Of a stretch of DNA of 55,018 bases, positions 1 through 55,018 are shown piece after piece. The notes below the pieces were generated by a model. That model worked only from the letters and a program-made list of their open reading frames with translations. It made no database searches and was not told where the DNA came from. The stretch spans positions 1-55,018 of the IMG/VR virus record IMGVR_UViG_3300031787_000155, one strand, 5' to 3'. Made by a program: the position numbers and the translations under genes. This DNA is from a virus. How positions within the stretch are numbered: the stretch's first letter is position 1; each line of letters opens with the position of its first letter.

Positions 1-2726
1 AATTTCGTGCTCAAGAAGAGCCAATTACAGTTGCCATTTATGCGGTAGGAAACTTAACTACTCCTATTGAAACAATTTCTCTTGTAAAAGGAAAAGCGTT
101 TACACACAATGGAACTATTGCTCGTATCCGTATTCTAACTGCAACTTCTGGTGGAAACACCGCAGGTACTGGTTCTACTCTTTTAATTATTAAGTACAGC
201 TCATCTATTCCAGCCCGTACGGGATCTTCTATTGACGGTCTTGGCGAAGTATACGCACATACCGAAAAGTCAACTGACTGGTTTGCTTACGAAGGTTATG
301 GTATGAATACCTCCCGTAACCCAATGACAGCTCGTCTTGATGGAACTGCAAATACTGCTGCATGGGTGTGCTGGACATATGATTCTACAGGAACTGGTGT
401 ATATCGCTTCCGTAACACCCCATCTGCAGGTCAAGGTATTGGAACCTCTTCAACAACCTTCTCAGGTATTGCTGGAAACTTCTTCTACAAGGCGCTTAAT
501 AACACAACTAATACTTGGACTCGTCTTGCAGATATTCCACTTCCCCCACAGTCTACTGAAAATGCAACTACATTTGTTGAGCAACGTCTTCGTCGTGCAG
601 TAATGTGGGACACAGGAGCAGATATTATTGTTTGGTTCCGATGCAACGACAACCGTACACAGACAATCAACTCAGTTGTTTATACCTCTGTTGATACCTA
701 TCTTTACACATACACAAAAGCCACAGATACTTGGACTTTTATTGGCGCATGGAACCTAGGCGCTACAGGTTACAACTCATATGTTGATGGTCCACAGATG
801 TCCTTTACTCACACCATTTCTGGTGTTCGTTATTGGTACAACTGGCAGCAGGAGCGTTCAGGTAACGGCTTTGTTAGGTATAACCTTTCCAACGGTGTAC
901 GAGACACAATCCAAACAGCTACCGATACTTGGCACGAAGGTTCTTATGTAAACAATTACTTCCTTGCTAGCCCAACTCAGGGTATTGGTAACACTGATGG
1001 CGGTACAACTGACTATCAGATTTATGATCCAACTAACAACGTGTGGGCAAAAGTAACGCCCCCATCTCGTACAAACGAGGCATCTACTTGGTTCCGTGGC
1101 GGTCAAATTTTCCGCTATAGCAACACAGCGTTTGGTGTTATTGGTCGTCGTACCTATACAACTAACGCTACCGCCCCATCCAACACAGATCGTTATTGGG
1201 GTCGTCGTCTCTATATCTATGACACAGCTACTCAATCTCTTGATCGTTGGCTTGATAAATCAGAAGATATGGGTGACTTCTACCCACTAGCAATGCGTCC
1301 AGGAAACGATACTTATGGCTCAACCTTTATTTGGCAGCCAGCGGACTCCTCTTGGAATGGTCGTTTCTGGCGCTTCCGCAATAACTATGGTGGTTCTGCG
1401 TTAACTCGTTATAACCACGATTATGTTGATACTCAAAAGCCTAAAAAAGTTGAGTACATTGGTAACTATCGTCCACGTGGCGAAATGGCTGTAGGTTTAA
1501 ATACAGTTTTTGCTTTCGGCTATCACAGAAACCCATTTGCTGCTCCGGTAACTTACGCAGGCTATAGCGACTGGAACGTCGATTCTGAAGTAATTGGTGG
1601 AAACAGCACGGGAGATACCGTAAGCACATCAACTCGTACAAGACATTCATTTGAGACTTGGGGTGGTGAGATGATTACTACTGCTGGTGAAGTTTATCCA
1701 GTGTTCCAAGAAATCACCATTAATCAAGCTATTTATGACCCTCAGATGCGACGCTACTACGTAACTGGTCTTATGCCATCTCGTCTTGGAGTTCTATGGA
1801 ATGATGGTAACTATAACTTTGCTACCTACAACCGTAACCCATGGCGTGCAGTATCGGGAATTCTTGAAGAAGATACTGGAAGATTCTGGTACCAGGATCA
1901 AGGATTTACCGGTGATCAGGGCGGTGATTCACACGACCCAACTATGTGGGATCGTGCCGGACAAACTTCTGGTTTGCAGGATCCAGGTGAACTAGCTATT
2001 TATGCAGCTGGCAGAGCTTACAAACCAGGCGTACACTTCATGCGTCCATACGATGCTAACCAGTACGAGGTATATAACATCTGGAATCAGTTTAACCGTC
2101 AATACGGTCGTAACTATCGCTGGACAAACTATACTTGGTATAGTTCCTCATACCAAGGTGCTGGTCAAGTCCCACAAGGATATACGCTAGGGCATGATGC
2201 TATCGATAACCGTTATGTACAGGTAGTAAAGTTTGGATCTGGTCGCTTAAACGCCATCAGTATTCCAGAAGGAACTATTTTCTGGGATGGACGTACTCTA
2301 GTTCAGTATAGCCGTGAACAAGGTGTTTCACCATTTACTGCTACTCAAACTGGATGGCGCCGTCTACACACGACGTCTAGCCCATACTGGACCGGTGACA
2401 CCACCATGCTTCGTGCTCCTCACGTATGGTATGACGGTCGGTATGCAATCTGTGAAAAACCAGATGGAACGGGATATTACGTATTTGATATGGATAATCT
2501 TGCGTCAGAACCAAAAATTATCTCATCTCACATTCCTATGAACTCTCGTTCTACACCCTCATATGTAGGAGCATCGTCTGGAACAATAGGAAACAACTGG
2601 TCTAACTTCTCCTACAACAAGGCTTGCCTTGGTGGAGTAGAAATTATTGCCGGTGGTTCTGAAGCAGATGGTGTACGTACTTGGAGAAATACCGCATACT
2701 TTTTAGTGAGAGCGAAGGAAGTGTAA
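1..2726 (+). CDS. large kelch-like virion/tail adhesion protein (5' end outside window)
   Basis: The reading frame is open from base 3 to the stop at 2726, so at least 907 residues are present and the N-terminus lies outside the window; the ATG at 303 is internal. Several segments have the kelch-repeat signature in which a Tyr-rich strand is followed by a turn and a Trp strand (NTWTRLADIP, YLYTYTKATDTWTF, YQIYDPTNNVWAKV, LYIYDTATQSLDRW), suggesting one or more beta-propellers. The protein is rich in Tyr, Trp, Asn and Thr and has no signal peptide or membrane segment in the visible part. Its position ahead of collagen-like fibre genes makes a receptor-binding or virion-surface role likely, but this is inference. 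No catalytic motif was recognised. Confidence 0.75.
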   Translation, partial: FRAQEEPITVAIYAVGNLTTPIETISLVKGKAFTHNGTIARIRILTATSGGNTAGTGSTLLIIKYSSSIPARTGSSIDGLGEVYAHTEKSTDWFAYEGYGMNTSRNPMTARLDGTANTAAWVCWTYDSTGTGVYRFRNTPSAGQGIGTSSTTFSGIAGNFFYKALNNTTNTWTRLADIPLPPQSTENATTFVEQRLRRAVMWDTGADIIVWFRCNDNRTQTINSVVYTSVDTYLYTYTKATDTWTFIGAWNLGATGYNSYVDGPQMSFTHTISGVRYWYNWQQERSGNGFVRYNLSNGVRDTIQTATDTWHEGSYVNNYFLASPTQGIGNTDGGTTDYQIYDPTNNVWAKVTPPSRTNEASTWFRGGQIFRYSNTAFGVIGRRTYTTNATAPSNTDRYWGRRLYIYDTATQSLDRWLDKSEDMGDFYPLAMRPGNDTYGSTFIWQPADSSWNGRFWRFRNNYGGSALTRYNHDYVDTQKPKKVEYIGNYRPRGEMAVGLNTVFAFGYHRNPFAAPVTYAGYSDWNVDSEVIGGNSTGDTVSTSTRTRHSFETWGGEMITTAGEVYPVFQEITINQAIYDPQMRRYYVTGLMPSRLGVLWNDGNYNFATYNRNPWRAVSGILEEDTGRFWYQDQGFTGDQGGDSHDPTMWDRAGQTSGLQDPGELAIYAAGRAYKPGVHFMRPYDANQYEVYNIWNQFNRQYGRNYRWTNYTWYSSSYQGAGQVPQGYTLGHDAIDNRYVQVVKFGSGRLNAISIPEGTIFWDGRTLVQYSREQGVSPFTATQTGWRRLHTTSSPYWTGDTTMLRAPHVWYDGRYAICEKPDGTGYYVFDMDNLASEPKIISSHIPMNSRSTPSYVGASSGTIGNNWSNFSYNKACLGGVEIIAGGSEADGVRTWRNTAYFLVRAKEV

Positions 2727-2729
2727 TAA

Positions 2730-3014
2730 ATGGCTAAAACTATTGACGTTACAAATAAAGTTGTAACTATTAAAACAGAAGAAGGTGGAGTTTATTTAAC
2801 TCAAACCTTTGATCCAAGAGAAGAAGGGTTCACACCCTTTGAATCTAACGCAGATGCTCAAGCCTGGGCAGAAGCTTGGGTAGCAGCTGATGAGGCCGAA
2901 CTAGTAGCCCGCGCTGAAGAAGAGGCAGCTAAAAAAGCTGCTTTTGAAGCGGATCAGGCTAAGCTTCTTGAAGAAGCAACTGCAGAGGTGCCTTCAGATC
3001 AGCTGGAGTCTTAA
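2730..3014 (+). CDS. small protein with acidic/alanine-rich helical tail, unknown function
   Basis: This 94-residue protein starts 3 bases after the previous stop and has an AAGGAAG ribosome-binding site inside the end of the upstream gene. Residues 1-45 look like a short beta domain, and residues 48-90 are a highly charged Ala/Glu/Lys helix, probably a coiled coil. A gene of this size directly after a large adhesin is often a fibre chaperone or tip attachment protein. No family was recognised, so this role is only positional. Confidence 0.6.
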   Translation: MAKTIDVTNKVVTIKTEEGGVYLTQTFDPREEGFTPFESNADAQAWAEAWVAADEAELVARAEEEAAKKAAFEADQAKLLEEATAEVPSDQLES

Positions 3015-3028
3015 AAAGTACTGATAGG

Positions 3029-3061
3029 ATAGGCGGGTCTATATGACCCGCCTATTTTATT
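3029..3061 (+). terminator. rho-independent terminator
   Basis: A perfect 11-bp stem (ATAGGCGGGTC, 3029-3039; GACCCGCCTAT, 3045-3055) encloses the 5-base loop TATAT and is followed by TTTATTT. It should end the transcript of the large adhesin unit. The next gene starts only 12 bases further on, with a GGAG ribosome-binding site at 3062-3065, so either termination is partial or that gene has a promoter overlapping the hairpin. Confidence 0.9.
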
Positions 3062-3072
3062 TGGAGCGCTAA

Positions 3073-3744
3073 ATGAAGAAAGTACTGATTGCTACAAGTT
3101 CTCCCACACCATTTTCCTCTATTTTTTATGCAAAAGCTTTAGCGGAAACTTATGCTAAGGGTATAGAAAACTCCATAGAGTTTGAATTTTTTTGGTCACC
3201 AAATGCCGAAGTGTATAGAAATGAAGCGGTAGAGTATCTATTTGAGAATAAATTTGATACATTAGTTCTTATAGAGCCCCATATTCAATGGGTTGCGGAT
3301 CATCTAATATCTATGATTAAAAATGACTCTCTTGTAGAAGCCGTACCTACTAAAAATTTTTATTCGCCAAACGATGAATATAACGTAGTTTTAAACCCAA
3401 TTAATGTAGATTCAGAAATAACCGCTAAGTTTATAGATTTTGATTTTGCTAAAATTGAAAAAGAAGTATTTACTCGTATAAAAGACTTTGTATTGACCGT
3501 TAATTTTCAAGATAATGATAAAACTTTAAATCAAACCACCATGTATTGGTATGCAACTTCTGGTGAATATGGTCCAAAATCACAAGATATAAACTTTTGT
3601 GAGGCTCTTGATAAAGCAGAGATACCTATAGTGGTACCAGTAGACCCATCTATTTGGGAACATATGTGGTCTCCGTATAAAACGCATTTAGGCAAACAAT
3701 TAGTTCGTAATTTTGTAGAAAAAGGGTTTCAAGAAGTTGAGTAG
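3073..3744 (+). CDS. GT-A-like glycosyltransferase homologue with degenerate DxD motif
   Basis: The 223-residue protein begins MKKVLIATSS and has the layout of short phage GT-A-type proteins: an N-terminal Rossmann-like strand, then a strand where these families carry a metal-binding Asp-x-Asp before Trp. Here the corresponding stretch (residues 66-73) reads LIEPHIQW, so both acidic metal ligands appear lost or replaced by Glu and His. The second half shows no motif I recognise. The gene overlaps the following methyltransferase by 8 bases, implying translational coupling and a joint role in modifying a glycan or virion protein. An inactive or metal-independent enzyme, or a binding subunit, is possible. 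Confidence 0.55.
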   Translation: MKKVLIATSSPTPFSSIFYAKALAETYAKGIENSIEFEFFWSPNAEVYRNEAVEYLFENKFDTLVLIEPHIQWVADHLISMIKNDSLVEAVPTKNFYSPNDEYNVVLNPINVDSEITAKFIDFDFAKIEKEVFTRIKDFVLTVNFQDNDKTLNQTTMYWYATSGEYGPKSQDINFCEALDKAEIPIVVPVDPSIWEHMWSPYKTHLGKQLVRNFVEKGFQEVE

Positions 3745-4270
3745 ATTTTATAGTGAGGCAGGACAAGACCTATTTGCCTTAACCATTTCTGACTTTAAAG
3801 AAAACGGTACCTATTTAGAGGTGGGTGCTGGACATTCTAGGACTATGTCTAATACGTTTCTTTTAGAAAAAGATTACGGCTGGAAAGGCCTATCCATAGA
3901 GAAGTATGAAAAACGAGTGTATGAATTTAACTCTAATCGATCTAATGAGTGCATAAAGGCGGACGCCCTTACGCTTAACTATCAAGAGTTATTAGATAGT
4001 AAAGGGTTTCCTAAGGAAATAGATTACCTATCTTTGGATATAGAGCCGGCTCCTCAAACCTTACAGGCCTTAAAAATGCTGTTAGCTACCGACTACATAT
4101 TTAAGGCAGTTACTTTTGAGCACGATCTATACGTTATGAAAGCAAATGATGCGGTTAAAAAAGAGTCTCACGCATTATTTTTAAGTGCTGGATACTCTCT
4201 CTATAAAGAGAACGTGTGTATAAATAACAACCCAAAAAGAGTCTTTGAGGACTGGTGGGTTTACATTTAG
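3737..4270 (+). CDS. FkbM-family SAM-dependent methyltransferase
   Basis: The start is a TTG at 3737, just before the upstream stop. The 177-residue protein matches the FkbM-type pattern: SEAGQDLF near residue 6, the SAM-binding strand and loop EVGAGHS (residues 28-34), a conserved NT pair (39-40), GW..GLSIE (48-55), and DYLSLDIEP about residue 95, which would hold the acidic post-II loop. Family members O-methylate sugars or polyketides. Its neighbours encode GT-like proteins and collagen-like fibres, so methylation of a fibre glycan is the simplest proposal; methylation of a host surface glycan cannot be excluded. Confidence 0.8.
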   Translation: MSRFYSEAGQDLFALTISDFKENGTYLEVGAGHSRTMSNTFLLEKDYGWKGLSIEKYEKRVYEFNSNRSNECIKADALTLNYQELLDSKGFPKEIDYLSLDIEPAPQTLQALKMLLATDYIFKAVTFEHDLYVMKANDAVKKESHALFLSAGYSLYKENVCINNNPKRVFEDWWVYI

Positions 4271-4295
4271 GCTAAAAAAACTGTCTAAATAACCC

Positions 4296-4310
4296 TATAC
4301 TGTCTTACTA
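4296..4310 (+). promoter_or_regulatory. putative -10 promoter for leaderless transcript
   Basis: The 39-base gap before the gene at 4310 contains TATACT (4296-4301) 8 bases before the ATG and no Shine-Dalgarno sequence. Transcription would start at or within a base or two of the ATG, giving a leaderless mRNA as is common in actinobacteria. No clear -35 box is visible. Confidence 0.45.
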
Positions 4311-4675
4311 TGGCCATAGATTTTCCAGACTCCCCCGTTCTTGATCAACAGTTCACTGTTGGTGAGACGACCTGGTATTGGAACGGCTCTGTTTGGCGCC
4401 TTCTTATTTCAGAAGGTGTTCAAGGAGATTTAGGACCTACAGGACCAGTCGGGCCGACAGGACCAACAGGACCTGGTATAACTGGTCCTACAGGACCGAC
4501 AGGACCTGGAGTAACAGGACCTACAGGACCGACAGGGCCTGTATCAACTCAGCCTGGACCTACGGGAGCTACAGGACCTACAGGTCCAGAAAATGACAAC
4601 GTAGATGGTGGAGCACCAAATAGCGTTTATGGCGGCGGTATTACTCTTAACGGCGGAAATGTACTAGGAGTTTAA
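4310..4675 (+). CDS. short collagen-like tail fibre protein (Gly-Pro-Thr repeats)
   Basis: This 121-residue protein has a short N-terminal domain with [20 protein letters not shown], found in many phage fibre proteins. A collagen-like segment of Gly-Pro-Thr or Gly-x-y triplets follows (about residues 40-95), with two short interruptions, then a small Gly/Asn-rich tail. It abuts the next, longer collagen-like gene and has no ribosome-binding site of its own, only a -10 box close to the ATG. GPT repeats trimerise as triple helices, and in Bacillus spore BclA they are O-glycosylated on Thr. The nearby glycan enzymes suggest this protein may be decorated (inference). Confidence 0.8.
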
Positions 4676-6568
4676 ATGGCAGTAAAGATTCAGTTTAGAC
4701 GAGGCACTGCCTCCGAGTGGAACCTCAATAACCCAATTCTTTCACAAGGTGAAGCTGGTTGGGAAACTGATACCGGTCGCTTTAAAGTTGGTAATGGTTT
4801 AACTCCTTGGAACTCTCTTGCATATTCTTCAGGTGTTACAGGACCTACGGGATCAACACCAACAGTTTCTGTTGGTACAACAACTACTCTTAATCCTGGA
4901 TCAAATGCAACAGTAGCAAACAGTGGAACTTCTACCGCTGCAGTTTTAAATTTTGGTATTCCTATTGGTGCAACTGGACCACAAGGTGCACTTGGTCCTA
5001 CAGGACCTACAGGACCTACTGGTGCGCAGGGTATAACTGGACCAACAGGTGCAGCCTCACAAGTTACTGGTCCTACAGGCCCAACTGGTCCAACAGGAGC
5101 ACAAGGTGTTACCGGCCCTACTGGCGCTGATTCACAAGTTACGGGACCAACAGGTCCTACTGGACCGCAAGGAGCTCAGGGCGTTCCTATAACTCTTAAA
5201 GGAAGTGTTGCAACTGTTGCCGCACTACCATCTACAGGTAACGTACTAAATGACGCTTATATAGTTGATGAGAACGGAGATATATACGTCTGGGACGGCT
5301 CACAGTGGTATAGCGCAGGACAGATTGTAGGAGCAACTGGCCCAACTGGTCCACAAGGAATTCAAGGTGTTACTGGACCTCAAGGAGATCTAGGGCCTAC
5401 TGGACCTTCAGGGGTAATTTCAGTAACTGGTCCTATTACAAATACTGGAACAGCAATAGCTGCAGTATTAGGTCTTGACCAAAGCTTAATTGAAACAGAA
5501 AATATTACTTGGGAAGTTTACAACACCGAAGAAGATCTACCAAGCGCAACCCTTAAACACGGCATGTTTGCACATGTTCACGGCACTGGGTATTCATATT
5601 ATGCCCATGCTGGTTCTTGGGTTAAACTAGCTAAAGATTCTGACCCTAGGTTTATAGATACTCGTACTCCTACAGACGGAACAGTCACAACTGCAAAAAT
5701 TGTGGATGCAAATGTAACTAATGTTAAGCTTGAAAATAGCAGCCTTACTATTGGGTCTACTCTTGTTTCTCTTGGAGGAACAGCAAGTACTGTTGCTGGT
5801 CTTACGCTTACTTCGCCAACAATTAGCACTATCAGCAATACCGGAACCCTTACCCTACCAACTAGTACAACTACACTGTTAGGTACGCACCAGTACACGG
5901 CAAAGGGAGATCTTCTTGCTGGAACTGCAGCTGGAACAGTGGGTATTTTATCTGCTGGAACAAATGGGTATGCTCTTACGACTAACTCCTCAACTGCAAC
6001 AGGGTTAGAATGGCTTAGCGTTGTTCCCGCTTCTTATGCCGTTTCCAACCTAAACCAGTCTGCGTCTGCTGTAGACGTATACCCTAGAATAGGAAACTCA
6101 AGCGCTGCCCTAACAAACGGCACCACATACCTATCGTTTTTCACACCGCTGTCAAACATAACAATTTCATCATTAACTGTAGTGTCTGCTAATACCGGCG
6201 CTTCCGGAACTACTCTTGCTCGTTTGGGGCTTTATACGTTTGATGGTACTACAGCTACTTTGGTAGCCAGAACTGCGTCTGACGTAACATTGTTTGGAAC
6301 TACAAATACTTTGTATAACCGGTCTTTTGACATCGTTGGTGGGTATCCCGCAAACTACACATTGCAGGCTGGACAAAGATACGCTTTAGGTATTATTTGG
6401 GTTGGGTCTACTTCCCCCACCGTCTACACTGCCTATAACTCTGTGCCCGGAATTATTAGCTCCTTATCCCCAAGAATTTCTGGAACCGTGCCTCTTCAAT
6501 CAGATTTACCACTTACATCCAATTCACTTAGCGCTACAACCGTAGCACCGTGGGGACGACTATCATGA
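4676..6568 (+). CDS. long collagen-like tail fibre with Mtd_N-type attachment domain
   Basis: The 630-residue protein opens with a domain of the phage fibre N-terminal type ([36 protein letters not shown], residues 4-51), as in major-tropism-determinant-like N-termini. Collagen-like GPT/GPQ triplets occupy about residues 100-170 and 219-246, separated by a globular insert with a VWDGSQW motif. The C-terminal 150 residues form a Ser/Thr/Gly-rich beta domain, probably the receptor-binding head. The start is supported by an AGGAG site before the ATG, which directly follows the preceding stop. It overlaps the next tiny gene by 4 bases (ATGA). Confidence 0.85.
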
Positions 6569-6678
6569 CAACTAGAGTAAGCTTAGGCATTGACCCAGAA
6601 ACAGGGGCTGAAAAATTTGAAGTCAGAGATGATAACGATAAGGTTATCGGATACGATTTGGTTTTTCCAGAAGAATAA
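6565..6678 (+). CDS. 37-residue acidic protein coupled to fibre gene
   Basis: A short frame starts at the ATG overlapping the fibre stop (ATGA) and ends at TAA 6676-6678. It encodes [12 protein letters not shown], a middle with [12 protein letters not shown], and a C-terminus [10 protein letters not shown]. The tight coupling and the clean gap to the next gene support its reality. Function is unknown; a fibre cap or assembly peptide is possible. Confidence 0.5.
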
Positions 6679-6695
6679 TATGACTGCGAGGGCGT

Positions 6696-7799
6696 ATGAA
6701 AATAGCCGTATATACAATAGCTTTAAACGAAGAGCACTTTGTAAAGAGGTGGTATGAATCCGCAAAAGAAGCAGATTATCTCCTTATTGCTGATACTGGC
6801 TCTAGCGATGGCACCGTTGATCTTGGTCGGTCTCTTGGCATAAGCGTAATTCCTATCTCCATAAAACCTTGGAGATTTGATGATGCTAGAAACGCTTCGC
6901 TTTCATTAATTCCAGACGATATAGATTTCTGCATAGCCTTAGACATGGATGAAGTGTTGGTGTCCGGTTGGCGTAAATACTTGGACAACATTTCAAAAGA
7001 AACAACCCGCCCTAGATATAAATATACTTGGAGTTGGAATCCGGATGGGTCGCCAGGATTAGAATACGGTGGAGATAAAATTCACGCTAGACATGGATAT
7101 CGTTGGAAACATCCTGTACACGAAGTGTTGACTGCAGACCGCATAGACGAAGTACAGACTTGGATAGGATTAGAAATTCAGCACTATCCGGATAATGAAA
7201 AACCCAGATCACAATATTTTCCACTATTAGCTCAATCAGTAAAAGAAGACCCATATGACGATAGAAATGCTTTTTATTATGCTAGAGAGTTATTTTTCTA
7301 TGGACAATTTGAAGAGGCTATCGCTGAGTTTAAAAGGCACCTAAGTCTTCCAAAAGCAGTGTGGAGACCAGAACGTGCGGCATCTATGCGCTATATTGCA
7401 AAAATGTCAGAAAACTCTGATGAGCGAGAGCAGTGGTTGCTTAAAGCCCATAATGAAGATCCCGGAAGACGGGAAGCGTTAGTAGAGCTAGCGCAGTATT
7501 ACTATGAGAGAAGTATGTGGACGGCCTGCTATCAAGCAGCAACTAAGGCCATAGATATTGAGGCTAAGCCTTTGGACTATCTATGTGAAGAATTTGCCTG
7601 GGGATCGGCCCCCTGGGACTATGCAGCCATCTCCTATTACAACCTAGGAGATTTTGATAAAGCCGTTAAATATGGAGCTAAGGCCGTAGAATTGAACCCA
7701 AATGACCAACGCCTTACAGCTAATCTAGCGTTTTATTCGAAGGAGCAATCCCTTGGCAACAACATACAAGATCCTAGGGCAAGTAGCCCCGGCAGCTAA
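6696..7799 (+). CDS. GT2-family glycosyltransferase with C-terminal TPR-like helices
   Basis: The 367-residue protein shows the GT2 fold: MKIAVYTIALNEE at the start, the nucleotide-binding loop ADTGSSDGT (residues 32-40) and the metal-binding LDMDE (82-86, DxD intact). Residues about 200-350 are helical and resemble tetratricopeptide repeats (FYYARELFFYGQFEEAI; YNLGDFDKAVKYGAKAVELNPND), which could bind a protein acceptor. GAGGG upstream supports the ATG at 6696. It lies between fibre genes, and its last 47 bases overlap the next gene. A role in glycosylating fibres or a host-surface glycan is inferred. Confidence 0.85.
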   Translation: MKIAVYTIALNEEHFVKRWYESAKEADYLLIADTGSSDGTVDLGRSLGISVIPISIKPWRFDDARNASLSLIPDDIDFCIALDMDEVLVSGWRKYLDNISKETTRPRYKYTWSWNPDGSPGLEYGGDKIHARHGYRWKHPVHEVLTADRIDEVQTWIGLEIQHYPDNEKPRSQYFPLLAQSVKEDPYDDRNAFYYARELFFYGQFEEAIAEFKRHLSLPKAVWRPERAASMRYIAKMSENSDEREQWLLKAHNEDPGRREALVELAQYYYERSMWTACYQAATKAIDIEAKPLDYLCEEFAWGSAPWDYAAISYYNLGDFDKAVKYGAKAVELNPNDQRLTANLAFYSKEQSLGNNIQDPRASSPGS

Positions 7800-8094
7800 C
7801 GTATCTGGAGGTAGTCAGCTATACGCAGTACCTTCAACCGCAGGTAGTGCGGCTGTCGTATCCACCATCGTAATCTGCAACCGAGGTACGTCTGCTGCAA
7901 CCTACCGCATCGCTATTCGTGAGGATAACGCTGCCTTAGATAATAAGCAGTATCTTGCTTATGACACCTCTGTACCAGCTAACACTACAACCACGTTTAC
8001 TCTGGGAGTTACACTATCTGCTTCAGATACCATTACTGTAGTAGCTTCTACAGCTAACTTAACATTCCAGGCATTCGGTTCTGAGGTAGCGTAA
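7753..8094 (+). CDS. small beta-rich virion protein
   Basis: This 113-residue protein uses a TTG start with AAGGAG 9 bases upstream, and overlaps the glycosyltransferase by 47 bases in another frame. It is Ser/Thr/Ala/Val-rich, with the pattern LYAVPSTAGSAAVVSTIVICNRGTS and a C-terminal strand LTFQAFGSEVA. This pattern recurs in small tail-fibre-associated proteins of aquatic phages and suggests an all-beta immunoglobulin-like fold. The exact function is unknown. Confidence 0.75.
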   Translation: MATTYKILGQVAPAANVSGGSQLYAVPSTAGSAAVVSTIVICNRGTSAATYRIAIREDNAALDNKQYLAYDTSVPANTTTTFTLGVTLSASDTITVVASTANLTFQAFGSEVA

Positions 8095-8096
8095 CC

Positions 8097-8669
8097 ATGG
8101 CTATTCAGAATAATGGTCAACCCCAGACAGGAATCGTATTTACTGACGATAAGCCGGGTCGTAGAGTATTTATAGGACCAAACACTCCCTCGGGAATTGT
8201 TGAAGGCGACATCTGGTTAGATGCTGATGCTTTTAATAATGCTGGAAAAAACTTTATTTCCGGAGTATCCCTATTAGGTTCTTCTGCAAACGTTTCAATA
8301 TCTTTTACTGCATATAAAGATGTGTATGTAGTTTTTAGAAACTTGGCAGTATCTTCTAACGGAAATATAACCTTTACTCTAAATGGAAATACCACAGACT
8401 ATGCCCCTACAGCCTCGTCTTTATTCTCTTTAGCAAACGTAAAAACCGGCATCACTACAAACCATTTTGAATTAGAAATCCCAGACGTGGTAACTACAGA
8501 TTTATTTCGTTGGGCATCTTTGACGGGGGTGTACACAAACGCTTCTGATGTAGTTACCGTAGTAGATTCTACATCAGCATTTAAAAATACTGCTGCACTT
8601 ACTACTTTAACCTTAACAGCCTCTAGCGGAACTTTAAGTGGTACCGCATTAGTCTATGGAGTAAATTAA
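8097..8669 (+). CDS. putative fibre/virion decoration protein
   Basis: The 190-residue protein starts two bases after the previous stop, with GAGGT upstream, and ends by sharing the A of TAATG with the next gene. Residues 15-45 contain a motif seen in phage fibre modules (FIGPNTPSGIVEGDIWLDADAFNN), followed by a Thr/Ser-rich beta domain (about 60-190). No enzyme motif is visible. It is most likely structural, in the fibre cluster. Confidence 0.65.
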   Translation: MAIQNNGQPQTGIVFTDDKPGRRVFIGPNTPSGIVEGDIWLDADAFNNAGKNFISGVSLLGSSANVSISFTAYKDVYVVFRNLAVSSNGNITFTLNGNTTDYAPTASSLFSLANVKTGITTNHFELEIPDVVTTDLFRWASLTGVYTNASDVVTVVDSTSAFKNTAALTTLTLTASSGTLSGTALVYGVN

Positions 8670-8905
8670 TGGCAATTAGAAGATATAACGCAAATACCGG
8701 ACAGTGGGAACAATTTGGTAGTCCACAACTAAACCCAGCTAGCTTAGGAATTACTCCGGCATCAATTGGCGCAGTTGCTGTAAATAACGGAACAGTTACT
8801 ACAGCTAATCCTGGACAAGCTGCTGTTAGAAATACATTCGTCTCTACTAACGCCCCATCATCTGGGCAAGGTAACGACGGAGATCTCTGGGTGCAGTATA
8901 TCTAA
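8669..8905 (+). CDS. small fibre-linker protein
   Basis: A 78-residue protein coupled by TAATG to both neighbours. It reads MAIRRYNANTGQWEQFGSP at the start and ends with SSGQGNDGDLWVQYI. Short N(T/G)GxWEx and GDLWVQY segments are typical connectors in phage fibre proteins. It could be an adaptor for the large polyproline protein that follows; the function is not established. Confidence 0.65.
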   Translation: MAIRRYNANTGQWEQFGSPQLNPASLGITPASIGAVAVNNGTVTTANPGQAAVRNTFVSTNAPSSGQGNDGDLWVQYI

Positions 8906-10971
8906 TGCCAGGTCAAGCGAAGGTTGGCGGTACTTGGAGGACGGCGTCTCGTCTTTCAGTTAAAATAAGCGGTCAATGGAAAACCGTTACTGCTGCCTAC
9001 GTTAAAGTTAATGGTCAATGGCGTCAATGGTTTGCTTCTAGAATAGAGGACACCTTTAGCAGAGCGTCTTCCGTATCATCTTTGGGAACGGCTGAAAGTG
9101 GACAAACATGGTTGTCTTTTGGTGGTGGTGTTTGGAAAGTAAATGGGTCTCAACAAGCATCATGTGATGAAAGCCCCAGCAGCAATGCATTAACCGTAGC
9201 AGATTTATATAGCTCTAGTTTTGACGCTAGGGTAAGTACTAGCGGCGGTGTCGGGTTAGCTTTTTGGGTAACAGACTCTAATAATTGGTGGGCAGCAGTA
9301 CCTAGATACTCGTTGTCTGATGGCGTATACCTATCATCTATTGATGTTATTAGAAATGTGTCGGGAACAAGATCAACGGTATATACCGCGGTAATAAATT
9401 ATAGTAGTTCTGCCTACACGTCTATAAATAGCATTTCTGTAAAATCTTTAGACGGAACGTTAAGGATAATCGCTTATTCTGATCTTTTAGCAACTACTCA
9501 ATTATCAGTGCCGCTAATAGTCACTCCCCCATCTCCTGTTCAAGGTACTTATATTGGGTTAATTAAAACTTTAAGTTCTGATCAACAGGGTAGCACTGCA
9601 GACAATATTTACATAACGTCTCCCGCAACTACCGAAGCGACTTCATCTTTTTATCAAGTCGGTACATTTCTCAATGAGTTGTATTGCAGCGGAGTAAATA
9701 GACGTCAACGTCTTGGGTACCTTCGATATAGTTCTGCAGGAGTTACTAATAATGAATTTATATTAGACAAATTAGTAGAATCTAACTCGGTGGTATGCGG
9801 ATATGTAGCTCCACCACCACCTCCGCCACCACCGCCTCCACCTCCACCGCCACCTCCTCCTCCGCCACCAGGGCCAGGAGGATGTACTATCACTTCGTAC
9901 TCAGCATGGTCATACAGCGGTATTACTTGGAGCGGTAACTGCGTTAACAACACTGAATCCGGTACAGCTACTACTAGGACTAGAACTGATAACTGTAACA
10001 ATAGTTATACTGAAACTGGTAGTTTTGCTACTGCTCGTACTTGTACTGTTCAATGTGGATCTTGTGAAACCTATACGTTTACACAACCTACATGTAACGG
10101 GGAAGATTCCTACGTAGGAAACTACACCGGTTATAGAAGACTCTGTGATGGGGTCTATACTACTGATGGTTGTCCTGCAGCTACCCTTACGAGCTATGGT
10201 AATTGTATTGCTGTAAACGTTTCTGGTTGCGGGGGTAGTGGCGGCTCTGGAAGCAGCTGCCCTACATTAACTTGTGGCACTCAATATGGAAGTACTCAAG
10301 GACCTGTAGGTAGCGGAAGCTGCCCTGATGGATCTTGCCCGGGATGCACTAACTATCAAACTTATTGGCCTAAGTGTTCGGATGGAACTACAAACTATGG
10401 TAGCCCATACTATGTTGGTCTTGGTTGTAGCACTCCACCGCCACCACCTCCGCCACCACCACCCCCTCCACCTGCTCCCTGTGGGTGTAACGATTGCGGT
10501 TGCTGCGGTTTGTGTGATGAAATACCTTCAGGAACTGTATACCGAGCTGAGTGTTGCGGTAATGCCTTGCGTATAGCAAACTATAATTGTTGTGGAAGCA
10601 TATCTGGATACTCTTACGTATGTCAGGATAGTTGTACGCCACCTCCACCACCGCCTCCACCGCCACCGCCACCTCCACCTCCACCACCTCCACCTCCACC
10701 ACCTCCACCAGCGGATCCATGTAGTAATGTGAGCTGTCCGACTTGCTATGAGTGTTTCTTAGGATTTTGTGAGTTTGTTGGCTGTCCGTCAACACCTCCG
10801 CCTCCACCACCTCCGCCTCCGCCTCCACCACCACCTCCACCTCCAGGTTGTGTACCTAACCAAGGAGATATCTGTGAAGTCTACGGTTATGGCCCTGGCG
10901 GAGAGTGCGCTAGACTGGGTACCGTAAGCTGTGCAGGTAACTGTACTAACTTGGGAGGCATCGTTTGCTAA
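8905..10971 (+). CDS. polyproline-rod / cysteine-rich modular virion protein
   Basis: The 688-residue protein has an N-terminal WR/WKTV repeat segment (residues 1-48, KVGGTWRTAS, KISGQWKTV, KVNGQWRQW) and a lectin-like beta domain (about 50-245). Then come four uninterrupted proline tracts of 20, 13, 24 and 17 residues encoded at 9811-9870, 10435-10473, 10639-10710 and 10795-10845. Between and after them are Cys-rich modules, one with a thrombospondin-1-like look (YSAWSYSGITWSGNC...RTRTDNC) and one with CGCNDCGCCGLC. Polyproline II rods would act as stiff spacers about 4-7 nm long, and the cysteines suggest disulphide or metal-bound knots. There is no signal peptide. It is coupled to the previous gene by TAATG. 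No named family was recognised. A long exposed fibre or tip is likely, and the prolines are natural targets for the oxygenase at 11701. Confidence 0.8.
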   Translation: MPGQAKVGGTWRTASRLSVKISGQWKTVTAAYVKVNGQWRQWFASRIEDTFSRASSVSSLGTAESGQTWLSFGGGVWKVNGSQQASCDESPSSNALTVADLYSSSFDARVSTSGGVGLAFWVTDSNNWWAAVPRYSLSDGVYLSSIDVIRNVSGTRSTVYTAVINYSSSAYTSINSISVKSLDGTLRIIAYSDLLATTQLSVPLIVTPPSPVQGTYIGLIKTLSSDQQGSTADNIYITSPATTEATSSFYQVGTFLNELYCSGVNRRQRLGYLRYSSAGVTNNEFILDKLVESNSVVCGYVAPPPPPPPPPPPPPPPPPPPPGPGGCTITSYSAWSYSGITWSGNCVNNTESGTATTRTRTDNCNNSYTETGSFATARTCTVQCGSCETYTFTQPTCNGEDSYVGNYTGYRRLCDGVYTTDGCPAATLTSYGNCIAVNVSGCGGSGGSGSSCPTLTCGTQYGSTQGPVGSGSCPDGSCPGCTNYQTYWPKCSDGTTNYGSPYYVGLGCSTPPPPPPPPPPPPPAPCGCNDCGCCGLCDEIPSGTVYRAECCGNALRIANYNCCGSISGYSYVCQDSCTPPPPPPPPPPPPPPPPPPPPPPPPADPCSNVSCPTCYECFLGFCEFVGCPSTPPPPPPPPPPPPPPPPPGCVPNQGDICEVYGYGPGGECARLGTVSCAGNCTNLGGIVC
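9811..10845 (+). repeat. four CCN-repeat polyproline-coding tracts
   Basis: Pure runs of proline codons occur at 9811-9870 (20 codons), 10435-10473 (13), 10639-10710 (24) and 10795-10845 (17). CCA, CCT and CCG are mixed and CCC appears once, so the protein tract is conserved without a simple DNA repeat; slippage alone would give a more uniform codon. Confidence 0.95.
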
Positions 10972-11411
10972 CAAAACGATTTGCATTTGTTGTTGAAGGC
11001 GATGTGTTCTTAACTATGGACCTACCTGATCAACCCAGCGATATTAGTACAAGAAGTTGGGACAGATGGATTGCGGCATTTAGCTCTGATCCATCAGTCA
11101 TAAATATCGACCGTTACCCTAACGTGGACAAAACGTACACATATAAGGATGGAATTTTTTATTCTGACTCTGAAATGCTATATCCGGCTACAGAAGTTGA
11201 GAGCGTTTCAGAAGGTATCTGTAGGGTAGCTGTGGTTGTTGATGAGGATGTAGTAGGAACAATTACCTATGTTAAAGAGGATATGGATCCAGAAGATTTT
11301 TATAGGATTCAGGCTGGTTTATCCTCTGATGCCCATGTATTTCCCTGCTCCCAAGAAGTTTCTATTGGTTGGGTGCATGACGGAACCGCCTTTTTACCCC
11401 ACACCAATTAA
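10965..11411 (+). CDS. hypothetical 148-residue protein of the fibre cluster
   Basis: The start is a TTG with GGAGG 7 bases upstream, overlapping the end of the polyproline gene by 7 bases. The protein is acidic, with EGDVFLTMDLPDQPSD near the start and a WVHDGTAF segment at the end. No family was recognised. Coupling to the polyproline protein suggests a chaperone, adaptor or tip role (inference only). Confidence 0.65.
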   Translation: MLTKRFAFVVEGDVFLTMDLPDQPSDISTRSWDRWIAAFSSDPSVINIDRYPNVDKTYTYKDGIFYSDSEMLYPATEVESVSEGICRVAVVVDEDVVGTITYVKEDMDPEDFYRIQAGLSSDAHVFPCSQEVSIGWVHDGTAFLPHTN

Positions 11412-11417
11412 GTAGGG

Positions 11418-11430
11418 TACACTATACGCA
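11418..11430 (+). promoter_or_regulatory. putative -10 promoter for leaderless transcript of the hydroxylase operon
   Basis: TACACT (11418-11423) lies exactly 6 bases before the ATG at 11430, and there is no Shine-Dalgarno sequence in the 18-base gap. A start of transcription on the A of the ATG would be expected. TATACG (11423-11428) is an overlapping alternative, too close to the ATG. Confidence 0.4.
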
Positions 11431-11690
11431 TGTCTGCATGGAAAGAATATAAGCAAAAACTCCAAGATATGAAAGAAGCTCAAGGAGAAACTAGACCTTG
11501 GCAACTTTTAAATAAGGATAATTACACTACCGACGCTATAGCTGAGCTTAGGTTTAACATTTGTAGGGGCTGCGAATTTCTTACAAAATCTACAAACCAG
11601 TGTAAAAAATGCGGTTGTTTAATGCACCTAAAAACTAAATTAAAACTTGCGGAATGTCCCGTAGGAAAATGGTCTAAAACGGAAGATTAA
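11430..11690 (+). CDS. small zinc-binding (DUF6171-like) protein
   Basis: The 86-residue protein has six cysteines in the order C45-x2-C48...C58-x2-C61-x-C63...C76, within ICRGCEFLTKSTNQCKKCGC and ending AECPVGKW. This agrees with small Cys-rich phage proteins that often sit among glycan and oxygenase genes in aquatic myophages. A structural zinc is likely. The N-terminal half is charged and helical. It is the first gene of an apparent four-gene operon with the hydroxylase and GT60-like enzyme, so an accessory or scaffold role is possible. Confidence 0.7.
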   Translation: MSAWKEYKQKLQDMKEAQGETRPWQLLNKDNYTTDAIAELRFNICRGCEFLTKSTNQCKKCGCLMHLKTKLKLAECPVGKWSKTED

Positions 11691-11700
11691 GAGGGCTAAA

Positions 11701-12261
11701 ATGTTTAATCCAAAAGTAGTATCAAATTTTTTATCTAAAGAAGATTGCGAATACGTAGTAACCACCGTATCTAAAGTAGATACTTGGGAGGGTGCGGGCA
11801 ATGATTTTTGGTCTAATAGGGCTTTAGGACTTCCCAACCTTAGAAAAAACATAGACCCTAAAGTTGCAGATATTGTTGCCGAAGCCACCATAAAAGTTAA
11901 AAACGCTATTATGTTTGAGTACGGCCTAGACAAAGAAGTTTACGCAGATCTTACTCAAATTATTCGTTGGTTTCCCGGAATGGAGCAACCCCCTCACGCA
12001 GACGACATGACTAATACAGAACATAGAGGTTTTGAGCATAGGGTATTTGGAGCGATAATTTATTTAAACGATAACTATTCTGGGGGTCATACGTACTACC
12101 CGGAGCATAATTTTGAGGTTATACCAAAAGCTGGAAACTTAGCTATACATCCTGGTGATCCTGAACATCTTCATGGCGTAACTAAAATAGAAGATAGCAC
12201 TAGGTACACGATTGCTTCTTTTTGGACTTTTGATAAATCTAAAGAGTATGCGTTGTACTAA
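11701..12261 (+). CDS. 2OG-Fe(II) oxygenase, prolyl-4-hydroxylase-like
   Basis: This 186-residue protein carries the iron and 2-oxoglutarate ligands of the prolyl-4-hydroxylase type. These are H99-x-D101 within FPGMEQPPHADD, H158 within PEHLHGV, and R168, ten residues after the distal histidine. GAIIYLND and GGHTYYPE are the usual intervening strands. Enzymes of this group hydroxylate proline or other residues on proteins, consuming 2-oxoglutarate and O2. AGAGGGCT upstream supports the ATG. Its stop overlaps the next gene by one base (TAATG), which places it in a unit with a GT60-like enzyme. Polyproline and collagen-like fibres upstream are plausible substrates; this is inference. Confidence 0.88.
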   Translation: MFNPKVVSNFLSKEDCEYVVTTVSKVDTWEGAGNDFWSNRALGLPNLRKNIDPKVADIVAEATIKVKNAIMFEYGLDKEVYADLTQIIRWFPGMEQPPHADDMTNTEHRGFEHRVFGAIIYLNDNYSGGHTYYPEHNFEVIPKAGNLAIHPGDPEHLHGVTKIEDSTRYTIASFWTFDKSKEYALY

Positions 12262-13154
12262 TGCATGAAAAAATACTTATTTCTGTCCCTTCATATAGAG
12301 AAATAGAATTAGAACACACTGTTCGTTCTTTTTATGAAGACGCTAAGTATAAAGATCGTATCTTATTCTCTGTAGTATCTCAAGACTACGAGCATCCAGA
12401 TCTTTCATTTATACCTACTTTAAATTTAAGATATCTAAAAGTAAATCCAAAAGAAACTTACGGCGTAACTTGGGCGCGATCTTTATCAACCGCCATGTTT
12501 AGCGATTACGATTATGTTCTTCAGATAGACGCACACATGTTTTCTGTAAAAAATTGGGATGTCGACATAATAAATGTATATAAAAAAGCAAAAGAAAAAT
12601 TCAATTCCCCAGTAGTTTTGAGCGCATACCCCGCGATGTATAGACTATATTCCAATGGAAACAGAGAAACAGGACCGGTTTTACGTATGTCCCACGCCGT
12701 ATTAGAAGGTGCCCAGTTTAGAAATTGGCCTAGTCATAAAGAAGCCGAAGACTTAACAGAACACCACTATATACATGGAGCTTGCGTTTTTTCTGAAAAA
12801 GAGTTTTTGTTAAAAGTGCCTCAAGACCCAGAATTAGATTTTTTTTGTGATGAGATGTGTTTAAGTATTAGGGCTTTTTATCACGGCTACCCAATAGTTT
12901 TTTTTAATAACCCGGTATTTTTTCATTTTTACTCGCAAGATAGAATAGCTATACAAAGTAACGTAAAGCCGTGGAATGATGGCCACCCCAAATTAGACAT
13001 GTTAAATGATACCTCTAGGGGAAACAAATTTATACGCGGAGAGCTTGAAGGTTTTTATGGTGTCCCTAAAAAAACTATAGATGAGTTTTGTAAATTAACC
13101 GGGTATATAGTTCCTTTAAACATAAGCAAAATAGGGGTGCCAACTCATGATTAA
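12261..13154 (+). CDS. GT60/Skp1-GnT1-like GlcNAc-transferase (PF11397 type)
   Basis: The 297-residue protein follows the Glycosyltransferase (GlcNAc) family along its N-terminal half. It begins ILISVPSYREIELEHT, then AKYKDRILFSVVSQ, GVTWARSL (68-75), and YVLQIDAHMFSVKNWD (85-100), with the metal-binding D90-x-H92. VVLSAYPAMYRL follows at about 118-129. In Dictyostelium, Skp1 GnT1 of this family adds GlcNAc to a hydroxyproline made by a P4H. Here a P4H-like gene ends one base inside this one. The second half holds FFCDEMCLSIRAF and FHFYSQDR, probably acceptor-binding. The phage substrate is unknown, and virion prolines are the best guess. Confidence 0.85.
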   Translation: MHEKILISVPSYREIELEHTVRSFYEDAKYKDRILFSVVSQDYEHPDLSFIPTLNLRYLKVNPKETYGVTWARSLSTAMFSDYDYVLQIDAHMFSVKNWDVDIINVYKKAKEKFNSPVVLSAYPAMYRLYSNGNRETGPVLRMSHAVLEGAQFRNWPSHKEAEDLTEHHYIHGACVFSEKEFLLKVPQDPELDFFCDEMCLSIRAFYHGYPIVFFNNPVFFHFYSQDRIAIQSNVKPWNDGHPKLDMLNDTSRGNKFIRGELEGFYGVPKKTIDEFCKLTGYIVPLNISKIGVPTHD

Positions 13155-13881
13155 TAAAGACACTTTTGTTCCAAAACAAACGTTAGTTGTCGTACCACAA
13201 CCAGGGATAGACAAAAAGGATATTGATAAGCTTTTAATACCTCTGACAGAAATTAAAAAAAGAGATTGGTTTACTTCTCACTTTTACTATTGCCTTCCGC
13301 TGTCTATAGGAAATGTTTATGGGTTTATAGTAAGAGCTGAACGAGACGTAACTGTTCATTGGAATGGGGACGACTCTATACATGGCCTTATAATAAATCA
13401 AAAACATGAAGACGCTAGATGTCAACGATTTGATGGTCATTTTGGTTCTGGAATATTAACAATTCAAAACTTATGGCATTATCGAACTCCGCCAGGAATA
13501 AATTTAATGACTATAACCCCACCTAATTTTCCTCAACACGGGCTTATGCATATGACTGGGGTAATAGAGACTGATAATCTTAGTCGTGATTTTACCTTTA
13601 ATTTAAAAGTCACCAAACCTAATATCTATGTGACTATAAAGGCAGGAGATCCTATTGGAGCTTTTATACCAATACCTAGATATTTTGCAGATCGTTTTAC
13701 CATCAAATATGCAGACGAACTGTTTACCCCTGAAGAGATTGAGTTAGAGTACAAAGCCGGGACCGAATTAGCTAGGCAACGGCAACAAGAGGACATGCTA
13801 AAGCCCCACTCAGCCGGAAGAAAATATTTTAGGGGTAGGGATGCCTGGGATAACCCTTTTATTGATCATCAAAAGAAGTAG
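13147..13881 (+). CDS. DUF6065-like protein
   Basis: The 244-residue protein overlaps the GT60-like gene by 8 bases. Conserved-looking stretches include CLPLSIGNVYGFIV, TVHWNG, GHFGSGILTI, HYRTPPGINLMTITPPN, LTGVIETD-like (MTGVIETDN) and AGDPIGAFIPIPR, which fit my recollection of DUF6065. This domain has no established function but is often found with oxygenases and glycan genes. The second half has a Glu/Arg/Gln helical tail. Membership in the operon suggests it takes part in the same modification or in substrate handling. Confidence 0.7.
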   Translation: MINKDTFVPKQTLVVVPQPGIDKKDIDKLLIPLTEIKKRDWFTSHFYYCLPLSIGNVYGFIVRAERDVTVHWNGDDSIHGLIINQKHEDARCQRFDGHFGSGILTIQNLWHYRTPPGINLMTITPPNFPQHGLMHMTGVIETDNLSRDFTFNLKVTKPNIYVTIKAGDPIGAFIPIPRYFADRFTIKYADELFTPEEIELEYKAGTELARQRQQEDMLKPHSAGRKYFRGRDAWDNPFIDHQKK

Positions 13882-13916
13882 GTTTTGTAAACCCTATAGG
13901 TTAGGTCTTTTAGGGA

Positions 13917-13929
13917 TATACTCTCTATA
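13917..13929 (+). promoter_or_regulatory. putative -10 promoter for leaderless transcript of neck gene
   Basis: TATACT (13917-13922) stands exactly 6 bases before the ATG at 13929, with no Shine-Dalgarno sequence in the 47-base gap. A -35 box at a standard distance is not evident. It marks a new transcript between the modification genes and the neck/tail genes. Confidence 0.45.
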
Positions 13930-14546
13930 TGCGTGGAGAACGAGTCGAAGGTTCCAGATTTACGATCAATCATGAACGTGGATCGATTATTAAGGGCACC
14001 ACAAAAGAAATAGTACGTACCGTAGGCTATGACTTAGAGTGGTGGCTTTATGACCCTGTTGCTACTGTTGTTGACCCCATATACGACGTTGGAGCTAATA
14101 CTGGGGGACGTCGTTGGGTTGGCCCATACCACATTCCCGTTATTAACGCTACCTTGACACAAGGCAGTACGGTGCCTAGTGACCGTGGTTTCTACAACAC
14201 CGACGTTTTAAATATAACAATAAATATGGATATAGCAGAAGGCAGCTCGCTATCAACTAGTGAGACGTTGCTTATCCCAGAATTAAGAGCCCTACCTACA
14301 AACCCAGATGCTTTTTTAAGAGATCGCGTTGTATTTAAGAACCAGGTATTTAGCCCTAGACAGGTACTACCTAAGGGGATTATTACTAATGACTACACCT
14401 TATTTTCTGTAGTCTGCTACCAGGTAAACGCTGAAGAGCTTATTAATGACCCACAGTTTGCAGAGTACGCGACCTACACTCCATTTGGTCCTAGAGATAG
14501 ATACTCATTCTATGAGGATCCTGAAGGAACTGTGCCAGGTATTTAA
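13929..14546 (+). CDS. putative neck/head-tail connector protein
   Basis: This 205-residue protein starts the block that leads into the contractile tail and stands behind its own -10 box. It is beta-rich (RGSIIKGTTKEIVRTVGYDLEWWLYDP, first half) with a central segment HIPVINATLTQG and a C-terminal FGPRDRYSFYEDPEGTVPG. No named family was recognised. Its position ahead of joining and tail-terminator genes is typical of neck proteins. It ends in TAATG with the next small gene. Confidence 0.6.
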   Translation: MRGERVEGSRFTINHERGSIIKGTTKEIVRTVGYDLEWWLYDPVATVVDPIYDVGANTGGRRWVGPYHIPVINATLTQGSTVPSDRGFYNTDVLNITINMDIAEGSSLSTSETLLIPELRALPTNPDAFLRDRVVFKNQVFSPRQVLPKGIITNDYTLFSVVCYQVNAEELINDPQFAEYATYTPFGPRDRYSFYEDPEGTVPGI

Positions 14547-14683
14547 TGCCCTTTAAATCCGAAGCTCAGCGTAAATGGATGTATGCTAATGACCCTAAAA
14601 TGGCTGAAAAGTGGGGGGGTGAAACCCCTAAGGGTAAGAAGCTCCCTAAGAAAGTGAAGAAAAAAAGTGGCAAAAAGCGATAA
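14546..14683 (+). CDS. small basic phage protein (PFKSEAQRKWM type)
   Basis: The 45-residue frame begins MPFKSEAQRKWMYANDPKMA and ends in a Lys-rich tail. This start is a common pattern in small proteins of many tailed phages. It is coupled by TAATG to the connector gene. Function is unknown; basic charge suggests nucleic-acid or scaffold contact. Confidence 0.7.
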   Translation: MPFKSEAQRKWMYANDPKMAEKWGGETPKGKKLPKKVKKKSGKKR

Positions 14684-14837
14684 GCCTGTTTGGGATAAAA
14701 AAGATCCTACTCCGGGTAAATCAAAGAAACTTAGCAAGAAGCAAAAGGCTTCTGCTAGGGCTAGGGCTCGGGCAGCAGGCCGTCCCTATCCTAACCTCGT
14801 AGACAATATGGCTGCTGCCAGAAAGAAGAAAAAATAA
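14667..14837 (+). CDS. small Lys/Arg/Ala-rich basic protein
   Basis: A GTG start at 14667, overlapping the previous gene by 17 bases, gives 56 residues with KSKKLSKKQKASARARARAA and AGRPYPNLVDNMAAARKKKK. The PYPNLVDNMAA part is not low complexity and supports a real protein. The stop overlaps the next ATG (TAATG). It resembles histone-like or ribosomal-tail peptides in charge but has no recognised family. Confidence 0.6.
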   Translation: MAKSDKPVWDKKDPTPGKSKKLSKKQKASARARARAAGRPYPNLVDNMAAARKKKK

Positions 14838-14908
14838 TGTGCGCTGGATGTGGATGCAAAAAAGGTAAGTGCAAAACCAAAGCTTGCAAGTGCAAGTGCT
14901 GTAAGTAG
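14837..14908 (+). CDS. 23-residue metallothionein-like Cys-rich peptide
   Basis: The frame begins at the ATG within TAATG and encodes MCAGCGCKKGKCKTKACKCK followed by CCK. Eight of 23 residues are cysteines in CxC, CxxC and CC spacings, and the rest are mostly Lys and small residues, as in metallothioneins. The position inside a coupled gene train supports expression. Metal binding is inferred. Confidence 0.55.
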   Translation: MCAGCGCKKGKCKTKACKCKCCK

Positions 14909-14914
14909 GCCGAC

Positions 14915-15046
14915 ATGTGTGCAACTTGCGGATGTATGCGCCCCAAAGATAAGCACGGCGAGAAGACTCTAACCGCTGCCAACAAGAAGTATGCTAGTAC
15001 TAAGAAGAAGGCTGCCAGTAAAAAGGCTGCCAAGAAAGGGAAATAA
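14915..15046 (+). CDS. small Cys-headed Lys/Ala-rich protein
   Basis: The 43-residue frame starts MCATCGCMRPKDKHGE and ends with KKAASKKAAKKGK. The Cys-x2-Cys-x-Cys head echoes the preceding peptide, and the tail is histone-H1-like. It overlaps the next gene by one base (TAATG). It may be a paired or duplicated small metal- and DNA-binding protein; function is unknown. Confidence 0.55.
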   Translation: MCATCGCMRPKDKHGEKTLTAANKKYASTKKKAASKKAAKKGK

Positions 15047-15189
15047 TGGCGCTAAAAGGTGGACAGAAAAAACTCGATGCCAACAAGAACAATAAGGTTG
15101 ACAGCGGTGACTTTGCTATTCTCCGTAAAAAGGGTAGCTCTAAAGCACAAGGTAAAAAGCAAGCCATGCCTCGTAAGAAAGGCATGTAA
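15046..15189 (+). CDS. small basic protein with EF-hand-like loop
   Basis: The 47-residue protein contains KKLDANKNNKVDSGDFAILR, in which D-x-N-x-N-x-x-V-x-x-x-D fits a dockerin/EF-hand calcium loop, then a basic tail. This KGGQKKLD...DF pattern recurs in small tailed-phage proteins. It is coupled on both sides by TAATG. A virion or Ca-dependent role is possible. Confidence 0.6.
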   Translation: MALKGGQKKLDANKNNKVDSGDFAILRKKGSSKAQGKKQAMPRKKGM

Positions 15190-15476
15190 TGTCTAGAAAG
15201 CGGCTTCCCTATAACAAGAAAAATGACAAAAAGCAGGACGCCAAAACTACTAAAGGAATGTCCAAAGAAGAAAAAGAAGAGTTTGAAAAATTGGACACAG
15301 CCCATGGGAAGCGTAATAAGCCTGAGAGTCAAACCGCAGACCGTAAGATCGATGAGCGTCTAAAAAAGAAGGCTGAAAAGAAAGTCGAAAAACGCCATGA
15401 AGCCAAGGAAGGCAAAAAGGGCGAGCGCGAAGAAGAGAAGCGGGAACATAAGAAAAAGAAGCACAAAAAGAAGTAA
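15189..15476 (+). CDS. very highly charged Lys/Glu-rich protein
   Basis: The 95-residue protein is about half Lys, Glu and Arg, with a predicted single long helix (KEEKEEFEKLDTAHG, then KKAEKKVEKRHEAKEG and a KKKKHKKK tail). It is the last gene of the small-gene train and is followed directly by a strong terminator. A nucleoid- or packaging-associated role would fit its charge, but no family was recognised. Confidence 0.6.
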   Translation: MSRKRLPYNKKNDKKQDAKTTKGMSKEEKEEFEKLDTAHGKRNKPESQTADRKIDERLKKKAEKKVEKRHEAKEGKKGEREEEKREHKKKKHKKK

Positions 15477-15482
15477 CCAGTT

Positions 15483-15509
15483 AGGCCCCGAAAGGGGCCT
15501 TTCTTGTTT
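15483..15509 (+). terminator. rho-independent terminator after small-gene train
   Basis: AGGCCCC (15483-15489) pairs with GGGGCCT (15494-15500) around a GAAA tetraloop and is followed by TTCTTGTTT. It ends the connector/small-gene transcript ahead of the tail genes. Confidence 0.92.
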
Positions 15510-15581
15510 ATCCTTATCTATGACGCCGGGGAAACCCGGAACCCTGCTATACCCTGCACGCCTCATGATGGAGGATTTGAG
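15510..15581 (+). promoter_or_regulatory. leader with GAAA-tetraloop hairpin before tail genes
   Basis: Between the terminator and the next start there is a second short hairpin, CCGGG (15526-15530) - GAAA - CCCGG (15535-15539), and a tandem ACCCTGC repeat (15541 and 15551). A possible -10, TATACC, lies at 15548-15553. GGAGG at 15570-15574 is the ribosome-binding site for the ATG at 15582. Promoter assignment is tentative. Confidence 0.3.
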
Positions 15582-15755
15582 ATGATTAATCTTGCACGAA
15601 AATTGATGCAAGCCGAGACAGACGCTGATAAACAAGAGTTTGTCCGAGGATTAGTTGGCGCTACTCCTGAAAAGGGGAAGAAGGCCGCAGTGGTGGGATT
15701 CGTAGCAGGATACCTACTCTCCTCGAAACTCGGTAAAAGTGACAAGCGTAAGTAA
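15582..15755 (+). CDS. small amphipathic protein, unknown function
   Basis: The ATG at 15582 is chosen over an upstream in-frame start because TGGAGG lies 7 bases before it. The 57-residue protein has an acidic helix (RKLMQAETDADKQEF) and one hydrophobic stretch (AAVVGFVAGYLL, about residues 36-47) that could be a short membrane segment, then a Lys-rich tail. It overlaps the next gene by 17 bases. It may be a membrane-anchored or small tail protein. Confidence 0.55.
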   Translation: MINLARKLMQAETDADKQEFVRGLVGATPEKGKKAAVVGFVAGYLLSSKLGKSDKRK

Positions 15756-16062
15756 CTTCATCTCGAAGCATATTCAACAGGGTCAGCAGAAAGCAGCTAA
15801 GAAACTTACTGCACAGCTACGCCGTAAAGCCTACCAATCTGGTTGGCCATCTGGCGCTTCTAGACATCTAACGGTTGTCCCTTCTGATCTAAGCTACAAA
15901 GTTACCTATCCAGCAAAGCATGCCCAAACTGTAGAGGATGCTGAATACGGTACTGAGCATTCTCAACCTAATCCAGTAGTTCGTAATTTTTTGACTGGAG
16001 TAAAAGATACAGAGATGACTGCATACTTTGATAGAGTATTAAAGAAGGGTGGGCTGTTCTAA
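15739..16062 (+). CDS. head-tail joining protein, HK97 gp10-like
   Basis: A GTG start gives 107 residues. The segment YPAKHAQTVEDAEYGT followed by PNPVVRNFL matches the Y-A-x-x-VE-x-GT...QP(F/V)xR pattern of HK97 gp10/tail-completion proteins. The N-terminus is a basic helix (QQKAAKKLTAQLRRKA). Position directly before the tail terminator and sheath supports a neck role. It overlaps the next gene by one base. Confidence 0.65.
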   Translation: MTSVSNFISKHIQQGQQKAAKKLTAQLRRKAYQSGWPSGASRHLTVVPSDLSYKVTYPAKHAQTVEDAEYGTEHSQPNPVVRNFLTGVKDTEMTAYFDRVLKKGGLF

Positions 16063-16676
16063 TGCCATTTATTTTAAATGAGGACCAGGCGCTAAAGGCA
16101 GCCCTGTCTGGAATCACGGTATCTGACTCAGGTAACTCAGCACGTCCAGTAGGCGTATGGTTTGGGCAGCCTGATCCAGAAATTAGATTTCAATCCTATC
16201 CGTATATCACTATAGATTTAATAAATGTAACTATTGACTCTGAAAGAGAAATGCGTGGCGAGTGGTACTTCACTCCCGGAGAACATAAATATAGTCCTGA
16301 AGGAACTGTGGACGGGCAAGAATATAGGTCAAGTCTTCCTATTCCCGTATATCTAGATTATCAAATTACTACATATGCTCGTCAACCAAGACATGACCGG
16401 CAGATTATATACGAGTTAACTAAACCAACTCGTATCCCATTTAGATTTGGCGGCCTAGTAATCCCAGAAGATCGAAGCATTCGTCGTCTGGATCTTATCG
16501 GGTTTGCCAAAAGAGACACGACTGAACAAGACAAGCGCTTGTTTAGAAATGTTTACACTGTCCGAATTAGCTCTGAGCTCTTCCAGAAAGAGTTTGCAGA
16601 TGTCTATAAGGTCACTCAAAATCCAAATATCGATATCCAATACACGGCCACTCCATTCGAAACAATAACGCTATAA
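16062..16676 (+). CDS. putative tail terminator/completion protein
   Basis: The 204-residue protein stands immediately before the sheath gene, the usual place of the myovirus tail terminator. It includes PDPEIRFQSYPYITIDLINV and a strand pattern (PIPVYLDYQITTYARQPRHDRQI) found in tail terminator-like proteins that hold an alpha-beta fold. No single signature residue could be checked. It shares one base with the previous stop. Confidence 0.6.
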   Translation: MPFILNEDQALKAALSGITVSDSGNSARPVGVWFGQPDPEIRFQSYPYITIDLINVTIDSEREMRGEWYFTPGEHKYSPEGTVDGQEYRSSLPIPVYLDYQITTYARQPRHDRQIIYELTKPTRIPFRFGGLVIPEDRSIRRLDLIGFAKRDTTEQDKRLFRNVYTVRISSELFQKEFADVYKVTQNPNIDIQYTATPFETITL

Positions 16677-16723
16677 CATGGAAACTCGAGACAATATAAA
16701 CCTAAACTCAAGGAGAAATACAT

Positions 16724-18256
16724 ATGGCTACATACAGTAGACCAGGTGTCTTTATCAACGAGGTACCGCTTCCAGAATCGGTAGCTCTTGGAGATGTAGG
16801 AACAGCGGCTGGTGCATTTGTTGGTCCCCTAGAAAAGGGACCTGCAACAGCTCCAGTATTGCTTAACTCCTGGACATCATTCACCAAAATTTTTGGTGCT
16901 TTAAATGACACTTACCCAGTAACTTGGGCAGCATATAACTTCTTTGCTAATGGTGGTCGTCAGCTCTACGTAAAGCGTATTACTGGCACCGGTGCAGCAA
17001 AGGCTAGCGTAATCTTAACAGACCGGGCTTCAGGGGGTCTTAACACACTCGCTGTAGAAGCTGAAAACGCAGGTGCATGGGGTAATAACATTGCCGTTGA
17101 AGTAACAGACGCAGGAGTAGATGATAGATTTAATCTTGTTGTATCTGTAAGCGGCGTTGTTGTAGAACAGTTTACCGATCTAAGTTTGGTAGATAATGAT
17201 CCAAGATTTGTAGAGTCAGTAGTTAATTCTGGCTCTGTATATGTACGGGTTAATGATCTAAACTCAGCATCTGTTGCTCCAGATAATATGCCAGAAGCTG
17301 ATGGCTTAAAAGCCCTCAGTGGAGGTGCAAATGGATCTGCCCCAACAAGAGTTAATTACTCAGATGGATTGGCAACTTTTGATGCCATTCAAAACCCACT
17401 CGTCTTTAACATTCCTAACGCAGCGTACATTTACTTGCCAACAGGAAGTAACGATGATCGTACCCTCTCCCTTAACGTACAGGGAGATCTTGTTAATTAC
17501 TGCGAACTACGCGGAGACGCTTTTGCAGTAGTTGATATTCCACAGGCTCAAACAAGAGCACAGGCCGCTACTTATGTGACTGATCTAATTGCTGCAGCAC
17601 CAGATTCAGATGGTGGAGTTGCAGCCGCTTACTGGCCATGGACCTTAATTCCAGATAGCCTCCGTGCTGCTGGTGGCGCAACCCGCCTACAGGCTCCTGG
17701 TGCAGCTATGGTTGGTCAGTACCTTGCTACTGATGCTTCTCGTGGTGTCTTTAAGACTCCAGCAGGCCTAACCAATTCTTTAGCAAACGTAGTTGCTACA
17801 GAGCGTTTGCTAACTAACGCAGAACTCGATGCGTTAAACAATAGCACTAAACCTATCAACGCAATCCGCCAGGTTCCTGGTGCAGGAATTGTGTCAATGG
17901 GTGGACGTACACTTCGCAATACTTCAAATGAACGCTACATCAACGTAAAGCGTTCTTTGATTTATATCAAGAAAGAACTAGAGAACAGAAGCCAGTTTGC
18001 TTTGTTTGAGAATAACGATCCAAATCTTTGGAGACGTCTCAATACTACGCTGAGTGGTTTCCTTCTTAACTTCTGGCAATCAGGTGGTTTACGAGGAGCT
18101 ACTGCGGCACAGGCATTCTTTGTGCGTGTAGACTCTTCAACAACCTCCTTTACTGATATCCAAAATGGAATAGTTAATATCGAAATTGGAGTTGCGTTGC
18201 AATATCCAGCTGAGTTTATCGTTATTAAGCTAAGCCAACTAACCGGAAATGCATAG
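16724..18256 (+). CDS. contractile tail sheath protein
   Basis: The 510-residue protein begins with the sheath signature YSRPGVFINEVPLPES and GAFVGPLEKGPATAPVLLNSW, followed by FGALND and NGGRQLYVKRI. The C-terminal part ISMGGRTL, then YINVKRSLIYIKKEL and EIGVALQYPAEFIVIKL, matches the domain that meshes neighbouring subunits. A good AAGGAGA site lies upstream in the 47-base gap. It polymerises around the tube and contracts on infection. The size is normal for the family. Confidence 0.97.
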   Translation: MATYSRPGVFINEVPLPESVALGDVGTAAGAFVGPLEKGPATAPVLLNSWTSFTKIFGALNDTYPVTWAAYNFFANGGRQLYVKRITGTGAAKASVILTDRASGGLNTLAVEAENAGAWGNNIAVEVTDAGVDDRFNLVVSVSGVVVEQFTDLSLVDNDPRFVESVVNSGSVYVRVNDLNSASVAPDNMPEADGLKALSGGANGSAPTRVNYSDGLATFDAIQNPLVFNIPNAAYIYLPTGSNDDRTLSLNVQGDLVNYCELRGDAFAVVDIPQAQTRAQAATYVTDLIAAAPDSDGGVAAAYWPWTLIPDSLRAAGGATRLQAPGAAMVGQYLATDASRGVFKTPAGLTNSLANVVATERLLTNAELDALNNSTKPINAIRQVPGAGIVSMGGRTLRNTSNERYINVKRSLIYIKKELENRSQFALFENNDPNLWRRLNTTLSGFLLNFWQSGGLRGATAAQAFFVRVDSSTTSFTDIQNGIVNIEIGVALQYPAEFIVIKLSQLTGNA

Positions 18257-18266
18257 GAGATAACTC

Positions 18267-18893
18267 ATGTCAAATCCACAAAATACACTGAGTCAAATTG
18301 CTACAGATCAATTTCGCAATTTTCGATTCTTGGTATCTTTTGATCCAGTAGGTACGGTAGACACTGGTTGGGGAGATAAGTTCGGAAAGATGGGTTTTGT
18401 TTCTGTTTCCGGATTAACTGTCTCTACTGAAAGCATCGCTTACCGCGAAGGTGGATTCAATACCAACTTCCATCAGTTACCAGGTCAAAGCTCATTTACT
18501 CCAATTACTCTTTCTAAAGGCATCACCTTTGGACAGAAGGAGCATGCCCTATGGATGAAGCGACTATTCGCTATCTCCACGGGAACTGCTCAGAGTGGGG
18601 TAGGAGCTGAGTTCCGCTGCGACATAGATATTCAAGTACTAAGTCATCCAAATCCAAAAGCACTAACCGGAAGCGATGACACATCAAATGGAAGTCAGTA
18701 TGACACTGACCTTCACACCTCTATGAGATTTAAGGTGTACAATGCTTGGATTACCAACATTGGATACAGCAATCTTGATGCGGGTGGCAATACCCTCATG
18801 GTAGAAGAAATGACTCTAGTCCATGAAGGTTTTGATGTTTCATTTGCTACTGGATTGACTACAGCAGGATCAGCAGCAAAACTAAGTCTCTAA
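18267..18893 (+). CDS. tail tube protein, T4 gp19-like
   Basis: The 208-residue protein lies directly after the sheath and has the gp19-type pattern FRNFRFLVSF...VSVSGLTVSTESIAYREGG, then PGQSSFTPITLSKGIT and the C-terminal NAWITNIGYSNLDAGGNTLMVEEMTLVHEGF. These tubes stack as hexameric rings through which DNA passes. AGGAG upstream supports the ATG. Confidence 0.95.
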   Translation: MSNPQNTLSQIATDQFRNFRFLVSFDPVGTVDTGWGDKFGKMGFVSVSGLTVSTESIAYREGGFNTNFHQLPGQSSFTPITLSKGITFGQKEHALWMKRLFAISTGTAQSGVGAEFRCDIDIQVLSHPNPKALTGSDDTSNGSQYDTDLHTSMRFKVYNAWITNIGYSNLDAGGNTLMVEEMTLVHEGFDVSFATGLTTAGSAAKLSL

Positions 18894-18912
18894 ATTAGAT
18901 AAGGAAAACTAA

Positions 18913-19731
18913 ATGACTACTGATACGACAACCATAAGCGCGGTAGATAATCCCGCTTTGGTAAATCAACTAACCGAAAAAGCACTTAAGTCTGTGCCTC
19001 AGGAGGCGGTTCGAGAGGAATCTCCAATCAAACCGCCTTCTGATCCACAAGTAACTTTGTTAGCGGGGTTACAAGTTCCGTTTGGTGAATTTATTTCAAC
19101 AGCTGAGGTAAGAGAACTTACAGGAGCGGACGAGGAAGCTATCGCAAGAATCTCAGATATATCAAAAGGTTTAATGACAATACTAGAACGTGCTGTTGTT
19201 AAGCTAAATGATTCGCCAGTAGACAGGGATCTTTTAGATACTATGTTGGCTGGAGACAGAGAACTTCTGTTGTTAGAGATTAGAAAACTTACTTTTGGAT
19301 CAGAAGTAGCTATAGAAGGCCAAATCTGTTCTAAGTGTGAAGATACAAAAAGCATTACAATTGATTTAGATAAAGATGTGCCGATGAAGAAGTTAGAAAA
19401 CGATCCAGTATTTACAGTAAAATGTAAAATTGGGGACGTTAAAGTAAAGCTTCCAAACGGTGTAGTACAAAAGCAACTAGTAACAGCAACAAATAAAACA
19501 GCTCCAGAATTGGACTCCATAGTATTAAAGAGCTGTGTTCTAGAGATCAACGGCAATCCCATCTTAGATTCAAGTACTGTCCTTAAGATGAGCGTCTCAG
19601 ATCGTAGAGCAATCCTAAACGCTATATCAGAACGCAACCCCGGCCCACAACTTCAACAAATCAAGAAAGAATGTCCAACTTGCGGTCAGGAGGTATCGCT
19701 TCCGCTAACTTTAGCGGACTTGTTTCAGTAA
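18913..19731 (+). CDS. tail assembly chaperone, 0-frame product
   Basis: The 272-residue product sits between tube and tape measure, where tail assembly chaperones are found. It has helices (REESPIKPP, GADEEAIARISDISKG) and two CxxC pairs (CSKCED near residue 138 and CPTCGQ near 256) that could bind zinc as in T4-like hub-assembly proteins. Translation ends at TAA 19729-19731. A 55-residue extension in another frame follows, so the short form is probably the major one of a frameshifted pair. Confidence 0.75.
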   Translation: MTTDTTTISAVDNPALVNQLTEKALKSVPQEAVREESPIKPPSDPQVTLLAGLQVPFGEFISTAEVRELTGADEEAIARISDISKGLMTILERAVVKLNDSPVDRDLLDTMLAGDRELLLLEIRKLTFGSEVAIEGQICSKCEDTKSITIDLDKDVPMKKLENDPVFTVKCKIGDVKVKLPNGVVQKQLVTATNKTAPELDSIVLKSCVLEINGNPILDSSTVLKMSVSDRRAILNAISERNPGPQLQQIKKECPTCGQEVSLPLTLADLFQ

Positions 19732-19894
19732 AGAGCTTAGCTACGAAAATTTAATTATTTCATTAGATTACCTAGCACAGTTTTATCCTGGGTGGTCTTT
19801 GACAGAGTTAAAAGGGCTTAGCTTGCGAGAACGTATGATCTGGTTGGACAGAGCAATTAGTAGACCTAGGGGTGGAAGCATTGGCAAGTTATGA
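18913..19894 (+). CDS. tail assembly chaperone, frameshifted long form
   Basis: Downstream of the 0-frame stop, the frame that is +1 (equivalently -2) is open from 19715 to the TGA at 19892 but has no early start codon. It encodes a convincing protein segment including SYENLIISLDYLAQFYPGWS, then LTELKGLSLRERMIWLDRAI. If the shift occurs at TTT C (19723-19726), the fusion is about 326 residues (271 plus 55). The extension overlaps the tape-measure start, the standard geometry for chaperone long forms. No experiment is available, so this is a prediction. Confidence 0.7.
19720..19731 (+). promoter_or_regulatory. predicted +1 (or -2) programmed frameshift site
   Basis: The 0-frame ends TTG TTT CAG TAA. 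A Phe tRNA on TTT (19723-19725) can move +1 to TTC (19724-19726) with full pairing, just before the stop codon, as in prfB-like +1 sites; the next codons are AGT AAA GAG. The window in which both frames are open is only 19715-19731. A -2 shift as in phage Mu would reach the same frame. Confidence 0.55.
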
Positions 19895-22800
19895 AAACTT
19901 GATGCCTGCTGGCGACGATAATATCGTTGGCGGGATGACTTCTGGTGTCGATAAACTATTTACAAAGATGGACAAAGGCCAAAAGCAAATGCTTAAGGTC
20001 TTTAAAGAAGTTGAAAAAGTTACCGAGAAGATAAAGAAAAATATGGAAGCCGCCAATGGCGGTAAATCATCCTCGGGAATGTCTAGCTCTTTGGGTGCTA
20101 TGCCCACGTTTGGAGCTTCACGGGCAGCAACTATTGCAGGTAGGGTAGGGCTAGGAACTGCAGCTGTAGGCGCTATTGGTATGGGCATGATGCCAAACAC
20201 AAGCGCTGCTGTTACACAACGTTTAGGTGCAGATGCTGTAGCAGGTATTAGTGGTCTTAATTCTCGTCAAGTAATATTAAGATCTAACAATGCGGTAGGT
20301 GGCGGAGCAACTAGCGCTATGGGTCCAACCATGGCGGCCATGTCCCTTATGTACAGTGGTGGCTATACAGCTAATAGCGGCACCTTTAGAAATGTTATGC
20401 CACAAGTTGGTGGCTTAAGTGCATTAACTGGCGGCACCAACGAACAGATGGCGCAAGGATTAGCCGGCATAAATGCTATGCGGTTCCTTCGCATAGGTGT
20501 TCAAGCTCGTGATACTAAAGGAAACTTACGACCACCTAATGCAATTATTAACGACACGTATAGATTTTTATACGGTGGGCGAAAAGTAACTCCAGAACAA
20601 GCCGCTTTAGTTCTTAATCCAGGATCTAAAGGCTATGCAACTATTCAAGCTATTGCTGGTGGAGATCAAAACCTTGCTGGAATTATCCAAATGGGAATCA
20701 TTGCTCGTGCAAAGAAAGACAGCCCTCTAAAAAAAGAAGACCTTAAAGGGTCAAACCGAGCACTAGATCTTTTGGGTGTTGGTCAAGAAAGCCCTATGCG
20801 AACTAACTTCCGCTACAACACTAGCGAAGCTCGTAAGCTACAGGCTACAGAAAAAGGTTTAGTAGGCGGATACAACGTAGCTATGAGAACAACAGCTGCG
20901 GTTAACGATGGTTTTAGCAAGCTAGCAGAAGAGGCTGCAGGCGTTGCAAATGCATTGGGAACACTACGTGGCGTACTCCAAACATTACCTGCAGCAGGAA
21001 ATACCGGAGCTACTCTAACTGGTGTAGCCGGTACTGCAGCAAGTGTAGGAATGAATATGTACATGCTTTCTAAGATGCGTGGACTTTATGCAGCGGGAAC
21101 TGCCGGTGCTGCAGCAGCTACGGGAGGCGTTACTGCTGGTGGTGCAGCTGCAGCAGCAGGAGCTACCGGTGCAGCAGGATACTTAGCAAAAGCAAAAGGT
21201 TTATTTAAGGGCGGATTTAAAAGTCCTTTTGTAAAAGGATTAGGAAGAGCTGGACTTGCACTTGGCGTATATCAAGGCATGGAGTTTTTACAAAAGAGGA
21301 TGCAGGTGGGTCCTGGCTGGCTTCGTGCTGGCGGTAACTTTATGTTTGATTTAGGCCAGGGTGCGTTAACTGGTTTAGCTGCTGGCGGTATACCTGGAGC
21401 AGTTGCAGGAACTGTGGCTGGTGGAGTGGGATCAATAGCAAATCCTTACGGACAAGGTGGCGACTGCACTCACGGAAATGTTGGGCCACATAAGTGTGGT
21501 GTTGGTGGAGACAACAGCACAAGTATGCAGAATATGCCTGCCGGATCTATGTCTGCTCCACAAAAAGGATTTACAACAGGTAAGGGTCCGGGCAATCAAG
21601 ACACTAAAGGTCAAATATTTGGTATGCCTGTCCCGGCAGGTACTAGAGTTACTTCTCATTACGGTCCTCGAGATAACTCAAAGAACCCACAAATTTCTGC
21701 ATACCACAGGGGTATTGACTACGGTGTACAAGTAGGTACTCCAATTGTTGCAGCAGCTAACGGTACGGTTACACATGCCGGAACACATAGGCAATACGGA
21801 TACTACATAATTCTAAATCACGGAAAAAAGAGCACTCTTTACGGACACTTAAGCCAAATTTTAGTAAAGGTTGGGCAGCAAGTAAACAAAGGCGATGTAA
21901 TCGCAAAGTCTGGTGGTAAGAGGGGTGCCCCTGGAGCAGGTACTTCTACAGGTCCTCACCTTCACTTTGAGCTTAGAGATCCTGGCGGAGTTGGAGCACA
22001 AGGGCGAGTAAACCCTAAGAGTTTCTTTGGTAAATTAGTAAGTAGTGTTAAGAGCGCTGTAAGCAACATCTTTGGTGCTGTAAAGGGATTTCTAGGAATA
22101 GGTAAAGAAAAAGAAGACATTAAAAGCAAAACTATTCGTAACTCTGGAGAGGGGCTGCGTTTTGAAGGAACGCTGTCTAACCTAAGCAGCGTGCCATTAA
22201 GTGAGTCTTTAAGCAGCTCTATGATGTCTGGAGCCCCAGTAAACTTTGCTGATTTCCAAAGAGAGTTTCCAGCAGATGATATTGAACAAGGCATAAGATT
22301 TGGAAAATCTGGTGGGAAACATTTCTTAAACAACACCATAGATAAAGTGTCTGGTGACAGTGGGTCCATGGTTGGGGGAAGTAGAAAAGGACTAATTCAG
22401 TTCTTACACAATATTGGTTTTAGAGGAAAAGCTTTAGATACTGCGTTTGCTGTTGCATTGGCAGAATCTGGTGGTAATTCTGGAACTATCAATAAGCGTA
22501 GTAAGGATTATGGCCTATTCCAGATCAATATGGATGGCAAAAACTATGACGATAGAATAAAGAAAGAGTGGAACTATCACGGTACCAAGTTTAAATTAAA
22601 AGGGCTTGGTGATCTTTTAAATCCCACAACTAATGCCAAAGTTGCATATCACATGACGAACAAAGGAAGAAACTGGATTAGGTGGGTATCCCACAATACA
22701 GGTGACTATACCAAGTTCTTAGATGATGCAGTTATGGCTAGAGAACAAGCAGGTATAGGTGGAGACAACCCTGCAACTGCTGGCATGGCTATGGAAACTA

Positions 22801-22991
22801 CAGGTGCAGCGGGATACAGAAGATCTGGATCTATATCTGGATCAGTGACTAGTAATCAAACAATAAACGTAAAGGTAGACTTACAGCTTAAGGTAGATAA
22901 GTTAGGTAGTGCAGAGATTACCAGAGTTGCTTCTAGCTTAAAGAAGGCTATCAATGATGAGTTTAAGGTGAATGGACTGGGAGTTAACTAA
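19872..22991 (+). CDS. tape measure protein with M23 peptidase and lysozyme-like domains
   Basis: About 1039 residues from the GTG at 19872; the TTG at 19881 is an alternative with an AGGGGTGG site 5 bases upstream. The N-terminal half is helical and Ala/Gly-rich with hydrophobic segments (about residues 80-110 and 375-530). A Cys/His patch (CTHGNVGPHKC, from 532) may bind metal. An M23/LytM endopeptidase domain follows, with H612-x3-D616 and HLHF (696-699). A lysozyme/SLT-like domain has E865 in ALAESGG and a GLFQIN motif near 880. The protein sets tail length and should cut peptidoglycan as DNA enters. Confidence 0.92.
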   Translation: MEALASYENLMPAGDDNIVGGMTSGVDKLFTKMDKGQKQMLKVFKEVEKVTEKIKKNMEAANGGKSSSGMSSSLGAMPTFGASRAATIAGRVGLGTAAVGAIGMGMMPNTSAAVTQRLGADAVAGISGLNSRQVILRSNNAVGGGATSAMGPTMAAMSLMYSGGYTANSGTFRNVMPQVGGLSALTGGTNEQMAQGLAGINAMRFLRIGVQARDTKGNLRPPNAIINDTYRFLYGGRKVTPEQAALVLNPGSKGYATIQAIAGGDQNLAGIIQMGIIARAKKDSPLKKEDLKGSNRALDLLGVGQESPMRTNFRYNTSEARKLQATEKGLVGGYNVAMRTTAAVNDGFSKLAEEAAGVANALGTLRGVLQTLPAAGNTGATLTGVAGTAASVGMNMYMLSKMRGLYAAGTAGAAAATGGVTAGGAAAAAGATGAAGYLAKAKGLFKGGFKSPFVKGLGRAGLALGVYQGMEFLQKRMQVGPGWLRAGGNFMFDLGQGALTGLAAGGIPGAVAGTVAGGVGSIANPYGQGGDCTHGNVGPHKCGVGGDNSTSMQNMPAGSMSAPQKGFTTGKGPGNQDTKGQIFGMPVPAGTRVTSHYGPRDNSKNPQISAYHRGIDYGVQVGTPIVAAANGTVTHAGTHRQYGYYIILNHGKKSTLYGHLSQILVKVGQQVNKGDVIAKSGGKRGAPGAGTSTGPHLHFELRDPGGVGAQGRVNPKSFFGKLVSSVKSAVSNIFGAVKGFLGIGKEKEDIKSKTIRNSGEGLRFEGTLSNLSSVPLSESLSSSMMSGAPVNFADFQREFPADDIEQGIRFGKSGGKHFLNNTIDKVSGDSGSMVGGSRKGLIQFLHNIGFRGKALDTAFAVALAESGGNSGTINKRSKDYGLFQINMDGKNYDDRIKKEWNYHGTKFKLKGLGDLLNPTTNAKVAYHMTNKGRNWIRWVSHNTGDYTKFLDDAVMAREQAGIGGDNPATAGMAMETTGAAGYRRSGSISGSVTSNQTINVKVDLQLKVDKLGSAEITRVASSLKKAINDEFKVNGLGVN

Positions 22992-24844
22992 TGGCTTGGA
23001 CATATAAGAACCTTTCTTCCGTACAGGATGCAAACTCTGTATATCAAGCTGGGTATCCAGCATACTTTTGGACCGTAGATTGCTATGAGGCTGGGGGTCA
23101 AACTGCCGTTGCAGTCCCAGTCAACACAGATAATAAAAGCGTGTACAAAGGCAATACTATTTACTATGTAGTGAGGGTTTGGAAACAAAACGCTTTTCAA
23201 CTTAATCCCACAAGTCCTGCAACCCCTTTAACCAGAGACGATGATCTAGAGGTATATGTTTTAGACTCTTATAGGAATGCCCAAGCAGCAAACTTTGAAA
23301 TTAGCGAAGTTGAGTGGAGAAAGCACGAAAAATTATTTAAAAGAAAAACTGTTGGTGATTTCCCTTACTACACTGACCCAGGCTACAGCGTAAGCAGCAG
23401 TGGTGTAACTACAGACGCAGAAACAACAAAAAGACTTTTTGTATTTACCGTAAGAGCGAAAAAATCAAATGTGTTTCTTCAACCAGATATTTATGTAAAA
23501 CTAAAGAAAAATGGAAATGAAAACAATTCAAACGAAGATAGAGAAGTTCTTCCCCACAGTAGTACATATGTTACTGGCATAAGTTTTACTAACGCTATAT
23601 CCAAAACCACATCTATACCAAAAATTGTAAAACAAGAGGCGTACCAGGAAGAACTAATTGCATTAGATAGGTGCTCTACCCCCAATCGATGGGCTGCTGT
23701 AATTAAAGAATTGGATATCAAACCAAACGCTGTAAATTGGTCTTTACGATATTACCCCCTAGATGCTGACAATATGAGCCCCGCAGTATTAAAACAAAAT
23801 GTGCAAACTATTTATATTGGCTATGACAGTAGGGTGGGAGTGCCTGGACCCGACGGGGTAGACCACGGAAGAGTGGCAAGAACAAGATTAACTGAAATTA
23901 GGAACAACACCTGTAAAGAAGCTGAAGATGGTGGACCTTCAGAAGAACCTGATTTTGATAGGGGAAGACCAGAAGATTTTAAAGACTACTCTAGGACTAA
24001 TCCCCCCAACCATTTTTACACTAGAAGTCCGTCCCACTGGGCAAAAATAAAAGATCAATACCTAAAAGATACTAAAACAACTCGTAGAGCAAGTTTTGTT
24101 GTTCCAGGTAAAAAGGATCTTTTATATGAAGAGACTTCAGAAAAAGGTGTCTTAGGAATGCTCTTTCAAGATACGCAAACAGCTAAAGCATTAAATGCGG
24201 ATACAAAAAAACCTTGGGGATTTAGGTTTATATACAACCCTACCTACGTCTCTTATGGTACTCAAATGGATACCTCTATTGACTGGATATTGGCAACACA
24301 CGATCCAGCCAACTATATTGGTGGAAGCTTTAGCGTGAGTGTTCAGCTATACCTAAACCGAGTAGTAGACATGACTGAGCTTGCTCCATTAAAGGGTAAG
24401 AATCAACCCTACTCAAAAAACTATCCTAGAGGGTTAACTGCGCAAGAAGTTGAAGGAATTCTACATAGAGGCACCGAGTATGATCTAGAGTTTTTATATA
24501 GAGTAGTAAACGGCGATCCAAAAGAAAGCTCTGGAACTTTACTAAGCTATAGCGAGGGTGGTTCAAAACCTAAAACTGCTGACTTTGGTTATATAACTGG
24601 AACTCCGGTATGGTTAAAAATCCACCCTAATATGAGGTACAAGGTATCGCTTGCGTCTTTAAACGTAAACCACGTTATATTTAGCGAACAAATGATCCCT
24701 ATGTTTTCTATTGTAGACCTTCAGTTTATTAGGTACCCAGTTATTAGCGATACAGACGAGAAAGTACAACAAGCCTGGTCTGATAAGAAGAAGAAGGTAC
24801 GCACTGCTAACGTTGAAAAAGAAGGTGAGCAGCCAAGTCAATGA
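22991..24844 (+). CDS. baseplate/tail minor protein after tape measure
   Basis: The 617-residue protein overlaps the tape-measure stop by one base. It is beta-rich, with YAFW-type strands near the start (YPAYFWTVDCYEAGG), a Glu/Arg-rich loop in the middle (about 305-350) and a C-terminal part (GFRFIYNPTYVSYGTQMD; FSVSVQLYLNRVVDM) that resembles proteins joining tail tube and hub. Position between tape measure and gp53-like gene is that of a distal tail or hub protein. The family was not identified, and the Lys-rich end overlaps the next gene by 4 bases. Confidence 0.65.
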   Translation: MAWTYKNLSSVQDANSVYQAGYPAYFWTVDCYEAGGQTAVAVPVNTDNKSVYKGNTIYYVVRVWKQNAFQLNPTSPATPLTRDDDLEVYVLDSYRNAQAANFEISEVEWRKHEKLFKRKTVGDFPYYTDPGYSVSSSGVTTDAETTKRLFVFTVRAKKSNVFLQPDIYVKLKKNGNENNSNEDREVLPHSSTYVTGISFTNAISKTTSIPKIVKQEAYQEELIALDRCSTPNRWAAVIKELDIKPNAVNWSLRYYPLDADNMSPAVLKQNVQTIYIGYDSRVGVPGPDGVDHGRVARTRLTEIRNNTCKEAEDGGPSEEPDFDRGRPEDFKDYSRTNPPNHFYTRSPSHWAKIKDQYLKDTKTTRRASFVVPGKKDLLYEETSEKGVLGMLFQDTQTAKALNADTKKPWGFRFIYNPTYVSYGTQMDTSIDWILATHDPANYIGGSFSVSVQLYLNRVVDMTELAPLKGKNQPYSKNYPRGLTAQEVEGILHRGTEYDLEFLYRVVNGDPKESSGTLLSYSEGGSKPKTADFGYITGTPVWLKIHPNMRYKVSLASLNVNHVIFSEQMIPMFSIVDLQFIRYPVISDTDEKVQQAWSDKKKKVRTANVEKEGEQPSQ

Positions 24845-25131
24845 GTAACATAACGCGTCGTTCTAGATACTTTACTGGGCCTTTAGCTCAGCTTGAAAAT
24901 AAATCTACAGGCAACTATGACATTGCTGTTTACAGAGAGTTTGAAGAGCTAGGTAACATTAGTTTCTTTGATTACACCTGGGTGTTTGGAGATAGCCTAG
25001 GAGCCTTAGCCGATAAGCATCTGCTTAACTCGGTGCTGTGGTGGAAGATACTGGAGATAAACCCGACAATAACAGACCCGTTTGATATTGAGCCAGGAAC
25101 CGTTATTAGGATCCCGTATGTCAATAGATAA
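24841..25131 (+). CDS. LysM / T4 gp53-like baseplate wedge protein
   Basis: The 96-residue protein overlaps its upstream neighbour in ATGA. The end WWKILEINPTITDPFDIEPG then TVIRIP has the W-x-I-x-x-x-N...DP...PG-x-x-(I/L)-x-IP signature of gp53 and LysM-type baseplate proteins. It probably ties the wedge to the hub. The size and order are as expected in simple contractile tails. Confidence 0.8.
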   Translation: MSNITRRSRYFTGPLAQLENKSTGNYDIAVYREFEELGNISFFDYTWVFGDSLGALADKHLLNSVLWWKILEINPTITDPFDIEPGTVIRIPYVNR

Positions 25132-25969
25132 CCTATCCACGGCTTCAGAGGTCTTTCAATTTGAGTCCTCGGCTTCTCCTTGGCTTTCAGATTTCTCTGT
25201 AAAATTTCCAAAGACTCCAGAGCTTGACCTAATACTTATAAGCGCAGATCTTTATCAAGAACAAGAAGCACACGATATCTTAGTTCTTACCTTTAAAGGT
25301 AAGTCTGAAGCCGATAACATCAGCATTGTATCTTCTGATCCAGTAGAGTTTAAATATGATAGCGCAGGAACAAACTCTACATTCCAAGGATACGTCTATC
25401 AAATAAACCCGGTGTCAACAGTAAAAGCACACGTTACTGAGATATGGTGCGTATCTGCATCAGCAGTGCTAAAAGACAGTGATCAAGTTGTATTTAAAAA
25501 AGTAACGGCTGATCAGGTGATAACAAAAATTGCTAAGAAAAGGGGCATGACCGCCGTAACTCAACGGCATCCCCGCCTACGAGAATCTATTGTCCAAGCT
25601 GGACAAACCGATTGGCAAATAATGAGACGCCTTGCAAAGCAAACCGGTTTTGCTTTAAGAACAGAAAACACCACCGTATTTTTTGTATCTAAAGATAAAA
25701 TTTATCAGGATAAAAAAGCTAAAGCTCCATACTTTAGATACGTAGATGGATTAACAAAAGAAGAACGACAAGTTGGTACTTGCTTTAGATTTACTCCAAA
25801 TCTTTCTGACGATTCATTAGAAACCGGAGTACGTGTAGATCGAGTAATGACCGGCACTAATGCCTCTTCCGGAGGAATCATATCTACTAGCCACGCTACA
25901 AAAGATTATGCTGGAAAAGAAAGTTTAGGAAAAGTAGTACCAAGCAAGGAGTACTTTGATGCCATCTAA
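25118..25969 (+). CDS. baseplate hub protein, N-terminal part of gpD/gp27-like hub
   Basis: The ATG at 25118 is preferred over a TTG at 25082 because AGGA lies 8 bases before it and the upstream extension only reads the LysM gene in another frame. The 283-residue protein contains QGYVYQINPVSTVKAHVTEI and GQTDWQIMRRLAKQTGFAL, the latter a hallmark of late-control-D-type hubs. It ends with a Gly/Ser-rich linker and a KEYFDAI tail. The remainder of the D-like fold appears in the next gene, which overlaps by 11 bases. Confidence 0.75.
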   Translation: MSIDNLSTASEVFQFESSASPWLSDFSVKFPKTPELDLILISADLYQEQEAHDILVLTFKGKSEADNISIVSSDPVEFKYDSAGTNSTFQGYVYQINPVSTVKAHVTEIWCVSASAVLKDSDQVVFKKVTADQVITKIAKKRGMTAVTQRHPRLRESIVQAGQTDWQIMRRLAKQTGFALRTENTTVFFVSKDKIYQDKKAKAPYFRYVDGLTKEERQVGTCFRFTPNLSDDSLETGVRVDRVMTGTNASSGGIISTSHATKDYAGKESLGKVVPSKEYFDAI

Positions 25970-26576
25970 ATCTACAAAGTATTCTAAGGTTAGTTCTAGT
26001 AGTAAACCAAAAGCAAAATACAAAAAACATCACGTGCACGAAGTTACTACAAGCTTAACAGAAGCAAAAGCAATTGCCAATGATTTGGCAGAAACTAAAC
26101 GATATGCGTATAGAGCTACAGCTACGCTAGTTGGTAACGCTGGAATACGTCCTTACGACCCAATTTATATTGATGGCCTACCAAACGGAATGTCTGGATA
26201 CTGGACAGTTCTAAAAGTTGTTCATAGATTTGGAAGAATACCTGCTAACTACATGCTTGAAGTAGAGTTAGGTACCGACGTGCTTGGAGAAGAAAACCCT
26301 AAAGCTTACAAATCTGTAGAAACTAGGGATGTTAATTCGGAATTAGCTGGACAAAATATTGTTCCAGCAGAGTCCGTATTAGTTGATTACGCTTTTTCTG
26401 TAAATGATACTGAGTTATATAAGCCACCTATTGAATCAGTAAATATAAAGCCACGAGATACGGCGGTAACCCCAGCAGTAAACTCTCCGGATTTATACCA
26501 AGACTCTATACCAGACTTTTCTGCGGTAAAGAGAAGCACATCTTGGCAAGCTACTAAAGCAAGCAGGGTGCTATGA
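25959..26576 (+). CDS. baseplate hub protein, C-terminal part of gpD-like hub
   Basis: The ATG at 25959 has AAGGAG 7 bases upstream. The 206-residue protein has a Lys/Ser-rich head (KYSKVSSSSKPKAKYKKHH) followed by an oligomerising beta domain (ATLVGNAGIRPYDPIYIDGL; GYWTVLKVVHRF) as in the last third of gpD-type hubs, where a single polypeptide is more usual. A Pro/Thr-rich tail follows. Both parts seem intact, so the split is probably genuine and not a sequencing frameshift. Confidence 0.7.
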   Translation: MPSKSTKYSKVSSSSKPKAKYKKHHVHEVTTSLTEAKAIANDLAETKRYAYRATATLVGNAGIRPYDPIYIDGLPNGMSGYWTVLKVVHRFGRIPANYMLEVELGTDVLGEENPKAYKSVETRDVNSELAGQNIVPAESVLVDYAFSVNDTELYKPPIESVNIKPRDTAVTPAVNSPDLYQDSIPDFSAVKRSTSWQATKASRVL

Positions 26577-27367
26577 ACGGGAGAGAAATTAATGACCTTA
26601 ACTATATGCAAGATCCTTTAGGAAGAGTCAGATTTTTTGGAGTGTACTCAGGTAGAGTTGTGGACGTAACTGATCCCCTTAAAAAGGGTCGCATAAAGGT
26701 TCAAGTTCCTCAAGTAACTGGAACTGAAAGCTCTGGTTGGCTTGACCAAGTAACAGGAAAAATTGCGGATGTAAATATGCCGTATGGAACTTTTACGTCT
26801 TCGTCTACCCAGACTATTACAACTTCTATAGCAGCAATTACTGGTTGGACAAAACAGAATGCTAATAAAATTACTGTGAATGGAACACAGATTGTCATAC
26901 CTGAAACAGGAACTTATTTAATAAACTCCTTAGCTACTTTTACAAAAAACTCTTTGGGTCAAAGCAACATATCTTTATCTTTAAGAAAAAACGGGATTGC
27001 CGTAGCCAATACCACTCAAACAGTAACAGCTTTAGGATGGATCAGCGAACACACTATAACGGCGTATACTCATGTAGCCCCATCTGGTGGGGGTACAGTT
27101 ACCGGTAACCATACAGATATGGTAATCAACCATAATGGAACTGCTCCAATACACCAGGTATCTCTTGCCTATACCCTGGAACTAAAAGCAAAAGATTATC
27201 TAGAGGTGGGGTGCCAAGGATCTTCTGCGGGGGCGGCTCTATCGGGCAGTGCTATTACTTCAGTAAATTTTGTAGGAAAGTTTGTACCTAAAATTGGATC
27301 AAATGTGTGGGTTATGTTTGAGGGTGGAGATCCCGAATTTCCCGTATGGATAGGAGCTAAAGCATGA
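26573..27367 (+). CDS. gp5/gpV-like spike OB-fold protein with inserted C1q-like domain
   Basis: The N-terminus has the OB-fold signature of baseplate spikes (FFGVYSGRVVDVTDPLKKGR then IKVQVPQV, about residues 21-49). The C-terminus has its other half (FVPKIGSNVWVMFEGGDPEF, PVWIGA, about 236-262). Between them, about residues 68-230 form a jelly-roll-like domain with GWTKQNANKITVNGTQIVIP, TGTYLINSLATF and LSLRKNG, as in C1q/TNF-type modules. Thus a binding domain seems to be inserted inside the OB fold. It overlaps neighbours by 4 bases on both sides. Confidence 0.8.
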   Translation: MNGREINDLNYMQDPLGRVRFFGVYSGRVVDVTDPLKKGRIKVQVPQVTGTESSGWLDQVTGKIADVNMPYGTFTSSSTQTITTSIAAITGWTKQNANKITVNGTQIVIPETGTYLINSLATFTKNSLGQSNISLSLRKNGIAVANTTQTVTALGWISEHTITAYTHVAPSGGGTVTGNHTDMVINHNGTAPIHQVSLAYTLELKAKDYLEVGCQGSSAGAALSGSAITSVNFVGKFVPKIGSNVWVMFEGGDPEFPVWIGAKA

Positions 27368-27759
27368 GAGCAATAAATTACCCGTTTACCCTAGACCTTT
27401 TTGGAAAACTAGAGGCGGTAACCACCGAGTCTAAAATTTATATGGATAGGATGCTGACACTACTATCCACCCCCAAAGGTCAACGACCATGGAATCCGGA
27501 CTACGGCACAGACATAGCTAGCGCTTTGTTTGAAAACGATAATGACTTTTATACGGCTGCTAAGGTAGCCATTACCGAGGCTATGGATCGGTGGCTTCCA
27601 GAACTTCGTATTACTAGCCTAGTCCTAGATGAAATTAGTTCTGAAGGCTATGCGAATATAACCATCGTAGCGGCACTTCCAAACGATAGACTTACCTCTG
27701 TTACCATAAGTAGCGCAGTATTTGGCGCTAATGGACTCATAGAAAGCGCGGCTCAGTAA
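27364..27759 (+). CDS. baseplate wedge protein, gp25/gpW-like
   Basis: The 131-residue protein has the gp25 pattern: a short N-terminal part, KIYMDRMLTLLSTPKGQRPWNPDYGTDI in pieces, where R-P-x-(N/x)-P-x-(Y/F)-G is diagnostic, then a helix (AAKVAITEAMDRWLPEL) and beta strands (ITSLVLDEIS). It forms the sheath initiator on the baseplate. The gene is coupled by ATGA and by an overlapping TAATG. Confidence 0.9.
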   Translation: MRAINYPFTLDLFGKLEAVTTESKIYMDRMLTLLSTPKGQRPWNPDYGTDIASALFENDNDFYTAAKVAITEAMDRWLPELRITSLVLDEISSEGYANITIVAALPNDRLTSVTISSAVFGANGLIESAAQ

Positions 27760-29291
27760 TGCAAATAGATTACACCTCTAGAGACTATGAGGCTTTGCGT
27801 GCTGATTTAGTTCGTTTAATAAACCAACGAACTAACTTTAACTGGGATGCTGAGGATGAGTCAGATTTTGGGGCAGTCCTTCTTGACGCCTTTGCTTATA
27901 TGGGCGACATCATGTCTTATTACCTAGACCGAGTAGCAAACGAAACTGGGGTTGATACGGCAGTAAAGACGGAGACCCTCCTTAAATTTGCAGAACTTTA
28001 CGGCTATAAACCCTCAGGACCTACCCCCGCAGAACTATTAGTTACTTTTTTAAATAATGGAGATGTTAACGTAACCCTACCTGCTGGTACTCAAGTAATG
28101 GCCCCACTAACTACAGGTAACTATAGCGAAGTGTATTTTGAAACAGTTGAGGCAATAATTGCGTTGCAACCTGGACAAAGCATCTCAGTATTAACACGAG
28201 AAGGAAAAACAGTTAACACAGATCGTCCAGATTTAATTAGCCCAACTACATATAAGCCCCTTCCTGTAAGCGTAGGAACATCCGATGGATCCTCCGCTCA
28301 GGAGTTTGATCTATTTGACACCGGAATTGTAGACAATAGCTTAGTTGTGTACGTAGGACAAGGAACCGCTTTTACGCCGTGGACATACGTAGAGTCTCTT
28401 GCAGATTCTAGTCCACGAGATTTGGTGTTTACTACAAGGTTAAATGCAGACGGTACTACCACGGTAATATTTGGAGATGGCGTCAATGGATTAATTCCTC
28501 AGGCAAACCAATTAATCAGTGCACTTTATAAAGTAAGCATCGGCATAGCTGGAAATATATTTGCTGATAAGATAGAAGAAGTTACCTTTATTCCTGGCAA
28601 TGGAGATCCTGAAGTTCTTTCTTTAATTGGAGTAAGTAACGGATCTGCCGCTGTCGGTGGAGCAGATGCTGATTCTGGGCCACAGCTTAGAAAAAAAATT
28701 AAGGGCGCAATTATATCTAAAAAACGAGCAATTACTTTAGCTGACTTTGAGTACCTAGCAAATACAGTGGCGCAGGTAGGTCGTACAAAAGCTATTGGTG
28801 CGGTATATACAAACATCACCCTATATATGCAACCACAAGACGACGGAACTGTTACTCCAGGTATTGTGAACTCTGTTGCTACAAATTCATGGACAGAAAT
28901 AAAAAATAGAGTAGAAAACTACTTAGACGATAAAATTCCTGTGGGAACTACAGTAACCGTACAGGCCCCAACATATGTTCCCGTATACTTAACCTTAGCA
29001 GTAACAATAAGCAATTCCTATAAACAATCCGCTGTAAAGCTGAACATATCAAAAGCTCTTTTAAATGCTGGAGGTCTGTTCTCCTATGAGAATAGTGAAT
29101 TTGGTAAAACAATAACTATGTCTTCTGTAATCTCTACCGTGGCCCTAATTCCAGGTGTAGAAGACGTAACCTTGGTCAAGTTCAATACAACTAACGCGGC
29201 ATCTGTCGGTACAATCTCATTAAGTGCAGGACAACTTGGATACCTTCTGCCTACTAACCTTGTATTCAACCTAACCGGTGGAATAGCCTAG
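27759..29291 (+). CDS. baseplate wedge protein, gpJ/gp6-like
   Basis: The 510-residue protein belongs to the Baseplate J family: IDYTSRDYEALRADLVRLIN at the start, DFGAVLLDAFAYMGDIMSYY with DRVANETG, TLLKFAELYGYKPSGPTPA, then FGDGVNGLIP and KKRAITLADFEYLANTV. It builds the ring around the hub that triggers sheath contraction. It shares a base with the gp25 stop (TAATG), the standard J-after-W order. Confidence 0.95.
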   Translation: MQIDYTSRDYEALRADLVRLINQRTNFNWDAEDESDFGAVLLDAFAYMGDIMSYYLDRVANETGVDTAVKTETLLKFAELYGYKPSGPTPAELLVTFLNNGDVNVTLPAGTQVMAPLTTGNYSEVYFETVEAIIALQPGQSISVLTREGKTVNTDRPDLISPTTYKPLPVSVGTSDGSSAQEFDLFDTGIVDNSLVVYVGQGTAFTPWTYVESLADSSPRDLVFTTRLNADGTTTVIFGDGVNGLIPQANQLISALYKVSIGIAGNIFADKIEEVTFIPGNGDPEVLSLIGVSNGSAAVGGADADSGPQLRKKIKGAIISKKRAITLADFEYLANTVAQVGRTKAIGAVYTNITLYMQPQDDGTVTPGIVNSVATNSWTEIKNRVENYLDDKIPVGTTVTVQAPTYVPVYLTLAVTISNSYKQSAVKLNISKALLNAGGLFSYENSEFGKTITMSSVISTVALIPGVEDVTLVKFNTTNAASVGTISLSAGQLGYLLPTNLVFNLTGGIA

Positions 29292-29304
29292 AAAAGGAAA
29301 AATA

Positions 29305-29847
29305 ATGCCAGCCTCATTTCCCACGTCGGTAAGAAGCTTTACTACAAAAGTAGATCTTCAAGATACCATTCTTGCTGATCACATTAACTCGCTACAAGAT
29401 GAAGTACGTGCCATTGAAATTGCTCTTAATGGAACAGTTGATGCTACTAATGGTTTATTAACTTCAAACTATACAGGAACGTTTGCCTCTACATCTTCTT
29501 GGAATTCTTTGGATGAGCGCATATCAAATATTGAACGTGGCTTGGTAAATGGCGTTCCTACTTCCCCATATTTGCTTAAGGCTGGGGATAACATGACTGT
29601 AGCTAACGTTGTTGCGTTAACTTTAAAAAATAGCTCAGCCACGGTAACAAGCAACTTATTTGAAGCATATAACTCTACCAATACTCTTGGGTTTAATCTA
29701 AACGGAAATGCTCAACCTAAGGTTGGAACAGCAAATGTTTTATACGTGGGTAGCTCTGAATACAACACGTTAAACACTACCGCTAACGAAGCATATGCAA
29801 CAGCCCAAGCAGTTAGGTTTGACCCTTTCCTTCTAGCCGGAATGTAA
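29305..29847 (+). CDS. baseplate/tail fibre connector protein
   Basis: The 180-residue protein has the pattern FTTKVDLQDTILADHINSLQ followed by DEVRAIEIALNG, a trimerising N-terminal helix common in fibre or baseplate-tip proteins. A short beta domain and a C-terminal ATAQAVRFDPFL follow. AAAAGGAAAAATA precedes the ATG. It lies between gpJ and the gpI-like protein, so a fibre attachment role is likely. Confidence 0.65.
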   Translation: MPASFPTSVRSFTTKVDLQDTILADHINSLQDEVRAIEIALNGTVDATNGLLTSNYTGTFASTSSWNSLDERISNIERGLVNGVPTSPYLLKAGDNMTVANVVALTLKNSSATVTSNLFEAYNSTNTLGFNLNGNAQPKVGTANVLYVGSSEYNTLNTTANEAYATAQAVRFDPFLLAGM

Positions 29848-29851
29848 CTAA

Positions 29852-32494
29852 ATGGGTCGTTATTCGTTTGTTGTATACGGACAGGCTGGACTTAAATATG
29901 GCCAGATAGAAAACAATCGTGCGTACTATAACGGAAATCTTAGGGCTATTCCACTTACGTATGGTGCAGTTTATCTATATTGGAGCTCTGTATTAACAGA
30001 CCCAGAAAAAGAATTAAGTCCGGGAGTAGCTGCAACAGTTACGCACTGGAGAATAAACAGAAATTTTAGCGGTGCGGCTGATGATCCTTATGATGGGACA
30101 ATTGTCGATAGTGGAACCATTTCAAATTATAGGACTACCGCTATAGATGGACCTTTGGATGGAGGAAGACAGGTAACCTATTCTCTTTGGATATTCGACG
30201 GCGATGATTGGATTAACTGCGGAAACACCTCAACTGTAATTGTAGATGAGTCAGTAACCCCTACTTTAGTAAAAATAGAAAAGTGGTTGCCAGCTGCCTG
30301 GCTAAATATAGAAGGAGACGAAATAGGTGAGCCTGATGACACCTATTTAAATGACGTTCTTTCTGGGTATGCTTTTGCGTACGATAAGTTAAGAACCGAA
30401 GCTAAGGTACTAGAGTTATCAATGGACTATAAGTACACCCCCGTTGAACTATTACAATCTAAAATAGAAGAACGTGGGTTTAGTTATGAACCTGTTTTGG
30501 GAGACATTTACCACAGAAGCGTGTACCGAGTTAGTGAAAAAGTAAATGCAACTAAAGGAAGCACACAGTCTATACAGTCTTATGTAACCGCTCTTACTCA
30601 CTGGGTTCCAGAAATAGAAGTTGGTAAAAATCTTCTTTTAAATTATAATGATTCTTCTTTTGAAGAGTCAATTGGAAATTGGGTAACCTCTGTAGGTAAT
30701 TTTGCGCAGGTAAAGTACTCTGATTCTTTTGCCACAGTTGGTATAGCTATAGGTCCACCTAGCCCAGAACTGTTTTACAATCCTGGGTTTAATCCTAGAT
30801 CTATAGGGTTTGGTTGGATTCATGGACACAACACTTCTCCAGTTCTTAATTTACCTTCAACCTCTGCAGATAAAGTTTTATACGGGGTGCCTGTAAAACC
30901 TGCAACTAGATATAGATTTACTGGTTGGTTAAGAATAAAAGACTCTAGTAAAACCGGATCAGTTGCTGCAAAGATCAATTGGTATGACAGAGCAGGTACT
31001 TTGATATCTTCAACAGCAAATAATACAGCGCTAACTGGTACAACTACTTGGCAAGAATTTGCATCAAAATCGGACTCTGGAGTAAATGGCCAACTGTCAC
31101 CGGATAACGCGGCGTATGCATCTATAGCCCTTACCTTTACAAATAACAACAATCAAGTTGAATACTTTATAGACATGTTGCAGCTTGCAGTTGCTGATGG
31201 AACCACTACGTTTGAAGATGCAAGAAAAGTTCTTATATACGCAGCTGGAGATAAAACTAATCTTATTCACAACCCGTCTTTTGAAAATAATACAAATTTT
31301 TGGACACCGCACGACGGCACTTTGACTAGGGTAACCACGCCAGCTTACGCAATCCATAGGGGTTCTTATGCTGCACAGTTTGTTGCTTCAACTACAGATA
31401 GGGCTGGAATAGTAAGTGATTGGATGCCGGTAAGAGCCGGACAAGCATATACATTTACTGCTTATGTTAGTGCTCAGTCCTCAAAAGAAATTACAGCTCG
31501 TCTTGAATTTTCTTCATTACAGTCTGCTGAAGATCAGTCTCAAATTCTTTCTGATGAGGACGGGGACTATTACCCTACAGGCTCTTATTACGTAGAGGCT
31601 ATAGAAGAAGAAGTATCAACTTCTGCTACTAGAGTACAGGTAACTGCTATAGCCCCTACCTATGTAATAGACGCGGGAGCGCCGTCAGCAAAAGTTTCTT
31701 TATTTTTAACTAATCCAGAAGTTGGAGATATTTTTTATGTAGACGGAGTACAACTAGAACGTAGTGGAGTAGAGTCTACATACTTTGATGGAGATGGCGC
31801 AAATATTCCGGCTGATCCTATCAATGAAGAAGTTATAGAAACAAGCGATTGTAAGTGGGAAAATGACTCCACATCCTCTGGTCGTAGTTATCGCTGGACT
31901 AATTATGCAGCTAAAGCTGCAAGATTAGTAGACACTATTAGTTTAGTTCTTCCTTATGCTGCAAGCTGGGAACTAAGACCAGGATTACCCACCCCTAAAT
32001 TTCCAGAATTAACACCATCAATTTTACAGTCTCCTTCTTTTGAATCCTCTACTGATGGGTGGAATACTGATTCCTCACTTTTAACTAGAGCAGTATTTAG
32101 AGGAACGCTATTTGACGAGTACTCCACAAATGGAGTTGCTTTTGGAAAAGTTACGTCTACTGCGGCAACTACTTTTGGAATACATAGTGACATAGAACTA
32201 ATAGATACCCTTTCGGGGTATTACGCATCTGTAGCCATTAAACCTGAAAACGCGGATGCTTTTGGAAACTACACATTAAAAGCTAGGTTTTATGATGAGT
32301 CAAATGTTGTTTTACAAACTAAAGTTAAAACAGTACGTATACAGGCACTAAATCGTTGGGCGTATATTTCCGTGTACGCTCCAAAAGCTGAAATTTATGG
32401 GGCGTCTAAAGCTGACATTAAAATTGAATGTACTCCAGATCTTCCTGCCCCAGGTATAGTATTCGACGTGGATAGGGTAATATTCCGTCAATAG
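29852..32494 (+). CDS. gpI-like baseplate protein fused to carbohydrate-binding modules
   Basis: In this 880-residue protein an N-terminal part (about 1-140) is a beta domain. Residues about 150-255 hold the tail protein I fold (YLNDVLSGYAFAYDKLRTEA, VLELSMDYKYTPVELLQSKI). The rest contains at least three jelly-roll modules of the CBM4/9 type, with repeated NPSFEN/SPSFESS and W starts (YNPGFNPRS; IHNPSFENNTNFW; LQSPSFESSTDGW). The product should be a baseplate-borne glycan-binding protein. No active-site motif was seen. Confidence 0.8.
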   Translation: MGRYSFVVYGQAGLKYGQIENNRAYYNGNLRAIPLTYGAVYLYWSSVLTDPEKELSPGVAATVTHWRINRNFSGAADDPYDGTIVDSGTISNYRTTAIDGPLDGGRQVTYSLWIFDGDDWINCGNTSTVIVDESVTPTLVKIEKWLPAAWLNIEGDEIGEPDDTYLNDVLSGYAFAYDKLRTEAKVLELSMDYKYTPVELLQSKIEERGFSYEPVLGDIYHRSVYRVSEKVNATKGSTQSIQSYVTALTHWVPEIEVGKNLLLNYNDSSFEESIGNWVTSVGNFAQVKYSDSFATVGIAIGPPSPELFYNPGFNPRSIGFGWIHGHNTSPVLNLPSTSADKVLYGVPVKPATRYRFTGWLRIKDSSKTGSVAAKINWYDRAGTLISSTANNTALTGTTTWQEFASKSDSGVNGQLSPDNAAYASIALTFTNNNNQVEYFIDMLQLAVADGTTTFEDARKVLIYAAGDKTNLIHNPSFENNTNFWTPHDGTLTRVTTPAYAIHRGSYAAQFVASTTDRAGIVSDWMPVRAGQAYTFTAYVSAQSSKEITARLEFSSLQSAEDQSQILSDEDGDYYPTGSYYVEAIEEEVSTSATRVQVTAIAPTYVIDAGAPSAKVSLFLTNPEVGDIFYVDGVQLERSGVESTYFDGDGANIPADPINEEVIETSDCKWENDSTSSGRSYRWTNYAAKAARLVDTISLVLPYAASWELRPGLPTPKFPELTPSILQSPSFESSTDGWNTDSSLLTRAVFRGTLFDEYSTNGVAFGKVTSTAATTFGIHSDIELIDTLSGYYASVAIKPENADAFGNYTLKARFYDESNVVLQTKVKTVRIQALNRWAYISVYAPKAEIYGASKADIKIECTPDLPAPGIVFDVDRVIFRQ

Positions 32495-32502
32495 GAGGCG
32501 CC

Positions 32503-32763
32503 ATGGAAACAGTCTTTATAGCCGCTTTGGCTTCTGCCTGTTTGCTGTCTGCCATAGAAGGTTTAATACGTCCAATAGGCAAATGGCGCGGTCTAGTGGC
32601 TCTTATAGCCTCTATAGGAGCAGCCCTAGTCCTGGATACTAAGATCCTTTATTTGCCCGTCTATGGGCTTGCAGCGGCCTTTTTAGCCCTAGTCTTTACC
32701 CTCTTGGTAGACGAGTGGAGCGCCCCAGCCCCCAAGTTGCCACCAAGGGTCCCACCACGCTAG
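32503..32763 (+). CDS. small membrane protein, possible holin-like
   Basis: The 86-residue protein begins behind AGGAGG and has three hydrophobic stretches (about residues 4-22, 30-46 and 51-68) followed by a proline-rich tail ending in PPRVPPR. It lies between the last baseplate gene and the replication genes. A holin or membrane anchor is possible, but a separate lysis cassette sits on the other strand, so the assignment is weak. Confidence 0.55.
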   Translation: METVFIAALASACLLSAIEGLIRPIGKWRGLVALIASIGAALVLDTKILYLPVYGLAAAFLALVFTLLVDEWSAPAPKLPPRVPPR

Positions 32764-32766
32764 AGT

Positions 32767-32786
32767 CCTCCTTTGAAGGAGGGCTT
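32767..32786 (+). promoter_or_regulatory. hairpin sequestering the ribosome-binding site of the initiator gene
   Basis: CCTCCTT (32767-32773) is complementary to AAGGAGG (32776-32782), which is the Shine-Dalgarno sequence for the ATG at 32787. Sterically, CCTCC would pair with GGAGG around a TTTGAA loop. There is no T-run, so it is not a terminator. Control of initiator translation by occlusion is a plausible role. Confidence 0.5.
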
Positions 32787-33734
32787 ATGAAATCACCCGC
32801 ATCAGATCCGCGGTTATCAAAACGAGCCGTGGGATTTTTTTATTTCTATTTAGAAATCGGTAGAGTCATATCTGCTGAGGAAGCTGTGGATCGCCCGGAT
32901 GTTAATGAGGGACGAGACGCAATACGTAGCGCTATGAAAGAACTTGAATTAGCTGGTTATATCAAAATGGAACAGCATCGAGTAAAAGGTCAATTCCGCA
33001 CCTATTGGAAGTTTGCTGAAGAAGACCTTAATATGCCTTATGTAAAGAAAACCAGTGACGGGTTTTCCGTCAGCGGTTTTTCAGGCAGTCTATACATTAA
33101 TAGTGGGACAGTCGCTAGTACTAATACTAGCGATAAGTCACTTAGCTTAAAGAGAGATAAAGTACTACGTACTTTATCTCTAGGTCCTGACGGACGGGAA
33201 GGAGAAGATATGGGTTGGCCTTTTGAAGAAGAAGATTCAACATCGCCAAAGAAGAAAGTCGCCAAGGAGATGGACGCAACACCAGGCGCCGTAGGAAAAA
33301 TTGAAGACCGTCAAGCACGACTAAACGCAAAGTACAAGCGCACAAAGTTTGAGGCAGTCCCTAAACACATGCGCCGTAACGAACGTGTTGAAGAGGACTG
33401 GGATGTTAACGACATCATCGCAGAGTTTTATGACTTGCTTCGTGAAAATGTTCCCGGAGTTCCCGGGCAGATTAATCGTGATCATCTACGCAACTGGATG
33501 TTACGCATGTTTGGAGAAGGATCTACAAATGTGGGAATGCTAAAAGCAGTTCGCATGTTCTTTAAAGATCCACGATTAATTCGTGATGCTGGAATCGGTG
33601 AGCCATTGTGGCGTCGGTTTGTGGCATACTACGGAACTGTTCATGGAATTGTGCACCGCGATCAGCAACCTGAGGGCGATGCAGAAGCTATGAAACAACA
33701 TCAGGAAAAGATGTTGAAACTACTGGAGGGGTAA
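32787..33734 (+). CDS. replication initiator-like protein with winged-helix domain
   Basis: The ATG at 32787 is chosen over an upstream in-frame start at 32715 because GGAGGG lies just before it. The 315-residue protein has an N-terminal winged-helix-like domain (KRAVGFFYFYLEIGRVISAE, IRSAMKELELAGYIKM) like phage replisome organisers. A Ser/Thr-rich linker (about 90-150) is encoded by dyad-rich DNA. A C-terminal helical domain (EDWDVNDIIAEFYDLLREN; LRNWMLRMFGEG) is like initiator regions that bind helicase loaders. It is followed at once by a DnaC-like ATPase. DNA binding is inferred. Confidence 0.72.
   Translation: MKSPASDPRLSKRAVGFFYFYLEIGRVISAEEAVDRPDVNEGRDAIRSAMKELELAGYIKMEQHRVKGQFRTYWKFAEEDLNMPYVKKTSDGFSVSGFSGSLYINSGTVASTNTSDKSLSLKRDKVLRTLSLGPDGREGEDMGWPFEEEDSTSPKKKVAKEMDATPGAVGKIEDRQARLNAKYKRTKFEAVPKHMRRNERVEEDWDVNDIIAEFYDLLRENVPGVPGQINRDHLRNWMLRMFGEGSTNVGMLKAVRMFFKDPRLIRDAGIGEPLWRRFVAYYGTVHGIVHRDQQPEGDAEAMKQHQEKMLKLLEG
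33056..33181 (+). other. cluster of three inverted repeats inside initiator gene, candidate replication origin
   Basis: Three perfect dyads lie in 126 bases of coding sequence: TGACGG/CCGTCA (33056-33072, loop GTTTT), TCGCTAGTA/TACTAGCGA (33112-33133, loop CTAA) and AGAGATAAAGTA/TACTTTATCTCT (33153-33181, loop CTACG, 12 bp). They fall in the low-complexity linker of an initiator-like protein, as lambda ori lies in gene O. Whether this is an origin was not tested. Confidence 0.5.
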
Positions 33735-34411
33735 TGTATTCACTAGAGGGCTTACCAGGAAGTAAGAGAGCACAAATTAATAATGCTAACTTTCCTGCAA
33801 AAACTATTGGCATGCGTTTAGAGGATTTAGATCATTTACCAAATCAAATTCCAATGTGGCTTGGTTTAGTAAAGAAACAACTTGTAGTTCGTTCGTTTGG
33901 GGAAAAGACTTGTGGTCTTGGGTTGCTACTCCAGGGCAGCCCGGGCCACGGTAAAACAACGATGGCATCTGCTGTAGCACAGGAGCTCATACTGACAGCA
34001 GAGTCTTCTGTCTGGGGAAACTCAACTAGCTTTGTAAGAAGACCAGTTATGTTTCTTGATTACCCAAAGCTATTAAGATTACAAAAAATGAGTTGGTCTG
34101 AAGATGACGACTCTATTGAATTGCTTATCAAAGGCTTATATGGAGAGGCGGGCAAAGAAAACGATGTTTGTCTGCTCATACTAGATGACTTAGGAAAAGA
34201 ATATAGGACCGCTTCAGGGTGGGCAGAAAATACTTTTGATGCTTTACTTAGGGCACGGTTTAACGCCGGTTTGCCAACGATAGTCACAACCAACTATTCT
34301 TTGGATAAGTGGGATGACATGTATGGTGAGTCGATGGGAAGTTTTGGCCACGAAGCTTTTGTTCCTATTGACGTAGTATCAGAGAAGGGAGATAGAAGAC
34401 GATGGGCTTGA
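33734..34411 (+). CDS. DnaC-like AAA+ helicase loader
   Basis: The 225-residue protein has a Walker A GSPGHGKTT (residues 68-76), Walker B LLILDDLGKE (147-156) and sensor-like TTNYS near residue 190. LDYPKLLRL lies between, as in DnaC/IstB-type ATPases. It shares one base with the initiator stop (TAATG) and lies two genes upstream of DnaB, so it probably loads DnaB at the origin. No N-terminal extension is seen. Confidence 0.85.
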   Translation: MYSLEGLPGSKRAQINNANFPAKTIGMRLEDLDHLPNQIPMWLGLVKKQLVVRSFGEKTCGLGLLLQGSPGHGKTTMASAVAQELILTAESSVWGNSTSFVRRPVMFLDYPKLLRLQKMSWSEDDDSIELLIKGLYGEAGKENDVCLLILDDLGKEYRTASGWAENTFDALLRARFNAGLPTIVTTNYSLDKWDDMYGESMGSFGHEAFVPIDVVSEKGDRRRWA

Positions 34412-34698
34412 AAATGAATGACTGGCAAGTGTTACAGATCTTTCTGTCAGAGACGGGCGTGCACGAAGTAGAACTAAACTCTGACGGTAAGACTTTACGC
34501 TGTAATTGTCCTGGTTCTGAGAGAAGAGCTCAATGCAAACATATGCGGTTTGTTAGAGTTAAGATGAACAGGAATGGTGGAATTTATCCTTGCGATCTTT
34601 CTACTCGTGCGTCTAAGCTAGACGCTATTGCCGCAAGTCAAGATCCAAAAGTATTTAGACAACTTCTAATTGATTACGGAAAAATTGAGGTAGTCTAA
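34402..34698 (+). CDS. SWIM-type zinc-finger protein
   Basis: The 98-residue protein carries CxC (C34, C36) and CxH (C45, H47) in RCNCPGSERRAQCKHMRFVR, the SWIM zinc-binding arrangement. Its first part is HTH-like (DWQVLQIFLSETGV). It overlaps the loader gene by 10 bases. A second possible start is the ATG at 34414. DNA or protein binding in the replisome is plausible. Confidence 0.7.
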   Translation: MGLKMNDWQVLQIFLSETGVHEVELNSDGKTLRCNCPGSERRAQCKHMRFVRVKMNRNGGIYPCDLSTRASKLDAIAASQDPKVFRQLLIDYGKIEVV

Positions 34699-34699
34699 C

Positions 34700-35107
34700 T
34701 TGAAGGGGGGCGATATCTCTAACGGGATTCCTTTGAGAGTAGTGGTAACTTTAGATTGCATTATTGATCGAAAGCCCACTTTCAAACGGGTCCTAGGTGT
34801 CCCTGTAGTAGGGGAAGAAGTTTCTTACAATAGACAGGCGCTGTCTTTATTCTGGCGCTTTGCTGACAAATATGGTTATTCCATGGAGCTTGTAGGCTTT
34901 GACATGTCTACCAAAGAAATGCAGCAAGTCCAGGAAGATTTAGACAATTTGGGTACTAACCCTTTTAACTATTATCTTAGATATAACGTAGTAGCCGATC
35001 TTGTGGCTGAGCTGCCTTACCGCCCTGAACTTGTCGGAGTTGTGGATATACCATCTCGTGCTCTACGATATGGCAGCAAGTTTATAGACCTGGGGGGGAA
35101 GATCTAA
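34700..35107 (+). CDS. hypothetical protein in replication operon
   Basis: The start is a TTG at 34700, one base after the SWIM gene. The 135-residue protein has a hydrophobic strand (IPLRVVVTLDCII), a helix (ALSLFWRFADKYGYSMELV) and a C-terminal VGVVDIPSRALRYGSKFIDL. The family was not recognised. It lies between the SWIM protein and DnaB with TAATG overlap, so a replication-related role is likely. Confidence 0.6.
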   Translation: MKGGDISNGIPLRVVVTLDCIIDRKPTFKRVLGVPVVGEEVSYNRQALSLFWRFADKYGYSMELVGFDMSTKEMQQVQEDLDNLGTNPFNYYLRYNVVADLVAELPYRPELVGVVDIPSRALRYGSKFIDLGGKI

Positions 35108-36348
35108 TGGCAGCTGATAATGAACTTCGTCTTCTGTCTAGAGCAATTAGAACACGGGATATATCTCCACTTCTTGAGGCTGGTGTAAAAGGTGACTGGT
35201 TCTTTGTAGAAGACAATAGATCAGTATGGAATTTCGTAGTAAATCATTGGACTAAATATCAAGAAGTTCCTACAGCTGTGACTGTAAAAGATAACTTTCC
35301 TACATATAACTTACTTGCTGTAGATGATTCACTGGATTATTTATTAGATCAATTAATTGAATATCGTAAACGTCAAAAAACTATTGATGTAGTACAGGCT
35401 GCAGCAGAAGCAATTCAAGGCGGAGATCATGATGCAGCTATCGCTGCTATGAGTGTTGGCGTTGCCAAGATTGCAGACGAAGGCATAAAAGATTCTGGTG
35501 ATATCGATCTTACGGACAATGCATCACAGCGTTTTGATGAGTATCTATCTATCAAGACTAGACCAAACGGTTTGCTTGGTATGGCTACCGGGTTTCCTAC
35601 AATCGACAAGGCTACTGCCGGATTACAGCCAGGCCAGTTAGTAACAATTATTGCTCCACCAAAGACAGGTAAGTCTGTCCTTGCAATGCAAATTGCAGTT
35701 AACGTCCACGAAGATGGTTTCGTACCCATGTTCCAATCATTTGAGATGACTAACATTGAGCAACAACATCGTCACGACGCAATGCGTGCCAAGATTGCAC
35801 ATTCTCGCTTGATTCGTGGATCCTTAAATCAACAAGAAGAAGCTCGATATAGAGCAGCACTTTCAAAGATGGAAAGTATGCACAACTTCTATCTAACTGA
35901 CGCAGTACCTTCAATGACGGTTACGGGTCTTGCTGCCAAGATTGATAAGCTTCGTCCCAATATAGTATTTGTAGACGGTGTTTACCTTATGTTAGATGAA
36001 ATCACGGGGGAGATTAACACACCTCAATCTATTACAAATGTCACCCGTAACTTAAAGAAATTAGCAATGTCCAAAGAACTTCCAATGGTTATCTCTACCC
36101 AGGTTCTTCTTTGGAAGATGAAGAAGCGCCAAGTTTCGGCGGACGCCATTGGATATTCATCTTCGTTCTACCAGGACTCAGATGTAATCCTTGGTCTACA
36201 AAAGCAAGATGAGAATGACGATACATCTAGAGAGTTAAAAATTGTTGCAAGTCGCAACTGCGGGCCAGCATCCACTGACCTGTTATGGGATTGGGAAGAA
36301 GGGAAGTTTGAAGAGTATGGATCTCTATTTGGAAACACATCCATTTAA
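35107..36348 (+). CDS. replicative DNA helicase, DnaB-like
   Basis: The 413-residue protein has an N-terminal helical region like DnaB, and a RecA-type ATPase domain with TGFPTIDKATAGLQPGQLVT and Walker A APPKTGKS (about residues 183-190). Later come EMTNIEQQHRHDAM (with the Q/E of motif H1a) and IVFVDGVYLM (Walker B). It is somewhat short for DnaB but complete. GGGGGGAAG precedes the ATG. It shares its operon with the loader and primase. Confidence 0.88.
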   Translation: MAADNELRLLSRAIRTRDISPLLEAGVKGDWFFVEDNRSVWNFVVNHWTKYQEVPTAVTVKDNFPTYNLLAVDDSLDYLLDQLIEYRKRQKTIDVVQAAAEAIQGGDHDAAIAAMSVGVAKIADEGIKDSGDIDLTDNASQRFDEYLSIKTRPNGLLGMATGFPTIDKATAGLQPGQLVTIIAPPKTGKSVLAMQIAVNVHEDGFVPMFQSFEMTNIEQQHRHDAMRAKIAHSRLIRGSLNQQEEARYRAALSKMESMHNFYLTDAVPSMTVTGLAAKIDKLRPNIVFVDGVYLMLDEITGEINTPQSITNVTRNLKKLAMSKELPMVISTQVLLWKMKKRQVSADAIGYSSSFYQDSDVILGLQKQDENDDTSRELKIVASRNCGPASTDLLWDWEEGKFEEYGSLFGNTSI

Positions 36349-36574
36349 CGGCAAACAAAGCTGTAAAGACGCAGACCCTGAACTATTTTTTCCAGATGAC
36401 GAGGGGATGTACGCAGACTTAGATAAAGCTAAGAGCATCTGCAAAGACTGTCCGCTCACCCTTGATTGCCTTGCATACGCAGTACGCCACCCAGAGTTAG
36501 AAGGTGTGTGGGGTGGCACAACATCTAAGGATCGCAAATACCTACGTCGAAGGAGGGTACGTGTCACCACTTGA
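36317..36574 (+). CDS. WhiB-like iron-sulphur transcription factor
   Basis: The ATG at 36317 is chosen because GAAGAG lies just upstream; it overlaps the DnaB gene by 32 bases. The 85-residue protein has four cysteines, C16, C42, C45 and C51, in the WhiB order C-xn-C-x2-C-x5-C, then the turn motif GVWGG (63-67) and a basic tail. WhiB proteins carry a [4Fe-4S] cluster and regulate through sigma factors. The family is restricted to actinobacteria and their phages. It may steer host sigma-A-dependent transcription. Confidence 0.9.
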   Translation: MDLYLETHPFNGKQSCKDADPELFFPDDEGMYADLDKAKSICKDCPLTLDCLAYAVRHPELEGVWGGTTSKDRKYLRRRRVRVTT

Positions 36575-36746
36575 TTTAAGAGATAAAGACAACCCTATAC
36601 ACGTATGTATTTGCGGATCAACTTTATGGAACCTAAAAGTCATGTTCGATGACTATGAGATATCGTTCTACTTCTTAGAAATGGAGTGTGCGGAGTGCGG
36701 AGCATTAGCTACAGCGCCTACGCCAATTGATCGTGTGGAGATTTAA
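36561..36746 (+). CDS. small zinc-ribbon protein
   Basis: A GTG at 36561 with AAGGAGGG 4 bases upstream gives 61 residues. Two knuckles, VCICGST and ECAECGALA, are spaced as in a zinc ribbon. It overlaps the end of the WhiB gene by 14 bases. Function is unknown; nucleic-acid or protein binding is typical of such ribbons. Confidence 0.65.
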   Translation: MSPLDLRDKDNPIHVCICGSTLWNLKVMFDDYEISFYFLEMECAECGALATAPTPIDRVEI

Positions 36747-36963
36747 ATATCTGTTTAAGCGAGCAATAAGCTTTGTAGAGTTCAACACAGGTCTGTGGAG
36801 AATTAGAAACTATATCTACACGGTTAAGTGTAAGCGTGGTAATCACGGGTTAGTAGCAGGAGTTCTACTTACAGACGATTACTTGTCTCCAGTAGATCAT
36901 TATTACTGCATGCATTGCCATAAAGAGTGGAGCGTTGAAGAGTGGGAAGGCCGTAATGTATAG
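36727..36963 (+). CDS. small Cys/His protein, unknown function
   Basis: The 78-residue frame starts with TTG at 36727, or alternatively GTG at 36733, overlapping the preceding gene by 20 bases. It has a basic N-terminal helix (WRFKYLFKRAISF) and a Cys/His set (VKCKRGNHG...YYCMHCHKEW) that could bind zinc. It overlaps the primase gene by 8 bases. The family is not recognised. Confidence 0.55.
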   Translation: MIVWRFKYLFKRAISFVEFNTGLWRIRNYIYTVKCKRGNHGLVAGVLLTDDYLSPVDHYYCMHCHKEWSVEEWEGRNV

Positions 36964-37933
36964 AGAAGGGGATGTAGAACAAGCCCTACTTCGTTTAGGG
37001 TTAGACCACAAAGCTCAGCATCGTGATGAACTTACTGGCTGGTGCCCTATGCACTTGGAACGTACCGGCAGAGAAGACTTCAATCCATCCTGGTCTATTA
37101 ATGTTGAGACCGGTGTCCACCACTGCTTTTCCTGTGGATACAAAGGAACATTACTAACTTTGGTGGCGGAAATACTTGATCTTAAAACTGAGTGGGGACG
37201 CTTAGATTTTGATGCTGCTAAAGACTGGCTAAGAGCATCTATCCAAGTAGATCTAGATTTACTTATTAAGCATGTAGAGCAGATGCGTGAGTCATACGTA
37301 TCTCTTCCTAGACCTGTAGAGATGAGCGAAGCTCGTTTAGCGGTATTTAATAGCGCTCCTGAATGGGCTTTGGCTGCCCGCAAACTAACAGCCACTGCCT
37401 GCTATAACTTTGGTGTTTTGTGGAATGATAAACAGGAGTCCTGGATTACCCCCATACGTGACCCTAAAACTAACAAGCTTATGGGTTGGCAAGAAAAGGG
37501 TCAGAACTCCAGGCTATTTAGAAACCGTCCTGCCGGCGTACAAAAATCAAAGACTTTATTTGGTCTTGACGTTTGGATGGGCGGAACTATGATTGTAGTT
37601 GAGTCTCCTTTAGACGCCGTATATCTCTCTTCATTGAGAATTGGATCTGGTGTTTCAACTTTTGGAGCTTCTGTAAGCTCAGAACAGATCGATCTTATGC
37701 GACAGGCGGACAAGTTAATCCTTGCATTTGATAATCCCAAAGTAGATCCGGCTGGTGAGAAAGCATCCCTCGATATGTTTACTAGAATACGGTCATTAGG
37801 AATGGAGTGTTCCTTTTTTGCTTACGGTGATAGCGGCAAGAAAGATATAGGGGATATGGCTTTAGAAGAAGTTCAAAATGGCATTAATAATGCCAAACAT
37901 TTCGTATTCGGGGTAGAGGCCATATACGCATGA
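36956..37933 (+). CDS. DNA primase, DnaG-type (CHC2 plus Toprim)
   Basis: The ATG at 36956 follows GGAAGG and is preferred over an in-frame start at 36935. The 325-residue protein has a CHC2 zinc finger (C30, H33, C57, C60) within GWCPMHLE...HHCFSCGYKG and a Toprim domain with IVVESPLDAVY (E about 216) and LAFDNPKVD (about 256). These motifs catalyse primer synthesis on DnaB-unwound DNA. It overlaps the helicase-like gene by 4 bases (ATGA). Confidence 0.88.
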   Translation: MYREGDVEQALLRLGLDHKAQHRDELTGWCPMHLERTGREDFNPSWSINVETGVHHCFSCGYKGTLLTLVAEILDLKTEWGRLDFDAAKDWLRASIQVDLDLLIKHVEQMRESYVSLPRPVEMSEARLAVFNSAPEWALAARKLTATACYNFGVLWNDKQESWITPIRDPKTNKLMGWQEKGQNSRLFRNRPAGVQKSKTLFGLDVWMGGTMIVVESPLDAVYLSSLRIGSGVSTFGASVSSEQIDLMRQADKLILAFDNPKVDPAGEKASLDMFTRIRSLGMECSFFAYGDSGKKDIGDMALEEVQNGINNAKHFVFGVEAIYA

Positions 37934-39492
37934 CATTTACAGGCACGTTACTCCCGTTTCAACCAGAAGCCGTTGAAGCTATGACTCGGCGGGGAAAGAT
38001 GCTGGTTGCTTATGACTTAGGGCTGGGAAAGACAGTCCTTACAATTGCTGCGCTAGAACAGCTAATGGATAGCGGTTCCGTACGTGAGCCAGGAATTATA
38101 ATCTGTCTTTCCAGCCTTAAATATCAATGGGCAGAACAGATAAGGAAGTTTACCGATGGATCTTCAAACCCTTTGGTCATTGATGGAACGCCAAAGCAAA
38201 GAGCAGAGCAGTATGCGGAAGCCATCGACTGGGGTCATTCGTTGGTGGATTACGTCATTCTTAACTACGAGCAAGTTGTTAACGACTGGGAGTATGTACG
38301 ACAACTCCCTACAGGATTCATTGTCTGTGACGAAGCAACCGCAATTAAAAGCTTTAGATCAAAACGATCTAAATACATAAAGAAATTAAGTAGCGATTAT
38401 AAGTTTGCCCTTACAGGTACCCCAGTAGAAAATGGAAAGCCTGAAGAGCTGTATAGCATAATGCAGTTTGTAGACAAAAGTGTTCTAGGTCGTTTTGATT
38501 TATTTGACCAAACATTTATTGTTAGAAATAGGTTTGGTGGCGTAGAGAGATACAGAAATCTTCCCGTACTTAACAAAACTCTTATGGAAGCTTGCGTACG
38601 TAAACGTCAAAGCGATCCTGATGTAGCCCCCTTCTTGCCAGAAACTATTAATGCCGAACCTATCCTTGTAGCTTTTGATTCAGCCGGTAAGAAGCTATAT
38701 CAGTCTATAGTTTATGAACTATTAAATGATTTAGAAGAGGCTTTAGACTCCTACGGTGCATCATTTGATATTTTTGCACACTATGGTCAGGGAGAAAACT
38801 TTGATGGTGCCGACGCTATGCGTGGTAAAATTATGTCTAAACTTACTGCACTTAGAATGCTTTGCGACCACCCAGATCTACTTAGAAAGTCTGCCAAATC
38901 CTCTGCGTATGCTGAAGAGCTAAAGAACAGCGGTCGTCTAGATTCAGTGACTAAGTCGCCAAAATTATCTGCTTTAAAAGAATACGTTAATAACTTTTTA
39001 TCAGAGTACGAAGGCAACAAAGTTGTTATTTTTACCAGCTATGTGCACATGGTAAATTTAATACGCGATGAGTTTATAATGGATTGGGCTAGTGCACCGT
39101 ATACAGGAGAAATGAATGCTAAACAAAAAGAAGAAGCAAAAGTTAAGTTTCAAACAGATCCTGAAGTTAGGATCCTTGTCAGCTCTGATGCTGGGGGTTA
39201 TGGTGTGGATCTACCTCAAGCTAATCTTCTTATTAACTACGATCTTCCGTGGAATGCCGGACTCGCACTTCAACGTAATGGACGAATCCGAAGAGCATCC
39301 AGCGAATGGGGATCTATAGTCATACAGGATTTACTAATGGAGGGGTCGGTAGAAGAACGACAGCATGCAATGCTAGATCAAAAATTAGCAGTAGCTGGCG
39401 CTGTTGTAGATGGAGAGGGTATAGATTCACAGGGCGGAATTAAGTTGACTGTGGGTTCACTTAGGGGGTTCTTACAAAATGTTTCCCTGTAA
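37930..39492 (+). CDS. SNF2-family helicase/ATPase
   Basis: The 520-residue protein has motif I DLGLGKT (residues 29-35), motif II DEAT (134-137), motif III LTGTPVENG (about 157), and C-terminal motifs V/VI (SSDAGGYGVDLPQA; LQRNGRIRRAS). It is a translocase of the SNF2/RapA-like type that reshapes protein-DNA complexes. Phages use such enzymes in replication or recombination. It is coupled to the primase by ATGA. It is a single-protein helicase without an extra nuclease domain. Confidence 0.88.
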   Translation: MTFTGTLLPFQPEAVEAMTRRGKMLVAYDLGLGKTVLTIAALEQLMDSGSVREPGIIICLSSLKYQWAEQIRKFTDGSSNPLVIDGTPKQRAEQYAEAIDWGHSLVDYVILNYEQVVNDWEYVRQLPTGFIVCDEATAIKSFRSKRSKYIKKLSSDYKFALTGTPVENGKPEELYSIMQFVDKSVLGRFDLFDQTFIVRNRFGGVERYRNLPVLNKTLMEACVRKRQSDPDVAPFLPETINAEPILVAFDSAGKKLYQSIVYELLNDLEEALDSYGASFDIFAHYGQGENFDGADAMRGKIMSKLTALRMLCDHPDLLRKSAKSSAYAEELKNSGRLDSVTKSPKLSALKEYVNNFLSEYEGNKVVIFTSYVHMVNLIRDEFIMDWASAPYTGEMNAKQKEEAKVKFQTDPEVRILVSSDAGGYGVDLPQANLLINYDLPWNAGLALQRNGRIRRASSEWGSIVIQDLLMEGSVEERQHAMLDQKLAVAGAVVDGEGIDSQGGIKLTVGSLRGFLQNVSL

Positions 39493-39501
39493 CATATTAC
39501 T

Positions 39502-39645
39502 ATGCCTAATTCGCCTAAGACTCCGACGCGTACTATACGTGTCTCTAATGAGCTTTGGGCTGCTGTAAAAGAAAAAGCAGCTATTGAGGGAACGACCGTA
39601 ACTCAGGTTATTATCGAAGCCCTCAAAAAATACATAGCGGAATAA
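39502..39645 (+). CDS. ribbon-helix-helix regulator (CopG/Arc type)
   Basis: This 47-residue frame begins MPNSPKTPTRTIRVSNELWA and continues through AVKEKAAIEGTTVTQVIIEA to LKKYIAE. The T-R-T-I-R-V-S strand and two helices fit the ribbon-helix-helix fold. No ribosome-binding site is visible in front of the ATG, but TAACAT (39490-39495) lies 6 bases upstream, so leaderless expression is possible. It could repress a nearby promoter, including its own. Confidence 0.75.
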   Translation: MPNSPKTPTRTIRVSNELWAAVKEKAAIEGTTVTQVIIEALKKYIAE

Positions 39646-39654
39646 TCTTTACGC

Positions 39655-39660
39655 TATAAT
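39655..39660 (+). promoter_or_regulatory. consensus -10 box (TATAAT)
   Basis: A perfect TATAAT lies 9 bases after the RHH stop, 61 bases before the Hsp20 ATG. Transcription would begin about 39667. A -35 sequence at the usual distance is weak. It is a good candidate for the Hsp20 transcript. Confidence 0.5.
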
Positions 39661-39672
39661 TGTTACACACCT

Positions 39673-39696
39673 AGACCCGCCGAACGGGGGTCTTTA
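39673..39696 (+). terminator. terminator- or attenuator-like hairpin in Hsp20 leader
   Basis: AGACCC (39673-39678) pairs with GGGTCT (39688-39693) around a 9-base loop GCCGAACGG and is followed by TTAA. It lies downstream of the TATAAT box and upstream of the Hsp20 ribosome-binding site. It could end the RHH transcript or attenuate the leader transcript. Confidence 0.5.
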
Positions 39697-39721
39697 ACTA
39701 GTCTCGTCTAAGGAGAGAACT

Positions 39722-40213
39722 ATGTACCCAACCCCAAATGGAAAAGACTGGCGCCCAAAAGATTGGGAAACGCCAAGATCAAAACTACCGGCATCTATGC
39801 CACCAACCCTCTCAACCCTTTTCCCCAACATTAATCGTTGGGCAATTGGCTTTGATCCCCTGTTTGAAACTTTAAAGGAGATCAGTAAAGAGGTAAAAAC
39901 CACTACCTATCCTCCCTATAACCTTTATAAACAGGGGGAAACCTACACTCTAGAGTTAGCTGTGGCAGGCTTCACAAAAGAAGATTTGCAACTTACCGTA
40001 AAAGAGAATATTCTTACGGTGTCTGGAGAAAAAACCTCTGAGCCAGAAGCTGCGGTTTACCGCGGAATCGCAGCCAGAGATTTTGAACAGGACTTTGTAT
40101 TACAAGAGTATGTCAAAATTAAAAGCGCTGAGCTTAAAGATGGTATGCTTCGTATTACATTGGAACAGGAATTGCCAGAGGATAAGAAAGCAAAATCTAT
40201 CCAAATTAAATAG
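39722..40213 (+). CDS. small heat-shock protein (Hsp20/IbpA)
   Basis: The 163-residue protein has an alpha-crystallin domain from about residue 60 to the end, with YNLYKQGETYTLELAVAGFT, KEDLQLTVKENILTVSGEK and a GIAARDFEQDFVL strand. The N-terminal arm is Pro-rich. AAGGAGAGAA precedes the ATG. Such ATP-independent chaperones appear in several marine phages. A role in folding virion or replication proteins is inferred. Confidence 0.93.
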   Translation: MYPTPNGKDWRPKDWETPRSKLPASMPPTLSTLFPNINRWAIGFDPLFETLKEISKEVKTTTYPPYNLYKQGETYTLELAVAGFTKEDLQLTVKENILTVSGEKTSEPEAAVYRGIAARDFEQDFVLQEYVKIKSAELKDGMLRITLEQELPEDKKAKSIQIK

Positions 40214-40230
40214 CCAAACAAGGAGGGCAC

Positions 40231-40668
40231 ATGGCAACAGTAGAAAAACCATCACGTGACGTATCCCCCAAAGGTTTACTAGGAACGGTAAAACAATACG
40301 TAAATCTAAAGCGTCGGATTGATGATCTGACTAAAGAGCAGAGCGTACTTAAAACGGAGCTTTCAGATCTTGTAGACAAACAAGGTGAGACAGACGATAA
40401 GGGACACGTTTGGCTTCCTCTTCCAGAAGAAGTAGATGGCGTTGTATCTCTTAAGCGGGAACGCAGAGTTTCACAAAGTCTTGATATGGATGCAGCAATT
40501 CTAATTCTTACTCAAAAAGGATTAGCAGATCGCTGTATCAAGCCTATCCCAACAGTTGCTGAGGATGAGGTTATGGCTGCACTCTATGAGGGAAAACTCA
40601 CAGAGGAAGATGTGGACGCTATGTTTCCAAAGAAAATTACGTGGGCGTTTATTACAAGTAAATCATGA
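40231..40668 (+). CDS. coiled-coil hypothetical protein
   Basis: The 145-residue protein starts behind AAGGAGGG. Residues about 20-55 form a helix (VNLKRRIDDLTKEQSVLKTE), then a short beta part (HVWLPLPEEVDGVVSLKRER) and a helical end ending KKITWAFITSKS. The family is unknown. It precedes a MerR-like gene with 4-base overlap and may belong to a DNA-binding pair. Confidence 0.65.
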   Translation: MATVEKPSRDVSPKGLLGTVKQYVNLKRRIDDLTKEQSVLKTELSDLVDKQGETDDKGHVWLPLPEEVDGVVSLKRERRVSQSLDMDAAILILTQKGLADRCIKPIPTVAEDEVMAALYEGKLTEEDVDAMFPKKITWAFITSKS

Positions 40669-41135
40669 GCGACGAAGTAGACAAACTGTTTAGTGACCTG
40701 GACGATTACTATCCGGGATCAAAACGTAAGCGTCGGGAACCAAACCCTAACGCTAAACCTGTAAAACAGCTGTCTACTGCCTGGGATTCAGAGCCCCAAC
40801 TGAAGACTCTTCCTAACGGAAAGAGTATAGAATTGTTCAGTGCCGGGGCTCTGTCCCTGGCGCTAAACAGACCGCTGGTTACGCTTAGGTTGTGGGAACG
40901 TAAGGGGTACATACCTCGTGCACCCTATAGACTTAAGTCAGTGATTGTAGATGGTGTAAAGAAGCCAGGATGGCGGATGTACAGCAGAGCAATTATTGAA
41001 ACCACCATTGAAAGCTTTCAATCTAGAGAGCTCTTAGGAGCCCCTCGGGTTGATTGGAATCGATATCCAGATCTATCAATTGAGTTGATGGAAAAATGGA
41101 GTAAGATTCACTCTCAAGAAACAGCCGTTTCTTGA
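40665..41135 (+). CDS. MerR-like helix-turn-helix protein
   Basis: The 156-residue protein has a helix-turn-helix like MerR in FSAGALSLALNRPLVTLRLW followed by ERKGYIPRAPYR and a wing GWRMYSRAIIE. The N-terminus is Lys/Arg/Pro-rich. It overlaps its neighbour by 4 bases (ATGA). Transcriptional control or a replication-associated role is possible. The DNA target is unknown. Confidence 0.72.
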   Translation: MSDEVDKLFSDLDDYYPGSKRKRREPNPNAKPVKQLSTAWDSEPQLKTLPNGKSIELFSAGALSLALNRPLVTLRLWERKGYIPRAPYRLKSVIVDGVKKPGWRMYSRAIIETTIESFQSRELLGAPRVDWNRYPDLSIELMEKWSKIHSQETAVS

Positions 41136-41137
41136 AT

Positions 41138-41170
41138 TTGACCTATGACCAATGATCCTATGATCCTATG
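41138..41170 (+). promoter_or_regulatory. possible promoter with tandem CTATGA repeats
   Basis: TTGACC (41138-41143) and TATGAT (41159-41164) are separated by 15 bases, slightly short for a standard promoter. The stretch contains CTATGA three times and the tandem GATCCTAT, which may be an operator. The AAAGGAG site for the next ATG follows. Confidence 0.3.
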
Positions 41171-41186
41171 AAAGGAGTACCCCAGA

Positions 41187-41897
41187 ATGGGTATTCGAAT
41201 TGAAAAGACAGAAACACCTAACTTAGACAGTTATGTTGACGCACAACCTCACACACCTTCAGCATCTGAGCTGGAGGAAATTTTTACCCAAGAAGATGAA
41301 AACGATACAACTAATCGCTCTTCTTCAATCCAAAGTGGTTGGGCTGCTGCAAAGAAAGCAGTAGCTAAATCTAATCAGAAGTACGCTACTGATTTTAGAT
41401 TTGAAGAAGACGTTAAGCTAATCAAATTTATTTCTGGAGAGCCAATGACTTTTATGCAGCATTGGGTAAATCGTCAAGGAAAAAAATCATTCATTAGTAT
41501 TGGAGAAGGAGATCCATTAATCGCAGTAGGAAGCGTACCTTCACAGAAGTTTGCTTTTACTGTTCTAAATCTATCTGAAGAAGAACCACAACTTCAGTTG
41601 ATGATTGTTGGCGTTCGTCTATGTGGACAACTTGAGAAGTTGCACATGGATAAAAAGACTGGACCACTTGACCGCTCAGATCTTTACTGGGCAGTGAGCA
41701 AGTCTGGTACTGGAACCAAGACCGCGTACTCTATTACTCCTGTTAAAGAGCGCGATCTTGCTGATGACTGGGACATCGACCCTGTCGCAGCTGCAGAGCT
41801 AATTAAACCCCTCAAGCCACTTGGCCCGGATGCCCTCTACATCCCGAGTAAGTCCGAGTTGGAAGAGGTAGCTCGAGAACTAGCTGGACAGGCATAA
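41187..41897 (+). CDS. putative single-stranded DNA-binding protein
   Basis: The 236-residue protein has an acidic N-terminus, a beta-barrel-like middle (FEEDVKLIKFISGEPMTFM, FISIGEGDPL, FAFTVLNLS) with aromatic strands, and an acidic helical end (YIPSKSELEEVARELAG). This resembles phage ssDNA-binding proteins. It lies just before DNA polymerase. No diagnostic motif could be checked. Confidence 0.5.
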   Translation: MGIRIEKTETPNLDSYVDAQPHTPSASELEEIFTQEDENDTTNRSSSIQSGWAAAKKAVAKSNQKYATDFRFEEDVKLIKFISGEPMTFMQHWVNRQGKKSFISIGEGDPLIAVGSVPSQKFAFTVLNLSEEEPQLQLMIVGVRLCGQLEKLHMDKKTGPLDRSDLYWAVSKSGTGTKTAYSITPVKERDLADDWDIDPVAAAELIKPLKPLGPDALYIPSKSELEEVARELAGQA

Positions 41898-41908
41898 CCA
41901 ATCATCGT

Positions 41909-41958
41909 TGTTAGGAGCCGGGTTTTGTTTAACCTCCTTTCTCTTCCCCGGCTCCTAA
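41909..41958 (+). other. 13-bp inverted repeat with anti-Shine-Dalgarno-like loop
   Basis: GTTAGGAGCCGGG (41909-41921) and CCCGGCTCCTAAC (41946-41958) are perfectly complementary around a 24-base loop. The loop holds ACCTCCTTTCT (41931-41941), identical to the 3' end of 16S rRNA as I know it from actinobacteria and Bacillus. There is no T-run after it, so it is not a standard terminator. It lies 18 bases before the polymerase ATG. Confidence 0.8.
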
Positions 41959-41976
41959 CACTTAAACAGGAGACCC

Positions 41977-43953
41977 ATGAATATTATTACGACCACTAAA
42001 CAGTTACAAGAATTAGTTTCAGCCTATGAACAAGTAGATGCTTTTGCATTTGACGTCGAGAGCATGGGCGATCACAGAGGAGATCCACGACAAAACGTTG
42101 TTGTATGGATATCTTTAGCAACACATGACAGAGTAGATGTCATACCTATGGGACATCCCAACGGAGATTTTTTGCGTGTTGAATATCCACTACTGCCTTC
42201 CGCACACGCACGAGTGCTTAAAGGACTAGAGCTTCGTCCTATCGATTACAGTAAAGATGAACGTAAGGCTAAGCGCATCTTTAGTGAGCCACCCAAGCAA
42301 TTAACTCCAGCTGAAGTCTTTTCAGCATTGAAACCATTATTTTTAAGTGACAAGATTAAAGTCGGTCATAACTTAAAGTTTGATCTACAAAGCATTACAA
42401 AGTATTTGGGGCAGTTACCTGCACAGCCTTACGCTTGTACCCTTAATGCAGCGTTTATATTAGATAACCAAGTTCGCAACAGTTTAGGTCTTGACGATTG
42501 CCTTGAGCGTGAGTTTAAATACAATATGGTTAAGGGAGTCGGAGCTCACGTAGAGTCTCACAGCTTTGATGAGGTTGCTAAATACTCAGCCTTGGATGCC
42601 GAGTGGACCTGGAAGCTTTACTTAAACTACTCAGATCGTTTAAAAATTGATGGATTACAAGGTATTTTTGCTTTAGAGATGGACGTACTAGAGGTTATTT
42701 GCAACATGGAGCTGCGGGGAGCAGACATCGATGTTAGTGAGCTTTCTTCTCTTAAGATTAACTTAGAAGAGCAGCTAGAACAAACTAAGGCAGATATATA
42801 TAAAAATGCCGGCAAAGCTTTTAATATCAACAGTGTTCCAGAAAAACAAAAGCTTTTGTATTCTCCCAAAACAGTTGGGGGACGAGGACTAAAGCCAAAG
42901 GTATTAACTCCGGCAGGACAGAAGAGAATCGATCAGGGTCTTACACCAACAGTTGCCGACTACTCAGTTGCTGAGCCGGCTCTACAGGCTTTTGCTGGTA
43001 AGGATGAGTTAGTAGATAGCCTTATTCAGTACTCTGATTTAAATAAGTTGTTGACTACCTATGTGATTCCCTACCTTGGTGGGGATATAACTAGAACTTT
43101 AGGCGGCAAATCAAAGATTGTTGCTAAGAAGGCTTTGCTTAATAAAGGCCGAATTCATACAGACTTTGTTCAGTATGGGGCAGAGACAGGTCGATTTTCT
43201 AGTAGAAATCCAAACCTACAAAATGTGCCAGCACCACACACCGCCAATGGAAAAGCTATTAGAAATCTGTTTGTAGCGCCAGAAGGTCATCAGCTAGTTG
43301 TTGCTGACTATAGTCAGATTGAGCCTAGAGTTATTGCATCCTTTAGTGGGGACCGTATTATGTGCGAGGCATATCTTAACGGGGAGGATATCTATACCAC
43401 TATCGGAGATACTATGGGTGTAGATAGAAAAGCTGGAAAGGTTCTTGTCTTATCCCTAGCTTACGGTGTTGGCCCAGATAAAATCTCTACATCGATTGGG
43501 TGTTCTTTATCGGAAGCAAAAGAATTACTTGATGAGTTTTCCAGAAAGTTTCCCTCTGTTTCTAGGTATAAACGACTAGTTATAGCTGAAAGCAAGCGTC
43601 AGTCTCCCATACCTTACGCCAGCACTCTTTTAAAGAGGCGCAGGTATTTGCCTGATCTTAGATCCTCAGAAATTTGGAAGCGTTCTCGTGCTGAACGTCA
43701 AGCTTTTAACACGGTTATACAGGGGTCGGCAGCTGACCTAATTAAACTTGCTATGATTAGGGCTAACAAAATGATCCCGGAAGGGGCAGGCCTTATTCTT
43801 ACGGTACACGATGAGTTAGTTACAGTAACGCCAGCAGATGTTGCTGAGCAAACAGCTGAAGCAATTCGTCAAGCTATGGAAGGCATCAAAGCATTGAACA
43901 TACCTTTGTTAGCAGATGTAAAGGTAGTAAATAGATGGGGAGAGGCAAAGTGA
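41977..43953 (+). CDS. polA: DNA polymerase I, family A
   Basis: The 658-residue protein contains a 3'-5' exonuclease domain (AFAFDVESMGDHRGD with the DxE pair near residue 28, then HNLKFDLQSI). It then has polymerase motifs A (VADYSQIEPRVIASFSGD, about 443), B (RKAGKVLVLSLAYGVG, about 487) and C (LTVHDELV, about 609). The 5' exonuclease domain of bacterial Pol I is absent, as is typical of phage enzymes. AGGAGA precedes the ATG. It replicates the phage genome with the nearby primase and helicase. Confidence 0.95.
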   Translation: MNIITTTKQLQELVSAYEQVDAFAFDVESMGDHRGDPRQNVVVWISLATHDRVDVIPMGHPNGDFLRVEYPLLPSAHARVLKGLELRPIDYSKDERKAKRIFSEPPKQLTPAEVFSALKPLFLSDKIKVGHNLKFDLQSITKYLGQLPAQPYACTLNAAFILDNQVRNSLGLDDCLEREFKYNMVKGVGAHVESHSFDEVAKYSALDAEWTWKLYLNYSDRLKIDGLQGIFALEMDVLEVICNMELRGADIDVSELSSLKINLEEQLEQTKADIYKNAGKAFNINSVPEKQKLLYSPKTVGGRGLKPKVLTPAGQKRIDQGLTPTVADYSVAEPALQAFAGKDELVDSLIQYSDLNKLLTTYVIPYLGGDITRTLGGKSKIVAKKALLNKGRIHTDFVQYGAETGRFSSRNPNLQNVPAPHTANGKAIRNLFVAPEGHQLVVADYSQIEPRVIASFSGDRIMCEAYLNGEDIYTTIGDTMGVDRKAGKVLVLSLAYGVGPDKISTSIGCSLSEAKELLDEFSRKFPSVSRYKRLVIAESKRQSPIPYASTLLKRRRYLPDLRSSEIWKRSRAERQAFNTVIQGSAADLIKLAMIRANKMIPEGAGLILTVHDELVTVTPADVAEQTAEAIRQAMEGIKALNIPLLADVKVVNRWGEAK

Positions 43954-44384
43954 GGCTATTTAGACGTAAGAAGAAAAGGATTACAGTAACGCAGGTTCCT
44001 CTTCCAGTGCTTATGCGACAAGTTATTTACGACACTATGCTTACTCCTCCTGAAGGTATAGCTGATGCAATGGGCCTACCTCCCATCTCCGACGAAGTCT
44101 CAGAAATGGAAGAACAAGATAGTCAAGCTAGACTTTCTAGGATGGGAGCACTACTGCCCCTAATTGATTCTCATGCAGATTTATGTGCAAAGATAACTAC
44201 TGCAGCGTATATGTTGGATGATTCCTCAGGAGATCCTGACGCTTTGAGCGAAAAGGATGCAGCCCAACTTCACGAATTATTTAGACTGGTATCTCTATCG
44301 GCTGCGGTCTCTTGCGTATCAACTCTATTTTCATTAGGATTAATTGACTCAAAGCTATTAGTAGATGAGGAAGACTATGAGTAA
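43950..44384 (+). CDS. conserved hypothetical protein of replication region
   Basis: The GTG at 43950 overlaps the polymerase TGA (GTGA) and has GGGAGAGG upstream, so it is preferred over the ATG at 43935. The 144-residue protein has a basic start (FRRKKKRITVTQVPLPVLMR) and an acidic helix. The layout, RLFRRKK then VPLPVL...R, is found in actinophages. It overlaps the next gene by 8 bases. Function is unknown. Confidence 0.68.
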   Translation: MRLFRRKKKRITVTQVPLPVLMRQVIYDTMLTPPEGIADAMGLPPISDEVSEMEEQDSQARLSRMGALLPLIDSHADLCAKITTAAYMLDDSSGDPDALSEKDAAQLHELFRLVSLSAAVSCVSTLFSLGLIDSKLLVDEEDYE

Positions 44385-44763
44385 TGCAAATTGGTGGAAC
44401 AAAAAATTAGGTAATCCAAACGCCGTACCTACTACACCTCCAACAAGTCCATTGCCGGGCAATGTATACCGCCCCACTACCCAGCAACCTAACGTTCAAG
44501 TTTCTTACGATCCAAACCAAGATCAGCTAGTTACTAGAGCTGCTAGCGCAAGAGATACTGAACGTTGTCCAAACTGTACATCAGGAAATTACATGGCGCC
44601 TCAAGGCACTCAACGTAAACGCTGCTATGATTGCGGCTACCCATTAGTTCAAGCTGGTAGCGGTGTTGGTGGTACCGGGTCCGAAGGTCCAGTAACTCCA
44701 GCAAAACAACCAGCACAAGGAAGCGGATTCAACCCCACTGTAATCGTAGATAGGATCGGGTAA
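44377..44763 (+). CDS. zinc-ribbon protein with Pro-rich flanks
   Basis: The ATG at 44377 follows GAGGAAG. In 128 residues a zinc ribbon (CPNCTSGNYM...RCYDCGYP) is flanked by Pro/Asn/Gln-rich disordered segments, as in small nucleic-acid-binding adaptors. It overlaps the preceding gene by 8 bases and ends sharing TAATG with recA. Confidence 0.65.
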   Translation: MSNANWWNKKLGNPNAVPTTPPTSPLPGNVYRPTTQQPNVQVSYDPNQDQLVTRAASARDTERCPNCTSGNYMAPQGTQRKRCYDCGYPLVQAGSGVGGTGSEGPVTPAKQPAQGSGFNPTVIVDRIG

Positions 44764-45818
44764 TGACCATGACAATTAATTCAGATGCACTAAAAATTGC
44801 GGCATCTATTAACAAAAAACTAGGAAACAACACCGTAGTTACTGCCTCAGAAATGAGATTACCTAAAAGAATTACTACCGGTTCTCTTACACTTGACGTA
44901 GTTCTAGGTGGGGGCTGGCCTATGAATCATTGGGTTGAAGTAGTTGGTGAGGCATCTCACGGCAAGACAGCTATTGCGCTGAAAACTATTGCAGCTAATC
45001 AAAAAGCAAATGCAGACTTTACTGCTGTATGGGTAGCTGCTGAAAACTTTGACGCAGAATACGCACAGATGTGCGGAGTCGATACCTCTAGGGTACTGAT
45101 TGTAGAAACAAATAGTATGGAGGATGCATTTGACGCTGTTATTCAGTTTTGTGAGTCTAAGTCTGTTGACATGGTTGTCATCGACTCTTTACCTGCTCTT
45201 GTACCCTCGGCTGAGGATGAGAAAACTATGGAGGAGTTTACGGTCGGACGCGGAGCTATGCTTACAAATAAGTTCTTCCGTAAGGTTGCAGCTGCTACAA
45301 AGCGCGATCTCGTCGAAGACGAACGCCCAATCTTAGGAATTATGATCAACCAATATAGAATGAAGATCGGAGTGATGCACGGTGACCCGCGTACAACGCC
45401 GGGAGGACTCGGCAAAGACTACGCATACTCGATTCGTTGTGAAGTCAAACGAGACGAGTGGCTCGAAGTCGGTACTGGACAAGATAAGCGACGTGTTGGA
45501 CAAACTATTCGCGTTCGGACCATCAAAAACAAAACCTTTCCACCGCAACAAACGGCGTACCTAGACTTTTATTTTTCGGACGGTGGGGCAATCGATGCAG
45601 GTCATTATGATTCTGCTAAAGAGATTGTTGCTTTATCGATTCTAAATGGGATCGTAGACCGCCGTGGAGGTTGGATGTATTACGGAGAGCGTAAGTGGCA
45701 GGGTACCCAAGCCCTCCTAGACTCTCTGCGAGAAGAAGTTGACCTACAGCAGGAGATTAGCCGGGCTGTTATGGATACTCTTAAGACCAAGCCAATCTTG
45801 ATGCTCGATGGAGAGTAG
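44763..45818 (+). CDS. recA: RecA-like recombinase
   Basis: The 351-residue protein carries Walker A GEASHGKTA (residues 62-70), WVAAENFDAEYAQMCGVD, and Walker B MVVIDSLPAL. IMINQYRMKIGVMHGDPRTT, with the L2-like loop, follows. It performs strand exchange and, with the resolvase-like and Cas4-like proteins downstream, forms a recombination set. Codon use between about 45305 and 45590 is richer in GC-ending codons (CTC, GTC, GAC, CGC) than the rest. Confidence 0.92.
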   Translation: MTMTINSDALKIAASINKKLGNNTVVTASEMRLPKRITTGSLTLDVVLGGGWPMNHWVEVVGEASHGKTAIALKTIAANQKANADFTAVWVAAENFDAEYAQMCGVDTSRVLIVETNSMEDAFDAVIQFCESKSVDMVVIDSLPALVPSAEDEKTMEEFTVGRGAMLTNKFFRKVAAATKRDLVEDERPILGIMINQYRMKIGVMHGDPRTTPGGLGKDYAYSIRCEVKRDEWLEVGTGQDKRRVGQTIRVRTIKNKTFPPQQTAYLDFYFSDGGAIDAGHYDSAKEIVALSILNGIVDRRGGWMYYGERKWQGTQALLDSLREEVDLQQEISRAVMDTLKTKPILMLDGE

Positions 45819-46125
45819 GGGTAAAAAAGAGTCCCTAAAGCACGAGAAGAGGCTAGCCAAAAAAATAGGCGGGCAACGCAGTGCTGCTTCGGGGGCGTTT
45901 TGGTCTCGTAAAGGGGATGTAAGAAACGACAGCCTCCTCATAGAGCATAAGTGGACTGGAAAAAAACAGGTCACCATTAAGTCTGAAGTGCTCAAGAAGA
46001 TCACCAAAGAGGCGATCCTGGATAGTCGTAAACCAGTGCTAGGATTACACCTAGACGGTGAGAATTATGTAGTCCTATTAGAGGAGGATTTTTTTGAGCT
46101 GCACAACTTAATAGTGGGAGACTGA
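45808..46125 (+). CDS. PD-(D/E)XK nuclease, Holliday-junction-resolvase-like
   Basis: The 105-residue protein has KHEKRLAKKIGGQRSAASGA followed by FWSRKGDVRNDSLLIEHKW. D37 and the E-x-K of LIEHKW are the likely metal ligands of an Hjc-type fold. It overlaps recA by 11 bases, and its stop overlaps the next gene. It may resolve branched DNA. No second domain is present. Confidence 0.78.
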   Translation: MESRGKKESLKHEKRLAKKIGGQRSAASGAFWSRKGDVRNDSLLIEHKWTGKKQVTIKSEVLKKITKEAILDSRKPVLGLHLDGENYVVLLEEDFFELHNLIVGD

Positions 46126-46490
46126 TGGACGAATACCAGGACAGAGTGTCTTGGGCGTGGAGATATGAGGCTAAGTGCCGAGGAGAAGATACGGAAATAT
46201 TTTTTCCGCCACGAGACAAAACTTTATATAAAGAGATAGCAGACAAAGCTAAGGCTATTTGCTGGGGCAAAGATGGGAGACCTCCGTGCCCTGTACGTAG
46301 AGAATGTTTAAAGGAAGCTATCATTAATGATGAACTACATGGAATTTTTGGCGGCATGTCTCATAGAGAAAGAAATGCAGCTAAGCGTCGGTATACCGCC
46401 AAGGGTTTAAGCTTAGACCAGTGGCTTGATTCGGAGGACAAACGTGGTAAAAAAGGCGATACAAAACAAGGAGCTAAAAAGCTTCCTTAA
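46125..46490 (+). CDS. second WhiB-like protein with expanded Cys loop
   Basis: The 121-residue protein has WhiB features: C18, C46, C55 and C61, EIFFPPRD, and GIFGG (73-77) in place of GVWGG, then a basic helix (RERNAAKRRYTAKG). The normal C-x2-C pair is widened to C46-x8-C55 (WGKDGRPP inserted), and Trp in the turn is Phe. The Fe-S cluster may be altered. It lies between recombination genes. Confidence 0.85.
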   Translation: MDEYQDRVSWAWRYEAKCRGEDTEIFFPPRDKTLYKEIADKAKAICWGKDGRPPCPVRRECLKEAIINDELHGIFGGMSHRERNAAKRRYTAKGLSLDQWLDSEDKRGKKGDTKQGAKKLP

Positions 46491-47307
46491 TACAAAGAAG
46501 CGAGAAACAAAGCTTGTAGGTGCTTTAGAGCGCCACATACTTGCAAAGCCTTTTGATGAACGTAATCATGACGTACTTCACCCATCTGATCTAGTAAAGA
46601 TAGAGTGGTGTGCCTTAGCTGCTTATCACGCACTACGTGGAAATTATGTAGAAGTGCGGGATAAGTTAACTCTTAGACAGGCATCTATTTTTGCTGAAGG
46701 TAACTACATTCACACTAAATGGCAAACATGGATTGCCGAAATGGGAAACTTGTACGGTACGTGGAAAGATAAAACTGGAACAAGTTGGGCTTTATCAAAA
46801 GATATTCACCCAAGTGTTGACTATGCAGAAGTTCCTCTACACAGCGCTAAGCATAAGATTTCTGGAAAAGCAGATGGTTGGGTTAAGGGATTAGGGCCCG
46901 ATTTTCTTATTGAGATTAAATCAATAGGTCCTGGGACTCTTCGTTTTGAAGCCCCGTATTTACTAGCAGAGGCCGACGGAGATGTAGAAAAAGCCTGGAA
47001 GAATATCAAGTCTCCATTTAGAAGCCACCAGTTGCAGGGGCAGGTATACCTACATTTATGTCATTTAATGGTTGCAGAAGGTCTTTTAGATTCTGCGCCA
47101 ACAGAGATTGTATTTATCTATGAACTTAAATCAAGTCAAGACTATAAAGAATTTACAGTTCAATATAACCCCGAGTACACCAAAGATATTTTTGATAAGG
47201 CTATGGATGTTTCCTGGGCAGTTGACAACAACCGACCACCAGTGTGTAGTATTAACCCAGTAGTTGGGTGTAAGAGATGTGCACCTTTTAGAGGAGGAGA
47301 AGCATGA
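46444..47307 (+). CDS. Cas4/PD-(D/E)XK-type exonuclease with C-terminal cysteines
   Basis: The GTG at 46444 has CGGAGGA 6 bases upstream and is preferred over the TTG at 46426. In 287 residues, HPSDLVKIEWC (C56), D144 in GKADGWV and E157-x-K159 in LIEIKS form the nuclease core. VGCKRCAPFR near the end provides further Cys as in Cas4 Fe-S nucleases. The gene overlaps the second WhiB gene by 47 bases. It may resect DNA ends for RecA-dependent recombination. Confidence 0.8.
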   Translation: MVKKAIQNKELKSFLNTKKRETKLVGALERHILAKPFDERNHDVLHPSDLVKIEWCALAAYHALRGNYVEVRDKLTLRQASIFAEGNYIHTKWQTWIAEMGNLYGTWKDKTGTSWALSKDIHPSVDYAEVPLHSAKHKISGKADGWVKGLGPDFLIEIKSIGPGTLRFEAPYLLAEADGDVEKAWKNIKSPFRSHQLQGQVYLHLCHLMVAEGLLDSAPTEIVFIYELKSSQDYKEFTVQYNPEYTKDIFDKAMDVSWAVDNNRPPVCSINPVVGCKRCAPFRGGEA

Positions 47308-47801
47308 GCCCTATTGAATTAAAGGTAGCTGAGGCCAGTAGTAGAACTATTCAGGCGTTAAAGAATCAAGGCTTATTAGTTAACGAACGTTTTGGTTATG
47401 ACGCTCCAGCATTACCATCAGACATCACAGGTATGATGGAAGAAGAAGTTATGGATTTATACACAAAGTATGTTGCTTATTTAGAGTTTATAAACCTACA
47501 GCTTTGGTGTGCAGAAGTAGATAAAGCAGAAGGCGAAAAAGTTCTTAGCATAGTTAGGGCTGAAAAAAAATTATCCCTCAAGGGTTCTGGCAAGGCAGTG
47601 GCCATGATTGACGCAGAGATTGAGTTGGATGAGGAGTACCGAAACAAAGCGGATGCTTTGCAAGAACTATCAAATTATTGCGGCCTTATAAAGATTATCT
47701 CTGACCGCTTATCAAAAGATATTGCTCTAATCAATAGAGAGATTACTCGTAGAGTTAATATAAACAAAGCTGCAGGTAGAAGTACCTGGCTATTACCTTA
47801 G
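47304..47801 (+). CDS. conserved coiled-coil protein in recombination cluster
   Basis: The 165-residue protein has a very strong GAGGAGGAG site and overlaps the upstream gene by 4 bases. It is almost all helical (EEEVMDLYTKYVAYLEFINL; IELDEEYRNKADALQELSNY), ending in a basic helix (LINREITRRVNINKAAGRST). No family is recognised. Its place between Cas4-like nuclease and nucleotide kinase suggests an accessory recombination role. Confidence 0.68.
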   Translation: MSPIELKVAEASSRTIQALKNQGLLVNERFGYDAPALPSDITGMMEEEVMDLYTKYVAYLEFINLQLWCAEVDKAEGEKVLSIVRAEKKLSLKGSGKAVAMIDAEIELDEEYRNKADALQELSNYCGLIKIISDRLSKDIALINREITRRVNINKAAGRSTWLLP

Positions 47802-47809
47802 GAGGACAC

Positions 47810-48409
47810 ATGACTTGGGAACAAATGGCTTTATTTACTGATGAAGAGCTTGGTATTAGAAGATCCTATAAGTTAATTGGACTAACAGGTTATGCTCAGT
47901 CGGGTAAAGATACTGTAGCAAACATTCTTGTAGAGAAGTATGGATATAGACGTGTCGCTTTTGCAGATAAGATCAGAGAGTTTTTGTACGACGTAAATCC
48001 CCTGGTTGCTTGCAGCCCAACAGGTTATCTAAAAGACTTAGTAGATCTTGTTGGTTGGGATAAAGCTAAGCAGGAGAATCAAGTAAGGCGTTTATTACAA
48101 GACTTGGGAGTATCTGCCCGTAAAGTTTTTAATGAAGACTTTTGGATTCAAGCCGCCTTATCTGACATGCACCCATCAGAAAGAATCGTTGTTACTGATG
48201 TTCGTTTTACCAACGAAGCAAATTATATTGAGCGGTTTGAGGGGCAGCTCTGGAGAGTTGTACGCCCTGGAGTAGAAGCAGTAAATTCTCACATATCAGA
48301 GACTGAGTTGGACGGATTTACTCCAGACCATACCATTGTCAATGGGGGAACTTTAGAAGACTTAGAACTCCTAATTAAAATTAGGATGAACGATGCCATC
48401 GCAATCTAG
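47810..48409 (+). CDS. deoxynucleoside monophosphate kinase
   Basis: The 199-residue protein has Walker A GYAQSGKDT (residues 27-35), then RRVAFADKIREF, DFWIQAALSDMH and RIVVTDVRFTNEA, as in T4 gp1-like dNMP kinases. It phosphorylates dNMPs for DNA synthesis. AGGAGGACAC precedes the ATG. A short non-homologous N-terminus (about 20 residues) precedes the fold. Confidence 0.85.
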   Translation: MTWEQMALFTDEELGIRRSYKLIGLTGYAQSGKDTVANILVEKYGYRRVAFADKIREFLYDVNPLVACSPTGYLKDLVDLVGWDKAKQENQVRRLLQDLGVSARKVFNEDFWIQAALSDMHPSERIVVTDVRFTNEANYIERFEGQLWRVVRPGVEAVNSHISETELDGFTPDHTIVNGGTLEDLELLIKIRMNDAIAI

Positions 48410-48743
48410 AAAGCATCGCGGGTACAAATCCCAGGACATTCTTGCCAACAAGTTAGTGTCTGAAGGCTGGCCTTATGCAAAGTCTACTGGTGCGGGTAGA
48501 TCAGGTACTGACGTTACAGGAACTATCGGCATAGATTGGGAAGTAAAAGCTCGCAAAGATTTTAATCCAAGTGCAGCTATAAAGCAGCTAAAGGAAAGAA
48601 GTGCGGACGACCTGTTGCCTGTAGCCGTCCTCCGACTGAATGGCCAGGGACCAGCTACCGTGGGAGACTGGCCAGCAGTTCTTAGGTTAGACGACCTAAT
48701 TAAGCTATTAAAGGCGGCAGGATACGCTGACTTAACCCCATAA
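48393..48743 (+). CDS. PD-(D/E)XK resolvase-like nuclease
   Basis: The 116-residue protein starts with RKHRGYKSQDILANKLVSEG, and SGTDVTGTIGIDWEVKARKD contains the catalytic D and E-x-K. This is the actinophage Holliday-junction-resolvase-like pattern (R-K-H-R-G-Y...GAGR-x-G-x-D). It overlaps the dNMP kinase by 17 bases. It is distinct from the nuclease at 45808. Confidence 0.8.
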   Translation: MPSQSRKHRGYKSQDILANKLVSEGWPYAKSTGAGRSGTDVTGTIGIDWEVKARKDFNPSAAIKQLKERSADDLLPVAVLRLNGQGPATVGDWPAVLRLDDLIKLLKAAGYADLTP

Positions 48744-48758
48744 ATATCGTACCGTTTA

Positions 48759-48792
48759 CCTTCGGAGGGCTTCCACTATTCGAAACCGAAGG
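48759..48792 (+). promoter_or_regulatory. hairpin overlapping ribosome-binding site of spoVS-like gene
   Basis: CCTTCGG (48759-48765) pairs with CCGAAGG (48786-48792) around a 20-base loop. The right arm contains GAAGG, the likely Shine-Dalgarno of the GTG at 48803, so pairing could block translation. No T-run follows. A role is inferred. Confidence 0.45.
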
Positions 48793-48802
48793 ACTACTAA
48801 AC

Positions 48803-49081
48803 GTGGCAGAAGAAACTGAAGATAAATTCCTGCGTGTAAGCGCTGGATCTAATGCACAGTCGGTTGGTTCGGCTATCGCCCACGCTCTCTATGAGGCTCC
48901 TCAAGTTAAATTAAGAGCCGTAGGCGCATCCGCTGTCAACCAGGCTGTCAAAGCTATTGCAATAGCTCGTGGATATGTTGCCCCAAGAGGGCTTGATCTT
49001 ACTTGCAGACCTGGATTTACTACGGTAGATTCAAGAGATGGACAAATCTCTGCGATAGTCTTTACTATACAAGTCTCTTAG
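48803..49081 (+). CDS. SpoVS-family (Alba-like) protein
   Basis: The 92-residue protein follows the SpoVS pattern closely: LRVSAGSNAQSVGSAIAHAL, VKLRAVGASAVNQAVKAIAI, ARGYVAPRGLDL and CRPGFT. The family is a small nucleic-acid-binding fold in Bacillus and some phages. The GTG start is behind a possible regulatory hairpin. A role in nucleoid or transcript control is possible. Confidence 0.9.
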   Translation: MAEETEDKFLRVSAGSNAQSVGSAIAHALYEAPQVKLRAVGASAVNQAVKAIAIARGYVAPRGLDLTCRPGFTTVDSRDGQISAIVFTIQVS

Positions 49082-49124
49082 GGTATTCTTATCATTAAGA
49101 GATCTAACAAGGGTTAGGATTAAA

Positions 49125-49475
49125 ATGGCAGATGCAACATCAGAAGCTTTAGCCGGAATGGCAAAGCAAGGCCGCACCCCTATGGGACGTGAAGGCACTA
49201 AGTTTTCTACGGCTACACCAAAAGCTGGTAAGTTAGTTAAGAAGCAGGGTGCACAGTCTGGAGACCCAAGCGCTTACGGTACTAAAGCAAATCGTAAGAA
49301 CGCGTTGCCTTCAGCAGCTGAGCGAAATGGCGCAGCTTATTCACCTACTACCGCTAGATATACAAAGCAGGTAGACCCAGCTTCAGGTGAGACCCAACGT
49401 AACGGCGTCATTATTCGTACAGCTACAAAGCGTACTCGAATTAACTTTGACGGCGGAACTTCCGCTTCGTACTAA
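49125..49475 (+). CDS. low-complexity basic hypothetical protein
   Basis: The 116-residue protein is rich in Ala, Gly, Thr, Lys and Arg, without hydrophobic core, and mostly disordered (GMAKQGRTPMGREGTKFSTA, GTKANRKNALPS). It may bind nucleic acid or be a small structural protein. Its family was not recognised. AAGGGTTAGGAT precedes the ATG. Confidence 0.65.
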   Translation: MADATSEALAGMAKQGRTPMGREGTKFSTATPKAGKLVKKQGAQSGDPSAYGTKANRKNALPSAAERNGAAYSPTTARYTKQVDPASGETQRNGVIIRTATKRTRINFDGGTSASY

Positions 49476-49489
49476 TTTCGTGTAGTATA

Positions 49490-49517
49490 TGCCTAGCCTC
49501 AGAATTGGGGCTAGGCA
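49490..49517 (+). terminator. hairpin between genes, weak terminator or mRNA-stability element
   Basis: TGCCTAGCC (49490-49498) pairs perfectly with GGCTAGGCA (49509-49517), loop of 10 bases. It is followed by ATACGG, not a T-run, so it may act as a stability or processing site. It sits between the genes at 49125 and 49545. Confidence 0.45.
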
Positions 49518-49544
49518 ATACGGACCAACATACGGAGCAAACAC

Positions 49545-49778
49545 ATGTTACAAAACCTCTACGAAGAGGCTAAAGAAAATAACAAGATCCTCAACTATTG
49601 TGTTGTAGGACAATGGGCAGCTTCTCTTGCAGAAAATGATAGAGCTGCATTTGATACTTCGATTAATGACGCAGACTTCTCAACGAGAAGTCTTTTTCGT
49701 TTATACCAAAAAGCAGGAGCAACATTTGGTTTGTCATCCCTGCTCACCCATAGAAATGGAGCATGCGGATGTCCTTAG
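49545..49778 (+). CDS. small hypothetical protein, possible HTH-like
   Basis: The 77-residue protein has a helix-rich body (LYEEAKENNKILNYCVVGQW, STRSLFRLYQKAGATFGLSS) and a C-terminal CGCP. A GGAG site lies upstream of the ATG. The helices might form a small DNA-binding fold; this was not confirmed. It overlaps the next gene by 10 bases. Confidence 0.6.
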   Translation: MLQNLYEEAKENNKILNYCVVGQWAASLAENDRAAFDTSINDADFSTRSLFRLYQKAGATFGLSSLLTHRNGACGCP

Positions 49779-50929
49779 CAGATGATTACGATGCAATAAT
49801 TCAAGCCGGTAATCAAGGATCAGATAAGTTAAATAAAAGTATTCCGGATGCTTGGCGTCCTAGATCAGAGATTGGCACTGATGGTGGATTTGTTGTTTCA
49901 ACACCTAGACCAGATGGTAATACGCCAGGTGCAGAAGATATTCTGCGTGAAGCAAATCTAAACCCAGAAGAGTGGGCAGTCGTATCCCATCGTAGATCTC
50001 GTTGGCAAACATACAACGGTGATTGGTTAGAGTCGTTTAGAGTTAACGTAGTTCCAGTTACTGATTCGGTTAAAAAAGATTATGACTTAGAGCAGTTGTT
50101 GGAGGGTATAAGCAAGTGGACACCAAACAAGTCTGTAGATACAACTGGAGATTTAACAGCCGTATATAGCATTGGCGACACACAATACGGTAAAGACGAT
50201 ACCCCAGCTATTATTGATAGAGTGTTAAAAGGTTTTGATGCATCAGTAGAACGCCATCAAGAACTAACTAAAAAATATTCTATTGGTCAGATCGCATTAC
50301 CACAGTTAGGCGATTGCATCGAAGGCATGACTAGCCAAAAAGGTAAAGTCATGGGACGTCATGATATAGGAGTATCAGAACAAGTTCGTGTAGGACGACG
50401 CATGCTTATTTCACAGATTAAAGCCATGTCTCAACTAACATCTAAAATTATTATTCCTGTAGTTCCTGGTAATCATGATGAGGTACAAAGGTTTCTTGTA
50501 GGTAGGCCGGAAGATTCTTGGCAGATTGATATTGTTGCTTCAGTAGAAGATATCTGTAAAGAAAATGATTTCCTTCGTGATCGAGTTGAGTTTAGGTATC
50601 CTGCTGCAGACGATTCAACTATTGCAGTAGATTTAAGTGGAACCCTATATGGCATGGCTCATGGCCATCAAGCTAGGGATCTTATTAAGTGGTGGATGGG
50701 ACAAGCTATGGGACGTTGCTCCGTCGCTCAAGCTGACATTCTAAATGTTGGTCACTTTCATCACTACCATGTTCAAAGCGTAGGCCCTAGGTTATTTATA
50801 CAGAACCCTGCAATGGATAATGGCTCCGCTTGGTTTAGAAATAAGTCCGGTCTTGAAAGCGCCCCAGGTCTTGTTTCTTTAGTCGTAGGGGATGGTATAG
50901 ATCCACGCAGGGAGCTAGTAGTCTTATAA
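49769..50929 (+). CDS. metallophosphoesterase (Mre11/SbcD-like)
   Basis: The ATG at 49769 has GGAG 7 bases upstream and is preferred over the ATG at 49763. In 386 residues the motifs are GDTQYGK, LGDCIEG, VPGNHDE, AHGHQ and VGHFHHYHV, in the order of the metallophosphoesterase superfamily, with a probable binuclear metal centre. The N-terminal about 95 residues look like a DNA-binding extension. It may act on DNA ends. A strong terminator follows directly. Confidence 0.88.
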   Translation: MSLADDYDAIIQAGNQGSDKLNKSIPDAWRPRSEIGTDGGFVVSTPRPDGNTPGAEDILREANLNPEEWAVVSHRRSRWQTYNGDWLESFRVNVVPVTDSVKKDYDLEQLLEGISKWTPNKSVDTTGDLTAVYSIGDTQYGKDDTPAIIDRVLKGFDASVERHQELTKKYSIGQIALPQLGDCIEGMTSQKGKVMGRHDIGVSEQVRVGRRMLISQIKAMSQLTSKIIIPVVPGNHDEVQRFLVGRPEDSWQIDIVASVEDICKENDFLRDRVEFRYPAADDSTIAVDLSGTLYGMAHGHQARDLIKWWMGQAMGRCSVAQADILNVGHFHHYHVQSVGPRLFIQNPAMDNGSAWFRNKSGLESAPGLVSLVVGDGIDPRRELVVL

Positions 50930-50935
50930 ATAAGA

Positions 50936-50959
50936 ACGGGGAGCCTTTCGGCTCCCCGT
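50936..50959. terminator. bidirectional terminator between converging operons
   Basis: ACGGGGAGCC (50936-50945) and GGCTCCCCGT (50950-50959) form a perfect 10-bp stem with loop TTTC. On the minus strand the stem is followed by TCTTATTTA, a proper T-tract for the lysis operon; on the plus strand the tract is poor. It separates the plus-strand block from the minus-strand lysis block. Confidence 0.9.
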
Positions 50960-50982
50960 CCTAGATAAGGATCACATCCTAA

Positions 50983-51555
50983 TTATTTAGGTTTACCACA
51001 ACAATGGCATGTCTCCTGAGTTTCAGCAGCTGGAGACGGAGATGATTTAGCTGCCCCTTTAAACTTTGGGCGACCAAATCCAACGATAGAGATTTGTACA
51101 TTCTTTTTATTTTTCTTGTATGCACGTAGTTTTTTGCAGACCTCTCCTCCGTTACGTTGACTACCTTTGGAATCTCCAGAGGTATTTCCTTCTATGCACC
51201 ATACGGTGCCGTCTTCATTGTCCTTAACAACAATGCCGACGTGCGAAATACGGTCTACTCCATCGGATGGGAAATCAAAATACGCAATATCGCCTGGTTC
51301 TGGATCAGCTAGGTCTCCATCAATCCAAGAGTTCTTCTTCTTAAATGCTTGTGCTCCACCTGGAGTGTAAACAGTATTAGGTACTTTTACTCCAGCTTGA
51401 TCAGCGCACCACATAACGAATGAGCCACACCATGGCTGAAAGTTAGCCTTGGTAAAAGCACCATACTTAGTTTCGTTATCTTTAGGACCTTCTACGGTTC
51501 CAATCTCCGCAGTAGCTACTTCAATGAGCTTTGCTGCTGTTCCCATTTCAGCCAT
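50983..51555 (-). CDS. CHAP-domain endolysin
   Basis: The 190-residue protein has a CHAP fold: C43 in QPWCGSFVMWC, H105 in DRISHVGIV, and E122/N124 in CIEGNTSG. It cuts peptide bonds in peptidoglycan. The C-terminal part is Lys-rich and ends CHCCGKPK, a possible metal or wall-binding tail. It is the last gene of the minus-strand operon and shares one base with the holin candidate. Confidence 0.9.
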   Translation of the reverse strand: MAEMGTAAKLIEVATAEIGTVEGPKDNETKYGAFTKANFQPWCGSFVMWCADQAGVKVPNTVYTPGGAQAFKKKNSWIDGDLADPEPGDIAYFDFPSDGVDRISHVGIVVKDNEDGTVWCIEGNTSGDSKGSQRNGGEVCKKLRAYKKNKKNVQISIVGFGRPKFKGAAKSSPSPAAETQETCHCCGKPK

Positions 51556-51965
51556 TAGTCTTTATCCCATTCCTCATCTACTGGTTGTGGTTCTGGCATA
51601 GCGCCGTCTGGTTTTGCCAATCTACGGGCTTTAGCATCATCAATCTCCGCTTCAAGCTTCTTGTCGGCTTGAGTGTTCTTAGCATCCATCTCTTTATTAG
51701 CAAGCTGTGCTGCCATAATATCTTTAGCGCCTGATTGACCGATAAGAAGGCCAGCAAGGGTTCCGGTGATAAATGTTGCTACGCTTCCAAGAACGTTAAA
51801 GAACATCTTGTCATTTTCAGACTGAGCCCCAATAGGTTGAGTAACAAATAAAAGGCCATAGAGAATACCTATAGCGGTAAAAAATAAAATAGAGCCTAGT
51901 GTTATGCCTAAAATAAACTTAAGGCGAGCATCTAGTTCTTGGGGGGTAAGTCTTTCTTTAGCCAT
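51555..51965 (-). CDS. holin-like membrane protein (two TM)
   Basis: The 136-residue protein has two transmembrane segments (about residues 16-41 and 58-78, including GSVATFITGTLAGLLIGQS) and a charged helical C-terminus ending in EEWDKD. This layout, and the position right before the endolysin, fits a holin. It overlaps the upstream lipoprotein gene by 8 bases. Confidence 0.72.
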   Translation of the reverse strand: MAKERLTPQELDARLKFILGITLGSILFFTAIGILYGLLFVTQPIGAQSENDKMFFNVLGSVATFITGTLAGLLIGQSGAKDIMAAQLANKEMDAKNTQADKKLEAEIDDAKARRLAKPDGAMPEPQPVDEEWDKD

Positions 51966-52161
51966 TTTGTGTTCCTTCTTGTTCTGGTTTGCCTAAGTCT
52001 TCTGGACAAGTTCCACTAGCTGTGCAAATTGGTGGCTTGCATTCTGCTGCTTCCCAGTTTGCTGGATCTTGACACGGATATCTAAAATGTCCATCATATC
52101 CGCAGCCTGTTAAAAAGACCAGGGACATTCCTGCAAGGAATAGCTTACTCTTATTCTTCAT
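51958..52161 (-). CDS. small Cys-rich lipoprotein (spanin-like candidate)
   Basis: The 67-residue protein has a basic N-terminus, hydrophobic core and lipobox LTGC (Cys 20), then a Cys/Pro-rich secreted part (FRYPCQDPANWEAAECKPPI). Lipoproteins in lysis cassettes of Gram-negative phages are outer spanins. For an actinobacterium the role is less clear, possibly lysis timing or superinfection exclusion. Confidence 0.72.
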   Translation of the reverse strand: MKNKSKLFLAGMSLVFLTGCGYDGHFRYPCQDPANWEAAECKPPICTASGTCPEDLGKPEQEGTQNG

Positions 52162-52303
52162 CCTTTGGGTTCCTCAAGGGGTATGTGATTGCCCACGCCA
52201 GCAAGGTGCCTACTATTGCGTAGCCTACAACAGTCTTAGCACTACCGTCTAGGACAACCCAGGCAATAAACATGCCTAATAGTGTCCAAAGCTGATCTAT
52301 CAT
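52151..52303 (-). CDS. small membrane protein in lysis cassette (holin candidate)
   Basis: A 50-residue minus-strand frame starts at 52303 and ends at 52151: MIDQLWTLLGMFIAWVVLDG, a second hydrophobic segment VVGYAIVGTLLAWAIT, then RNPKDEE. It has two membrane segments and overlaps the lipoprotein start by 11 bases. It may be the true holin or an antiholin of the cassette. Confidence 0.65.
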   Translation of the reverse strand: MIDQLWTLLGMFIAWVVLDGSAKTVVGYAIVGTLLAWAITYPLRNPKDEE

Positions 52304-52317
52304 GTCTCTAAGTAGCT

Positions 52318-55018
52318 TCAAGGTTTGCGTCTCCTATATCCTTTTGATTCTCCAGAGGCTCCTCCGCCTCCAGAACTTCCTCCACCACTAGAGCTACCAC
52401 CGGTGGTGGTTCCTCCAGCAGCGCCAGCAACTGCTACAGCATTGATTGCAGCATTGCCTGCAATGACGGCAGCAACTACCATTTTTTCTGCTTCTTCTCT
52501 TTCTTCAGGGGACATATCAGCACCGATACTTCCAAGTGCTTGTAGTGCTTCCCCGGGGTCGCTAAATATTGCGCCAACTAATTCAGATGGGTTCTCTAAT
52601 AAAACGAGAGCCGCAGCAACGTCTGCTGTAATTATAACTTCGTTACCGTTTTCATCCTTCCTAACCTCAACTGGAGTCTCGGCAGGAAGATCTTTATATT
52701 CAATACCTGCTTCTTTTATGGCTTCAGCAGATACTGGACCGCCATTAGCAGCCTCAATTAAAGCTTCAGCAACAACCTCTTTCTCAGCTTCCGTTAGTTT
52801 TCCATCTGCTAGCGCCTCTGTGACAGCTTCTTCTACAGAAGGTGTAGTATTAGAGGATGATTCTGTGGACTGATTTTCTTGCTCTTGCTCTTGTGACTGC
52901 TGTTGTGATTCTTCTTCCTCAGCTGCGCCATCTTCCAATGGAGGCTCCGAAGTTTCTTCGGATTCCGATGAAGTATCTTCCGTATCTGTTGGGGATTCTG
53001 TGGGCTCTGATTGTTCTTCTGTGGGCGACTCAGTAGATGAATCCGTTTCTGTGGACTGATCATTGGAAGCTTCAGAATCTTCTTGAGGATTCTCTGAATC
53101 GTCTGGAGTGTCTGAAGGATTGTCATCTGGAGTATCAACCGGATCAACCTCTTCCGGATTTTGTGTTTCCTCTTCAGAAGGTTCTTGTTCAGGCTCTTGA
53201 GGAGTTGGCTCTGGTTCTACAGGTTCGTCCTGAGGTTCAGACGGCGATTCAGGAGTTACTGGAAGATCCTCAGACTCAGGTTCTGATGGAGAGGTTGGCT
53301 CAGGCTGAGGCTCAGGAGAAGTTGGTTGAGGTTGAGTCTCGGGTTGAGGTTCTGGAGCCGTGTCAGTGCCAGAATTGCCAGTGTCAGAAGGAGAAGTAGA
53401 TGGACCAGCATCAGTTTGAGTTGTTGTGGAATCTTGAGATTGCGAAGGCGCGTCAGATTGTTGAGGAGTGGATGGCTGAGGGCTCTGAGGATTTGTTGAT
53501 TGAGAAGATTCTTGAGCAGGAGGAGTTGGAGAGGGAGCAGGTTCAGGAGTCGGTTCGCTTGGCGACACAGACGGCTGTTGAGTCTCTGGCGAAGTTACAG
53601 GTGCTGAGAGCGCAGTTACTGCAGTCGCAACCTTCTCAACAGCAACAGTTGCCAACTGATCCGCAGCAGCAATAGTTGCAGTAGCTGTTTCAGTTAGTGT
53701 AGTTAGGGTTGTTTGCTCAGTTGATAAAGTAGTTTGAGCTGTTGTTACAACAATTTCAGCTGCAGCAATGGTCTCAGAAGTTACGGCAGTCATTGGTTTA
53801 ACTGGTTCTCCTACAGCTTCTCTTACTCCTGTTCTAGGCCCATTCCACAAGCCAGTAGTGTTTCCAGAAATCTTACCGATTCCTGTCCATTCCCCAGTTT
53901 CAGGGTTTACCGTCATCTTCCAATTAACATTTGTTAACGGTCCATTTGGATCTGCAAACTTATGGAGGGTCCAATCAACTTCCAGAGTAGTTTCTGTAGT
54001 AGTGACTACAGTCGATGCCCCAGGACCAGCATTCTGGTAGTCACTTGCAAACACTGAGATGCTTGGACCATTAGGAAAATCCCACCAGTTAAAGTCGCCA
54101 GTACCAAAGGTAATAGTTGCTTTAGAAGTTACATAGATCTGGCTAGCTGTTCCTTGACCGTTATAGACGGTATCACCCATTTTAATGTCAAATGGTGTTT
54201 GAATCTTAGTTGCAGCATCATACATAATAGGAAGAGTAGTAGTAGTTACCGTAGGGCTTTCAGGAGCTACCGGAGCTACATACCCATCTGTTGTAAAAAC
54301 TTTTGTGTTTTCTGGGGCACCCTGAAGAGTAGCCAATTGCTCTTGAGCAGTAGACACGTTACTTGCTGCCGTAGACACCACAACAGTTTGAGAATCAACG
54401 GCAGTTTGCGCTGCTACAGCTATTACGGTGGCAGATTCGGCGGCTGCAATAGCTGTCTGAGCTTCTGCAACCGGAGTAGCGGCAGCAGATTGTTGTTCTG
54501 AACTAGCGGCTTGAACAGCCGTGTTTAATGTTACAGTTGCGCTCTCAATTTTATTTTGAACGGAGGTAACCGTTGATGTTTCTGGAGTTGTGGCTACCGT
54601 TGTTGTCGTTTCTTGCGGGCTGGGTTGTGGGCTGGGTTCAGACGAAGGAGCCGTTGTTACGGAAGGTGAAGTCTCTGGAGTCGGTGTTGGAGTTGGACTC
54701 GGTTCAGAAGATGGAGCGGGTTCTGATGTTGGAAGAGGAGTTGCGCTGGGCTCAGGCGAAGGTGAAGGCGCAGGAGTCGGACTTGGCTCGGATGAACCAG
54801 AAGTTGACGCAGTCCCACTCGTCTGGGATGGAGGCGCCTCAGTGGAATATGTCGTACTGGAAGTTTGAGGGTCCGAAGTTGCAGGCGAGGGTTCTGGAGT
54901 TGGAGTCGGAGTTGGAGTCGCTTCGCTCGAAGACGTTGTGGAAGGACTAGGAGATGGTTCTGGACTTTGTGTGGGCTGTTGGGTTGTTTCTCCTGTGGTT
55001 GTTGACCCTTCCCCTTCA
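52318..55018 (-). CDS. very long Ser/Thr/Pro/Glu-rich protein (N-terminus outside window)
   Basis: The minus-strand frame is open from the TGA at 52318-52320 to the window end, at least 899 residues, so the GTG at 54381 is internal. Upstream of it lie long PTPTP, PSP and EPS-type repeats, and after a beta-like domain (ITFGTGDFNWWDFPNGPSIS; VNWKMTVNPETGEWTGIGKI) come Ser/Thr/Pro/Glu and Gln-rich tracts. A helical EA-rich section follows (LTEAEKEVVAEALIEAANGG), then a Gly/Ser tail ending GYRRRKP. It heads the lysis transcript. A cell-surface or virion spacer, perhaps heavily O-glycosylated, is plausible. No enzyme motif is visible. Confidence 0.75.
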   Translation of the reverse strand, partial: EGEGSTTTGETTQQPTQSPEPSPSPSTTSSSEATPTPTPTPEPSPATSDPQTSSTTYSTEAPPSQTSGTASTSGSSEPSPTPAPSPSPEPSATPLPTSEPAPSSEPSPTPTPTPETSPSVTTAPSSEPSPQPSPQETTTTVATTPETSTVTSVQNKIESATVTLNTAVQAASSEQQSAAATPVAEAQTAIAAAESATVIAVAAQTAVDSQTVVVSTAASNVSTAQEQLATLQGAPENTKVFTTDGYVAPVAPESPTVTTTTLPIMYDAATKIQTPFDIKMGDTVYNGQGTASQIYVTSKATITFGTGDFNWWDFPNGPSISVFASDYQNAGPGASTVVTTTETTLEVDWTLHKFADPNGPLTNVNWKMTVNPETGEWTGIGKISGNTTGLWNGPRTGVREAVGEPVKPMTAVTSETIAAAEIVVTTAQTTLSTEQTTLTTLTETATATIAAADQLATVAVEKVATAVTALSAPVTSPETQQPSVSPSEPTPEPAPSPTPPAQESSQSTNPQSPQPSTPQQSDAPSQSQDSTTTQTDAGPSTSPSDTGNSGTDTAPEPQPETQPQPTSPEPQPEPTSPSEPESEDLPVTPESPSEPQDEPVEPEPTPQEPEQEPSEEETQNPEEVDPVDTPDDNPSDTPDDSENPQEDSEASNDQSTETDSSTESPTEEQSEPTESPTDTEDTSSESEETSEPPLEDGAAEEEESQQQSQEQEQENQSTESSSNTTPSVEEAVTEALADGKLTEAEKEVVAEALIEAANGGPVSAEAIKEAGIEYKDLPAETPVEVRKDENGNEVIITADVAAALVLLENPSELVGAIFSDPGEALQALGSIGADMSPEEREEAEKMVVAAVIAGNAAINAVAVAGAAGGTTTGGSSSGGGSSGGGGASGESKGYRRRKP

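Follow-up and report, generated by a model that had tools for sequence, protein, structure and literature searches.

Proline hydroxylation and glycosylation are known from plants and amoebae and appear not to have been described in phages. The closest described system is the Skp1 hydroxyproline pathway of Dictyostelium and Toxoplasma (PhyA and Gnt1, CAZy family GT60), which, like the phage locus described here, combines a 2-oxoglutarate (2OG) oxygenase of the prolyl-hydroxylase type with a GT60-type transferase. Skp1 is a eukaryotic protein. In the phage locus the two genes are adjacent and overlap, and in another phage locus (L233) they occur as one chain. The phage system differs in that the proposed acceptor is a virion protein with proline tracts rather than Skp1, and in that the cassette can be swapped and has the extra partners DUF6171 and DUF6065. 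By analogy, and from the genes alone, the cassette is proposed to work like the Skp1 pathway. GT60 includes, besides Skp1 Gnt1, a polypeptide GlcNAc-transferase from T. cruzi (PMC6939170).

The oxygenase shares the conserved HxD...H motif and a basic residue with leprecan/prolyl 3-hydroxylase and with bacterial, algal and viral P4H, but it is phage-encoded and often occurs as several in a row. 2OG-Fe(II) oxygenases of the same superfamily are found in cyanophages, some near tail or coat genes, and cyanophage P-RSM4 has a "leprecan-like" one. The cyanophage enzymes are proposed to tune the 2-oxoglutarate level (PMC3037559), phage 2OG oxygenases are listed as auxiliary metabolic genes (PMC9602691) and 2OG oxygenases as auxiliary genes (PMC10580990), and the prolyl hydroxylases that collagen triple helices require are said to be absent from bacteria and viruses (PMC3368898). 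Among the matches listed in the open-licence PMC literature, as far as their accessible text goes, none reports phage-encoded proline hydroxylation or hydroxyproline glycosylation. For cyanophage S-SCSM1 the count given is 24 2OG-Fe(II) oxygenases (PMC9602691); 12 were found by our profile, and the record annotates more. One annotated oxygenase (20510–21061 of S-SCSM1) lies 2.4 kb before a Pro-rich virion gene annotated as VrlC; otherwise no tight pairing of oxygenase and Pro-rich genes was seen in this phage, the oxygenases being mostly dispersed.

The locus and its phage

The window is the whole stretch of DNA analysed, 55,018 nucleotides (IMGVR_UViG_3300031787_000155, positions 1 to 55,018, one strand). 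Coordinates below are window coordinates unless preceded by an L-number, which denotes another locus compared with the window. A tail sheath gene is present, and the best named matches of the DNA polymerase (38–40% identity) and of the sheath (36–37%) are Streptomyces phages, e.g., Alone3 and BRock. The phage is contractile-tailed, with an actinobacterium as likely host since its nearest named relatives are Streptomyces phages. In Alone3 and BRock the interval from the head genes to the sheath is occupied by tailspike or tail-fibre genes, and in the parts of it shown the annotation names neither an oxygenase nor a glycosyltransferase.

All genes of the region discussed here are on the plus strand. 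A collagen-like GPT-repeat protein of 121 amino acids with nine GPT triplets (4310–4675) is followed by a collagen-like fibre protein of 630 amino acids with an Mtd_N domain (4676–6568; PF18454, 51.1 bits; PF01391, 39.3 bits), both possible further acceptors, and by a GT2-type glycosyltransferase with TPR repeats (6696–7799; phrog_13126, E 4e-118; TPR_14, 37 bits; PF13704, 22.2 bits, under the Pfam cut-off of 27.5), which may serve the fibre locus as a second sugar transferase. Further along lies the proposed acceptor, a Pro-rich, Cys-rich protein of 688 amino acids (8905–10971; 98 P, 45 C). Of its prolines 74 form four pure tracts, as the earlier note had counted; the tracts are 20, 13, 24 and 17 residues long. 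The poly-Pro tracts hold no Ser or Thr, and the Pro-rich segments, measured in L222, which has the same protein, contain 11%. Next come a 148-aa protein (10965–11411), whose place is taken by ORFs of about 140 amino acids in several related loci, and the four cassette genes (11430–13881): DUF6171, a small Cys-rich protein (11430–11690; PF19668, 32.4 bits); the 2OG-Fe(II) oxygenase of 186 amino acids (11701–12261); the GT60-type glycosyltransferase of 297 amino acids (12261–13154); and a DUF6065 protein (13147–13881; PF19541, 127.8 bits, which bears out its earlier designation as DUF6065-like). The oxygenase and transferase ORFs do overlap by one base, base 12261 being common to both. The earlier note had the Pro-rich gene and two collagen-like GPT genes immediately upstream of the oxygenase. 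All three exist and lie upstream, but the 148-aa gene and the DUF6171 gene separate the first from the oxygenase, and the other two are 5–7 kb away.

The oxygenase

The oxygenase matches PF13640 (E 2.2e-8, 35.4 bits, Pfam cut-off 27), a family that includes non-prolyl members. H99, D101, H158 and R168, which the earlier note had listed, are present and invariant in all 11 sequences of an alignment of diverse relatives (A11). With A11 as profile, the best match among PDB sequences is prolyl 3-hydroxylase 1 (P3H1; E 5e-17), followed by three bacterial-type P4H entries (E 8e-15); the remaining chains are 5c5t P4H, 2jig/2jij P4H, P4HA2, a "Predicted protein" and one PKHD-type hydroxylase. Eight of the ten chains bear the name prolyl hydroxylase or procollagen-proline dioxygenase, and the match to the "Predicted protein" is identical to that of 2jig, which we take to be an algal P4H. 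Searched as a single sequence, the oxygenase also finds prolyl hydroxylases first, albeit weakly (E 0.0016). The residue aligned with R168 is Arg in P3H1 and Lys in the bacterial P4H. By family placement the enzyme is thus prolyl-hydroxylase-like, as had been supposed from the start; hydroxylation of peptidyl-proline is its predicted activity.

The GT60-type transferase

The match of the transferase to PF11397 (E 7.1e-28, 98.5 bits, Pfam cut-off 21) lies far above the cut-off, and the earlier assignment to a PF11397/GT60-like family holds; eight of nine related records are above the cut-off, too. Both motifs pointed out before, GVTWAR (68–73) and YVLQIDAHMF, are present. D90 and H92 form the DxH that defines the PF11397/GT60 family and are conserved without exception in the 38 sequences of alignment A12.

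Modelling, as had been advised, gave an AlphaFold model with a pLDDT of 90.4, whose first 29 fold matches are all polypeptide GalNAc-transferases (Z 18.5–22.2, rmsd 3.0–3.7, 238–264 residues aligned), GalNAc-T2 being the closest (Z 22.2, rmsd 3.3, 259 aligned). The next match, chondroitin polymerase (Z 18.1), ties with the last GalNAc-transferase and is 4 below the first. With GT60 profiles no sequence relative of solved structure turned up at E ≤1, and a single-sequence search of solved structures yielded only a chance-level match to a receptor. The phage DxH presumably corresponds, by residue offset, to the motif of GalNAc-T2. It should be noted, however, that the identity to these GT27 enzymes is only about 12%, that the phage protein belongs to another Pfam family, and that its 297 amino acids presumably leave no room for the GT27 lectin domain. 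The shared fold leaves donor and acceptor unsettled; by analogy, UDP-GlcNAc is a candidate donor and a polypeptide a candidate acceptor.

Named phages matched by the window GT60 query are XacN1, CM1 and RAS14 only, with no cyanophage among them. A longer GT60-type protein is found in large-phage clusters (L011, L012, L026, L028); in XacN1 (L011) the gene after it is annotated as carbamoyl transferase. GT60-type genes occur also in bacteria, since in a plasmid search the GT part was matched in 8 of 15 entries among the matches listed. When bacterial genome contigs were scanned with the alignments of GT and of DUF6065, there were matches to the pattern and no confirmed relative.

DUF6171, DUF6065 and family A14

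DUF6171 is, judging from its cysteines only, probably zinc-binding. With its alignment as query 36 loci were found, among them near-identical relatives of the window. The DUF6065 model (pLDDT 85.1) has a dUTPase-like fold (dUTPases with Z 9.7–10.5, rmsd 2.4–5.8, 106–138 residues aligned), with weak sequence support (E 0.048). No named phage matched the window DUF6065 or its homologue in L291. An enlarged DUF6065 profile labelled 173 ORFs, many at weak E-values only; one such weak member was tested and had no Pfam match, and the weak labels are not to be trusted.

A further family of cassette proteins, A14 (L224:4405–4971, L063:1460–2035, L233:8501–9103, L120:1505–2143), has an invariant HxD and is possibly a divergent 2OG oxygenase. 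Three members have no Pfam match, and no significant PDB match was found. L120 and L121 have a Pro repeat, DUF6171 and an A14 member, with no oxygenase called, and were counted as oxygenase-free despite A14.

The cassette is exchanged as a block

Between the window and L008, dS is 0.36 for DUF6171, 0.42 for the oxygenase, 0.48 for GT60 and 0.42 for DUF6065, as against 1.72–2.69 for the Pro-rich gene, the gene downstream of the cassette, sheath, tube, GT2 and the gene at 8097. Near 11435, at the 5′ edge, DNA identity goes up from about 0.2 to about 0.9; beyond 13935 it drops to about 0.7. L020 is the converse case: its flanks are near those of the window (dS 0.94–1.02), and its cassette is a divergent version (amino acid identity 37% for the oxygenase, 52% for GT60, 65% for DUF6065 and 70% for DUF6171). 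The four genes are swapped between phages as a unit. DUF6065 and the putative zinc-binding protein, which the earlier note had suspected to be further parts of the system, both lie inside this block. All four genes have dN/dS values of 0.05–0.13 (window–L007, window–L008) and are therefore under purifying selection.

Oxygenases and proline-repeat genes

A Pro-repeat gene was defined as one with 10 or more P within 24 amino acids (Pro score). In many divergent DUF6171 loci the order is Pro-repeat gene, short gene, DUF6171, oxygenase(s), and sugar or other enzymes. The oxygenase-anchored set consists of 78 loci used out of the best 80 of a longer list; the second set of loci in the comparison is likewise the best 80 of a longer list. 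Within the best 80, the oxygenase-anchored loci have the same gene order as those retrieved with DUF6171. At least two oxygenase-labelled ORFs are present in 72 of the 78 (maximum 11), and 33 of the 50 with ≥4 kb 5′ of the anchor have a Pro-repeat gene ≤6 kb upstream on the same strand. Counted by cluster (70% identity), again within the best 80, the upstream gene is found in 9 of 13; of the remaining four, L231, L233 and L240 have a Pro-rich gene of lower score (8–9) and L230 has a collagen-like gene. The repeats vary in sequence (poly-P, PPVV, PPPIIAT, PFFP, TPVTPV, TPAP, TPTP), and proline is therefore the common element. In L266, L292, L285 and L291, up to 11 oxygenase-labelled ORFs directly follow (PFFP)n or (PPYF)n genes; these arrays have no GT60 within the DNA examined.

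Of the 43 oxygenase loci that are ≥10 kb long (from the best 80 of the longer list), 31 have a Pro-repeat gene at any position, as compared with 2 of 61 oxygenase-free loci (1 of 36 GT60-anchored, 1 of 25 sheath-anchored), a difference of Fisher P 2e-14 when kinship among loci is ignored. The sole oxygenase-free sheath-anchored locus with a Pro-repeat gene and its relative L120 carry A14. The Pro-repeat gene lies ≤2 ORFs from a cassette-labelled ORF, weak DUF6065 labels included, in 97% of 32 loci versus 56% on random placement, and in none of 2000 permutations were the genes as close in total. Among the sheath-anchored oxygenase loci 7 of 13 have a Pro-repeat gene, several being near-identical phages. 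The other six have none of score ≥10; some of these loci end early, and L097, L098 and L146 have none despite about 10 kb upstream of the sheath.

The linkage does not run both ways. Among at least 120 loci chosen for Pro-codon repeats regardless of the cassette, 52 had an in-frame Pro-repeat ORF (28 of these loci are ≥10 kb), and only one of the 52 had an oxygenase (L393). L333 has a poly-Pro gene and no oxygenase. That a Pro-repeat gene implies an oxygenase was rejected on these grounds.

Pairing of oxygenase and GT60

GT60 was found in only 4 of the 78 oxygenase-anchored loci (best 80 of the longer list), and 74 show none. Conversely, an oxygenase is present anywhere in 6 of 71 further GT60-anchored loci, 65 showing none within the DNA examined, so a GT60 gene cannot be taken to imply an oxygenase. 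Because many loci are fragments, the occurrence of partner genes is in each case a lower bound. Of the 71 loci, 46 (within L151–L221, e.g., L169) have an ORF of 139–147 amino acids right after GT60, an order with hardly any oxygenase or Pro-repeat gene; L045 and L148 have DUF6171, GT60 and DUF6065, and neither an oxygenase nor a Pro-repeat gene; and L291, a 90-kb record with eight cassette-labelled ORFs, has no PF11397 match.

Oxygenase and GT60 lie ≤2.5 kb apart in eight architectures (window type, L020, L057–L062, L063/L064, L224/L226, L233, L393 and L207). Seven of them have a Pro-rich gene upstream (Pro score 8–24); in the eighth, L207, a fragment of 4.4 kb, none is visible. The same pair beside Pro-rich genes, which the earlier note had advised looking for in other phages, does recur in these architectures, L207 excepted, but most oxygenase loci show no GT60 and vice versa. 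The link between oxygenase and Pro-repeat gene is thus the core and GT60 an optional module: the core is probably an oxygenase plus a proline-rich virion protein, and the sugar enzyme an exchangeable addition.

In L233 a single chain of 498 amino acids (L233:6489–7985) matches both PF11397 (109.7 bits) and PF13640 (69.1 bits). It comes after DUF6171 and two small ORFs and before another oxygenase, and upstream of it a 909-aa protein is encoded whose repeats are of the PAPV type. To judge from this sequence, it supports the view that the two activities are coupled in one lineage or more. L393 was found from the acceptor side and has, within 56–7930, two oxygenases, two GT60-type ORFs (one weak) and DUF6065-like ORFs. 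It agrees with hydroxylation followed by glycosylation, since the weak GT60 match (1.4e-9) directly adjoins the oxygenases and Pro-rich genes are found upstream at distances of about 3 and 6 kb, but it is a single case among 52. In two other Pro-repeat cassettes a Radical SAM/SPASM enzyme stands between oxygenase and GT60 (L224:6321–7256, tested with Pfam; L057:6622–7557, called by its similar start), in L224 beside a JmjC_2 protein.

Proposed function and alternatives

This is a mobile phage cassette that most likely modifies a proline-rich virion protein. The region 11430–13881 would be a virion-protein modification island within the tail-fibre region. In a first step the oxygenase, with O2, 2-oxoglutarate and Fe(II), would hydroxylate prolines in the tracts of the 688-aa protein and perhaps also in the collagen-like fibres. 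In a second step, of which we are less sure, the GT60-type enzyme would place an N-acetylhexosamine, by analogy α-GlcNAc, on the new hydroxyls; within pure poly-Pro tracts hydroxyprolines would be the sole side-chain hydroxyls. DUF6171 and DUF6065, which travel with the enzymes, may be adaptors or carriers, which is a guess, and the likely outcome would be a stiffer, sugar-coated fibre or spacer. As a whole this two-step reading, predicted from the genes, is our best explanation, with a chance approaching one in two. Its parts differ: hydroxylation of proline by the cassette, on which one of the alternatives agrees, is predicted with fair confidence, and HexNAc on the hydroxyl of hydroxyproline only tentatively, with slightly less for it than against it. 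The hydroxyproline-glycosylation system proposed at the outset thus gains from the family placements, the movement as a block, the single chain of L233 and the linkage to Pro repeats, but not as a fixed two-step pathway, in view of the partner counts (74 of 78, 65 of 71, 1 of 52).

Against the two-step reading also speaks that Thr occurs in several of the partner repeats (TPTP, TPAP), where a GT60 enzyme could use it directly. This leads to an alternative that we consider unlikely, although it is the strongest competitor: the oxygenase hydroxylates proline, the GT60-type enzyme glycosylates Ser/Thr directly, and the cassette is a unit because both enzymes serve the fibre, neither making the other's substrate. 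It would fit GT60 genes near Thr-Pro-rich genes with no oxygenase detected (L187, L362), the Ser plus Thr fraction of 0.24–0.27 in the Pro-rich segments of L162, L173 and L187, the resemblance of the model to polypeptide GalNAc-transferases, and the placement of the T. cruzi polypeptide GlcNAc-transferase in GT60 (PMC6939170). However, the Pro gene of L162 and that of L173 do have an oxygenase next to them, the window's poly-Pro tracts are devoid of Ser and Thr, its Pro-rich segments having 11%, and both the single chain of L233 and the one-base overlap suggest coupled steps.

An action of the enzymes on glycans of the host surface or on a small molecule, e.g., in superinfection exclusion or host takeover, with proximity to the fibre genes due to host-range recombination, is rather improbable. 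It leaves unexplained why the genes recur next to Pro-repeat genes of differing repeat sequence and why a locus can have up to 11 oxygenase-labelled ORFs, even though GT60-type genes do occur in glycosyltransferase-like clusters of several large-phage loci, mostly without an oxygenase (in L028 it is about 7 kb away), and cyanophage 2OG oxygenases have been proposed to tune 2-oxoglutarate (PMC3037559). An action of the pair on DNA by TET/JBP-like oxidation and subsequent base glycosylation, to which a weak Tet_JBP match (E 0.058, 13.1 bits versus a cut-off of 34.9) and the carbamoyl transferase annotation beside the XacN1 gene might point, is very improbable and was set aside because the genes lie in the tail-structure region, the oxygenase has its best relatives among the prolyl hydroxylases, and a dNMP kinase is the only nucleotide-metabolism family among ten further window proteins, the remaining window having been tested in part.

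If hydroxylation with glycosylation of the virion protein is true, phage fibre chemistry would be tied to host oxygen and 2-oxoglutarate, phage 2OG oxygenases would have a possible explanation, and compact enzymes for making glycosylated polyproline proteins would be at hand. It is conceivable, though somewhat doubtful, that many aquatic and soil phages carry such exchangeable islands, hydroxylating and in some lineages glycosylating long proline-repeat virion proteins; the products would be hydroxyproline-rich glycoproteins resembling plant extensins. In that case at least part of the abundance of 2OG oxygenases in phage genomes would be explained, and L233 would encode a one-chain enzyme of hydroxyproline glycosylation.

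Elsewhere in the window, a 687-aa ORF on the minus strand (52318–54381), overlapped by several plus-strand ORFs, has no Pfam or PHROG match, and a small heat-shock protein is encoded at 39722–40213 (HSP20, 60 bits).
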